Shown in pieces: positions 1 to 64,000 of a stretch of 64,000 bases of DNA. Position numbers and translations under genes: made by a program. The stretch's first letter is position 1. Every line of letters begins with the position of its first letter. The stretch lies in assembly GCA_019614645.1 (NCBI GenBank), contig JABWDB010000005.1, forward strand, positions 9,394,001 through 9,458,000, in the 5' to 3' direction. This DNA is from Stratiolaelaps scimitus (Eukaryota; Arthropoda; Arachnida; Mesostigmata; Laelapidae). The notes under the pieces were generated by a model. The model ran no database searches and was not told the DNA's origin. It saw nothing but the letters and a program-made list of their open reading frames with translations.

Positions 1-2443
1 GCGGGAGCTGTCGGGCGCCACCGCAACCGCTGCCGCGGTTACGGGTGCCGCCGCTGCCGCTGCGCCCGCAGTCGACGTCGTTGTCGTCGTAAAGGGTCCA
101 CCAGCAGCCGGCAAACCTCCGCGGCTCCGTCCCTCCACCGCCATCACTTGTTCACGCCATCGTCGTTTGCTGCTGTTGCGGCAGCCGCGGTGGCGGCTAC
201 GGCCGTGGCTGTTCGTCCCCGGCTGCTGTCTGTTCATTCGTTCGTTGCCTCTTGCTTGCTTCGTTCGCTTGTTCACTAGTTGGTTAGCTAGCGACCAGCT
301 GCCTGCTGGATGATGGCTGGTGTTCATAAGTGCTGCTGTTGTTGCTAGCAGTCGAGCGCTCCGTGCTCCTGGAGATCGTAACGCCCTCCACTGACCACAG
401 TTCAGAGGCACCCGTCACCCTCTGAGGAAGCGGTCACAGCGATCAGTGAACGAGACGAATCTACAGATGCAATAGCCAGGCTAGATGGTCATACAGACAG
501 AGAGAGACATAGCCAAAAAAAAAAAAAAAACAGTAGCTTCGTCGATCATATCGGTATCGAAACAACGAACGACTGCTGCTATCATTACTCCGAGGTTCAA
601 CTCCAGCGGGAGCACGAACGGCGGCTGCTGCTGCTGCGACTATTCTGCGAACGCAGACGTCTATGCTCTTCATGCATCATAATCATCTTCGCGTCACGCC
701 GAACTGAAATCTGCTCCACAGTGTGGCTGATCAATAAACAGCCAGCTCTGGCTCTGTTGCTGTTGTAGTTATCGGTTAGCGGTTAGTGCGTTCGTATTCA
801 TTCGAGTGCGAGATCTTGGAGACGTACAATGGATAGTGGGATCTACAAGATCACTGTGTATCGTCCGCTGTACAGCGATGGTCGCCACTTCTCTCAATGC
901 GTGTCTGCCAATCAGTGAGCGTCCAGTAAACGTCGAGTGGATTTTCTAGTGAGGAGAGCTGTCATACACTTGGCATACTATAAACGTTTCCGACAGGGCA
1001 CCACTAAGAGGCGACACTTCGAACCAGAATGAAATGCAGTTTCCAGCCTCTCGTATGCAGCTCACACAGATAGTTCATTGCGTTACCACTGCCGACACCG
1101 CCACAGTGGCGGTCAAAGCTGCACAGCTCGATAGTTCATTCCCCGGCTTGGTTCGACGGCAGTCAGGCACCGCACCAGCTGGGAGCAAGTAACTCCATAT
1201 AACTGTTGAAAATCAATGTGAGCAGCTGCTGTCCAACCCGTGTTTCATCACACACTCCTCGGTTGGCCTCTTGGCGCATATGGCTGTCCGTCGTTCAATC
1301 CTGGCCTATTGCTGGTGTCCCACATCGCGACAAGTGTTTTCCTACAGAAATAAACACACCACGGAGACGTAAGGTTGCAATACGTTGCACGTAGAGAACG
1401 CGCTTTTTTTTTCAGCATTACACATCCATAAATTCATAAACTGTCTCCCTGTTCGCCGATGATTTAAAACGGGGCATTAGTGTCCCTGCATGGAGAGTCT
1501 CGAATTAGTTCCTTATTGAGATTAAGAGAGAGACTGAGAGCCAGAGAGATCGCGAGAGGGTTCATCGGCGTCGCGTTACGACACGACAGCTGTATCCAGT
1601 GGTAACGCCAGCTGCGCAGAACATTCGCGCTTGTGCAGCTGGCGGAAAACAGACGACCATAGTGATCTGTCCCATCTACAGTACGTCTATCGATATCCAT
1701 CGGTCTTTATAGCATATGCGTGAACGTCGACTTGATGAAGTTGGGTGTCTCCGCGTCTATCGACGACGCTAACCAAACTCATTTGACTAGTATCCTGTGT
1801 GATCGCTTGTGACTCCCTTCTGCATCTGGCAGCTGTGTGCCTGTCTGTGTTTGACGACCCGACCGCTGCGCTGTTCCGGTGTGCTCCGTTTCGCACTTCG
1901 TCTCCCACGACGACATCCAGGGTCATCTACCTCCTGGTGTCATTCTTCGGGGGACGGCACTGGGTCCCTGGTCCCTGATTCTCCCAGAACACTTCATGTG
2001 CTGTCATGAGCAGCTTTCTGACACTATCTGAGGCAGAACAACGTCTTCTGTCTCATCATCGTCATTACCAGCGTCGTCCTCAACAACGGCACCAGTAGCC
2101 GCCGCCGCAGCAGCAAGGGCGAGAGTCAAGTGTCAACAAGGATTCGAAGTTTCAAGGTATCGGAGTCGAAATAGCGTCGTCTACGATGAACTAACATTGT
2201 TCTACGTCTCGGCGGACGTCTTAACGAGGATTAGAGAGCAGCCACCATCGAGAAAGGAGGAGACATGCACAACGATTTCGTCGTGTGATAAGATAACAGT
2301 GACAACAAGGAACAACCGGTCATAGCTGTACATAGCAAGGGTAGACAGCCAACGCATACTGCTAATGCGATAGGATCGAACGGTGGCAATAACGGGAACA
2401 GCAACGAAGGAGAACAGGCCGCAGGGCAACAAGTTGCGTTTAC
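1..2443. other. CpG- and trinucleotide-rich 5' leader/promoter-like block
   Basis: No convincing protein-coding gene is visible. The first 300 bases are very CpG-rich with many GCC/GCT/CGT repeats, and similar CAG/GCC-rich stretches recur near 610-640 and 2090-2130. Short open frames occur on both strands but lack coding character. The block ends at the ATG of a Gln-rich exon, so a promoter plus long 5' untranslated leader for that exon is the simplest reading. This is inference from composition and position; no TATA box or defined start site was identified. Confidence 0.4.
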
Positions 2444-2945
2444 ATGAAAATGAATTGGAACGCGTCCGATGGAGGTGGAACCAATGGGGGTATGCCCACG
2501 GTATCCGTGTCAATTTCGGGCCAGGGAGCGATTGGCCGAGGGCTGCAGCTTGCCAACGCCACTGTCCATCTGAATGGATCTTTTGGGGGGCTCTCGACAG
2601 GCCGAGGGACACAAGTGCAAGGGACTCAGGGAACGTTTCGACCACCCGTGCAACAGCTGCATTTACATCAACAACAACAGCAGCAGCAGCAGCAACAACA
2701 ACAATCGTATCAGCAACCCCAGCATCAGAATCAACAAACGCATCAAGCAGTGCTACAGCAACAGATGACAACGGCGACTGGCGGGCAAATGTCATCTCTA
2801 TCTCAGCAGATGGGCCCTAGTGGGGGAACCGTGGTACGCCCTGGTGGTATCTCTGGCCAGGTTAACCAGCAGCAGCAGCAGCAACAACAACAGCAGAATC
2901 AAGGAGGGCTGTACGGGGAGCCAACACTACTTAGTCTACTTACGT
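2444..2945 (+). CDS. Gln-rich N-terminal exon, possible first coding exon of MED15-A
   Basis: An open frame begins with two close Met codons (MKMNWNASDGGG) and runs through a Gly/Ser/Thr-rich stretch into two polyglutamine runs of mixed CAG/CAA codons (about residues 75-87 and 145-155). The frame stops at 2972-2974. A possible donor (GTATGT) at 2946 would end the exon in phase 1, and joining to the phase-1 acceptor of the MED15-A exon at 5326 keeps the frame open (about 744 residues in total). Gln-rich segments are typical of MED15, but in the family they lie after the KIX domain, and no KIX is seen here. It may therefore be an alternative N-terminus of MED15-A or an exon of an unrelated gene. 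I do not recognise the sequence outside the Gln runs. Confidence 0.4.
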
Positions 2946-5325
2946 GTATGTGTACTAAGCACTATTTGGAGTGATTATTTTCTATGATATGCATAATTGC
3001 GTTGGTGATGGGTTATTTTCGATTAAGATAACGATTATTATTGTTATGATTATTTTTATCACCTTATACCTACGAAAATTGGCGAATATTGATTGAAAAA
3101 TGAGATGCGCAGGTACACGGGTTCGATGCCAATGTCGAAACTCTACCGTGAACGTTGAACTTTGGCTGAGAGTCTGCCGGCAACAAAAATTTATTTTGGA
3201 CTGTAGTCGTGACCAAATTATGAATATGAGCTCGTGGGGATCATTAGTGAAGAGAACCACGGACGCTGGAACAACACTAATGACAATGGCACAGGAAACG
3301 GCTAACCAAATTATATTTGTAAAATTACTCCAAATATCTCCGGCTCGCAATTTAAACTGTCCGTTGCTAATTTGCAAAAATTAGGCCAGCCCCGACACGG
3401 ATCGTTGAACTCGAGATATACCTATAATACTAATTAGCAAATTTGTTAATCTATCTATTCTTTATTGTTGCTACCGTTCTCTGTATTCTGATCATGTCAT
3501 TTGTCATTTATAATGAATTTTGTTTCTCTCCCGCGAAGCAATCATCCTTCCTAAGCCTCGAAGATCCGGTGACAAATGTATTCCACCAATGCAAGTCTCA
3601 AATGCAAATGAGGGTGCTATTATATATTGTTGCCTACATGCTTATGCTGAATCCTGCCGATCCGTGTATCATGAAGCATATTTCGAACGTTGTGCAACAC
3701 TGCTATATTTCAATGAGACGTCAGTTTAGGACGGCACCAGTAAAATCGTCAGCAAGCTTGTCCATCTTCTACAAGCAGCGGCCAAGTACAGGTGGTGCGT
3801 TGCGTTGTGTCCAATTCAGGTCACTGAACGAACCGAGGTGAACGCACGGAGCTGATTTAGTCTCAGCGCTAAATTCAAATTTCCATTTCAAATCAATCGT
3901 CGCCGCCGCCGTCCTGTGGCGATCTCAGTTCCGTTCGAGTATCGTTCCCAACCGCTGTAAAGACCACGCATAACGTGGCTAGACGTTCCAGCCGTGGTGG
4001 TTATCGCGGTGCGCCACTCACTGTGGCTATTGACTGCTACTGTTACCGTTGTAACTGGTTCTGTTGTTGCTACTGCCGTTACCGCCGTCGTCGTTGTAGC
4101 TCTATTTATGTACTTCAACGCGACGACCACAAACGCCACCAGCGTCCATATGCGCACGCCGTTGTAACGATCGAGATTAGACAACGCGCGCGCGCGCGCG
4201 CCGTTGGCAGGTGGTCGCTCGCTTGTTGCTCGACACCGCCACCAACTCCGTGTCGCTGCGCGGTCCCCCTTTATCCTGCCGTGCCCTGCTTCGTGACACG
4301 ATAGCGACGAAAATACAAGGCTTTCAATGCAAGGGGTTACGTGTGACTATCCTCAGCGAGTCCACCGCTGAAATTGCTCTACCTCTTGATATGACATGAC
4401 AGGCAAACAGACCGCTAGACAGATAAATATAATAGCTATTACATAGATCCAATAACTGGCGGCGTTGACCAGCGCTTCTCAGTGGATGGGTCGACAACAC
4501 CACGGGCGAACACTAAATGATCACATTCACACTAAACATCATTCGCACGCCTTTGAGAAATATCCCCCCCCCCCCGTAGAGTTCCTAAAAATGCGTTGCT
4601 AGTCCTTCGTATCAAATTTGTGTTCTACTTATTTTCATACTATCTGATGATTTCTGTTGCTGCTGTTGCCACGGAGGGAAGGCCGTCCCAGTCGGTGTCT
4701 GTGAAGCCATTCTTTGTTTTGGGCGATTCTCATTTGGTGGAATCTATCGACACGAAACTAGTTTAATTAAAAGGTGCGATGTTTGTTCGCGTATGATACT
4801 AAATAATGCTTAATTTATTTTTATTTTCCTCTCACTCTCTCTCTCTCTCTCCCTGTCCTTATACTTGGAGAAAGCGCCGTGGTTGGTCAAGCCGTTGGCT
4901 ATTCCCTTTAGTGGGAGTTGATCATCGAATGTTTACGATGTGACCGTTGCTGAGTTGGGTTTTTAGTCGACAATCGTTACGTCTTAGCTTGCTCGAAAAT
5001 TGAGCTAGTTTATTTCTTTATAACATATGCGTTAATTGTATGCTATATTTAGCGACGCACGCAGATGATATCGTGTTTCGGACAAGCTACAAAACGGAAT
5101 AACGTGCATTTGAGGCAAAAGGTTGATGCTACGGTGAACAGAGGATTTGAAGCAGGGCTTTGACCCGACAAAATCGTCGGGTCGGAGACCAAGGCTTCGC
5201 TATTCTACTGAAAAAGGTAGAAATATCTATTGATAAGAGACATCCACTTCGGCTCGTTATACTCTGTAGAATTGGTGACAGAATTGTTAACTTATGTAAC
5301 AACGGTGTAAATGTCTGCACTACAG

Positions 5326-8300
5326 ATCCGAAAAAGAATCCCGGTGCTGTCGGCGCCCCGGGTCAAGGGCCCGCATCCGGGGCTCCTGGGGGTGTTGGCC
5401 ATGGAGGACCTCCAAGCGGACCTGATCCCATGATGGCTCTGCAGACAATGACGAGCCAGCAGCAGCAGCAGCAAGGTCCACCTGCAATGGCCGGAGGAGC
5501 CATGGGCAGCGGCCCTATGGTCGGCGGTCCTATGGGCGGTGTTCCTATGGGCGGAGGCCCAATGGGCCCTGGACAAATGAGAGGTGGCCCCATGCCTGGC
5601 GGGTCAATGGGCGGCCCCACTGACATGATGCAAGCTCAACCTCAACAGAACAACCCTCAGCAACCGAATGGTACTGGTGGGCTTAACCCAATGGCGATGC
5701 AAACACCACGGCCGATGATGATAAACCAAGGTGGCCTGATCAACCCGGTCATGATGAACCAACAGATGGGTGGTAACACAAGAGCGCCTCAACCTGGCGG
5801 CTGTATCGGACCCGGCCAAGGCATGATGGTCATGGGTGGGCCACCGCAAGCTAATATGATAAGACCGCAGATGGCTTCGCAGCAATCTCAGAATACCATG
5901 GTAAGTACAGGTAAGGAGCACGCATATATGTGCCATTTATGATATGCAATAGATGTTTTTTTATATACTTTTAATACTCCTATAATCCCATGGTACTAGT
6001 CGCTGAAGGGCCGGGCTATAAGAAGAGTGGGCTTCAAAAGAGGGTTTAGTAGGTAGATCTGCTACAATCAGGTTGAAGTCCTCCAGTATACACGCTAATA
6101 AATATTAAATGAGGCGAGGTCTACATGAGCATCCTCCGCCATCATATATATATATATATATATATATTTGATGGCGATATATATATGTGTATATAAACAG
6201 CATTCTACCTAGACAATTGGACTACGAGTCTAAGAATCTTACAAATTTTCTTACTATAACATTTTCATCTTCTGCGAATACAGGCTGGCATATCGAATTC
6301 GCAGTGCTTAGCCGTTACAAGCTTGATAGAAGGATAACATCTACTGATGCATACTAATAATGACGTCTATTGTGTTCTGGCCATATTTTCACGCGTTGTC
6401 AACAGGTCGCGAACCAGGGCGCAGTACAATCACCTATGGGCGGCCCGCTATCCAAGTGAGTGTCAAGAATCGAAGAAACGGCGAAGACTAATGCACGCAA
6501 TAGTCCATACAGAAAAATATTACGTAGGCGTTCTCTGATCCGCGTAGCATTGCTAACTGCAATAATATATATATATGTTGTCTTGTTCTAATATATATAT
6601 ATATATATATATATTAAAACCTTATCAGTAAATAAACAATCGGCGCAACGGTCCGTCTTATCTTCCTCTACGACCTACCTCAAAATAGGAAGTCGATCTT
6701 GCTTCATTCGACCATTGTGCCCATAACAGTAGTCGCATTTACTCGTTGTTCGTGTAGGGGAAGACTTTGTCTAAGATCTACGTACCTACGCTTATCTTCG
6801 GACTCCTTTTCAAGCCGATCACATAGTCTCTGAAAGAGTAGGTGGCGTCGATGAAGTGCCCCGAATGCAATCAATCATTAAAAAAGATAATAACATATCT
6901 GTATGCGTGTGTCTTGATGTCATACCTTATTCGTTTCACAGTCAAATGACGGGATCATCACCAGCCGGGTACGCGCATTCACCATCGCCGGTGGGCGTCG
7001 GAGGTCAGGGAGGCTACCTCCGCGGGGGGCAGGTTGGCGCCCCTTCACCAGGGTCCGCTCTCAATACCCCTATCGGATCGGTTGCTTCTCCCGCCGCCCA
7101 GCATCCTCAGCAGCATCCACAGAAGCAAACACAGCAGCCCTCGGGTAATGTTCCCGGTCGCAGCGCCGCTGAGGAGCAGGTCTATCTCGATAAGCTCAAG
7201 CAGCTAAGTAAGTACATTGAACCGCTACGCCGAATGATCGCCCGAATAGACAAGGACGAAGACCGCCAGAAAGACCTGATCAGGATGAGATCGCTGCTGG
7301 ATATTCTATCGGATAGCAATCGCCGATGCCCGATGGAGGTCCTCCTCAAGTGTGAGGGCGTACTCGAGAAACTTGACCTTGGTCCGTCCATACCACGGGA
7401 TCATATCGGCCATGTGCCCTCGGTGTCGTCGATGGCTCGCCTACAAAACGACAACCTCTGGCAGCCGTTACTCGACGCAATCAACGCGAACATTAAGAGT
7501 CCCATGTTTAATCACACACTGCAGCGCGTCTTCGGCCCGCCGATCACGATGTTGACGGGGGCGGCGTATTTTCGTACCGCGCCCTCACCGCCCCTGGCTT
7601 CATCGCCGCCAACCAAACGACGTCGAACGCCTGGCGACGACTCGGCCGAGATTCCTGATGTTCTTCAAGGCGAAATCGCACACCTCGATCAGCGGTTCAA
7701 GGTGCAGCTTGACCCGGTTCAGCACAGCGGCTGTCGCACCGTCAACCTTATTTGTCAATTAGGTAAGCATGGAAAATCGTTGAGCAAAAAAATAGTTCGG
7801 CCCTGTTATCTAATAGTAAGGCACAGTCGGTTGGTGCTGAAAATTGGTGACAAATATTGTCATCATGTAATCGTAAACTGCCGCTTTCATTGTTGTTCGT
7901 CTATTTCGTGATGAAACAATGTTCTCCCCTTGAAATACGTACTAGTTTACCGGTTTCCTACGCAGGCTACACTGAGATAGTTCCTTGCCGATCGCTCCCC
8001 GTGATATGAATGAATTCTAACTGTGTGTGCCTTTTAATTCTCTCTGTTACATCCGTCATGCTCACCCGATGTTCGCTGTTGCCATTCAACTTTAGACGAC
8101 AAGACTCTGCCGTGCGTCCCGCCAATATCGGTCGCCGTCCCTGAAAACTACCCGGATCACCCGCCGCGTTGCAACGCCAACCGGGCTCAATACGCGAGCA
8201 CGGCGTTCCTGTCCGACGTGTTGGACTCGCTTAGCTTACATCTGGACAAGATGCCATCGCAATATTCAATCACATCGCTGCTCGACACCTGGGAGATGTG

Positions 8301-8382
8301 CGTCCGCCAGATGTGCAGCAGCGGAAACAGCAACACCGGGAATACCCAAATGGCTAGACAACAGCGAGTGATCTCTTCCTAG
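5326..8382 (+). CDS. MED15: MED15-A: Mediator tail subunit 15 paralogue without a visible KIX domain
   Basis: MED15 is a Mediator tail-module subunit that links DNA-bound activators to RNA polymerase II. Four exons read cleanly: 5326-5900 (Gly/Met/Pro/Gln linker beginning PKKNPG), 6406-5-base-phased 50-nt exon 6406-6455, 6942-7762, and 8096-8382 ending at TAG. All junctions are GT..AG and phases agree (0, 2, 1). The third exon carries the family signature YLDKLKQLSKYIEPLRRMI followed by the RCPMEVLLKCEGVLEKL block, and the C-terminus contains QLDDKTLPCVPP and LLDTWEMCVRQMC, all matching the conserved MED15 C-terminal region that anchors it in Mediator. The upstream side is odd. In MED15-B the equivalent of the 5326 exon follows the KIX exons directly, but 2975-5325 shows no KIX exons. 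No stop or frameshift suggests a pseudogene. The true N-terminus is unresolved. Confidence 0.85.
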
Positions 8383-8878
8383 ATAGAATCAAATCATAGG
8401 AAGTCCTAACTTTGGACAGTGACGACGACGACAACGTTGATTCGTTCTGAAGGTCGATGTTGGCTCGTTCTTTCGAAGCAAAAAATACCCTTGACGTGAT
8501 GGGGAATCGCGGTCGAAGCAGCGCCAGTGAGACTGGCTTCGTCTACTGTACATAATGTACATTTGCAATGTGTCAAAAGGCTTGAAAAACCAGAAAATGC
8601 CTTGGCAGTGACAAGATTTTGCGTTTCGCAGGAAGCACTTTTCTATATTAGCCGCAACGAAATCATGTCATCGAGATACCGGTGCAATTGGCCGCTCGGA
8701 TTCAGCTGTGCTCATTCTGTCTCATATCCCGGTTTCCTGCTGTCACGCATTTTTGCGAGCGAATCATTCGCGATAAAGGCCCATCGCAGACGCAACGACT
8801 CTGGTCATTATTGAACACACGGTATATACTTTTTTTTTTATTTGTCTAGGCTATATCCATGTGTACACTATATATGTA

Positions 8879-8884
8879 AATAAA
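8879..8884 (+). terminator. Candidate poly(A) signal of MED15-A
   Basis: AATAAA lies about 500 bases after the MED15-A stop codon, the first plus-strand canonical hexamer I noticed downstream. It is assigned by position only. Confidence 0.45.
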
Positions 8885-9238
8885 TTGTAGAAAACAAGGA
8901 AACACCCAGTGCGAACGGATCCACGTCGTTTTGCAATGGATCGAATACCCGTGGAATTATGTATGATCTACGAAATTCAACAAAACATGAACGTGGTCGC
9001 TACCGCTAGATAAAGCTATTCATTTCCAGGCTTCACGCAGGCAGGTGTATACTTAATTGAGTTGAGCTCACGCATGGACGTACGCACGACGAAACGACTG
9101 TATAGGCTCCATCACCGGATTAGAAAAATCATGCAAACGTGCGAACATTCATACAGTTATGTGGAAAAGAGAACAAGTTACCGTAGTCAATCTCTAGGTC
9201 ACCCCACGTCTTGGATACGTTTGCTGTTGACCGTGTTT

Positions 9239-9286
9239 TAACGTAAGTTACGTAAATTTAACGTAATTAACGTAAGTTAACGTAAA
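9239..9286. repeat. Short ACGTAA tandem/palindromic repeat
   Basis: Five ACGTAA units occur within 48 bases, spaced by TT/ATTT/TT spacers, giving local palindromes such as TTAACGTAAGTTAACG. There is no coding context. It could be a simple repeat or a cluster of binding sites. Confidence 0.6.
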
Positions 9287-9695
9287 CCTCGTTGAAGCTA
9301 CAGTTGAAAAAGCTGCATCAACTGTATGTCTCATACCTGATGTGAGACGAAAATAAATTAGCTAATAACGGAAGATGTAATGGCATATATGGCGCACGAT
9401 ATGATTCGTGCTTGGTCTAACTGGTATGATATAGTACAATGTCACAAATAAAATCGTGAATATTGGATGTTAGTTTTTTATCGCAATATTGCTGCGGGCC
9501 ACCGACGCTGTGGACAGAACAATGCAGTACTGTACGCAGCACAGAGCGGTGACGTGATAGGCAATGAGCTATTAAGAGGATGAGTGTTCTCTTTTTGACA
9601 ATCGTGTTCTTTCCTGCATTTGTATGAACGTAATTATTATTATTGTTACGAGGATATAACAAAGACATTCCTAGACCGCGCACAACAACCATTTC

Positions 9696-9728
<33 letters not shown>

Positions 9729-10069
9729 AGATAGAAACAGAGAGACTGATAGCGGCACCAAGCGCTGTTAATCGTATTTGCTTCTGGCGAAGGACACACG
9801 AATGGTCATATTTATGATCATTTCTTGTAAAAGCGGCAGCAGAAGCAGCATCAGGACAAAAGACAAGAGGTACAAGAATAACAGCAGAAATAGCAAATGT
9901 AACAAAGCCTAACGGGATGTTAAGTGTGGTTGAAATGACAAGGTTCGCAATAAATTAATAAGATTGGACCGAATTGTGTGGTCACAAAACGAAATTGAAT
10001 GCGTGCGCTGCTCACTCGATTTAATTATGATATATTCATAGCTGCTTATATACCTATAGTATCTACATA

Positions 10070-10141
10070 ACCTAAAGGTTAAGAGCTGAGGCCTGTCAGA
10101 TAGGGGAACAGCTGAGGATCAGCACGAAAAACAATTATTAT
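10070..10141 (+). mobile_element. Short retroposon copy 1 (72 bp) with 13 bp TSD
   Basis: The insert contains the shared core CTAAAGGTTAAGAGCTGAGG, the motif GTCAGATAGGGGAACAGCTG, and ends CGAAAAACAATTATTATT. It is flanked by the perfect direct repeat TAGTATCTACATA at 10057-10069 and 10142-10154. Three further copies lie at 41059, 51911 and 58585. The direct repeats of varying sequence, variable 5' ends and A/T-rich (ATT)n tail are hallmarks of target-primed retroposition. It may be the 3' end of a LINE or a SINE. Confidence 0.75.
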
Positions 10142-13100
10142 TAGTATCTACATATGTATTACGCAGGCCTATAGTGTATTCAGCGTATAGCAATCTACTA
10201 TAGGAGTCCAATAACGATCGTTAAACGTAGCAGCTTTTTTCACGTTTAAGACATTTCAGAGTCGAAAACAACTGTTTGGATAGATTGCCCTCACTTGTCT
10301 ATCATCGTGGATAGGAAATTCGGGGCCGCTTTTGGGATCCGTCACTCAGAGGGCCTCATGCGAGAGCAATTGTGGTCTCGGAGTACCGTCGGTAGCATGC
10401 AGGAGGACCTGCCTGGCTATATATATATATATATATATATCGCAGGTTCAAATCTTCTTGCTGTGGCCAGCCTCAGTAGGAGGAGTGGATGATTCATCGT
10501 TCCACCGCTTATCGTAATAACCCCATAAGGATTAGAGCAAAGATTTGCTCGATGGGAAAACGGTAGTGCTAACGTCGGGCGTTGGGCACGACCTGGAAGG
10601 AAATCACCAACCAGAACAATTGGGCTGTCACTGTATGGCTGCCCGACTGATTAGATACAAAATTCGATGGGGGGGGGTCTCGTCTGGTGAAACCAAACTG
10701 AGCCAGTCGCCCGTCGCTGCGAAAGCCCCTATCTTGTGAGGGGATAATTCCGCTTGTAATCGCTTCAGCTTACGTCTTGCTAATGTTCGTTGGTTTCTTT
10801 GCCCGCAATCTACGGGAGCACGACCTTTGGAGATCATTGAAGCAATTTAGGACTGTGCACGATGGTGCTCAAACGAACATGGTGTGAATAAGTGGTATCG
10901 ATTATACACTTCTTGGCTGAATGTCCTTGGCTATTTGCAAAATAGAACCAATTGCACGTGGCTCTAACGGCCCCCGATTTGTTAAGGCTAATTTGTGTTG
11001 GAATCTTCGTTCAAATTTGACGAAATGACGATGGTAAAATGGAGTGCGTATTTTTGAAACTGTAATCGAGTACTTTCAATTTGCTCTAGTGCCGCACTAA
11101 AATCAGGATATCAGCCTGGGTGATGCCACACCCGAATCAGTTTGAGGAAGGTGAGATAAAAAAGAAAAAAAAAGAGATGCAATTAGCACAAAATTCCGGC
11201 TATCAAGAATACATGAATAGCGCAGATTCGGGTCCCGCGACCTGGTGCGAACATATAAAACAACTTAAGCATTGTAAAAATTGCAGCTCCTTTAATAAAT
11301 CAATAAACCCTTCGCGTTATTGACTCGTGTCGGTATTCAATTCATCATCTCCACTCAATAAATTTTATAGCAATATAAACACATGGTATGCTGTATGATT
11401 CTATGTTCAAACCGCGCAAGCTTCTTCTCACAGAGCTGAAACCACTCACGATCTCCACATTACACAATGGACAGAACCAATCAACAAAACATAACTGCTA
11501 GCCATTACAAGTTATGAACCACGAACAGTGGGAAAAATGCTCACGACATTTATAACAATAGTGGGACCACCGCTTAGACAAATCGCGCTTATGCCATTGC
11601 CTATCAGCATCGCTGAAATTCTTATTAGTTGCCTTCCGTTGTCAGTCCAGCTGGATTCAACCTTTTTCGTGCTACAATATATTTGTTTAGTTAGCACTTG
11701 AATCGAAATACTATTATTAAAAGCAGCATTATGTACTCCACAAGCTTCTCCGCCGAACACTCGTGCGTAGCACTTCTCGCTTTTTCTATTTTTTCGCCCT
11801 TCAAACGTTGACATATTTCCTGCCAAGTATCCTACACCATGCGGCCGAAATACGTCGCCCGGATCGCCCTGAGCGGTACCGATCCGGTTTCCCGATCGGC
11901 CGTCAACCAGCCCGCACGTTCGTTTGCCGCTTGAAGAGGCGCAGAATTCGTCCATTCGCTTGTCGCTGTTGTTCTCCTTGTCAGGCAGTCTGATTTGCTG
12001 CTGTTGCTGCTGCTGCTGCTGCTGGTGTCGGCTGTCCGAGCAGCGATTGCGAGTGTATGAGCGAGTATCAACCTCCATGTGCGTGAGTGTGCCTGTGTTG
12101 TGGATGGTTGTCTGTGCTGCTCGCATCCTCTCATCTGTCACCGTCCTGGAACAGCCGTGGGCCAGCAGTGCTGCTAGTCTCTCCAGTGCAGAGTGCACAC
12201 CCGAACGGATGGTTCGATTACATTGATGGTGGCTGGGGAAGAAAGTGTGCCCCTGTTTTTTATGTTCATCTCGATACGGGTGCCGAAACGATTTCGGCTC
12301 TCGTCTACTCGTGGGTGTAAGTATCGTAGTATCGCAGTTGAGCGTTTCGTTGACGTGAACGCGTTTTGCCGACGTCTGTTCGAGATATCGACGGATGTGT
12401 CTCTCTCTTTGGGAGTGTGTCCGTGTGGATGTGTGCGCCTGTGTTGTGTGTGTGTGGGTGTATGAGAGAGTGCTGCATGTGTTGGAACGTGCAGAGGATG
12501 GCGCAAAAAGTTGCTGCTTTTCTCAAATTGTCAGGTAACCAAAAGCTCGTTCAATGCAGCAGCGATACAGCAGTCGTAAGGGGTCTCTAGCGATTTTGTC
12601 CGCATGTTGCCCGAATGCGAGTCTTGCGATGGTACTCATTTCGCTGGCAAGTGGTAACAATTAACAGTGTTCTATTTGTCGTTGGCACACCTGTCTTTTG
12701 TGATTTCTTCTGCTCGTAATCGCCCCACCATTGGATGAAAGTCACGTAACAACAATTTTCGACCACATCAGCGTTGATATGATACATGTGATCGTTTGTT
12801 ATGTGCTTCATTTCGAGCGGCGAAGAGGTTGATTGTACAATAGAAGGCATATACACCCGCACTTACTTTTATTTGGTGTCCGCCTGCTCTATCCAATATG
12901 TCCCTTGGGAGCGCTCTATCTCTCTCTCTCCATCTCTCTATCTCTCTTAGTGTCTCTGTTACGAGAATCTACTGAAGCCGCAGTTTAGTTCGTTTCGATG
13001 AAGACATTCAAAAATTAGGCTTTAAATTTGACCGCATTATCTCACTGGCCATATACACTCGCACACTCTACATACTAGGGTCTATTGCTAGTATCACATG

Positions 13101-13306
13101 GACATTTATCATAGCTAACTTCATAAACTCTATCTCGTCTTTCTGCTGTTACTTCCAGTACACCAACGCTATCGTGCTTGCGCAATACCTTAGTTTCAAG
13201 CTGAGGTATCCACGCACACCGAAAGTGTTCTGTCAAAAACAGAGCAGCAACACGTCGCTCCCATCTGCGAACGGAGGAAGAAACGCTAAAGTGTGAAATA
13301 ACCGAC

Positions 13307-14024
13307 ATGAGTGCCGCCCCTGACGATGCCAACCTATGGAGAACTTCAGCGTTCCGGCAAAGTATCCGCTCGAAGATGTTAGTCATCCATGCGCACTAAT
13401 GCAATGATACTTTTCATTACTACAAACATTTTACCGCGTTATTCCTCTTTAGATTGCTGTATTTCTGATTTGGCCAGACGAAATTAGCCTTGAAGAAAAC
13501 CGTAGCGTTAGAATAGATAGGACCTCAATGCGTACGATAGTACTTCATCGTATTTGTATTTATCGGCGATCTCTCCTCTGAATGTCTGTCTGTCTCCTAT
13601 TGACTAATTATTCATACTGTTTCAGTGAGGAAGCTATCAGAGCGTCGCCCAACACTCAGTGCAACGATGCGGCCGAAATGGAAGATCACGCATTTAGTAC
13701 CTCCACCACAAAGGTATATGATCAGGGAAGCTGGGACGAGAGAGAGGGAAAGGGAGAAAAAATAATGTCCGATGTGTGACAGCGCCGGCTCTCAAATGCT
13801 AATTACTGTGCTAAGAAGTTGGGTCTCGAGTTGTTTGAGCCATATGGATACTTGGCTACTCCCGACTCAAATGTTTGTATACGCTATTTATGGAGTTTTA
13901 ACAAGGGACCATTGCTAACTGAGAATCAATCATATATTTTCCTTTATTTCTGTGTTTGCCTTTCCGGTGTATTGATTGCAGGATCAGTACCTGTCGATGG
14001 TAGCCTACCTTATCGAATATATTC
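13307..14024 (+). repeat. KIX module 1 (three exons)
   Basis: The core motifs are LWRTSAFRQSIRSKI, EEAIRASPN, AAEMEDHAF and DQYLSMVAYLIEYI. It keeps the FRQ helix-1 motif of MED15 KIX domains. Exons are 13307-13377, 13626-13713 and 13982-14024. It carries the initiator Met, so it is the N-terminal module. Confidence 0.8.
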
Positions 14025-17000
14025 GTAAGTACGCTGAACTTCCCACTCACTACAGTTGACAATCACCGGAAGACATCTTATGAAAGTGACACAGTAATCG
14101 AAAATTCTTTCAATTCAATTCAATTATTTCTTTATTGACGGAACTGCGAAATATTACAACGCTTAAGTTCTCGTATTAAAAAAAAAAATAAGATAAAAAG
14201 AGCGATCACCAAAGTATTTCACAAGGTTCTTCGAGGTGATATACCTTCAAAACATATCACAAAGTCATATTGAACAAGATAATTACAAGTGGTTTACTGG
14301 ATTTGGGTCAAAAAAGATTTTAGCCTTTTTTTTATTTCGAAAGCAAATTTCTTAACACAGGTGAGAGACCGAATCTCTCTAGGCAAAGAACCCCAGATTA
14401 ACGGCAGGCGATAAGCGAGAGTATGGCGGCTTGATTCTTTAATAGCCAGAGGTGTCATGAACACTGTCGCTCTACGAGCAGTTCGTTTGGTGCAGGCTTT
14501 CATCGGAAGAGCAGCGTCTGTAGGCACAATACCCTTGTGTATCTTGAAAGCAAGAAGAGCGACGTGAATTGAGTGCAATGTAGTCAGCGAAGGAAGGTCA
14601 AATTTCACAAGGACGTCTGCAACCGAGTCTCTTCGAGTTTTACCAGTAATAGCTCGGAGCGCGTCATTCTGTATAATCTCCCCTCTCTGAAGTACATTTT
14701 TGTAGCCTCCACCCCAGACTGATATACCATAGCTGAGTAGAGGTACCAGAAGGGCTTTGTAAAGGTACACCAAGCCTTCTGTAGGGATTCCAAGCTCTCT
14801 AAGTCGACGCAAAGAGGCTACTACAGCGTAGCACTTTGGCAATACGGAACTTAAATGATCCTTCCATCTGAGCTTTTCGTTCAAAACCAAGCCCAGGCAT
14901 CTGACCGTAGGAGACCACTGCATTTCAATATCACAGAGACGCTGTTGGCCGATCGCAATGTTCCGTTGTGGTGAACGAAACAGAGTTATATTCGTTTTGC
15001 TTGCATTAATGGCAAGACAGAAACTCTCAAACGTTTTTACGATGACGTCTACTTTACGAAGCGCCTCAGAAATGTCCTGTTGTGCCCTTTCCGGCCGCAC
15101 GCGAAACAATAGAGTGGTGTCATCCGCGTAGGCGATTGTTTTACAAAAACCATCTTTATCAATTTTCCGTAGAATAAAATTTATGAGTATTATAAACATG
15201 TAAGGTCCAAGAATGGATCCCTGCGGTGTCCCTAAGTTAACCTCTTCCCAAGTAGATTCTACCAGACCAACTTTTACTGCTTGTCTTCTACCGGTGAGGT
15301 ACGAGCGGAACCAGTTTACAACCATATCGGAGCAGCCAGCACAGGATAGGGCTTCAAGAAAGAGCGTATGCGAGAGACAATTGAACGCGGCTGATACATC
15401 AAGGAATACACCGAGGCAAAGATTGTTCCGTTCAATAGAATCATTGATTTCTTGCCATAGATGCGCTAAAGCCAGCTCGGTCGAACGTCTTCTACGAAAC
15501 CCAAATTGAGAAGGGGAAAAGAAATTAGTCGAATCCAAATGAAGTTCAAGTCTCCGCTTCGCCAATTACCTTGGATAAGTAGTCTACAAGAGAGATTGGC
15601 CGATAATTTCCTGCTAATTTACGGTCACCCTTGTTTTTGAAGAGGGGTATTATAGAAGCATCTTTAAGTTGGCGGGGAAACACTCCACCCTCAAAAGATA
15701 GGTTGACGATGTGTGCTAATGGTCGTGCGAGATGCTCTGATGACAACTTCAACAACCGATTCGGTAAACCTAGAGCTCCACAACTCCAAGTGGCCTTCGT
15801 CGACTCCATTGCCGACTGGACCTCCTTGACACCAACAGGTGCAAACGAGAAGTGTTCTCGTGACGTCCAGATTGACTCCAGCACTTCACGAGCATTATCA
15901 TGGGACCTTAGTGAAGCCACTGTCCTTTCGCCAACTGTTGCAAAGTGCACATTTAGTTCATTGGCAATTTCAATTGGCGATGACAGCTCACCCAAAGCAG
16001 TTTGCCCAAAGCAGCTTTAACTCATACTTTCTTCGACTCTCAATCAATATCTCTCTATGTATCTATTGCATATTCCAATATTTCGAAATAAGCACCTATG
16101 TTCTAACGTTTGCAATTTGTGCGTCGAATCTATGGAACACCGACTATAGGAGGTGATTCAGAAAGGCGAAGTATCCCGACAACTGAGGATTCGTGGAAAT
16201 CGCCAGCACTTCGAGAAAATGTCCGCGCGAAGATGTAAGGCTCCGTTTTTCATACGTGCAGTTATACATGACAAGCAAAGTACACTAGACACAAAGACAA
16301 TGCGACATCACGTGTTTGTCCTGCTAGGGTTTCACCATAGAATCATATTTGGACTCAAGCTCCCGAGGTGACCTTCGCCACACTGGTTAGACACTTACAT
16401 AGTCAAATAGAGAACAACACAACTAGAACGCAACTATAACGAGCTTGCCAAATACTAGCCGAGGTAGAAACGCGTCCACCTACCTGTTATTTAGTTAGCC
16501 CGGCAAATACTCTGGCAGGAACTGGCAGGTTCTATTTTCTCGCTGAGTCGTTATTGTTCGACCGTTCTCGCTAACACTTTGCTAGCAGCAATAGTCATGT
16601 CGCGCCTTGCGTCTGCTTCGAATACTGTCATCACTATAAGCACTATTCAACGTTACAGCGAATGGGCGATCAGGAACTCTCCTAACCAGTCGTATGAGAA
16701 CGCCGTCGAAATGGAAAATCAGGCGTTCATGCGGTCGACGACAAAGGTGAGCGAACCACCCTCTCGACCTCATTGCCAACGGAAGCCTTCAATACACAAA
16801 ATGACGAACGCTTTTATGGCTGGAGCACTCATTGTCACCTGAGGATTGTTGATCGTACATTGTCGAACATAGCCATCGAAAGCAATGCTCTTAATCATTA
16901 ATTATCTGTTTATGCTCCCCGTTGAGTGGCGCCATAAGCATGTCAACGTTTCGTTAGCTACCTTTTCGATCGATCTGGTATAATTTTTTATTTTGTTTTC

Positions 17001-18745
17001 AGGAGCAATACCTCTCGTTTGTGTCACGGATCACAATGCACATCAGTAAGTGGAAGCGATTTCCAAATTATTACGTTGTAAGTTATTTATGCTGGTGATA
17101 CATCGTGTTTAGACATCGTGCAGAGGACACGAAGATACCTAAATGAGTATGAGTCATCTCCCGCGGGGAAATGGCCGTGTCATACGGCGTGGTGACATTA
17201 GAGCGGGCAAGATGACGACAGCGTATATATATATATATATATATGGAGGGATCTTCATGATCGTGATATTAATAAATGACGTAACAATCATATACATTTC
17301 GAACGGCTTGAATTCCAGGAGGCGACGGAGAAGGAATTAGCGAATCAATATTGCGCCAGCTGGAAGAAACGAGCTCTTCGGTTAACGGTGACCATTGGAA
17401 GACTCCGCACTACCGACGACTAATTTGTTCGAAAATGTAAGTGAACAATTCAACTGGATGTCGCTGCCGACCGTCCCTAGGTGCTTGCAAATGTGAGACA
17501 TCAATCAGGCAAACTGATCGCACCAGACCGATTATTAACTATCGCACCAGACCGCGAATGCAGGGCCACATGTCTCTATGCTCTGCAGCTGATGGTGTTC
17601 TGTGCTATTCGTGTTGGTGCAATTGATAATGCAGTCTATTCGATGGCCAATGAAATCAATCACTTTTGGATATCAGAAGAATACATCCGTCGATTATTGA
17701 GAAAATAGACGATATTTTTTTCATTCTTCTTTTCGCAATCGTTGTGTTTGTATAACGACACGTTTCTGTCTCTATGGGACATTAGCAAGGCGCTGCGTTC
17801 AATAGTCTTTCTCTACACTATCCCTGTATTTGCAGCGAAGAGGCAATTAGGGATTCACCGAACCAGCATCGCCGAACCGCGGCTGATATGGAGAACACAC
17901 TGATCAATAGAGCCACCTCAAAGGTACAGCTATCCGATGTATAATACAATGTAATAGACTTACTACAAATAACATTTACGAACGATTAGTTATCAAACGT
18001 TGACTTTATATTACTTTGATAGCTGAACGCGCTTGTGTTAACCTTCAGTGGTCCACGTTCGGACGAGCTCTTGTATCTCGAAAGTATCTATGATAACAAC
18101 AACAGCAACAACGACGTGCCTTCGTGCAAAGCGATTCCACTGTCTCGATATCTGGAGCGTATGCATTGATCATCGACGACAAGTAATCGATGTAATGTAA
18201 TTGATATCTGCATCGAGTCCTACTGCCAACGTTGTCATAATCATCCTATTGTTGGTGTAGACAATTGAAGGTTTTGCCTCCCGTACGAAATGACTAATAA
18301 TAGTGTCTACTATTCTGCGGCTCTTTCAGGATGAGTATTTGTCGTTCGTGGCTCGTCTTGTCATTCGCATGACTGGTAAGTTTAATAGTCAGCAACGGCC
18401 ACAGTAATAATCAAAACACCACATCGGTAACTTTCTCGGTAACTCTGGCATTCGACGCGCTAAGAGGTCGCCTTAGGACTGTCCAACTCTTCCGATTAAG
18501 TTACCTGTGAATTGATTCTTTGTGTGCCCGCTCTATGATGTTGCCCTGTTTGGCAATTAATTCGCTGCCAATTTAGTTTTTGTTCTAAATACGGTTTCGG
18601 CATTACATTGCTTGTGGCTCATGACGCGCTCTTGCTCTTTCAAGGTCCTGCTGCAGACTCGGACGCTGCTGTTGGCGCTGAGCGCGCTGCTGGGCGTGGC
18701 AATTCACGGGGCGCCGGCCGCGCAGGGCAGCCAGAGACAACCTGA
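13307..18745 (+). CDS. Triple-KIX gene: three tandem MED15-type KIX domains
   Basis: Ten exons join in frame: 13307-13377, 13626-13713, 13982-14024 (KIX1); 16150-16234, 16659-16746, 17003-17045 (KIX2); 17319-17436, 17836-17923, 18330-18375 (KIX3); and a possible tail exon 18645-18745 ending TGA. The sum is 771 nt, 256 residues. Each KIX repeats the intron pattern of MED15-B: exon 1 ends in phase 2, exon 2 is exactly 88 nt, exon 3 ends in phase 1. The ATG matches the MED15-B start (MSAAPDDANLW versus MSAPMGEDSW), and an in-frame stop lies upstream near 13201. KIX domains bind short amphipathic activation-domain helices. A protein carrying only these would bind activators without the Mediator-anchoring C-terminus, so it could be a decoy or scaffold. 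Alternatively KIX3 could splice to the MED15-B exon at 25302, which also accepts phase 1. The tail exon is uncertain because another frame there encodes a signal-peptide-like ORF. Confidence 0.72.
14107..16021 (-). mobile_element. 5'-truncated LINE (non-LTR retrotransposon), antisense in the KIX1-KIX2 intron
   Basis: On the minus strand this region encodes the reverse-transcriptase part of a non-LTR element and ends in a 3' UTR with an AATAAA-like hexamer and a short AATTG tandem tail at about 14107-14127. There is no endonuclease region upstream: the reading frame opens at about 16021 after a TAA, so the element is 5'-truncated. It lies wholly between KIX1 exon 3 (ends 14024) and KIX2 exon 1 (starts 16150), opposite to the host gene. 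A short tandem-repeat tail is reminiscent of CR1/L2-type elements, but the clade cannot be assigned by eye. No clear target-site duplication was found. Confidence 0.85.
14294..15995 (-). pseudogene. Non-LTR retrotransposon reverse transcriptase, frameshifted
   Basis: Two overlapping minus-strand frames together form one reverse transcriptase. The upstream frame (15995 to about 15546) holds the early RT motif NYRPISL. The downstream frame (about 15565 to 14294) holds FGFRRRRST, LDVSAAFNCL, LGTPQGSILGP and the catalytic YADD motif, then a C-terminal region with LRWKDHL and LLSYGISVWG typical of LINE ORF2. Reading changes frame just after the early RT motif, near 15550-15565, so this copy cannot make an intact enzyme. 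The rest of the RT domain is well preserved, suggesting a fairly young insertion. Confidence 0.85.
16150..17045 (+). repeat. KIX module 2 (three exons)
   Basis: A linker (RGDSERRSIPTT) precedes EDSWKSPALRENVRAKI, EWAIRNSPN, AVEMENQAF and EQYLSFVSRITMHI. Exons are 16150-16234, 16659-16746 and 17003-17045. An alternative acceptor 12 nt downstream (16162) keeps the same frame. The module enters and leaves in phase 1, so it can be duplicated or skipped without a frameshift. Confidence 0.8.
17319..18375 (+). repeat. KIX module 3 (three exons), most diverged
   Basis: A longer linker (begins RGDGEGISES) precedes GDHWKTPHYRRLICSKI, EEAIRDSPN, AADMENTLI and DEYLSFVARLVIRM. Exons are 17319-17436, 17836-17923 and 18330-18375. 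Helix 1 has lost the FRQ motif (HYRRLICSK), which suggests a changed binding surface. Exon 3 is one codon longer than in the other modules. Confidence 0.78.
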
Positions 18746-18764
18746 TCGACTGATCTCTTCATAA
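18621..18764 (+). CDS. 47-codon ORF with signal-peptide-like N-terminus, overlapping the triple-KIX tail exon
   Basis: ATG at 18621 opens a 47-codon frame ending TAA at 18762-18764. The translation begins MTRSCSFKVLLQTR, continues with a hydrophobic core TLLLALSALLGVAIHG and then GAPAAQG, a textbook signal peptide with an Ala-x-Ala cleavage site, leaving roughly 14 residues (GSQRQPDRLISS at the end). Codons in this frame are strikingly G/C at the third position, unlike the alternative frame used by the triple-KIX tail (Ala/Gly/Arg-rich). It may be a tiny secreted peptide or the true frame of this exon in another transcript. The ATG sits upstream of a good acceptor (TCTTTCAAG, 18644), so both readings remain possible. 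I do not recognise a peptide family. Confidence 0.35.
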   Translation: MTRSCSFKVLLQTRTLLLALSALLGVAIHGAPAAQGSQRQPDRLISS

Positions 18765-21700
18765 TCGGATCCAGATCCAAGATCTCTGCTTTTTTTTAGA
18801 TACTGACCAACAGGTAGCCGTGACATCAAACAATGGTCGCCGGGCTTCCGTTTTTATATCAGCTTTAGCGGCTGACTGGACACAACTGAAGACCCAACCG
18901 ATTCGATGAAAATCAAAATTTTGTGACCTTAAATTAGGGGAGAAAACGATATGCAGTTGGTTTGTGACTGTCAAGTTTGATATAATATATACATATATAT
19001 GAAGAGAGGTGTACTACCCTAAGGGATTTAGGAATCCCAATTAAACGCGCCATGCAGGCAATTGATTTCCGGAGAGGTGGCTATGAGCACGCCCAAGTAT
19101 ACATATTTAAGTTTATATATATATATATATAGAGTTCACAAAAATACCTATACCTACGGCACTTTTTTTTGTCACGAAACGTTTTTGGGGGCATCCTGCT
19201 GCGAATGATATCCACGTTACAATAGTGCTCCATTGTCACATTTCTCTTCATTCGATATGAGCACGAGCAACAAATTACCGTGTAAAATTGTGTGTCTTCC
19301 TTATGGATGTTTTATATATATATATATATATACACATTTTGACCTTACATGAAATTTCATTATAAGTGTACATACTAGGCAGCGTAATCAAACAAAATGA
19401 TGCTGCGCGCATGCAAATGGTCGCCACAGTTCAAAAATCGTCTGGGCGATTCTGAGTTACCCTTTAGCCGTCCGCTCCTCCCTCAGAACAGATAACCTAA
19501 TAGATCCGTCTTCGGCGATGGCAAACCTCGATCGAACGATGCACACCTTTGAAATACATCATTTGGACTAATGAGATCATGCGTAAGGTGTGCACCACCT
19601 GATTTGAATTCTTTCCGGGATGCGCCTGATGACGTTGTACCGGCTGTTCAACTCTCTGCTGTGTCCGGGTACAAGTTCATACTACGACCTTAAAAATGTT
19701 GCTCTTTGTTAGAGGACGATACTGTTTTTAGTCATCTTCAGAAACCTGGTGATTTTCTAAACCTTGTCGTTTGCCGAACGTCTCATCACGAGTGTACGAC
19801 TGTAGAAGCTCGTAGATGGAGTTGAACGAAAATAGGACAACGTCGTACCATTCGGGAACTTGTGCGTCACCTCGGAGAACACGAGTGACGTTTGTATAAT
19901 AATAATAATAATAATAATAACTTTTCGGATAAAAGCGAAATGGAATACATGCTTGTAGGATCTTCAAATCAAACCGTGCCAATAGGCGACCCCCGTCACT
20001 TGAATCTTGCATATAGAGAGAAGACATCAGTTTTTGTGTGCCCTGTGGGTGTGCACATATCACTGATAGTGTCAAGAATGTCTGTTTTACGTGACGTGTT
20101 CAGCGTGCAATGATGTGAATGTAAATAATTTGTAACTATTATTATTTATATATATTATATATATATATATATATATACCTGATACTATTTACATTAATAA
20201 ACGAGCTTCTAACTTTTGTAGTTAACTTGTCTTAACTCACTTGCACTTATGTATGTCCTCTCTCTCGATAATATATATATATATATATTCATCAGTGTTA
20301 GTATTATTACGTGCTAGTAAGGTCTACAGTGGTTAGCTCGTAATTGTAGGACACTTGATTCATATTTTGGAAAAAAATTAACTTGCTAAAATTGTCTCTC
20401 CAATGATAATTTACTCTTTGATTCATACCATTGCGTCCAACTCTCCCGCGAATATCTCCGGCTTACATACAGGTCATTTAGTGGATGCGTGGATCAGTCT
20501 AACTCGCTAATTGAACGTGGCAAGCCACTGTGAAACAGACACCTCTTGCAGTCAAGTTATTGTTCTTTCAGAATTTCTACTGGCCCACATCGTTCCTTGA
20601 CAGTGATCGTGTACATTGGGTTCTATACGTCGACCGCAAGTCAGGAGAGTGTCGTCATCCAGGACGGCATAGCCCTGCTTGGCATAATCATGTCAAGTGG
20701 TTTAGGATGTCTAATGTAGTGCTCTTACTGCAAGTGAAATGTATGAGCTCCTAAACTGGCTAACGAACCGTTGTTAGTCAGTTAATCCTTCCGTTCGTTG
20801 ACACATAATTAGCGATGTTTGCGAAATTCGCCTATATAGCTAGAAAGGGAATGTAGTTCAAGTGGAGAACGTTATATATTCAATATGTCTCGGAAGGAGT
20901 AACGAGAGAAAAGGTAGAATTTCAGAATTTGAAGCATTATTTACGCCGGAACCGTGCTCATCGTGCTGTAATCATATTAACAGTGTGCTACAAGCATCAC
21001 AATACTATTAATTGTAGGCACACTTCGTTCTGCGCGATAACTATGGAAGGCTATTTACACATATGCCAGGCCACTTTTTCCTGGTCACTGCTTCGATATT
21101 ATGGATCCACCAACTGTCGCATGTGTCCGGTTATGTTCGCCATACCGTGTACGTGGTCAGTATCAGTTGTTGGTGGCAAGGTCCCTTATACACCTCAGTG
21201 ATTAGACTCCACAATAGAAGTTTAGCATTGGTCACATTTTGTACAGTGCTAAGTGGTTTTTTTTCAGCGAAAAATCGGAGTGTGTTGAATTACAGCAAAA
21301 TGGGTGAAAACACAAACAAAAATTTACCTCGAATCAGTTATTGTACGCCTAGGTCGACAACATCTAGGTTAGCAGCGAGAATCGTCTGGTGTGCGTTGGC
21401 AGATCTCCTGACTGAGTACTCATAGGGATTTGGTATGAGTAGGCATCTATCTGCCTTACATCTTGCACATCGTGGCACGGTACTACGTAGATAAACTTAG
21501 TATAACACTCACGCACTGAGATGATGCCCTTCTAAATCAAGCGCTTTCACTTGCGGAGACATCAGATTGCCTATTTAACCTGCACATTTATATTCAGGTT
21601 ATACGATCTGCATCGCTATATACGATCTTGTAATTCTATTATTGTTGTTGTTGTTGTTTTTCTTATTTCGATTCTAGTTAACAATAGGTCTTGTTGCTTT

Positions 21701-23869
21701 TTTTACGTGACGAAAGTTGAATTGGATTTTTTGACAATTTACAAAGCGCTCCTTTCATTTTACATGACGTGCTCATCGCTCAGTGAGATGAATCTAAATA
21801 ATTTTAAATTATGTATATATGATGCAGTTTGCATCAATTAACGGGGCATTTGGCACTTGTCTAAATACTGCACTTGTATTGACTAACAATCCAGTTATCT
21901 TTCTCAAGTTTCCAATACTTAAACTAGCACGTTCACTACACCGACTTTCATTGACTGTTGCAACCAAGCGGTTGGCAAGTCCCTCCTTGTGTGCGCATTC
22001 ATATATTCCTATTTCTTTTCTTCTTGGATGGTATACACCCGAGGTCACAAGGAGCAAAGGACGTATCTGACGAACGTTTGCGGGAATAAATAGCCCAGTA
22101 ACAAATATATGGAGAAAGACTGTCGAATGACCGTAAATATAGCACAAACATGCTCGATTGTGGGATGGGTCTGTACGTTAGCCATTCGATATACAACGAA
22201 AGGCTTTCCGACCAAGCAAGCAGGCATGTCTACATACAGTCATTCTATCTAAAGGATTTACATTCGACGCTATTTATTTCCTGTTCACCAGCGACATTTG
22301 CTAAGCTGATGCTTGCATGCTAAAGTGATGACGAGCCACATTGGAGAGACAGTACCCAACAGCGATCCTCCGATCTCATTCTATATTTGTTTATAGCAGT
22401 TGCTTCTTCCAAGCTGCCGCTGACCTTACCTGACTGTGAAACTATGGCTCGGATCTACTTCTTCAGCATTATTTGCCATATTTGGAGCCTACACATTGTA
22501 CTTGTATACGATTTTCGATTGATTGTATCAATTGCTACGCTCGCTCGATGTAGCCAGAGCCTTGAGAACGGGCTGGCCGACACAGTCACGTTGCTGCTGA
22601 GTCGCCCGCACCACAATACGTCCCACAGCTATCCGTTCATTCATAGCTGGCTATTGTTGACCGCCCGCTCGAAGGGGGCTGACTCTTAAATGGAGCGCTA
22701 GTTGCCTCTAGCTCCACTCGGTGTTCGACTGCGGATGAGTGCTTACGGATCGCTGTCAGCCAATTGCTTGGAGCCTTTCGATGGGTCAATGTATGCTTTT
22801 TCCCAATAACACGGCTTGACACTCGCCTGAGAAGAAGCTCGATCGACAATAGACATTTATCTCTCTATATATATATTCCATCGTGTGTGTCTGTGTGAAC
22901 TCGAGTTCGTCCTGAGCTCGATTGATGCGGTTGCACTCAGCGGTACCGTTCAATTCCGGTAAGTTGGTGTCTGTTAATTTTGGAATCAATGTCGTAAAAT
23001 ATGTTTCGTGCCTCGTTCGCATATATCGTTCATAACGATGTTCTGTCCACATCGCCCTTTTCCCGAAGTAGTGTAGGCTCTTCCTTACTTAATATAATAA
23101 TATTCTCGTTTCATCTAAGTACGCAGCATTTGCATACGCTATGAGTGGTCCGCTCGTCCGACTGACTATCTTTGACGAATTACGTGGTGAACAATTTTTC
23201 GTCGTAGATAAAAACGTACCCCAAAGGACGTCATGCATCCGACAATGCGCAGTCGTATCGACGAGCATTTACACCGGTTCGTCCGGCTGCCGGGAATTTC
23301 TGCAGGGTTTTAGCTGCGCGATGGGTTCCTTTTAGACTGGCGCTTATTAGTCCCAAGGGTGTTCGTTACCTGTTCTTGTGGACATTAAAAGACACATTTT
23401 ATTTACGCGATTATAATCATGTAAAGCATAGTTAACAGATACGTTTGTTCTTAGTTTACTTCGCATGTTGCACATTAATATAATGATAACTCTCGGGCTT
23501 CATTGGGGTACGCACGTCCCCCACGGCAAACTGTTTTTGTCTCGTGGTGATACTGTTTTACAAATCAGCTGTAGTTTCCTTGTTTTGACAAGTATAACGT
23601 AATCTGTCGGACATAATATATATATATATATACATATATTCCTGTGTCGTTATGTGGTTAGCGCATAATAATGCTATTTGTGTTCATGAACAACAATTCG
23701 TGAACTGTTATGAGGTTCAAGTAGAAGTGTTTGACAATATTGAATCGGGAACCGCAAATGGCGGACGAACAATTATTGTGTTAACACTTAAATAGCTAGG
23801 TTATCTATCCAATATCTTTGTGCATTATTGGAAATTGCTCGAGTGCTTTTAATAACGGTGGCTTCGCTC
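18765..23869. other. Gene-poor region between the triple-KIX gene and MED15-B
   Basis: I see no conserved coding region on either strand. The stretch holds (TA)n tracts near 19110-19131, 19313-19331, 20140-20178, 20267-20288 and 23610-23632, a (TAA)n tract at about 19896-19921, and short open frames without family resemblance. MED15-B promoter and leader sequence is expected in the distal part, but no defined element was recognised. A pyrimidine-rich CAG at 23885-23887 could be the acceptor of a 5' leader intron, mirroring the one at 13158 ahead of the triple-KIX gene. Confidence 0.5.
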
Positions 23870-23969
23870 AATGTCGTTCAGTTTCAGTCTCAACGAAAAC
23901 ACGCCAGCTGAAGTAGACGTGCTTGAAGCAAGAAAATTCAACAAAAAACCCAGCGACACAAGGGAAAGG

Positions 23970-26900
23970 ATGAGTGCGCCGATGGGTGAAGACTCTTGGA
24001 AGAGTGCGGCTTTTCGCCAGAATGTTCGCTCGAAAATGTAAGCTTTTTTTGTTGTTTTTTTATTGCTATCATATCCAATCGTTGGTTGTATAATTTATTG
24101 ATACAGCACATGTAGGATATATATATATATATATATATTCGTTGTAATGGGAAGGATGGCAGACATTTCAGTTGCAGTCCAATGCTGGTTCGCCATTTAG
24201 TGTTAAAGTGGTAAAACAACCCATTTTGGGAACGGACCGTTGCGTTAAATCAAGTCGTTTGTATCTCATGAATTCCATACTCTCTCTTGCTGCTGTTACA
24301 GTGAGGAGGCGATTCGGAGCTCCCCAAACCAACAGTACAAGAATGCGGCCGAAATGGAGAACCACGTGTTCAATAGATCCGGCACTAAGGTAAGAATAAT
24401 CGAAGGACGTACCTTGCTGAAATACCGATAGGTTAGAGGAGACCCAGTACTCGGATTGTTGCTGTGTGCAATATGCGTATTGAACTTTGGGCCGCGCTTT
24501 GATGAGAATCGCTGGCCAGGCGTAGTCTCTACCGGTGTCTGTTGCACCCGTATCGTGCTTTGATTGTTGTCAAGACTAGGCTGGGGAAGGGCCAGTTGGC
24601 AGACAACACAAAAGGTTATCAGGTTCCGATTTTTCACCTAGATATGCACACCTTGAGGGTAAATACGAGCAATTTTTGTTGTATGTCTAACACGTTCGAT
24701 CGAGGAAGGATCTAACTTATGTGGAGTAGCCATCTGACAGTTTTTGTGCGTTTTCTCGTACAGGATCAGTATCTATCGCTGGTGGCCCGGCTGATCATCC
24801 ATGTCAGTAAGTGTCTTCGAATCATTTCATATCTGAATGTTATTTTTTCCATACTATGACTGCTTCTCGCTTCACAGAGTCGCTGTTGTTGGCCAGCTAT
24901 TAAATACGTTTCTAGCCAAGAAAATGTCTACGATTTAGAAATCAGCTACAATACGTGTTGTGACAGAGCAGACATCGCCTGTCGTTGATGCGATGACGCA
25001 CTATTATCGTAAGAGCTATAAAATACTTCTACTTTATTTGAGTCCCTTGTGCGTGTGGTACAAGGACTATGACGAATTTAGTAAGCGCGAATAGCTGATC
25101 AAGTTATCGTCTTGTTTTATCGAGTCCATTAAGCTATAGGACATACTTATGTTCTATCTTACTCATTTTAGAATCCAGAATTGTTTTTGTTTTTCCTCTT
25201 CGCGAAGCACCAACTGTTATGAATTGGTTTGTCTTGTATACCTCTATAGATTTTGTCCTTCTTGTCTTACTAAATACCTATTATTTGCGTGCGTATTGCA
25301 GATCCGAAGAAGAACCCCGCTGCAGCCGGCGGTGGACAAGTGCCAGGGCCAGGGGGTCCTGGTGTCGTTGGCCACGGAGGGCCTCCGGGTGGACCCGATC
25401 CTATGATGGCCCTCAGAACGATGACCAGCCAACAACAACAGCAGCAAGGCCCTCCCCAGATGGGCATGCCAATGGGTGGTCCTGGTGGACAGATGGGTGG
25501 TCCTGGTGGACAAATGGTGGGTGGTCCTGGTGGACAAATGGTGGGTGGTCCTGGTGGACAAATGGTAGGTGGTCCTGGTGGACAAATGGTAGGTGGTCCT
25601 GGTGGACAAATGGGCGGTCCCGGTGGACAAATGGGTGGTCCCGGTGGACAAATGGGTGGACCCCCCGATCTGATGGTACCCCAAGTACAGCAAAATAATC
25701 CACAACAGCCGAACGGTGCCGGTGGACTCAACCCAATGGCAATGCAACAGGCTAGGCCTATGATGATTAACCAGGGCGGGCCAATGAACCCCATGATGAT
25801 GGGTCAGCCCATGGGGGGTGCTGTGAGAACACCTCAACCTGGTGTCGGAGTTGGTCCTCCAGGGCAAGGCATGATGGTAATGGGAGGTCCTCCGCAAAAC
25901 AAGATGCGGCCCCAGATGGCTCCGCAGCAGCCGCAGAACACGATGGTGAGTAAGATGGCACAAATTACTTGGCGAAGTATTAATTAATTTCTCAAGTTAG
26001 CTCTAACGTGAGCTCGATATCATACTGCATATTATAATAGAGGAATGGATAATCGGCTAATCGACCGCACTTACAGTATGTAACATCGGAGTGGAAGGTA
26101 GGAAAGTGGACTGCGTTGCATTCTACGCGTCCTGATTTACGTGGTTGTAATCTATTTTCGTGTTCGATTTTACAGGTACCAAATCAGGGCGCAGTACAGT
26201 CCCCGATGGCTGCTTCAATGGCGAAGTGAGTAATTCGTTTTTAATAAACATTTTTTCAATAAGACTGTGCATATTGGTATGCAATGACCCGAAGAGGCTC
26301 ATAGAATTTATGTAAACTCCAAACGTAACGTACGGATCAGGCCAAACTGTTGGCACTGATATAGTTATATGAAAAAACATCATATGACGCTGTATGGACA
26401 AGGATCCGTGATCTATGTTGCTGGTGGCTCGCAGAGGTGCTCTTTGGACGCGGGCTTGAAGTTTTGTAATTGCTTTACCGCACGGATTACGTCTGGAAGA
26501 CAGTTCCGTTTTTGACTTATCCCCAGGATGCTCTTGAACGCTGTCATCGAAATCAGTAACCAAATCTGCTTTTAGATGTTAAAGTTTCACAAATATCGAG
26601 ACCAACACTGCCGTGCTGTGGAACATTAGTAGAAATCGATGTTGAGCAACTTTCTGGCGATTTACCCTTGTTAACCCTAAAGTGGTCTTCTCCTATTAAC
26701 CTAAAGTGGTGCCTACTGATGAGCAGGCCATGGGGTACTTACTTACTTACTTACTTTATGTATATTCTTGCAGCCAAATGACACCATCACCGGCTGGGTA
26801 CGCGCATTCGCCATCGCCGGTGGCCGTCGGAGGTCAGGGAGGCTACCTCCGCGGGGGGCAGGTTGGCGCCCCTTCACCAGGGTCCGCTCTCAATACCCCT

Positions 26901-28238
26901 ATCGGATCGGTTGCGTCTCCCGCCGCCCAGCATCCTCAGCAGCATCCACAGCAACAACAGCAGCAGCAGCAACATGGCGGAGGTCATCCCGTCGGGCCGG
27001 CGGTGGCGGCGGCCCGTAGCGCTGCCGAGGAGCAGGTCTACCTTGACAAGCTGAAACAGCTAAGCAAATACATTGAGCCGCTGCGTCGGATGATAGCGCG
27101 TATCGACAAGGACGAAGATCGCCAGAAGGAGCTGAGCAAGATGAGCACTCTGCTCGAGATTCTGTCGGACAGCAATCGTCGCTGTCCCATGGACGTTCTG
27201 CTGAAGTGCGAAGGCGTCCTTGAGAGGCTCGACCTCGGCCTGCCCATCCCTCGGGATCACATTGGCCACGTGCCGTCGGTGACGTCGATGGCGCGACTGC
27301 AGAACGACAATCTGTGGCAGCCATTACTCGATGCTATCAATGCAAACATCAAGAGTCCCATGTTTAATCACACACTGCAGCGGGTGTTCGGTCAGCCAAT
27401 TACGATGTTGACTGGCGCATCGTACCTGAACTCGCCTCCATCTCCACCCTCATCACCGCCGGCCAAGCGGCGTCGGCCCGCAGTAGGATCTGACGATGTA
27501 GCAGAGATTCCCGATGTTCTCCAGGGTGAGATCGCCCACCTTGACCAGCGATTCAAGGTGCAGCTTGACCCGGTTCAGCATAGCGGATGTAGGACGGTCA
27601 ACCTCATCTGCCAACTCGGTGAGTGATACCTGAAGAGCACGGCGTATGTAACAGGGTGGTCAGGCTATTGAACGAAAAAAAATTGTACAATTAACGCTTC
27701 TAGGTGTTCGAGCTGGCTAAGACGCACACAATAATTTCTTACGAAAGTACAAATTCTACGTACGAGATATCTGCCAGCGAAGAACCGTTGTTCGATTGAA
27801 TGTATAGTTACGCTTCTAAAGTTAAACTAATAATAACGCACATTATCGCCGTTATCCCCCGACCAGATGAGATCAGATGATTCCATGCATCCTCTTGCCA
27901 ACAAAGCGTTGTTTTTTCTCCTAGATGATAAGACACTTCCCTGTGTGCCGCCAATCTCCGTCACGGTCCCAGAGAACTACCCGGAACATCCGCCGCGTTG
28001 CAACGCCAATCGGGCACAGTATGCGAGCACGGCGTTCCTGTCTGACGTCCTCGACTCCCTCACCGTTCATCTGGACAAGATGCCGTCGCAGTACTCGATC
28101 ACGTCGCTACTCGACACCTGGGAGATGTGCGTTCGCCAGATGTGCAGCAGCACCAGCAGTAATAGTAGTAGTCGAAACGGCGGCAACTCAAGGCCCGTGG
28201 CTAGCAAGGGACCCCAGCAGAAGGCGATCACCTGTTAA
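23970..28238 (+). CDS. MED15: MED15-B: full-length Mediator tail subunit 15
   Basis: Seven exons join in frame to 683 residues: 23970-24037, 24302-24389, 24764-24806 (KIX); 25302-25945 (linker); 26176-26225 (50 nt); 26774-27618; 27925-28238 (TAA). The KIX reads EDSWKSAAFRQNVRSKI, EEAIRSSPN, AAEMENHVF, DQYLSLVARLIIHV, which closely matches MED15 KIX domains. Next come NPKKNP, a GPDPMMALRTMTSQQQ block equivalent to the segment after KIX in animal MED15, a Gly-Pro-Gly-Gly-Gln-Met repeat array, and the conserved C-terminus (YLDKLKQLSKYIEPLRRMI, RCPMDVLLKCEGVLERL, LDDKTLPCVPP, LLDTWEMCVRQMC). KIX receives activation domains; the C-terminus anchors the protein in Mediator. An upstream in-frame ATG at 23871 would add 33 residues if no leader intron ends at 23887. 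I chose 23970 because it matches the triple-KIX start. The C-terminus ends in a Ser/Asn-rich tail different from MED15-A. Confidence 0.9.
25475..25654 (+). repeat. Coding minisatellite in MED15-B: eight GGPGGQM(V) units
   Basis: Eight tandem units of 21 or 24 nt encode GGPGGQM or GGPGGQMV (60 residues in total). Several neighbouring units are nearly identical at the nucleotide level, indicating recent slippage or unequal exchange. MED15-A has a looser Gly/Pro/Met-rich segment at the same place but no regular array. Confidence 0.9.
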
Positions 28239-29028
28239 TTGCTATTGGTCGCTTTTATCGATCGGACGAACACAAGGGGGGAAAATTGCTCGCTTGTCTT
28301 TCTGTCGTTTGGTTGTTTGTTTGTTTGTGCTTTCAGGCTCTCAGGTACGCGCTCGTGAGCGATAATCGGCGACCGGCTAGCAATATAGAGATGGCTTTAT
28401 CAATATCTGTGGCATTTGTGCAGCTTCCTGCTGGATCGCTTCGTTAGGTAACTTTTAGTGCTTCAAACGAGCGGAAGCTGGGGCTCGGTCCAATGGCTGA
28501 CGACTCTAGCAGAGGGTCGTTGATTTGAGGACGATGAAAGTTGGTAGAAATTCGTTGGGCATTTTTTGAACGGTTCATTGGAAAACAAAATGAAAACTTC
28601 ATTTTGTCAGGGTCTTGTTGATAAAATAACGGGAGGGAAAGACAGAGGGGGGGGGTGCCCCCTTGTAAATCGTAGATGATGTCGATAGGTTGATTCTGCT
28701 CATGGTAACTACGGCATGATCATGATTCATGCCATCATCGTTAGAGGAAAGAATTATCGCACCGAAGGAGTGAGTGGTCCAAGAAGATTTCCATAAATTG
28801 TTCTGCTCACCGCCCGTTGCGGACGTTCGAGTTGGACACAAAGAATCGGGGAAGCTGCAGATAAATCTATTTGTTGTTTTTAAAGCACGTTGTTACTGAC
28901 GCGAGCATTATTTTCGTTATGACTATTGATTGGGCTAGGCAGATACGATCTGTTGTACAAGCTGTACACATGTAATGAATGTAGATATATATACATATAT
29001 AAATATACATACATATATAATAGATTCA

Positions 29029-29034
29029 AATAAA
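29029..29034 (+). terminator. Candidate poly(A) signal of MED15-B (second at 29095-29100)
   Basis: AATAAA occurs at 29029-29034 and again at 29095-29100, about 790 and 860 bases after the MED15-B stop. The paired hexamers in AT-rich sequence fit a plus-strand 3' end here. Assigned by position only. Confidence 0.45.
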
Positions 29035-29935
29035 TGGCTATCTGTACACAGCGAGGACAAGTGAGAACAACGGAACGATGAATTAAACAGATCCAATAAA
29101 CAATTATTTATCCGAGTAGTCTCACATTCAATTTACTATGGTGCATATATAATACTTCTGTAACGAGTAGACACGATATGCCGAAAATCACATTGTCTGT
29201 TTTGGGTATCATAATATATGCTTAGATTGATGTTAATTCGACACGGACATTGATACATACATGTTAATTGGCTTCAGTTTCATATTCATAATAAAAAAGT
29301 ACAATTGTGTTTATTATGACTTTACTATCCGAATTGTTTTCGTTGAACTCGCTGCTTTACCAAAGGTCGGTCACAAGATGTCGTTGTTATATGCATTTTG
29401 CGATCTCAATTGCATCGCATGCTTAATGCCTGACCTCGAAGTTGTAGTGCCCTGCCAGCTCATCTGTCCTAGTTAGAAGGCTGCGGGGATTAGAGACAAG
29501 AGACGCTCTTTGTTGATTTACAGTTATATTCTATAAATGGAACCGGCAACTCGGCAGTTGAACTAGCGTCATGCTGGGAGCAGGTGTAAAGTGAAGTTCA
29601 ATTTCCGACAATTGCGTGGTGCAAGAAAAACAACGATGCGTTGAGGTGGCCGAGGATGAACGTGTGCCAACCCCGAGAACCGTTTCTCCTCTCGGCCTCC
29701 GCTGCAAAAACAATATCGCGTCATGTCACGAGGGTCTGTTCGTCACTGACCACTTTGTGTGACTGTTGACCAGGTAAATTTCAATTCGCCTCGTCGTCAC
29801 CTATCTGGAAGTGATATTCCACCCGTCACAGGAAAGTCGTGGAAAGCCTTCCACAGAAGCAGTGATGCTGGACCTTAATGCCTTCGTAAGTGAAGACTCA
29901 TGCGAGAAGATTGACAACTAGTGTGCTGTGCTTCG

Positions 29936-29937
<2 letters not shown>

Positions 29938-29973
<36 letters not shown>
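29938..29973. repeat. (TA)n microsatellite, longest of about twenty in the window
   Basis: A 36-base uninterrupted TA tract. Similar tracts of 18-28 bases occur near 6145, 6592, 9700, 10420, 17224, 19112, 19313, 20160, 20270, 23612, 24118, 32850, 38218, 38525, 38972, 42510, 42617, 54396, 55787 and 55832, mostly in introns and intergenic DNA. Confidence 0.9.
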
Positions 29974-29974
<1 letters not shown>

Positions 29975-30162
29975 CCATTAAATAGCATCCGAGCTATGAT
30001 ATTCAATAAACAACATGACAACTGATTATAGCTATCATTGCCCCAATATAACACTGATATCGCGCTAAACCAAGATTGTTCTTCATCTAAGCGCCATCCG
30101 CGAACTCGAGACAATACAAAACACACTTCGTTCGTTCGTAGTTGCACTTACAGCAATGATTG

Positions 30163-30168
30163 TTTATT
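30163..30168 (-). terminator. Candidate poly(A) signal of the 27 kDa-type gene
   Basis: TTTATT on the plus strand gives AATAA-type signal AATAAA on the minus strand, about 440 bases after the minus-strand stop. Assigned by position only. Confidence 0.35.
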
Positions 30169-30610
30169 TCTCTTGTCAAAACCTCGTCAGATCTTATCGA
30201 AGGAACTTTACGCTTCCCAAAAAAAACCACAAACCTTAGCCCGAAATTGGTTAATTGTTACACCACCTTCTAGTTCTATCGAAATATGCGTCCGTGCACG
30301 CCTGCACACCACTTCATTCTATTAAGGAAGTTATTGCCTGCTGGTTATAGTATATCGTAAATGATTAGTATGCCAATTTCCCCAGTGGTAGTGTCGCCTC
30401 TGGTGGCTCCTGCGCAATACAATCGCTCCCTCACCACTCGAAGTAGCCCGTACTCGATAACGTGGAACTCAACGAGCGGCGTAGCCGGGACATCGTCGTC
30501 TCATTTCGAGAGCTTTTGCCGTCACCTTCAGATGGCTTCCGCTTGAGCGACACCGAGACAGCGAACGATCGCGGCTTCAGTTCTGCTTCAGAAATTTGGC
30601 GGTCGTTCAC

Positions 30611-31297
30611 CTACGACTTTGCATAGGCTGCGATGAGTTTGCTGATAATCGATTTGCCGTTACCCGTCGGCTGGGTGCCGGACGGAGGCAAGAGCGAGTC
30701 ACAGCTGGGATTATCGTCGAAGCCATTGCACACGACGTCGATGAGATTGGACGAGACCAGCCGAATCATGGTGTTGCCGTACTCGACCGCCTCCGCACCA
30801 CACGTAGCCTCGACAACATCGTGTGAGCATTTCTTGTAACGGGCGTAGGTGCAGCACGCCATCGTGATCCTGTCCTGGAAGGGCGTCTCCTCCAGTTTCT
30901 CCAGGGCGGCTTGACCGTCGACGAAGCATTTCTTGCCCTCCTCATGCGATTTAGCTAGGCACGACGCGTGCTGCAGGTAGTTGTTGCGTAGTTCGTCGCC
31001 TTTCGTACAGAACTTCTCGCCCCGTTCCTTATTGCCGCTGTTAATCGCGAATGTGAGAATCTCCTTCTGTATGGGAGTCGTACACTTGTCGGTGTAGGCG
31101 GTGAGACACTCAAACGCCTCTTTGGCTTGGCCGCAGTATTTATCGATTTCGTCATCGCTAACTGGCACCCCTTTCATGCCGGCAGCTGATGCCGAACACA
31201 GCTCGAGCTCTCGAAGGTGGCAGGCATCAGAACGAACTGCTGGTATTAGAAGCACAGCCTGTACGACGAGAATTATGAGGCATCTTAATGTCGACAT
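30611..31297 (-). CDS. Secreted Cys-rich protein, 27 kDa hemolymph glycoprotein (DUF1397-like) family
   Basis: An intronless 228-residue protein. The first 23 residues (MSTLRCLIILVVQAVLLIPA and VRS) form a signal peptide, so the product is secreted. The mature part has 14 cysteines including a CC pair (MACCTYARYKKC), spaced among amphipathic helical stretches such as YCGQAKEAFECL and EKFCTKGDELRNNYLQHASC. This layout, length and motif style resemble the arthropod 27 kDa hemolymph glycoprotein family (DUF1397), whose biochemical role is not well defined. The C-terminal 30 residues are Ser/Gly/Pro-rich and probably flexible. The start is the only Met before the signal peptide. A TATAAAA motif lies about 210 bases upstream on the same strand. 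Family assignment is from memory of the pattern and is moderately secure. Confidence 0.82.
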   Translation of the reverse strand: MSTLRCLIILVVQAVLLIPAVRSDACHLRELELCSASAAGMKGVPVSDDEIDKYCGQAKEAFECLTAYTDKCTTPIQKEILTFAINSGNKERGEKFCTKGDELRNNYLQHASCLAKSHEEGKKCFVDGQAALEKLEETPFQDRITMACCTYARYKKCSHDVVEATCGAEAVEYGNTMIRLVSSNLIDVVCNGFDDNPSCDSLLPPSGTQPTGNGKSIISKLIAAYAKS

Positions 31298-33626
31298 ATC
31301 GGTGTCACTAGGAGTGGCGAAACTAAATTAGACCGTACACAAGACTTAATTTAACGTATCTTAAGATTGTGCTTCTCGTGTCTCTTGTAGACAGCTTAGC
31401 TGAATGGTGATGTTAAGAAAACTCGATGCCAGTTGACTAACGCAATGTTCGCTTGACAGCCGCCGTCAATCAATGACAGTGTCCACTGGTTATTGGCAGA
31501 ACGATTTTATACTGTCGGCCTCTGGCACAACTTCCTCCGGGAGCTTCCTTGAAGGGGAGAAAGCTTCCGAAAATGATGCGTGCAAAAACAGCGAAGCGAT
31601 ACAAATAGTCCCAATCACGAACATGACAATAATATGCACTCAGCGTAAAGTCTCCCCTTAACGGGCGCTGTTGTCATTCGAATACCGACGATATTGGCTT
31701 TGGAGCGATTTCGTACGTCACGCTCGCCCATTATGATAAAACAGGTACAATACAACAAGGGAAATAAATATCGATGCGGAGAAACTTGTCAAGACAACCC
31801 GGCACGGCAACGAACACGCAACGCTGGTGTTTATTGCCACTTAGCAACAGGGGACAGAGGTAGTCATGTGCGGAACGAGTCCCTAAGTGAGTTGTTAAAA
31901 TCAACTCTGGCCGAAGACGAGGGGTCGCCTTCATTAAACTATGACGTTCGAGCATTTATGATATAAGTCAGTTTTCCCTATTGTGATTTACGAACTTCTG
32001 TTTCGTCAAACAACAAGTGATAGTTACTGGAAATTCTCTCGAAAAACGCTCGAGCGTCATGGCATGTGTAACAGCTAACGGCCAAGCCATGCCCGAGCGC
32101 CGCGGGCATTTCAGATAATTATTACGAAGTTCATTATAAACATGCATCTACTATTTTTGGTTCTCGTATCACATTACTTTCACCGATGTTCATTGCAATG
32201 AATATAATATTTACAAAAGTTATAGCATTGTATTGAAACCAACATCCAAAGCCTAATAATAGAATAGTTTATACTTCGGCTTTCTTTTATTTGTTTTCAC
32301 GAACTTCCTATAGTCCTACTATTGCAGACCATTATGTTGGCCTCTTTTTTCGTCTCGCTTATTTGATCCTCCCGTTTGACGTCGGTGAAGCCTAGTGTGC
32401 CCCGGTGACATTCCTCGGCCTTCCGCGTCCCAACGACGACATTACATCGTACAACAATATATTCAATTGTTTCCTCTTTCTCTGCTCACAGAGAACATTT
32501 GATAATATTGACGTCTTCCGTATACGATGCGTTTGTGGACGTTTGTGTGCAATACCCCCCACGCTACAACCCGTAAACAATCCTGATGCAGGAGAATTCG
32601 GTGTTCTATGACTTCTAAATCTATGGTGAATACTCTAGGTGGCCTTATTTCTTAGGGTATTTCTTGTTGTATTCGGTCGTCTTAAACAGAACGTTTTTTT
32701 TTTACTTTGAATTGATTGAGTTAAACGACTTTTTCGTTCATAGCATTTGTGGAAAACCTCTTCTCTTGGCTATATTTCTTGTTCTTTGCGTGCTACCACC
32801 TTCTCTTCATTACTGGACTAAGTGGGACGAAGAATGATCCAACTATTATATATATATATATATATATAGGGAGAGAGAGAATAGTTATAGTGATATATTT
32901 TCGGTCACTTCGAATGTCATGCGTCCGAACAGCGTATCTGGAGAGTAACATTTGCATACGCAAACTAGGTGCCGAGCAAGGCACTCTTTTCTATATCTAA
33001 TACTTGGGACAGATGGCAACTGAATGCAATTGAAGTTAACACCTTGCATGTTTTATATCCAGAGAGGTGCAATATTCGCTCACGGATCGTTTTCTTGGGT
33101 GTGTGTCATACGGTGCCATATGCAGACATTTGTGTACGTTCCATACATTCCTGGGATCGTCGTCAATGTGTTAGACACATCGTCCACTCCGCGATATTGT
33201 CAGATGTCTTCAATATGAGAACAAGTGACCGGGTGTGCCAGACAGATACTACTATAGACCGAGCGAGGTAAATAACAGCCCGCAGATAATTACAGCCTAC
33301 CGCCTGTAACCGTTGTTCATTCATTCGCGTTGACTCTGTGCAGCCGTCAGTGATTGTCTCTCTGTATAGATGTTATGTTAGTGCGTCTTAACGAGCACTC
33401 CTACGAACACAGCTGTAGCCATATGAGCGTCACGCGATCCTTGAGTACGACCTATGAAGAAGATCTTCGCGCCGCTCAAGTGGCTGGTTGTTAGCCTGAT
33501 CCAGTGTAGCGGTCGAACATTTCGCGTTGCTGTCTACCCAGCCACATTATAACAAGCACACGATAGTGCTGCTATACGGTGTTCGGTACAGCTGGGATTG
33601 TGTTTGTACCTTCGCTGTTGGAGAGG
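31298..33626. other. Intergenic region between the divergent 27 kDa-type and anoctamin genes
   Basis: The two flanking genes diverge, so both promoters should lie here. Apart from the TATA-like motif at 31505-31511 and a (TA)n tract at about 32850-32870, I see no features or conserved coding sequence. Upstream anoctamin exons could also lie here. Confidence 0.5.
31505..31511 (-). promoter_or_regulatory. Possible TATA box of the 27 kDa-type gene
   Basis: The minus strand reads AGTATAAAATCG, a good TATA-box match, 208 bases upstream of the start codon at 31297. It would imply a 5' leader of roughly 175-185 bases. No initiator was verified. Confidence 0.35.
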
Positions 33627-36600
33627 ATGGAGATACCTCTGGCGGCAGGTGTCGATACAACGATTGCCCCGCCGATGGACATTATTCTTGTGTACGATCA
33701 GACCGAGTCGAAGCAGTGTAAACGGGATAGATTTCTCGAGAAACTGAGAAGCGCTGGCTTTGTTTGTCGCTTGTACAAAAGCAAACATGTGAGTTTCGTC
33801 AAGCGTGACACCATTCAATCACATCCCCCGCCGCCGCCGCATCTGAGTGCCGGCAATTGCGAAATTAGATGAGATAACCGAGCGGCTCTTTCAATATCCC
33901 GAAACCGAGCTGGCAAACTAGAAAGAAAAAAGAAGCAACTGTTGGCCAGTTCCATATATATATCCTGGCATTGCACAGAAAATTGACCACATTCAGAAAA
34001 TGCATTTGGCAGCCGATGCGTGGTTCGTGCTTAAAATTGACTTTAATGTCAGAGGAACAGAGAGAATCTCTAATATATACGAATTTCTTATATATAAATT
34101 ATTGTATACTCATAGAGAAGGAGGCGCTTAGCTAAAAAACAAAAAAAAACAAACAGAATCATCTTTGCAATTTTTCGAACGACGCAGATACCACCATACG
34201 TAGAACGTCCGGGTAAAACGATGCCACGAGTAAATATGTTAATTAATGCAACGGTTTCTAATGAAAGTTTCGTCCGAGCCGATGTACGGGGGCGTTGTGG
34301 CTGCTCCCTTTGACCGGCAACGCCACCAGAGAATGCTCACGGTTAGGTCTCGTTGACAAGATGCTGGAGTAATTTGTTTAGCATGTTGCCTCCGTTGTTG
34401 TTATCATCGCAATTCACCGTTTCAGAGGAATCTCCACTATGTATCACTAACAGCGCCGTGGTCCGCCTTGTGCAAAGGCGCAGAACAAATGAATCGGAAG
34501 ATTTTGCCTGCGTCAGTAAGTAGCTTATTCGATGTGTGCTGTTACATACAGTGAGAGTGTATTTATAGGTACAGTCAAATGCTATAATCGATATCAACAA
34601 CGCTATCTTAATACGAACTAACTCTGTAAGCGAGTTTATTCACTGTAATATCGTGATCAAGTTATTTTTAAACCCGTTTCTTCTTCGAGTCAATAGTAAG
34701 GCAGAGTGAGTTAAATTTATACGTAGGTAGACCTTTTTGCTCTAAACCTCTTTAAAAGTAGAAGATAGACCTAAACGCCTACCGGGGTTGCACGCTCTCG
34801 ATGGGACCCCGCCCCCCGCTCGGATGACGGTCTAACTGAAGTACAAACTCGTTTAAGAGCAGGTCAGGCGAAGCAAGAGATGGAGCAGTAGCAGCTACGC
34901 CGTCTCGGATGGGAAACCTTCCAACGTAAGTCGGGCCAATCTACCCCTAGCGGAAAACAAGCGCGCACTTCGCCAACAGACACTTAGAAAAGTACACACA
35001 CGCACAAAATACATCAATCACCTATTATCTATAGTACTTACCAAAGCGCACCGATACAAATGTATCCATTGTCATCTAGTAGTATGCCTAAAGTTTCCTG
35101 ACAAACACGAAATCGAAGAATCTCAACAGTATTCCTAGCGACTGTGATTGTTGTTGTACATCGTAACGAATGAGGCAATTGGTTCAATCAACTATAGTAT
35201 AATAGTGTGCTCTATCATGAGTAAAATTTAAGAACAATTTTAAATTAGCTCGTTTTGGTGCAGTCGAAAGGGTTTCTCATCTTCTCTTCTACTATTGTTC
35301 GGGCTCTGCACAGGAGTTTTGGCGAAGGCAGGAATCGAGCGGATCAAAACAGACTGTTCAGCCCTAGCCAACGAAGTCTGGTAACATGGCGTATCCTACA
35401 AGGGCTTCGGGTCGATGGGTGTGCCGAGTCCGCATGCGCTGATTGTAAAGACGAACTTTCGACAGTGGGAATCGATTGGCTAATTGATCATAACGTCTTC
35501 CAAGAGGCATTTCAACTGCATGAAGTAGGTGCACCGCGCAAAGGACTGAGGTGATCTATTCCATTGGAGTCACTCTAGTCTTACAATGTTTCGTTGACAG
35601 AGTATCATTGATTTCGAGTGAGCATTCAAAACAATAATGGACTTTCGGTTGCGGCTGAAAGTAACCCAGATCTTCTCCCATCAGACATTCCTCGGAACTT
35701 GTCCGTATGACACTTACTACGAGAAAAGTCAGGTGCCCGGAGGAAAATTCACACATCTTTCAGGATTTCAAACATTCAAACAGGCATTCAAAACAATTAT
35801 CCAGGTTCAATCTAACTAAGCTCCGAACACCGCAGTGCTGGTGGTCCAGAGCCCCCATGCGGGACATAGACAGTTAGGGTAAAGCGGGAACTCGACCAGG
35901 AGCCACAGCCAATTGCTTCTGTGGGCAATCACCACTTCTTCTGTCAGCCTCTAGCATAAACACTACTACTGTCACATAAACACCCGTGCTGGTGGAGAGG
36001 TATGTTTAGTGGGTTGAAGTCTCAACGGCGGAACCAACAGCCAATCATCGAGGTCGAGCCTGCCGTGATCTTGATTTGACTGTTCTCGTTCATCCAGTAC
36101 CAGCATTTTGATCCTACGACATAAACGACATACGATGTAACAATTCCACCTAATGACTTTGCAGCAGCTGGCGATCGCCGTAACAGATGTGGTATTTTAC
36201 TTACAAGGAGCCCAATCGTAACCTGACAACATGAACCGTTAACGTTTTGATGCCCTGACCATTATTTTTTATAGGTAGGTTCTCCTACCCTAGTATTCGT
36301 ATATAGGTTGAACAAACGAAATTCTCATTTCATTTTCATTTTTATGTTGTAAAAGCCGATTTTGAGACGTTTGTAAGGAGTTACGAATCCGTGTCTTACG
36401 ATTAAAGCTCGACATGTACTTACTTAAAGCGTTTTCCGCTAGGGCCACTGGAAGGATGACCAGACACTCAGAGGCGGTCTTTACTCAAGATGGGCTTCTC
36501 GGTGGATGAGGCCACAGCCGCTGAAGGAAATACAAGGCTACTTCGGGGAGAAGGTATTTTGCTCCTACTAGGTCAACAGTGGAGAACCGCTTTCATGCCG

Positions 36601-38523
36601 TTTTTCAATAGCCTCTCCAATTTGCTGCGGGAATCAGCGTTAAGCAGCCTGAACTACAAACTGGCGTGCCTAGGAAATCATATTATTTTTCGTTTTTACT
36701 TTTAACAGTGGATATCCTCGAAGCAGTGAGTGTATCAGAGTGAAAAATCGACCATCCGCTGAGCAATTGCCCTGTTAGTTCGGGTGGCGTCCGGGGCGAA
36801 GAGCAGCGGAGAAAGGCACCTCATATATATGAATCATCTTTATATAAACGTTGTCTCTTTAGAACCCTTAAAATTTAATATCGCCTCTTGTTCAATATGC
36901 AATCTTAAATCGCAATTCCAACGAGAAAATATTTTTGTAGAAAATGGCATAAAATAGTTCCGGGCCAGATTTCAAAATTAGTTAGTTTCTTGCTGCAACG
37001 CCTGTCCCTCGCTGTGCACAGAGAGGCCAATGCCATCGCCTTCCTCGTGACAATGTCGCCTTCCTCGGCCCCGGTTCCCAACTAATCCCCTCCAAATAAT
37101 TCCTAATTTTTGGATGTTTGAATAAAAGGCATGCCAGTGAAATTCTTAGTTGCATAATGAGCTAGTGTTCGTTTACTTCATCAACACTGCCTAACACGAG
37201 TGACCCTGTGTGCGATATATTTTTGTCGTCCGATTGATGCAGATGGCGCTGTACTTCGCTTGGCTCGGCTTCTACACCTTTATGCTTTTCCCGCTGTCAA
37301 TACTCGGCGTTGGTGTGTTCCTCTACAATCTCCATCGGTACCGCCAGGACGACCGGCTGTAAGTCAAAAAGGTGCCTGCTCTACGGGGAAGGATCTTCCC
37401 AGTGGCTCGCTTATGGCGATTCCCTTGCAGACCCCGGAGGGGATACAATTCACCCAGTGTTCCTGAGCTCGCCTTCAGCCAGTTCTGAAATTGAACATTA
37501 TTCACAACAGTTGATCCGATGAGCGATTGTAGCGCTACTATTTCAAACGTATTACATAATAATAATAATAGGCCGCCTAGCAAAAACGCCTATAAATGAC
37601 GGAGATCTCAGAGCTGTTCTATCCTAAAGTAAATTGTCCGGGCTGACTAAGAGCCAACGTTTACGGTACTGCTTCATAAGACGGACCCCTTTGAATGTTT
37701 TTCTATACTTGTTATGTGGTATTCTACTAATAGAAAACCTAGATGTGTCCCTCCATACAAGTTTTCACTGCTTTCGCCGAGACAGTGTAATGTGCTCGAA
37801 GGGCGCCGCTGCAAATTTCGATAGAGAGATAAGAACGGGCAAAGTTTCCCTCATTCGCTTGTTGTATGTCTCTCGTAGCGTAGACGTGTGTGGTCGCATG
37901 AAAGAGGTCGTTCTATGCCCCCTAGTGGATGCACCTGAAACTCTCGATGCCGGAACCGCCGCCCGGCTCTCTCTGCTGGGTGAATGGTGTCATCATGCGA
38001 CGACGTGCGCTCTCTTCGACAACTCGCTTACCCTTCCCTGGGCACTTTTCACTCTGCTGTGGTCCTTTGTTTTCCGGACCGCCTGGCGTCGCTACGCTCC
38101 CCTGTTAAGGGGCCATCTCGATGACGGCGAAGGCGCCCCGTCCCGGATCGTTTCCGACGACTTCGCTGAGGTTAGCAGAACATCTGGCTAGTGCAATGAC
38201 ATACATAGTGCGACAGAAATATATATATATATATATATATTAGTAGCTGAATATTAAATTTGCTGATTTGCACATGGCTTGCTTTGTAGATGGGGTCGCT
38301 GGCAGGCGCGAGGCTGTCATATGCCCGTGGTTTGTTCACCTATGGTGCAGTTACCTTGATGGCCTGTATCGTTATTGCGGTGATATCGACGATCTCTGCA
38401 TACAGGTCGGCCACCGTACCATGCATTAGAACTTGTTCCATTAAACGTACCCTATTATATAATAACTACATTTGCAATTTCTGATATACCTAATCGCGTC
38501 TATCTGAATGATAATAGTTGCAT

Positions 38524-38554
<31 letters not shown>

Positions 38555-41500
38555 TATTTAATTATTTTAACTTTATTATATACCAATGTGATGAATGACT
38601 ACTATGATATCTGTCGTTACATTGCAAACAGAATCCCTCTCCGTGCTGCCCTTCGATTCGGAATTCGACACGAAACATTCGGACCGCTCGTGGCGCTCGG
38701 CGCCGCTTCGTTGGTGAACGTTCTTGTAATTTGGCTTCTGAACTATGTGTTCCGTTTTGTCGCTGTTTGGCTGACACACCTGCAGAAACCGCGCACTCAT
38801 ACCGAGTTCGAGCAGACACTCACAGTGAAATTATACCTCGTCCATTTCGCCAGCTGCTACAGTTCCCTTGTGTATATCGCGTTCTTCGAGGAAAAGTGAG
38901 ATTTATAGTAGTTCCGTTGTTCACGGAACAGGCTTCCCCGACAAAAGTGTTTTTATGGTCTAATGGAAGTTATATATATATATATATATATATATATCGG
39001 CAATACCTTCATCTCGTTGAGCGGAGCACCATCAACTATACTGAATATCGGTGATCATCTTTCAAGTCATTCTTTCCACTTATTGTTATATAACTTGACC
39101 ACAAACACGTCGGAACAAAACGATTCTAAAGATGGATTATTATTACATAATTGTAATAATACTAATTATTATTATTATTGTACTATAATAATTCCCAGGC
39201 TCACCGATCAATCATTAGGTTGCGGGCCGCTCGGCTGCTTCCCTGCTCTGTCTGTACAGCTTATTATCATTATGACGGTCAAGCAAGGGGCTCAGACGAT
39301 CTACGAATACTTTGCACCGTCCATTGAACGATGTTTACTCAGTGTAAGCACATGCATCTGCAATGTAAGTGCCCACTACTACAGCTACTACTATATGTAG
39401 ATCTTAGGTTGACGGGCCAAAATAAGACAGAGCAGTAGGTAATGTGTTTGTTCACTATCCACCCATCAATATCGCAAAACCGACCCGCTGTACGCATCTT
39501 AAATATCCGTGGTTAAATACACTCTCACATGAGCATCCCCTCACCCCTACCTCTCTATATTTTCTTCGTAGCTCACAGAATGTTCATATATCACATGTCA
39601 ATTCGTTTAACGTAACTGTATCCAATAATATAGCAATAATGGATACGTTGCTATTGACTCGACAATTGTAATCATAATTTCAATTGTAATTGTCAAGTAA
39701 GATCATGCATTGTTTCGATCAAGGACGGATAGTGTTTGGATATCGGAGTCGGACAGTAAAGTGGCTGAAAAGTCTAGTTTACGTCGACGTTAAACGTCGT
39801 TGATCCTCCTCTGAACGTTGATCTGTAATTACAGTGATATGTTTTCTGAGCATGGTGACTTGCCTTGTTATGGTACTTTCTCTTTAAACGTGTATATGTA
39901 TACGCCGCTAATTTTCTCAATTCGTAACTGGTGAAATCGATGCCCGAAATTGGGCATCTTTCGCCAGTGAGGCTTCCGCAACCTCGGGCTATTACAACAT
40001 AGTTCGACACAATATAAAATATGCTCGCTTTAATTGAAAACAAAGCATTCTTTGAAGTTGATTTCGTCCGAATTGTCCGAATTTCGTTTTTGCTAAGTTC
40101 ACCATGCTGTTGCTGTGTCCAGCTATTTCGATGTGTGCATCATGAATTCAACTATTAACCAGCGACACTTCATCAGTAGCTGTTCGCTTCGTCAACACCT
40201 GACGAAACTGACACGTGTCCAGAATTAGACGAGGATATGGCCCGGCCCCTGTTGAACACCCCTCCGCTATTCTTGGAATATCTCGAGCTCGAGACCCAGT
40301 TTGGCTACATTGCGATGTTCGGACTCGCCTTTCCGCTGGCGCCGCTGCTTGCCTTGCTCAGCAATGTACTTGAAATTCGCCTCGATGCACAGAAGTTTCT
40401 GAGGCGATATCGACGCCCCACGTCATCTCGTGGGTCCGCTGACATTGGTACGTCGGTGAGCGAGGTTGCATGGACATGTTTAGACGAATATTTTCATATT
40501 AATACCATAACGAAAAAAAGGGTTTTTAGCTTCCGAATACCTCCGACGAGTACTATTTGTGTTCCCAGATAAAGCCGCTTGTTATTTCACCTTCGCAACT
40601 TGTGTAGATTATTCTTCTATCAATCACTTATAGAAGGTTCGAAACGTTTGGTGTCTCCTTGATAATACATTTATATTTCTTCAAGGAGCATGGTACAAGA
40701 TCACAGGTGCGATCAACAGATTAGCGGTGTACTCAAACGCGTTCGTTCTGGCCTTCTGCTCCGATCTGGTGCCGCGATTATACTATGGAGCTGTGTACGG
40801 GGCCTCTCATAGCACGGGCTACATTGACTTTAGTCTCGCGTACTTCGACACGCTGACTGTGAACAGAGACAACGTAAACTCCACTTGGTAACGAGATTTC
40901 AAACAAACCTATGGTCGTGCTGAATGCGGTATCGATAGTAAGCGGCGCCTCCCCGCAGTCCCGATGGTGTCATCGATGTTGATTTTGTAACAAACATCTT
41001 AACTATGCTGCAAATATCAGCGATATCATTAACGTAATCATTAGCGTAACTTGATTTAATAATAATTGTTTTTCGAGCTGACCCTCAGCTGTTCCCCTAT
41101 CTGACAGGCCTCAGCTGTTAACTTAAAGCGTAACTTGATTTAGCGTAAAGAGATTCCACGACACTGTGAACCTTAAATAACGTAACAACAATATATCGTG
41201 TTGAATTGTTTCTATTTGTCTCGTGCTAAGGCCGGAGACTTTCAGGCCAGCGAATCTTCATCAACGATTTTGTCGTTATGCGCAGCTTCGTGAGAGCCCC
41301 TGGTATGACCCTGCATGGGGTCCAAGTGTAGTGGCCAGAGAGAAGTTCTGGATCTTCATATTTCGTTTTCTGTTTGTCCTCGTATTTGAGGTAACTGTTC
41401 ATTCATTGCTGTGAAATTATACACTGGTCTCGTGTATAACTAAACCTCGACGTACCCCGTCTCAAGCGCAGTCTATCGTTAACATGCTATCTAGTGACGT

Positions 41501-41765
41501 TTTGCGTTTTCTGAGGCATGGACCAGCAGTTCCGGTTGTATCTGCGACCTCTGTGGTTCCGTTTGCTTTTGCCTTTAGTACTAGGACACGTAAAAAAAAA
41601 TATAACACATTGTTAAGCATACAAAACAATACGATCATATGCTTTGCCCTTCTGATGGTTCGTTGTGGATCCTGTTTTTCAGAATTCGGTCGCCTTACTC
41701 GAAGCGCTTGCTAACCACTTAGACCGTCTTCAGTCAAGGAGCCGCCCCAAAACCCTATGCAGCAG
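33627..41765 (+). CDS. Anoctamin (TMEM16 family) channel/lipid scramblase, multi-exon
   Basis: Anoctamins are ten-helix dimeric membrane proteins acting as Ca2+-activated Cl- channels or phospholipid scramblases. Readable exons: about 33627-33788 (MDIILVYDQ, RDRFLEKLRSAGF; dimerisation domain), 35314-35524 (LFSPSQRSLVTWRILQGLR, VFQEAFQLHE), 36472-36553 (LYSRWASRW, QGYFGEK), 37243-37358 (first membrane segment, LYFAWLGFYTFMLFPLSIL), 37879-38170 (CPLVDAPE, LFDNSLTLPWALFTLLWSF), 38290-about 38406, 38632-38895 (PRTHTEFEQTLTVKLYL, YIAFFEEK), 39199-39343 or 39364 (CGPLGCFPALSVQLIIIM), 40224-40447 (EYLELETQFGY, FPLAPLLALL, EIRLDAQKF), 40686-40887 (INRLAVYSNAFVLAF), 41231-41390 (FCRYAQLRESPW, FVLVFE), and 41683-41765 (NSVALLEALANHLDRL). 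Most joins agree in phase. Gaps remain at 33789-35313, 35525-36471 and 39365-40223, where short exons are probably missed. Motifs suit the ANO1-7 type rather than ANO8/10. The C-terminus may continue at 43996. Confidence 0.88.
41059..41126 (-). mobile_element. Short retroposon copy 2 (68 bp) with 16 bp TSD, minus orientation
   Basis: The reverse complement carries the family core (AGCTGAGGCCTGTCAGATAG, then AGCTCGAAAAACAATTATTA). It is flanked by the perfect direct repeat AGCGTAACTTGATTTA at 41043-41058 and 41127-41142. It lies in the anoctamin intron between exons ending at 40887 and starting at 41231. It begins further 3' than the other copies, consistent with variable 5' truncation. Confidence 0.8.
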
Positions 41766-43995
41766 GTACGATTATCCAGCTAAAAATCGTGGCTCTACCA
41801 ACACTCAATGGGTATAGGTGTGACGCCAGGGGTCGGAAGGTGGACTGCACCCAAGCTCCTTGGATGTGCCATAGAAGTTGACGCGAATTTGACGATCATT
41901 TATCGGGAAAAGTAGCTCGCTGCCAGGTGCCCTTCGCGCCTTTTTAGCATAAGTTGGATAGTGAACCAACCTTGGTGCATTGACCGTTAACATTACGGTA
42001 ACATTCCCAAACTCTCCTAGAACTGTGACGTTACTTTTTGACACTGACGTCGATAAGGCGAAGAATACCTCAATGACAATATTGGACAGTAAACGCGAAA
42101 TGCCAAACAACGGTAAAATACGCATTATCATTTAGTACAACGGTTGCGATTGCCGATACGTCGTGATCCTGAACGTAGATTGCCTTTGAGTCGAATGAGA
42201 AATCCTTGATTTGAGTAAATTGTTCTATTTCAGTGTGGGTTTGCCAAAGCTGAAATCTCGACAACCCTAACATCAGTTATACAGTCGAACGAGTAATCAT
42301 ACAATGTTGAGTAGCCCAGAGAGAGAGATAGAGAGAGAGCACAATTAAACTGGGCCCCTCTGCACCTGTTCCAGAGTTGACTATAGTACTGCCTTAACTG
42401 TTGTTATTTGGCAGTTATTCATACAATCTGATAATTCAAATAAACCAAACACTGTTTAATACAATGCTGGCCGATTTCAATACGCATGCCTCGCGATAAC
42501 GCGAAAGATATATATATATATATTTCATTTTAGGTTTATTTTCGGAACTGCAGTTTTACAATGTTTAACATATTTTCTTCTTAGTATCCTAATTTAATAT
42601 CTTACAATGCTTAACTATATATATATATATATATATATTTATTTTTTCTATGCTTCATTTGATATGATATAGTTTTTATGTGTCAAGCGCTCCGCGATTC
42701 CGTTGTTGTACATGCTTAAATTATTGAATGCCGAGCGAAAGAACCGTACACGTCTGTGTTCTCTAAAACAATCGAATGGTTAGCAGTCGGCTAGCTACAT
42801 TGCGATCCAAAGTTTGTTATATGCGGTTCCACTGAATATCTTTCAACAATGACCTACTAATTAGCGCGCAAATCGTAGAACGGTCGGGCCGGGCAATGCC
42901 AATACATACGGGCAACTTCAAGCGTTTCATGTGCACAAGTAGACATCTAACGCTTTGAGAAATCGCACAAACTATACTAATGTGTCACATCAAATTGTTG
43001 AAGACAGCATCGGGGAAAGCCGGTTTGTGGATGAGACAAGCAGGTACGTGGGTTCCACAAGACCCGAACAATAAGAACCAGAAGCGACGCGTAGGCGCCT
43101 CCCGACCACACAAACATATATTTGGTGACCCTTAAAAGGATTGCTGGATATTTCCTGGGATATCTTTTGCTTTAGAGGTCACCGTACAGTCGTGGCCTTG
43201 CGCCTTCGAATTGTCACTTGCGCCGAGCTGAGTAAGTCATATCGGTCGTCGATTTTCTATTAGGTGCACAGCGTATTTAACTTCAGTGCGTGTTCCCATC
43301 AGCAAATCCTTATAAAACCGTTATCCTTCCCTTCCTGGATCAACTTGTTTGTTTATGGACGCTGTTTCAAGGCCTGCTCGACTCGACTCCGGCTATTTTC
43401 AACTATACTATTTCCTCGGGCGGCTCTGCTTTGACCGATTGCACATTGATTGCTGTAATTAGTACAGAGGATCGGTTGTGGGATACCCCACAAGGCCGCA
43501 GAACGACGAAATCGTTTACGGGTTTTACCGTTTCTTCTAGACGCCGAGCGAATCGAAAACATCGGAACGTGTCGAGGAAGAATCAGTTTGACGTATACGC
43601 ATCGGTGTGTCGCTGTTCCCAACGTGAGCAGTCGATTGTGGTTGGCCCTGTGGCGATGTTTCGTCTCGAAAACCTTGGTGGGCGTTTCACTGCGCCACTC
43701 CGACCATGATTCACTGACCAGCGACCACCCGATCCGATCTCATCAGATCTGTGGAGATCTCTTTACTGTGTTGTATTTCGAAGCTGATCCATCGTAGGGG
43801 AGGGATCTGTTAGTGAATCTGTTGAAGGAACGCTACATCGAAAAAGGTAGCACACAGGATCTATGAGACGTCGGCATAGCACACTGATCGGACAGTCATG
43901 AGCAAGCCATTGCATTTGTGCCTGATTAAAGGGATGCGTGTGTTTTCGGCTAGTCGACTGACCGGCTTGCAATTGCCACAATGATGTTATCGCAG
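41766..43995. other. Intron or intergenic stretch between anoctamin and the disordered-protein exons
   Basis: No family resemblance on either strand. It contains (TA)n tracts near 42510 and 42617. An open frame at 43290-43709 has no recognised motif and no clear splice context. If the exon at 43996 belongs to the anoctamin, this is a 2.2 kb intron. Confidence 0.45.
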
Positions 43996-45373
43996 ATTTG
44001 AGTTGAACTCGATCAACGTAGTGAATCAGCGCAGGAGATCCGCTTGCTTAACGCGTACACAGGGTAGTGTGATCGGACCGCTGAAAGTTCGTGATATTCA
44101 TCCTGTGAAGCTGAAACATCTTCATATCGCGATGTTCCTACCCGGTATATTGGCTGACCCACATTGTCTGGGCTGTTTGTCGCATGCTCCCGTCACGCAG
44201 GCTTATCCAGCCCATGTACCCCACCTTCACTGGGTACATCCACCGGCATTACCACCTCGTCAATACATCACAGGGCCTACACCAATTCCGCCACCGAAGC
44301 CACAGCGTATGCTGTTTCGCAGGCGAGACTCATTGCCTGTCCCGCCTCCCTACCAGATCGCTGCGCGATCGCTAGCGCAAACCCGATCGCGTTCGTCTAG
44401 TCGCGCGAGCTTCATTAGTGCGGTCAGCGCATTTGACAACGCCGGCGACTTTGAGGCTGCAGGCGGCAGCGGCTACACCAGTGGCCCTGGCAACAGGGAG
44501 CGGCTGGAGTCCGCCTCCCGACGGTCGTCACTGGTGCTATCGTCCAATGGGAACAACAGACAAAGTCCCGGAACACCGGAAGACCGCGAACGACGTAGAT
44601 CTGTGACGTTCGACCTCGTTAACGGGGAACAGCTACCGTTGACCGTTAGCGACAATGCGGCTCCTTCGGCGAATAAGATGACTGGTAAAGATCACAGAGT
44701 AGAACCTCTTCCGCCACTTCGCATTCTCGAACGTACTGATGTGTTATCCGCGATCAGTCGGACTGGTGCATGTAAGGACGTTGCTGATAAAGAAGTGCAA
44801 TGTAACATCGAGTCCCTGTGTCCGAACAGTCGGTGGCCGAGTCGACGAAAAGGACCCCGTCTCCGACTCAGCCGCGTGTGGTTAGCACGTGGCTTCCGGT
44901 CGGGCGGAGGCGGCGGCGGCGGATCAAGAACTCGCGTAAGCGAGCAACACATCCCGGAGGGAGTGGCCGTAGATAATCGTAAGTCACCATCTGGATTTGA
45001 TTGTTGTTGCTGTATTTATAACACGATACAGGAATTGAGAACGATCTGCAGGACCGGGAGGAAATGTACGGACGTGCAGGAAACCTGTGTCATTTCTTTA
45101 CGGGAGTCTAGTGGAAGAAGGCGGAGTTAAAGGTGCTTATCATTGGGCTGATACTGAAATATCAGGTGCAATGCATTAAGCATTGCAAAAATGGCTTGAA
45201 GTCGAGAAGAAAAAAAACCTTCTGAAGCCCGAGTGAGTCCGAATCGAGATCCAACCATGCTTGCATAAGTTACGACACCAGCGGAACCTTATAGCGGCAA
45301 CGGATGCGGATAGGATGAGATAGGCTGATCATATCTTCTGTTTTACTACTATTATTATTATTATTATTATTAC

Positions 45374-45418
<45 letters not shown>

Positions 45419-48400
45419 CTATATCATTACTATTTACTATTACTACTAGTATTATTTTCTACGACAGATTCTGTTCTGTGGGTTGACAAAAGTGATCTTG
45501 CTCTGATCCATTACAATTAAACAAAGGCCTCAATCTCAGATGGTTGGTTTCCCTACGGTATGAAAGGCACTGATAACCAATACAGAAATATGATAATCAA
45601 AGAGAACAGAACGGCGAGTGAACCCATAAAGAGCTCAATATTGTTGGCGCTGACAACAAATTATTTATTGACTCTACACGCACCAAGTTCAATCGCAGCG
45701 AGCTATAGCTACGAAGAGCGGCAACTATTTCACGCTTACGATTGACGTGCATGTGCAGATCATTCTGCAGTAACTTCGAGGGCTTAAGGTCTAAAGGGGT
45801 ATGAACTGAGGCTCACTATCATCAGGCGTGTCCGCCGTTTCATCGTCAATTAATTTACTACGTCGTTGTTTGCTGCCATTTAATTCACAGATGCTATTCT
45901 ATCATCCATTAAATCAATTAGGTACCCGGTGGGCATTTATGGCCAAGGTCATTTCAATGAATGCACCACCTGATTGTGTCTGTCGAGTGGACGCGCTAAT
46001 TACCTCTTCCCTACGCTGTCAGTATTTAAATCTAAAGTCTACCAGGGTGCCTGGCTCCAGCTTAATATCTAGCTGTAGCAACAGCAAGAGCGGCAATAGC
46101 AGCGCTAGCAATTCATATTGAGATCTGCCTCTGGCGACATCTCTTCGACGCGCCTGCGTAATAAGCTGTCACGGCTGGCTGAATATCTAGTTGACGGTGG
46201 GGGCGGCGGCACACACAGCCATTAAACGCCGAAACGTTAGCAGCCTTTTGCGGCTCTGCCGGACACCGCGGATTTCAGTCGCAGTGGACTACTGACCCCC
46301 GCACGCCGCGAGGTCGGTCAGTTAGTCGTCATTTGGAACCTACACCGACTATTGGGTGTTGGTAGGTAGACACGCCTCTGCTAACTGGGAGAGTGGGAGA
46401 GAATAACAGTGGAAGGGAAGAACATGAAAATTGCCGAGAACATGACCCAACCCGCGGACCCCGTAAGCGTTTAGACTTGAGCGCCTCCTTTAGCGGCGCT
46501 TCTTGGACACGGACGGACCACAGCGTCCCCCGGCAAGGGGTACTAGAGGAGTTCGACTTAGTTAGCTCAGCCCACTTCTATGACTGCCACCAGCACCACC
46601 ACCACTATTCTATGGGCGGGAAGATATTGTTGGATGCAAGATGCTGCTGCTGCTGCTGTTGTTATCGTTGTTGGTGCCGCTGCTGCTATCGGTGATGTTG
46701 TTAGTACTGGCTGATTGTTGGAGTGTTGAAGGCACCACTGCTGTTGCTGCTGCTGCTGCAGAAAGCGCGATTGTTGGTAGCTCCTCCACTTCTCGGTCAG
46801 AGATGGAGACACTGCGACAACCGTGTGCGTATTTTCTGCTGTGTCAAGAGCAGAGAAATCGGTTCAAGCCATCCCCCTCCCGCGACCCCCGCTCCTATTC
46901 ATCCCATTCTCTCTGCCTACAGCCCCCGGACAAAAGGCGTCACGCTTGCCGATTTGCCACAAGGCGCGCGCAGCATCACGGCCGGTCTTCACTATCACAT
47001 AGAAAGAGTGAGAAATTCGAGAGGTTGTGGAGCGAAAAACGTCTGGGGTGAACACTCGTGGCTTTGCTTGTAGTGGGCGTTATGGTAGCATCGCGCACCA
47101 TATCGAGTATAAGGAATATATCTCTATACATTCGATACTATGGGTTGAACTGGGGATCCCCTTTTTCGTTTGTGAGTTTAGTTCCATACCACTGAAAGAT
47201 CGGTAATATTCCTACCGGTTAACAAGACAAGTCGATGGAATGAAGTAATTATTTGGGAACAATTTACTCGTGTAGTTGACAACAGATATCCGGCTTAGTC
47301 GCCGGCTCAACAAAGATGAGCGCAGGTATTGCTACGTACGTTATATCATTGGTAATGAAAGTGAGTGTGGCTAGACTAGAACTGATGTGATGACCATTTG
47401 ATTATGTGCTTATTGTCACCAAAAGCCGCAACAAATCAACAAAAAGATATGAATGTAACATTAATACCCTACCCAGCTGTATACACATGGCTTACACAGT
47501 CGGCTAGACGTAGAGGTCTATAAAGCCTGTAAAAGGCCTATGACGGCGATCGAATGCGTACCTAAATACCAGCCTTCCTCTTAAACTTGTTTCTCTGCTA
47601 AGAAGGATTCCTTGCTTCACGAGCTACAAACGCAGCAGCAATTGCGAGCCAAATTCAAATGTTCTATGGGCTTTCGCCGCACCCATGCCCGAGCCGCAGG
47701 TCGGTCGGTCTGTCTGATTAAGGTCAGAAGACTTCAGTGACTCCAGATGCTGATGCTGCTACTGCGTCTGAGAATATCGCCTATCTAACAGCACTGTTTG
47801 CCGTTTACCGAGGGTTTCTTGCACAACGTCTCTGTGTGTATATGTGTCTTGTCTGTGCTCCTTATGAGACCCCTTCCCTCTCCTCCGCCGCTCCAGGTAC
47901 TCACCCTCCCGTAGGCTCACAGCATCGCCGTTGCATAACTACTAGAATACAACTCAACTAGAATGCCACGGGCGGCACATGGCCAGATCGACGGACAGAC
48001 AGGCAGATTCAGAGACGGTCGGATCAAGCAGCGGATTGCTCCGTACTACCACGGAGGAGGTAGACTCCGCCCGACCCGGGGTCCCTTTCTGAGGCCTGTT
48101 GTCAGGGGAATTGTTCAGTCTGATCGTTCAAAAGTGGTGTAAGTCACTGAAACGAGCATGCTACACTTTGTGCTTGGATTAGACCGGTGGTGGCTGTGGT
48201 GAGAACTAGTGCTCGATATTCCTGTGGATTTAACATGTGTATGTATGCCTGCGAAGTCTTTGGAAGCACAGACACAGCAAGAGAGGGGGGTATTTGGCTG
48301 GATTATCAGTGAGTGATTAGTGCGAAGCTGTGTGGATCGGATTAAACCAAGTTTACCAAAGCCAGATGGTGGTCCTAGTGCGATTTTCCTTGCATTTCTA

Positions 48401-50330
48401 CAAGTGGAAATGCTAAAATTTCTACGTACCCGCGCTTCGACCGATACCTCACCTGTGGGCACGCTAAGTCGGGACAGCAACGAGTCAGCTGTATTACGCG
48501 GTCCCCCTTTGCTAAACCTCAACTATAGCTCGGTCTACGAAGATAATGACATCGAAGGTGTTTCGCCGCTCACGGCTAAACGTCCTCTGCGAAGAGCACT
48601 GTCAGAGCGAGCCCTTCGAGATGGAAGAGAGTACGAGGATTGGCAACATGGCGACTCCGAGAGCAGATTTGGTTCGCTCATTATTGCAGAAGAACCTTCA
48701 TCATACCTGGCACGATCACTTCCTCCACTGGACGTGCGAACGAGCCGATCTGGAGTCGATTCTGGGATCCAGTGCCGACCACATTTGCCCGGGCCCAGCT
48801 GTACCTACGAACCTTGCCAATGTTGCACGACACAGATGCAACAGCGACAAAACTTGGACTCCTTAAAGTCATCGGGTTCTGAGGAGCATCTTCCTCGCAT
48901 TGTTGATACCATATCCAAGGATCTAGTTCTGCCCACAGCTCCGCCAGGCTTCCGAGATGGCGAAATTACTGACCCACATCATGGGAATTTGAGCGAGGGT
49001 CAGGAAAAGCCGGGGATTCCGGACTACGCTCAGGTGATCAGACGCAGTGGAAAATCGAAGGTCATCTCTGAATCTCCATGCTGTAGAGTGCCTCACTGCC
49101 CTGGGTGTGATCCAACGCGGGGCAAAAAAGCCAAGGAGCACCGCAGTTCCAAAAGGCGCCCCCGTAAGATCGCCGTGTCCGACATCTCTTCACCGATCTC
49201 GCCTCTCAAAGTTATCCCGAGACCGATCGGTGACGACGTTGTTGATGGCTCCGAACTGCAGCGTTCGTTTGCACGTCGCAGTATAGGCCATTTAGAGCGA
49301 ACAAGCCCATCCGCAATAGCGAAAAAGATTTCAGCTAGCAAGAGCTTTCGCTGTCCGGCAAAAAACCTACCCCGCATGGGCGTGAGTCCTCCACCACGAC
49401 CTCGTTCGCCATCAGCACGAACGGACGAAGTTGACACGCCTAACCTAAATAGTGAGCTATCACCACCAGCAGTCCGAAACCACGAGGCCGATCCCATAGA
49501 TTCCTCGTCCTCGACTTCATCGAAAGAGTCAATCTCGAGCATCGGGTATCGTCTGAATCTCGACGAACTCTGTCCAGAGCGGGGCTCGTCACTTCGACGT
49601 TCCCTCCTCGAAAAACTACAGCAGAGAGCAATCCTTCTAAACCGTGTAAGCTCGATTGTAGAATCGAAGGCAAAGCCGACCTCGACAGCGTCTTCAACGC
49701 CGGTAGAGACCGCTGACACTGGAGTGCAAGTCGACACAATCGAAAAGACTGTGCCTGAATTCGGTGATCCGGATGACGAGTACGTGTGCGAATGCCACCT
49801 TCAAGAAGGAACAAATACTACCAACACGGACTCGATACAATCAGTCAAGTCGGCTAAAGCTAAGAGTAGATCTCTAAGGTTCTCAAAGTCGAAATGGAAA
49901 GCGAATAGGGCTAAAAGTCGTAGCGACGAGGCCCTGGCCTCGCCCGCATCCTCCGCCGTCGATTTCCAGAAGCGTAACCGAATACGAATCGGGTATCTGA
50001 GTAGTCTTCGCGACTTCTTCAGAGACGACTCAAAGAAAAAGGTCCACAAGGCGATCAATTCGCCGCCGATCAGTCAACTCGAACGTACTGATCCGAAGAT
50101 GATGCACAAGTATAACGGGCTGGTCGAATCGAGTTATAGAGAACAGGGCCCGAATGAGATAGGGATACCAGTGATATCAAAGCCGCGCAATCTCCACCTC
50201 TTGGAAGTAAGTCCGTACGGTGCTAGCGGAGCGTTGCAGCTCGAATCTAACTTCGAGCAAACGGAACGCCGAAGAACGCCTCTGTCTACCACGGACGCAC
50301 GAGAATTCACACTGCTAAGCACAGATGTCG
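43996..50330 (+). CDS. Two very large exons of a Ser/Arg/Pro-rich disordered protein (anoctamin tail or separate gene)
   Basis: Exon 43996-44978 (983 nt) and exon 48405-50330 (1926 nt) are open throughout, have good GT..AG borders (donors GTAAGT and GTGAGT) and join in phase (1 to 2 nt) to about 970 residues. The translation is rich in Ser, Arg, Pro and acidic residues, with basic Ser clusters such as RSRSSSRASF, RERRRSVTFDL, RRALSERALRD and KAKSRSLRFSKSKW that look like kinase substrates. It also has a Cys cluster CCRVPHCPGC, a Pro-rich stretch PPPKPQR and a short helical stretch SLLEKLQQRAILLNRVSSI. No transmembrane or catalytic domain is seen and I do not recognise the protein. The exon at 43996 accepts exactly the phase left by the last anoctamin exon (41765, phase 2), so a long cytosolic anoctamin tail is possible. 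A separate gene starting at an internal Met (for example 44132) is the alternative. The continuation after 50330 is uncertain. Confidence 0.65.
45353..45418. repeat. (ATT)n microsatellite
   Basis: About 66 bases of nearly pure ATT/TTA repeats with a few TAC interruptions, within the intron between the exons ending at 44978 and starting at 48405. The strand is immaterial. Confidence 0.9.
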
Positions 50331-53300
50331 GTGAGTGTTTTATCGCCGGTTGCACCTCAATCGGCAGGTAAACAAATGCCAGATAGCTTAACGGCTGTCG
50401 TTGTTGTTTTGTCGTGCAATAGCCACGAACTCGCAGCTAGTATACAAAACTAGTTAAGTTGTTAAGCAGGATACGGTTACTTCTGAAGTCGAGTCCACCT
50501 GTACTAAATTGCAACAGCTCAAATGTTCGTTTCTTTTTCCTATTGTGACATACAGTATATACTGTTGGAATCTGTTGTACCGCCGAGGTTTACGTTAGGA
50601 ACCGTGTATGCTGTTTGGTGGTGAATTCGGGCTCGGCGCGTTGTACTTGACCCACTGAGCGCGTTCTTGAGCAATCAAGCCATTGTTAAGACACCGATTC
50701 ATTAATCGGTACAATCTAGTTATCTGCAACGCCGCCACCTCTCCAATCTGATCTGCATGGAACCTTCAATGGCCTTCTACAATGCTTTTGTCGCTTTGGT
50801 TATTACTGTGGGCTATTCACTCACCGCGCGTAAAGTCTAACTTAGCTAGGCTTTGACAAACGTTGACCAAGGGTAAAGAAGTCAACATCTGCTATATAAG
50901 ATATTGTTGCACAGTGCTGTCAATGCAAAACCTGACCGTGGTTCACGGGATAGGACAGAATCGTACCATTAGACAGTAAACACTCACTCGTAAAAAAGTG
51001 CGCTCGCTTATGCTACAGTGCAATTCTTAACTCCTTCGAGTTTTGAGGATTAGCTGGGTATATCACTGGTATTAAAAGTAAATTGAAATCTGCTAAAAAC
51101 AAACTAGAGTTACTGCATGAACCTATGCGTCTTGACCCTCAGTTTTGAAACAGTATGCAGACGAATCCGGAATGATGAACTATGGTGTAGCTGCACAGTG
51201 GTGCCACCTATATAAGTATCATCTTTTTCCATGCTTCCACACACTCTCAGACGTTAATATAATTTAGCATAGACCGATATACATGCTTCTAATTATAATT
51301 GAAGTAGGTAGTAACTCAACCCCGAAAGTTCCAGGCAAAAAATAAATGCGAACCTAAAAATAAAACGCGACACTTTATAGGCATTGTGTATAGTAGTTCC
51401 ATTAAGGACCTGTTAACATATGATACATGGTCGCAGTGACGTTCGCGTAGGACCCGCGTGAAGAACGTCTATACACATTTGAAGGAACGGTAAAATACTG
51501 CTTTCGATGACACGCAGTTCGGTTTCTTCGACATTGGAACTGATAGGCGCAGATCGCAGCGAACGCATTTAAATGGATTGAGGGGACATTTGAAGGAGGT
51601 TTCACACAACAATGAAATAGTTATTGATAGCTGGAACATCGCTGGTTTCGTTCCACTGCATCTGTCTACGTGTAAATGCTTATTACGCGCCTTCATCAAA
51701 TATGCTTCGTATAACTTGCCGTACGGAAGTTGAGTATGAGATGTCTCAAACTTCGAGCTTCAATCCTGAGCCGGTCGTCGCTTGGTAATTTGTAGACAAC
51801 ATTGAATAAATCCTCACCTAAAGCAAGTCTGCCGTCTAACTCATCCGCGATACAATATTAATATATTTATTAATATACCAATATAAACCCTGACTAAGGT
51901 TAGGTTCGTTAGGCAGAGAATAAGCAAAGGTGGCCCCGACAGGTCCTCATAGTAATACCTAAAGGTTAAGAGCTGAGGCCTGTCAGATAGGGGAACAGCT
52001 GAGGGTCAGCTCGAAAAACATTATTATAAGGTTAGGTTCGTTGTTCCAAAAAGAGCAGTCAAGCGAGAGATACTTTATGAGGTAATCCAATATGTGTTGT
52101 GATAGGGGCATTTTCAAGTTCAACAGAGTAGCGTAACACCCTGTCCTTGGGGGCGGCATCTCTTTGAGTCTTCGCGACGAGCCAGAACGGGTGTAGTGTC
52201 CACAGCTCGACTCGACAGCTGATGAACAGATTCGTTCGTCAATTCCATCATCGCCGACTAGTGACGGGCTGGGCTTGTGGGATTTTTGTTTGCAGAGTGA
52301 TCCGCTCCGCTGGACCCATAGACATCGATGTCGAAAAATATTATTACCACCCGAAATGGGACCACCCCTCCTCTCCAATCCAAACCACCGTTTTGCGTCT
52401 ATCCGACATCTATTTATTTATCACCCTGTTTGCGTTCAATGGTGGTATTGCATCTGTGGGTGTCGCAAATCTTTCCATTTTGATGCGGAGGCGTGACGCA
52501 AGAGAACAGGTCAATCAGTCATTGAGGTCTTGTGCTAATGTGTTGCATTGCGCATACCTGGCGTTCTCCTATTGCTGTTTTGCTGCCCAATTGCGTTTTC
52601 CAACTCGTCCAGTGGAAATTGTTGGGATGCAGAAATCAACGAGGGTGGGCTGATTACAACATAATCCATCTTGTAGCCTATTTTCAAAGTGGAGTAGATT
52701 GTATTTACCGTACAATGCGTTCCCATGTCGTCGCCATGTGAAGAAAAAGCTATGAAGTCAAGAAATACAAATGTGCAATTTTACTGTGCGTAACCCCGAG
52801 AATGGGTAATGTATCGATCGAGTGCCGAGGCTCGTCAGTATTAGTAAAAATTGATGTATACAAAAGATTGCAGTTCCCTTAATAAACCAACCGACCTTTG
52901 CCATCAGTTCTAAGCATCCAGTGATCTGTCATAGAAACAGTTCTCGTGTCCCTTATTAAAAATACAGCTGGAATTGTATGGCATCTAGCGGTAGAGCTAG
53001 CATTACGAATGGCTTCTTTGCTAAGTAATGATAACAGAAATAACTTATCAGAACGACGGGGACGAGGCAGACGGTCCATATTCAATTTTAGGAGGACGTT
53101 GACTAGACACAGGCTTCGCAATGGTATTGTACGCACTGCTGTTTACAGAAACACTGTACACAGCCCTTCATGACAAGTGAAACGTCGCTTTTGAGTGCCG
53201 GAGATGTCGAAAGCCGCAGATGGCATCAAGGGAGATGTCTCGACGTATGCTGATGCCAATTTTACGTCGAAGATTTCACTTTAGTGTTTCAGTGCTCTTG

Positions 53301-55607
53301 TTGAAATAAGACTTGACCTGCCAATATCTAACGCTGTATTCTGGGTCGAACCCGTCGTAGGTGTACGAAAAGCAATTCTGATCTCGTGCTCGCCAAACAT
53401 TAAACTGACGCAAATGCGCTTAACAGATTCACCGAAAACAACCAGCAACCAACTAGTAGACGAACGGAAATGTTTTACAGTGACATCTGAGTTCGATAGG
53501 ATTTCAGATGATTATTGCACTAGTGGGTGAGAGCTTTTGGAGATGTTTGTCTTCGGGGACCTAGATTTCGTAAGGATTGCCTTGAAGAGATACTGTGCAT
53601 GCATTTTGTTCACTTGGCTAGATGAACTTACAGCGCATAGATGGATAATTTCCCAGCGAATATATACGCCCACCTGTTTGATGGATGAGTCCTGCAATTA
53701 AGGTCTTACCTGATCCATAGATGCGTGAAGATATTCGTTGTCAATTCCCCTAATAAGTAGGAACTACGTATTACATTTGAATATATTACGAGGGTGTAAA
53801 AAATTAATTGTAAAAAATTCACCAAGGTCACAAGCTGAGAATTCATCAAACCCGCGACCTCGCAGCTATGATACGTGTCCGGAGCGATCAGCCGGCAAGA
53901 CCTTTATCATGCTTGGAGAGCAAGGAGAATTCCTCAATGACGATATTTCCACACATTTTGTCGACGACATCTCATCTGATAGATTACCACACCTCTGCGT
54001 ATTCGTCAATCGCAAATAGTGGATCAAATGTCCAAGCAGAGAAAAAATATCTGACGCCAACGCGTGTGCAGGGTCTGCAAGAGGTGAGTCTAAATATAAT
54101 TTACGCTATGCATCTATCTATTTATCCATCTATCGTCTGGTTATGGAGAAGCAGAAAATGTCACTGTTTACTCCGTTTACGCGCGTGCCAGGCAGCGGCA
54201 CACGTCTCTGGAAAGGCCAAGTCCTCACGGGCACGCAGACGCCAGAGTTCGCCAGATACATTCGTTGACAGCTCGCTACAGCTGGCTGCCGCCCGATGAT
54301 TTTGCTGAGGCCGTTCCCGATGATGTCATGAGGAAGGATTAGTGCTGGAAATACAAATGGAATGCTTGCTCCGACGAGACTCCCGGTCGTTGCTGTATAT
54401 ATATATATATATATATTCAAGCGAACACTGAAAAGGCACAACTCGAGATGACTCCAGAATCGGCCGACTGACAGACCACTCGAAATGACTGCTGTGCACC
54501 CCGCTGTGTGGTCACATGGCAGTGACCGAATCTGAAGATAATCTGTGCGGTGACGTGAGATTGTGGCGAACCGAACTTGAATTACGCGTTGTCACACTGA
54601 AGCGTTCAGCAATAGCAAGTGCTCTACCGTACAACAACAACAGTCCCCCGTCGGTCACGTTTATGAGAAAAAATTAATTCTCTTCTATGAGGATAAGAGT
54701 ATTGAATCCACATGTCACATAGATTCATGTATGTTTGCGTGTGTGTGTGTGTATTATATCAACGCATGTCCGATTTATGCTGTCCACTATGTGGAGAGTA
54801 CACAATACCATGGACTAACCAAGCCCTCGGTACCTAACGCAAGCTGTTGAAGTTACTTGCACGATTATGATGGCCAAGGATAGGTAATACAACAGTAGAC
54901 TACTTCTGTGCTCTGTCTCGATGTCCCTGTTACGCGAATATATAATAGCAGAACACTGAAAGCACAAAAACGACCCCATGCGAGAGATAGAACACCCAGC
55001 GAGAAGCTTACAGCCCAGTAAGCTTCAAGCGTTGCCGGGAGTGGAAAACAAGCCTATCTATCAGCCTTGTATCGGAAACATGTCAGACCTTAGCGTTTTT
55101 GTAGCTTAGCGATCAACGTTGGATCAATGGGACGACTGTTGCAGCATTGCAACTGGGGACAACGAGCAACGGCCGTGGGGGCTGTATAGGCTCAAATTTG
55201 TTAAAAAAAAAACTCGTTAGCTAACTAACTAACGCTACTTAATAGTAATATCATACATCTACCCAGATATTGGACTAATGAGAAAAGCATAGATCATGCA
55301 ATACAGCTCTGCCATGAAAATGAACGTCAAATTGCGAACCTTCCAAATTGCGACGGCCCACGTAAGGCAAGATTGTCGCTGGAACGAAAGTCGTCTGGGT
55401 TGAAGTGCCCAGCACGCGGCGATCTCCAGTGACGCTCAAATGTAGCTGAATGTCGCAACCCATGACGTGTCTGTGCTACGTGTCAGAGATATCAAAGATA
55501 TCATTGGTAGATAAACACCAAACTCTTGAGGCTGCATGTGAATGAAGTTGGTGACTCTGACGATAGCAATGATCGCTCTTGTTCCACTGTTTACCTTTTA
55601 CGCCCCA
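50331..55607. other. Intron-like stretch downstream of the large exon
   Basis: Mostly without coding character. It includes retroposon copy 3, a GT microsatellite near 54739 and a (TA)n tract near 54396. Between 54013 and 54299 there are a short exon-like segment ending GGTCTGCAAGAG before GTGAGT and a Ser/Arg-rich segment after a TGCCAG acceptor, which may be exons of the disordered-protein gene. Confidence 0.4.
51911..52026 (+). mobile_element. Short retroposon copy 3 (116 bp, longest) with 16 bp TSD
   Basis: This copy extends about 40 bases further 5' than the others (AGGCAGAGAATAAGCAAAGG onward, including GGCCCCGACAGGTCC), then the shared core and the CGAAAAACATTATTA tail. It is flanked by the perfect direct repeat TAAGGTTAGGTTCGTT at 51895-51910 and 52027-52042. 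It shows that the 68-72 bp copies are 5'-truncated versions of something longer. Confidence 0.8.
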
Positions 55608-55665
55608 GCCTACTGACGCTGAATCATCATCCGCCGGACGCGGTGCGATAGCACGATTCGCTCAG

Positions 55666-55829
55666 GTCAATCAACGGCGGCATCAGCGCCGCCGATGTAC
55701 CCACCCAACACCGAGCAGGTGATCAAAATCAATAGCTTCACTCCGACTGAAACGGTACTTGTCAATATTCTTTCTCTCCCTCTTTATATATATATATATA
55801 TATATGTGTATATATAAAAAATCTATACT

Positions 55830-55860
<31 letters not shown>

Positions 55861-55991
55861 GTAACAAGCCAACATTGACACGCGCTTTTACGTAGCGCCT
55901 AGACGAGCATCTTCTATTGAGTCTTCGCCGGCGGCTACCCAAGCGCGGCGGCGATTGGCGCTTGCTATCAGACGAGTGGTGTGTGTCATAA
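55666..55991 (+). CDS. Candidate 3' coding exons for the disordered protein
   Basis: An exon 55666-55754 (TAASAPPMYPPNTEQVIKIN, then SFTPTET) has a CTCAG acceptor taking phase 1, matching the donor at 50330, and a GTACTT donor in phase 0. A following frame from 55896 (RLDEHLLLSLRRRL) stops at 55991. Other phase-consistent readings compete here. A strong acceptor at 55608 opens PTDAESSSAGRGAIARFAQV in another frame, and a basic Ser-rich exon near 54193 (AAAHVSGKAKSSRARRRQ) could also be a terminal exon. The block 54.0-56.1 kb probably holds real 3' exons, but I cannot choose between them. Confidence 0.25.
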
Positions 55992-58584
55992 CAAGACTGG
56001 TACGCCACGAGGCGCTGCCAGACGAGCACGTCCCCAACATCACCACCAACGACACCTACAACAACAACAAACCCATCCGCACTTCAAGCGGCTCCTGAGG
56101 TGGGACACACCCCTGCAGCAGCCAAGTGAACTGGCGCCGCCGTCGGACTTTGGTTCTGCAAAAAATAGTTGACTTTTGTATCGTCTTGCAATAACCTGTA
56201 ACACCCGGGATGATCGAGCTGGAGAGCGAGAGAGAGAGAGAGAAAAAGACGAGGTATAGATCAAACAGCAACATTGCTATCAAATTCAACCAATGAGCGG
56301 TCATTTTTAGGTGATCTTAGTTTGGTTTTTTGTCATTCGCCTTCGTCGCCGTCGTCGTTGGAGTTGTTGTCGCCGAAGCCCGTTCCCGTTGCTGACTGCC
56401 GTGGTTATTGCTGTTATTGCTTGGGCCGATCCGGGGCGTCAGCGATCAGACATCGACCCCGTTGTCCATTCAATCAGTGACTATTTTATTCATTCAGCAA
56501 AAAATATGGACCGATTCAGTAAGGTGAAGCCTTTATTGGTTTATTAGCGGAGGTGCAGCTTTATTTACAACGCCTAAGTTGTCTAAATGTGACGTCGTAG
56601 TAATTGTGTCATACGTATGGGTGTAGCCATGCGGTGTTTCGCGGAGTAAAATTGCCTACGGTTTTCGTTTGGGCGTTTGACCGTTCCTCACCGAAATGGT
56701 CCAATTGCGCTGCAGTGGTTCGACTGAGGTTAGGACTACCCCTCTGAGATGGGATGCTGTCTCTCTTCCTCTATTAGGGAGACGTGTAGACAAGCTCGAC
56801 ATGACAAGGTGATAGCGCGCTGTGCAATGAACTATGAAAATAGAACTATGTGACCGCCTCGCGCGAATGGAAACGATGAAGCGATCAAGGCAAAAGTACC
56901 GTACAAAATGGCCACATTTATGAGATCCCGCCCACATATCGTTACGGGCACTGTCTCCTTGCCAATAAAGCTATCGCCGGAGTGATAAATCAGACCCACT
57001 GGGTAAGCCTGTTAAGCAGATAGACCGACCGTCCGAGTCTCCGGTCGCGGCAAGCCTGCACCCGAACATTGAGATGCGTTGGCCAGAAATTGGACGATGC
57101 AATTCTATTCGTATGATACGAAAAAAATCGATTTTGTTCCGGTTGCGATTTGACTTGCAACTGAATTCGTTGTTCGGAGCTGCGACGATCGGTGCAATCT
57201 CGCACCGGAGGAACAGATCGAGGACAGGTTATGCAAGATATTCGGGAGAAGATAGTAACCTATCCGAGTTCGATCTGGTTAGTGACTGTGTTCCAGTTGT
57301 ACTGTTCTACGGTACTCTCCTTCGTTGAGGCGTGTCGGGTGGAAAGCACCAGCGCAGAATACATTGAATTGCCAACATTTTTGGTGGGGGATGGTTATAC
57401 GACCCTACTGCAGTCCTTAGATATTGTACGTCGCAGGCCGGTTATACGTAACGGCGCGAGAGCGTTTAGTAGCTTCGGAGATAGTCGTACGAAAAGTGTA
57501 ATTTTACAATGACACTCATACTACTTAGCCAACTCGATTATTCTAGTAGGGGTCCTTTATTTTGGCGATGTTCTACGAGAATAATTTTATAATATTGTTT
57601 CACAACCATATTACGTCAAAAATTAGTGCAACGTTTTTACTCAGCTTTTGCACTAGAGGGCGTCAAGCGGTGATACGTTCATGCCGTTCAGTGAATTCAC
57701 CAAAATCTATGCATAATATTAGATTTCGAAACTAAGATAAAGTTGTTTTCAAGCTGTGCTGAAATCTGGGAAAAACAGCGGAAGTGTTTGAGCTCCTCGA
57801 TCCGAGTCGCATGGCCCTCAAATACACAGATTCACACGGGCTTCATAAGATTAACCTCTCCGACACTCCATCTGCTATAGGGAGTCAAACCCGTTCGAAT
57901 TCGAACCTAAACACACATAGGCTTTACGTAGACACTCGTACCCTTGGACTAAGGTAGAGAGCGAAATGTATACTCATTTTTCATGACTGGTCAATGAAAA
58001 ATGTGTCGCGAATGTATCATTATAATGATTTTTCAATTGCGTTCTTTTGCTGGCGCATGAATACTGCTCATAAAAAGGGATAATAGCATAATTGTTCTGT
58101 GCCGCTTTTCGTTAAACTCCCCTTGATACTGTATATCTAAGACGAATCAATAGACCACTGCTGTTTGAACTACGTGGATCTACCGTGCGGGAGAAATCGT
58201 GCGCGATATGTGATGATCATGCACCCTGATTCTTAGATTGATTCGCCACTAAGCAGACGCCTGGATGTACGATACGCTCGAAATGTCCGCTGAGCCCTTA
58301 TCTAAAATCGAGAATGACTTTATTTCTCCCCTCTTCGCCGACGCTATGTTCAGCCGTTAAACAGAAGCCGTCGATTGAGACAAATGAGAAAGCGCGACGT
58401 GTTGCCGATGTATCTCCTCGGTATGAGGCAAAGCGGCAGGAAGAAAGCGCTAAAGGTCACTAATTAACTAACGCGCGGCGGTCACCTATAGAGTCCACCT
58501 AGAGTCATCGGGTCGGTTCGACCACGTCGCTCTCGGATTTCTGCTGGAGTAAACCTCCAGCTGGATAGTACAATGTATAATATA

Positions 58585-58652
58585 GTAATACCTAAAGGTT
58601 AAGAGCTGAGGCCTGTCAGATAGGGGAACAGCTGAGGGTCAGCTCGAAAAAC
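58585..58652 (+). mobile_element. Short retroposon copy 4 (68 bp) with 18 bp TSD
   Basis: The insert begins GTAATACCTAAAGGTTAAGA and ends CAGCTCGAAAAAC, matching copy 3 base for base over its length. It is flanked by the perfect direct repeat AGTACAATGTATAATATA at 58567-58584 and 58653-58670. The clean duplication and near identity to copy 3 indicate recent activity. Confidence 0.85.
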
Positions 58653-59428
58653 AGTACAATGTATAATATATAAGAATAGCCTTTATACTCGAAGTACTAT
58701 GTTTATCGGCTAAACGGCGCCAGTTCGAACGATTTGTCTCCTTTCGTACCCTCTCCGCTGCATTTAGGAGTCATCCCTGTGTTGTATTTAGCTTATATGA
58801 TAAATATTTAAGTTGTTGTTTAGATGTGCGAAAAGAACCTTATGAATGACAGCGGCCAAAAAAAGATTATCAAATCATCCTTGTTACCAACACTCCGATT
58901 TGCGTTGATCCCCTGACACAATAGAGATGCGATTTGTGGAGCGGAGTGACTTGTTATCATCGGTGCTCAAAAAAATCATCCCATCGGCCAATTCTCAATC
59001 TGCTAAAGGTGAACGGTTCCCCCACCCCCCCTAAAAACGGCTGTTTTCCATTCAGATGCCCACTTCGTTTATAGTGCGTAACCACAATGAGTAGTGATTC
59101 GTTGCCTAGTAGTTGACGACTAATTTGTCTTCAATCTTGCCCGATTTGTACGAGACTGTCGGTGTGCGCATTTGTGTGGGTGTATGCCCATGCTAAATTG
59201 ACCATTTTATTTTCACAACGATCACAGCAATGAGTACCCATTAGCACTGTCACTGCTAAACCTGACGAACAATACAAAGATAAACGTGAGCCACTTCAGC
59301 GTTGTTGCCTTCCCCTGGCACTCCCGAGGCATCACGACAATGTCGGCAAGACGAACGCGCCATCTTGCGGGCGACGAAGAAACTTAGATCCAGATGCGCG
59401 AGACGTCCACTGGCCGGCGAGAGGGTTC

Positions 59429-59527
59429 ATGTGCGACGTCGCTGAGAGCGGCGGCGGCGCCGGCGACGACAGCGAAAGAAGCGCCGTAGTGGCAGCTGCG
59501 TCCACCAGCAGCAGCAGCAGGATCAGG
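59429..59527 (+). CDS. Possible first coding exon in a CpG-rich island
   Basis: ATG at 59429 opens MCDVAESGGGAGDDSERSAV followed by Ala- and Ser-rich residues, in codons mostly ending in G or C, up to a possible phase-0 donor (ATCAGG then GTGAAG) at 59528. The surrounding 59340-59780 is the most CpG-rich part of this end of the window, as expected for a promoter and first exon. No downstream exon was identified and the protein is not recognised, so this is tentative. Confidence 0.3.
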
Positions 59528-62500
59528 GTGAAGTCCGCCGACTTTGCGCATTCAGTCCCTATCAGCGACTTGTGGCTGACAGTGGCTGTTCAGGGGTCGG
59601 AAGTCTGTTTTTCCGTCACACATCGACGGCGCCTGATGCACAAGGCGTAGAAAAAAGGGGCTGGTGATCGTGTACCTCTCGATCTGAACGAGAGACGGCG
59701 CGCGTGAAGTAGCGCGCGCGGAACATCCACAAGTGCGCGAAGTGAGCTCATCGCGCGGCTGCCGCCGCTGTGCGCAATACTCTGCCTGCCGAGAGCGGTG
59801 AAGGTGTGTGTGCATGTGTGTGGGTGTATAGTTCATGGTGTTTGGTGGATGTGCCTAGTGGAGAAAACAACGAAAAAAAAAAGCCGTATACGAGATTGTA
59901 CGTTCACGAGATTGTCACTATCCGTTGGCCGATTCGGGCTAGAACGTCCAAATTGGATTGATCACCGACGTAAGTCTGGCTGGCTCGTGGGTTTTGCGGA
60001 GGCGAGGCGGGACTAATGGCATAAGGGATGCTTTTATACACCGTGAACAAAACTGAGCTCAGGCCGTCCCCGTTGAACTGTTCATAACTGTCGATACTCC
60101 GAGTGGAGTTGATTCATGAGATGATATCGTTAGAAGTACAGCGGTTCAACTTGGTTGTCTAGTCTGAGCACGATTTGGAGAAGTAAACCTATAGAATAAT
60201 TAGCATAGCGCAGAAGTGTCCCAAATATTTTCTCATATACATTGTACGATGAATATTGCTACTGCCTCCGTTGTTCGAAACGTATAAATATCACGTGAGA
60301 TCTGCTAGCGAGATAGCTGCGAGCGTGTCCTGGACACGCGTAGATGTTTCTATCAAATTCGAATGGCGGAGCTCAGCATAGACTAAGCCGCTGTTATTCT
60401 AAGCTTACCTTTGCCCTTATTTTGTTCTGCTTCTCGTGTATAACGTCGTCATGTGGCCGTGTTTATTATTCAGAAACAAAGGAATCAATAGCATCATTGT
60501 CTGTTATTAGTATCGCGAGCAGCGTCGCACAATAGTGCAGAGAACATCAGTGCGGCCAGTGGATTAGAGCTTTGGATTATGATGACAGGATAATCGTTAT
60601 AATAGCAGCGATAATCGTCAAGCGGAGGCAATCTGTGCCTGCTCAGGTAAGATTATATCAATTGTGGTAGATTATAGCGGCTGGCGAATATTGCGCTCAT
60701 TTATAGCCTAGTGATTTCGGATTAAACAAAAAGAGACTTAATACCGAGACGAGCATCGAAAGCATCTTGAAAGCGACGGGCCCCATAAGGCGTTCGCTTC
60801 TAGGTAACACTTTGTTCGATATTTCATGCTAAATATTGCTATTTCGACGATTGCTATTTCGTCGGCTGCCGCCTACCCATGCTTCGTACGATGTGTGGTT
60901 GATTGGGTAATTGTTGCCTATGCAACCCCGTTGGGATACTATGTACTTATGGTAGGGTTTGGCCGTAGGCGCGTCGACCTCTCCCGTAAGGCTGGGGGGT
61001 TGTCTGTTTCGCGTGTCTTCCTTTACTGCTCAGGTAACTGTGGAGTGGCCTGTGTTGTCTCGATTGGGCTTACTGCTCCAACATGTTTTAGCACTTATAA
61101 GGAACGGACCCGAACGTCGACTGGCTCATTAATAAGGGACCCGCATGCCGGCATAATACATAGTCCACCTTGGGACATGTAAATCAGGCTCTTGATCTGC
61201 GCCCTCGAAGGCCGCAGGATCGAGAGATTCTATGTCATTAAATTCCATAATCATTATTCAAACCGTTGTTATCGCGACTCAGTGAAAAATATCGGTATTT
61301 TCCCACAAAATATTGTCACCTCTTGAAGTAGGATATTATAAAAATGTATTTCATAACACTTCGAGCACCACTACACCACGACATTATAACCAAGCGAGAA
61401 CAGCGAATGAGTAGTTGACCTCTTCGCCGTGAAACATTGTGATTCTTCGAGTACAAGTTTTGTCTACCTCAGATGAAGTATAGATGTTGTTCGAACAAGG
61501 TGTGAAAAGAGTGCAGTCCTCATCGGTTGGGCCTGTCTCGACCGATGACGACTGAACCCTTCACAGGAACACCGATTACATAAATGACTGCTCAGTTAAA
61601 CGGACAACAGACTGAGACACCCTTTGTAGCAGGCTGGCTCTTTAGTTTATGCTAACTCCCATTGAGCATGCATAGGACCCCGTTGCCTCAGTGCTCATTG
61701 CCTTTGGTAATAAGTATTGGGAACTGCTGTACACTCGCTTACTCTCTGCACACCTAAACATATATCTATCAACCTAAAGATAAATAGATAAACTATGCCT
61801 CTAGTTTACATGAATAGTTACAATAGATCAATATTCAGTATTCGAACACATTCGAAGTTGCGATACATATACAACGAATGAGAACAATATATAATACACC
61901 AGCCCAGAACTACTTCTGTACCGTTCTGGATAGATTGTGGTCACTCAATTGATTGGCCGATTGATCAGTCTGTATCTTATGGGAGAAATGCGAGCACAAC
62001 TTGATCTTTTGGTAATGACCACAGCCATCGGGGCAGGTCGTTACCCCCTCGGGGTGCGCGCGGACTGGTGGCAGGCAGGGTGGCAAAACTGTCCATAGCT
62101 ACCTACGCCGCCGCCGCCGCCGGCGACGCCACGTGAAGCGAGTTCAGTGCAGCTTGAATACGGAGCAGGTGCTACCAGACGGTATGATGCTGCTTCCAGG
62201 AGCCAAGATCGTGTACGCAAACCAGCCAAGATCGTCGCCACGGCCGCGTAATTATTTGCGCGCTACTGGTGGGCTGGCAGGCTGGCCGCGGCCAACCGCA
62301 GGCAGTGCTGCCCCGAGGCCGCTCGTTGTATAGGACACGACGTGATCGTTTGATACCAGAAGTGCAGTTTCGCTTCTGGAGGCTTCGCCGTTTCGCACAG
62401 TGGTCCCACACGACGACGGCGAGAGTCGAGTCGCGCCGCGTTCAGTATGGCCCGGTAGATCTTTGGATCAGACAGAAGCACCGGCAGCCGCAGCAGCAGC

Positions 62501-64000
62501 AACAAACATTTGTCGCTTCACGACCCATATGTTGTCCCCTTTTGAGCATTTCGAATTTGCATGCCCAAAACAGATTGACATGTCTGACGAAAGGTTGTAA
62601 AGTTTGAAAGCTTGCATGAGGATGAACGGTCCCTACACAAATTCGGCTAGAGGCGCCAATCTGCAGCACAACGCTCTAGGAAGCTGAGGGCAGTTCAATG
62701 AGAGGAATAAACATTGTAATGTAGTTCAATGCTTATGATGAGACTTTGTCTCGATACGATGCGAAACAGATCCCTGTTCTAATGGCGTGGGCAATATCCT
62801 TAATCTGCTTTGAACTATAGAAGTGCCACTACTACAATGGATATACATGATGGGGTCAAGTTAACGACGCACTATTCAGGACGGGAAATATAGTCCTATG
62901 GACGCCTCTGGGTATGATTTGGCTTGGAGAAATTCTATCGTAAACATCTAAATGTCTTGACTCGTGGAGTTATCCACATCGAAAGCATGACTTCGTGCAG
63001 CTTGAGGAAGCGTTTTGACATGGCTCAATATTCTATGCAATATTTGTTGTTAGATGTTCGGGTATGGTGGGAGCTGCTTGTTCTTGATAGACCCCTATCT
63101 GATATAGAATAATGAAGATCCGAATCTGGTTAGCTTTTCTGATTTGATCTTATGCAGGTTGATAAAGAATCGCCCGGGAATGTGAAACCAGCTGTGCTTT
63201 AGCTTTGGACAAAACGTCATATTTTTAGCTTCTGGGACACAGGAAAGCGTCAACTTGTGATTCCCCAAGGGTTACCTGCATCGCTCTTCACGATTCATGA
63301 CTTGGCATAGTAGCGCCATCATTGCATGCTCTATGTAGAGAAGTCCAAAAAAAGAAGGTGCGGTTCCATTGCTTACATAGCTTGAAATCTATGTGAACAG
63401 CACAGAGAAAGACCCTACACACGGGGCCGTCTCCCAGAGGAAATCAATGCGCGTGTCTTGGCAGCGATAGCCAGAGTTAGCCTGAGATGACGACAGCGAC
63501 GATAGCTATTATACAACACCCCATCAGTGTTCTTAGCTCCGCCGAGCTAAGATCAGCCGTCGGAGCGAGCAACATGGGATGGATTTCCAAGTGTCCGAGC
63601 GCGTTGCCAGAAACAAATGTCTAGACAAGAGAAACAGATGTTCCCAGATATTACGTCCATTAGCATTTATGTTGACTTAAATTCCCTATCGCGCTTGCGT
63701 ATGCATATGAACGAGCAGCGTCTTCAGCACTCATTCGAGCGTCTCAGAGCTATATAATACATAAAACTCAATGGGTAAACTCGAATCGTTTCGCATACGT
63801 TGCTGAAGTTCCCGGAATAGCGTTTGGCGTACAGACGTATGCAAAGAATCGCCTATGTACTGAGATAGCCGCAGATTGTGTGATGTGTATAAAAAGGTGA
63901 TCTATATCGAACTTTCGCCGTGTTTTAGTCCCGAATTACGATTGAGAGTGAGCTTTGTCTTAGGGGGATAGCCACCACAGTACTTCTGTTCTATTGGACA

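Follow-up and report, generated by a model that had tools for sequence, protein, structure and literature searches.

A 64,000-nucleotide stretch of the genome of the mite Stratiolaelaps scimitus (hereafter the window) contains a gene for a protein with three MED15-type KIX domains, lying between two MED15 paralogues, and the same gene is found in the mite Varroa jacobsoni. Ten exons, separated by nine introns that are all GT-AG, join into a full open frame of 256 amino acids (Table 1). We think it rather likely that this conserved gene arose in the mite lineage by partial tandem duplication of the 5′ end of MED15, and that its product acts away from Mediator as a multivalent binder of activation domains, either as a competitor or as a bridge.

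Table 1 Features of the window (positions count from its first nucleotide)
Feature	Position	Strand	Content
MED15-A	5326–8382	+	Exons 5326–5900, 6406–6455, 6942–7762 and 8096–8382; Q/G/M-rich part, Med15_M, Med15_C
Triple-KIX exon 1	13307–13377	+	First helix of KIX 1, with the start codon; corresponds to exon 1 of MED15-B
Triple-KIX exon 2	13626–13713	+	Central exon of KIX 1, 88 nt
Triple-KIX exon 3	13982–14024	+	Last helix of KIX 1; phase 1 at end
Retroelement stretch	14294–16016	-	In intron 3, between KIX 1 and KIX 2
Triple-KIX exon 4	16150–16234	+	Linker 1, then first helix of KIX 2
Triple-KIX exon 5	16659–16746	+	Central exon of KIX 2, 88 nt
Triple-KIX exon 6	17003–17045	+	Last helix of KIX 2; phase 1 at end
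Triple-KIX exon 7	17319–17436	+	Linker 2, then first helix of KIX 3
Triple-KIX exon 8	17836–17923	+	Central exon of KIX 3, 88 nt
Triple-KIX exon 9	18330–18375	+	Last helix of KIX 3; phase 1 at end
Triple-KIX exon 10	18645–18745	+	Variable tail, residues 224–256, and stop codon TGA; first codon split with exon 9
MED15-B	23970–28238	+	Complete, seven exons, 683 aa; KIX, Med15_M, Med15_C

Along the protein, K1 (residues 11–68), a 14-residue linker, K2 (83–140), a 25-residue linker and K3 (166–223) are followed by a 33-residue tail. All three modules are built on one exon plan, with lengths of 71/88/43 nt in K1, 85/88/43 nt in K2 and 118/88/46 nt in K3; the central exons all begin in phase 2 and finish in phase 0, and the end of every module is in phase 1. 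The KIX exons of MED15-B (68/88/43 nt) follow the same layout, and both intron sites within the KIX coincide. The exon sets of modules 2 and 3 are symmetric (phase 1-1), and tandem addition of such a set leaves the reading frame intact. The original prediction, which was made from the sequence alone, had placed all nine exons from 13307 to 18375 exactly and had recognized the intron placement shared by the three modules, but it gave the last exon of K3 as 43 nt rather than 46 nt. It also ended the gene at 18375, whereas exon 10 carries the frame on, in phase, to a TGA stop. Its main claim, that the three KIX domains form a gene of their own lacking a MED15 tail, is borne out by the gene's own start, terminal exon and stop and by the separate gene product in Varroa. 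We also confirmed that no MED15 C-terminal domain follows within 6 kb, the next tail exons found being those of MED15-B, and that the MED15-B downstream is complete, with KIX, Med15_M and Med15_C.

The tripeptide RGD stands at both KIX–linker junctions (14024/16150 and 17045/17319) of the window protein and of its Varroa counterpart; in the window, an intron interrupts the arginine codon at each junction. This is perhaps a trace of module duplication. Within the retroelement stretch, a reverse-transcriptase frame (14294–15565, minus strand) matched RVT_1 in Pfam with an E value of 3.3e-24, and a second frame that overlaps it (15546–16016, minus strand) gave on its own nothing above the Pfam cut-off.

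Pfam assigned the protein to Med15_N (PF09606) in three stretches, with 222.7 bits against a cut-off of 24.1 (E 3e-67). The same comparison gave no match to Med15_M or Med15_C, none to the HAT, bromodomain or TAZ domains that are hallmarks of CBP/p300, and a score for the CBP-type KIX (PF02172) of 20.7 bits, below its cut-off of 27. AlphaFold, run without an alignment, predicted three three-helix units, and among these alignment-free predictions those of K3 and K2 resembled KIX domains of solved structure. Model confidence for the exon 10 tail was below 50, and on the model the tail is probably disordered.

The original prediction had proposed looking for the same array in related genomes, and we found it in V. 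jacobsoni. LOC111262397, a protein of 255 amino acids that is catalogued as "uncharacterized protein", is co-linear with the window protein and 77% identical to it across the whole query (E 2.7e-122). Of the 5.77 billion proteins in the library, 1,890 became scored candidates, and this was the sole one to pass; it was again the sole passing match when a two-row profile was searched (6,204 candidates). Candidates were proteins of 0.55–1.75 times the query length that shared short words with it, so the search does not cover every genome. In this library, the nearest relatives are V. jacobsoni for the triple-KIX protein and Tropilaelaps mercedesae for MED15-B. Each domain is 88–90% identical to its counterpart (K1 52/58, K2 52/58, K3 51/58); the figures are 10/14 for linker 1, 15/25 for linker 2 and 11/33 for the tail. 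The Varroa protein ends at a place equivalent to the end of exon 10, with a different tail sequence. That a second mite has this gene too, and has kept its three domains with little change, indicates that the triple-KIX gene is real.

We built a midpoint-rooted tree of 28 KIX domains, comprising the six triple-KIX modules, MED15-B and 21 MED15 proteins drawn from 120 listed. Each of K1, K2 and K3 paired with its Varroa counterpart (support 100/99, 100/99 and 100/100, respectively), which indicates that the array predates the split between the two mites. One group (94/89) comprised the modules together with the KIX domains of MED15-B and Tropilaelaps, and was nested in a group of nine with P0004 (99/95). 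Varroa and Tropilaelaps mercedesae are both dermanyssoid mites (Mesostigmata, Dermanyssoidea). The six modules were not recovered as a single clade in this 28-domain tree (AU p 0.04).

We then compared the modules with MED15 at conserved sites. An ungapped KIX was obtained from 107 of the 120 listed MED15 proteins, and 26 of its 58 columns were at least 90% conserved. The motif used in the first KIX filter touches two of these 26 columns; a motif-free filter retained 107 rows and gave the same counts. In the other 13 proteins the first 90 residues yielded no such stretch; several of these, among them P0003 and P0005, have no KIX in their entries. At the 26 sites, K1, K2 and K3 depart from the consensus 9, 12 and 11 times in the window and 10, 12 and 9 times in Varroa, with 8, 11 and 9 departures identical in both mites; the KIX of MED15-B departs at 5. 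Because most departures are common to both mites, the modules appear to have specialized and then been held. Such change followed by constraint is the pattern that new, different binding sites would leave. With departures at 9–12 of 26 sites, it cannot simply be assumed that the triple-KIX protein binds the partners of MED15.

The two flanking paralogues differ in what could be found of their 5′ ends. MED15-B is 78% identical to a MED15-like protein of T. mercedesae, and the second-best match in its library search was a MED15-A-like protein of the same species. No KIX exon was found upstream of MED15-A in positions 1–5325 of the window, and no convincing phase-1 candidate for its first exon was seen there. 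The T. mercedesae MED15-A-like model (P0003) is likewise without a KIX; its contig is 7 kb long, and the model may begin within an intron. Ahead of MED15-A lies an open Q-rich frame of 193 aa (2393–2974, plus strand) for which Pfam gave nothing at E values up to 0.01, and no donor site in phase 1 that exceeded the score threshold joins it to MED15-A. MED15-B contains a run of GGPGGQM(V) repeats (25460–25660); GGPGGQM is absent from the Tropilaelaps protein P0002. Elsewhere in the window, an uninterrupted frame of 238 aa on the minus strand (30611–31327) has many cysteines and a signal-like start and showed only a sub-threshold Pfam match to DUF19 (E 0.083); its product may resemble haemolymph-type proteins of mites. 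A plus-strand open frame of 684 aa (48317–50371) was without a hit in Pfam at E values of 0.01 or below.

The triple-KIX protein is probably a stand-alone binder of gene activators. The suggestion of the original prediction, that such a protein could compete for activation domains or cluster them and so add a regulatory layer on Mediator, would suit the gene's anatomy. The transcription factor SREBP is described as contacting MED15 through this domain, and small molecules that block the contact are described as having protected mice from diet-induced metabolic dysregulation (PMC5138257). As the MED15 KIX is the SREBP contact site, a protein that is nearly all KIX should bind activation domains and not bring Mediator. 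In the history we propose, the 5′ (KIX) end of MED15 would have been partially duplicated in tandem in the mite lineage, giving a gene for three MED15-type KIX domains on linkers of 14 and 25 residues, with a short tail and neither Med15_M nor Med15_C. Its protein would be made but would not be a Mediator subunit, and up to three diversified sites could bind activation domains, or short helical motifs of other kinds, simultaneously. Activators might thereby be drawn away from MED15-B, or several activators, or an activator and a co-regulator, might be bridged. We lean towards competition or buffering as the most likely outcome, with bridging second, because little is conserved besides the KIX modules and linker 1.

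A related reading, in which the diversified modules form an adaptor or co-repressor scaffold that bridges different partners, as Arabidopsis KIX8/9 do with PPD and TOPLESS, seems to us fairly unlikely. The distinct and conserved departures of the three modules are consistent with it, as is the description of plant KIX proteins as adaptors (PMC5814100), but the tail is the least conserved part of the protein (11 of 33 columns). The array could also be an alternative 5′ half of MED15-B, with read-through and splicing of exon 9 to exon 4 of MED15-B yielding a three-KIX MED15. The geometry would allow this: the two lie on the same strand about 7 kb apart, both are in phase 1, and the frame stays open through exon 4 when 18375 is joined to 25302. 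We nevertheless regard it as distinctly unlikely, given that a terminal exon with a stop exists and that Varroa has a 255-aa form with an equivalent end. The Varroa sequence is also present in an 'lgn'-tagged source, which we infer to consist of transcript assemblies, since ten MED15 entries found under 'lgn' only sit on transcript-like contigs of about 1.6–2.7 kb; the longest contig behind the Varroa entry is one of 32.6 Mb.

The failure to find a KIX in the 5.3 kb upstream of MED15-A, together with its lack in P0003, would suit a split MED15, in which the array captures activators and works in trans with a KIX-less MED15-A whose tail sits in Mediator. However, the 5′ end of MED15-A was not found in the window and a KIX could precede it, P0003 derives from a short contig and may open in an intron, and no docking region is known; we consider this very unlikely. 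That the locus is a relic of duplication, a set of pseudo-exons without a product, is scarcely credible. The retroelement in intron 3 would fit a decaying locus, but the complete open frame and splice sites, and the co-linear Varroa protein with its closely matching domains, already contradict such a reading.

We think it rather unlikely that some mesostigmatan mites have gone as far as dividing MED15 into parts, with a MED15-A that lacks the KIX, a MED15-B that is complete and a separate triple-KIX protein whose three diversified sites act in trans as a multivalent, tunable buffer or bridge for activators; if so, this would be an animal regulator of Mediator built from Mediator's own receptor domain. 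Activators such as SREBP reach Mediator by docking on the MED15 KIX. A natural, conserved protein with three KIX domains and little besides is a ready tool for asking, in vivo, if free KIX domains cluster activators or compete with them, and at least one parasite of honeybees, Varroa, has the gene. The triple-KIX gene also illustrates how a new gene can be born through a repeated symmetric (phase 1-1) exon set.

In the open-licence full-text literature searched, we found nothing on KIX arrays that derive from the MED15 of an animal, no description of LOC111262397, and no paper on MED15 or paralogous Mediator subunits in Varroa or on the Mediator complex in Tropilaelaps. Among known systems, the N-terminal KIX of MED15/ARC105 (PF09606) shares with the mite protein the sequence family of all modules, the exon layout seen in the MED15-B KIX and the modelled fold of K3; unlike MED15/ARC105, the mite gene has three copies, no Med15_M or Med15_C, and module-specific departures at conserved sites. 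Varroa LOC111262397 is the orthologue, with 255 rather than 256 residues and the same domain order; it is of the same kind, with a different tail sequence. The short C. elegans paralogues CBP-2 and CBP-3 are comparable in that they are described as likely partial duplications near a KIX co-activator, but that co-activator is CBP, not MED15, and the relevant passages of the two reports describe no KIX array (PMC10320766, PMC10743222). The reports disagree on which paralogue keeps the KIX without the acetyltransferase domain, CBP-2 according to PMC10320766 and CBP-3 according to PMC10743222; knockdown of CBP-2 or CBP-3 is described as affecting several promoters (PMC10320766, PMC10743222). Plants also have KIX domains outside MED15 and CBP, in tandem and stand-alone KIX proteins and in KIX8 and KIX9: tandem KIX domains are noted in a survey (of rice, by its context), up to six are reported in Brassica oleracea (PMC3936767, PMC5668377), and KIX8/9 are described as adaptors for TOPLESS (PMC5814100). 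These belong to the plant lineage, and the plant and mite arrays would be of independent origin. The triple-KIX protein sets a known domain in a new architecture, which has a catalogue entry from Varroa but no description in the literature searched.
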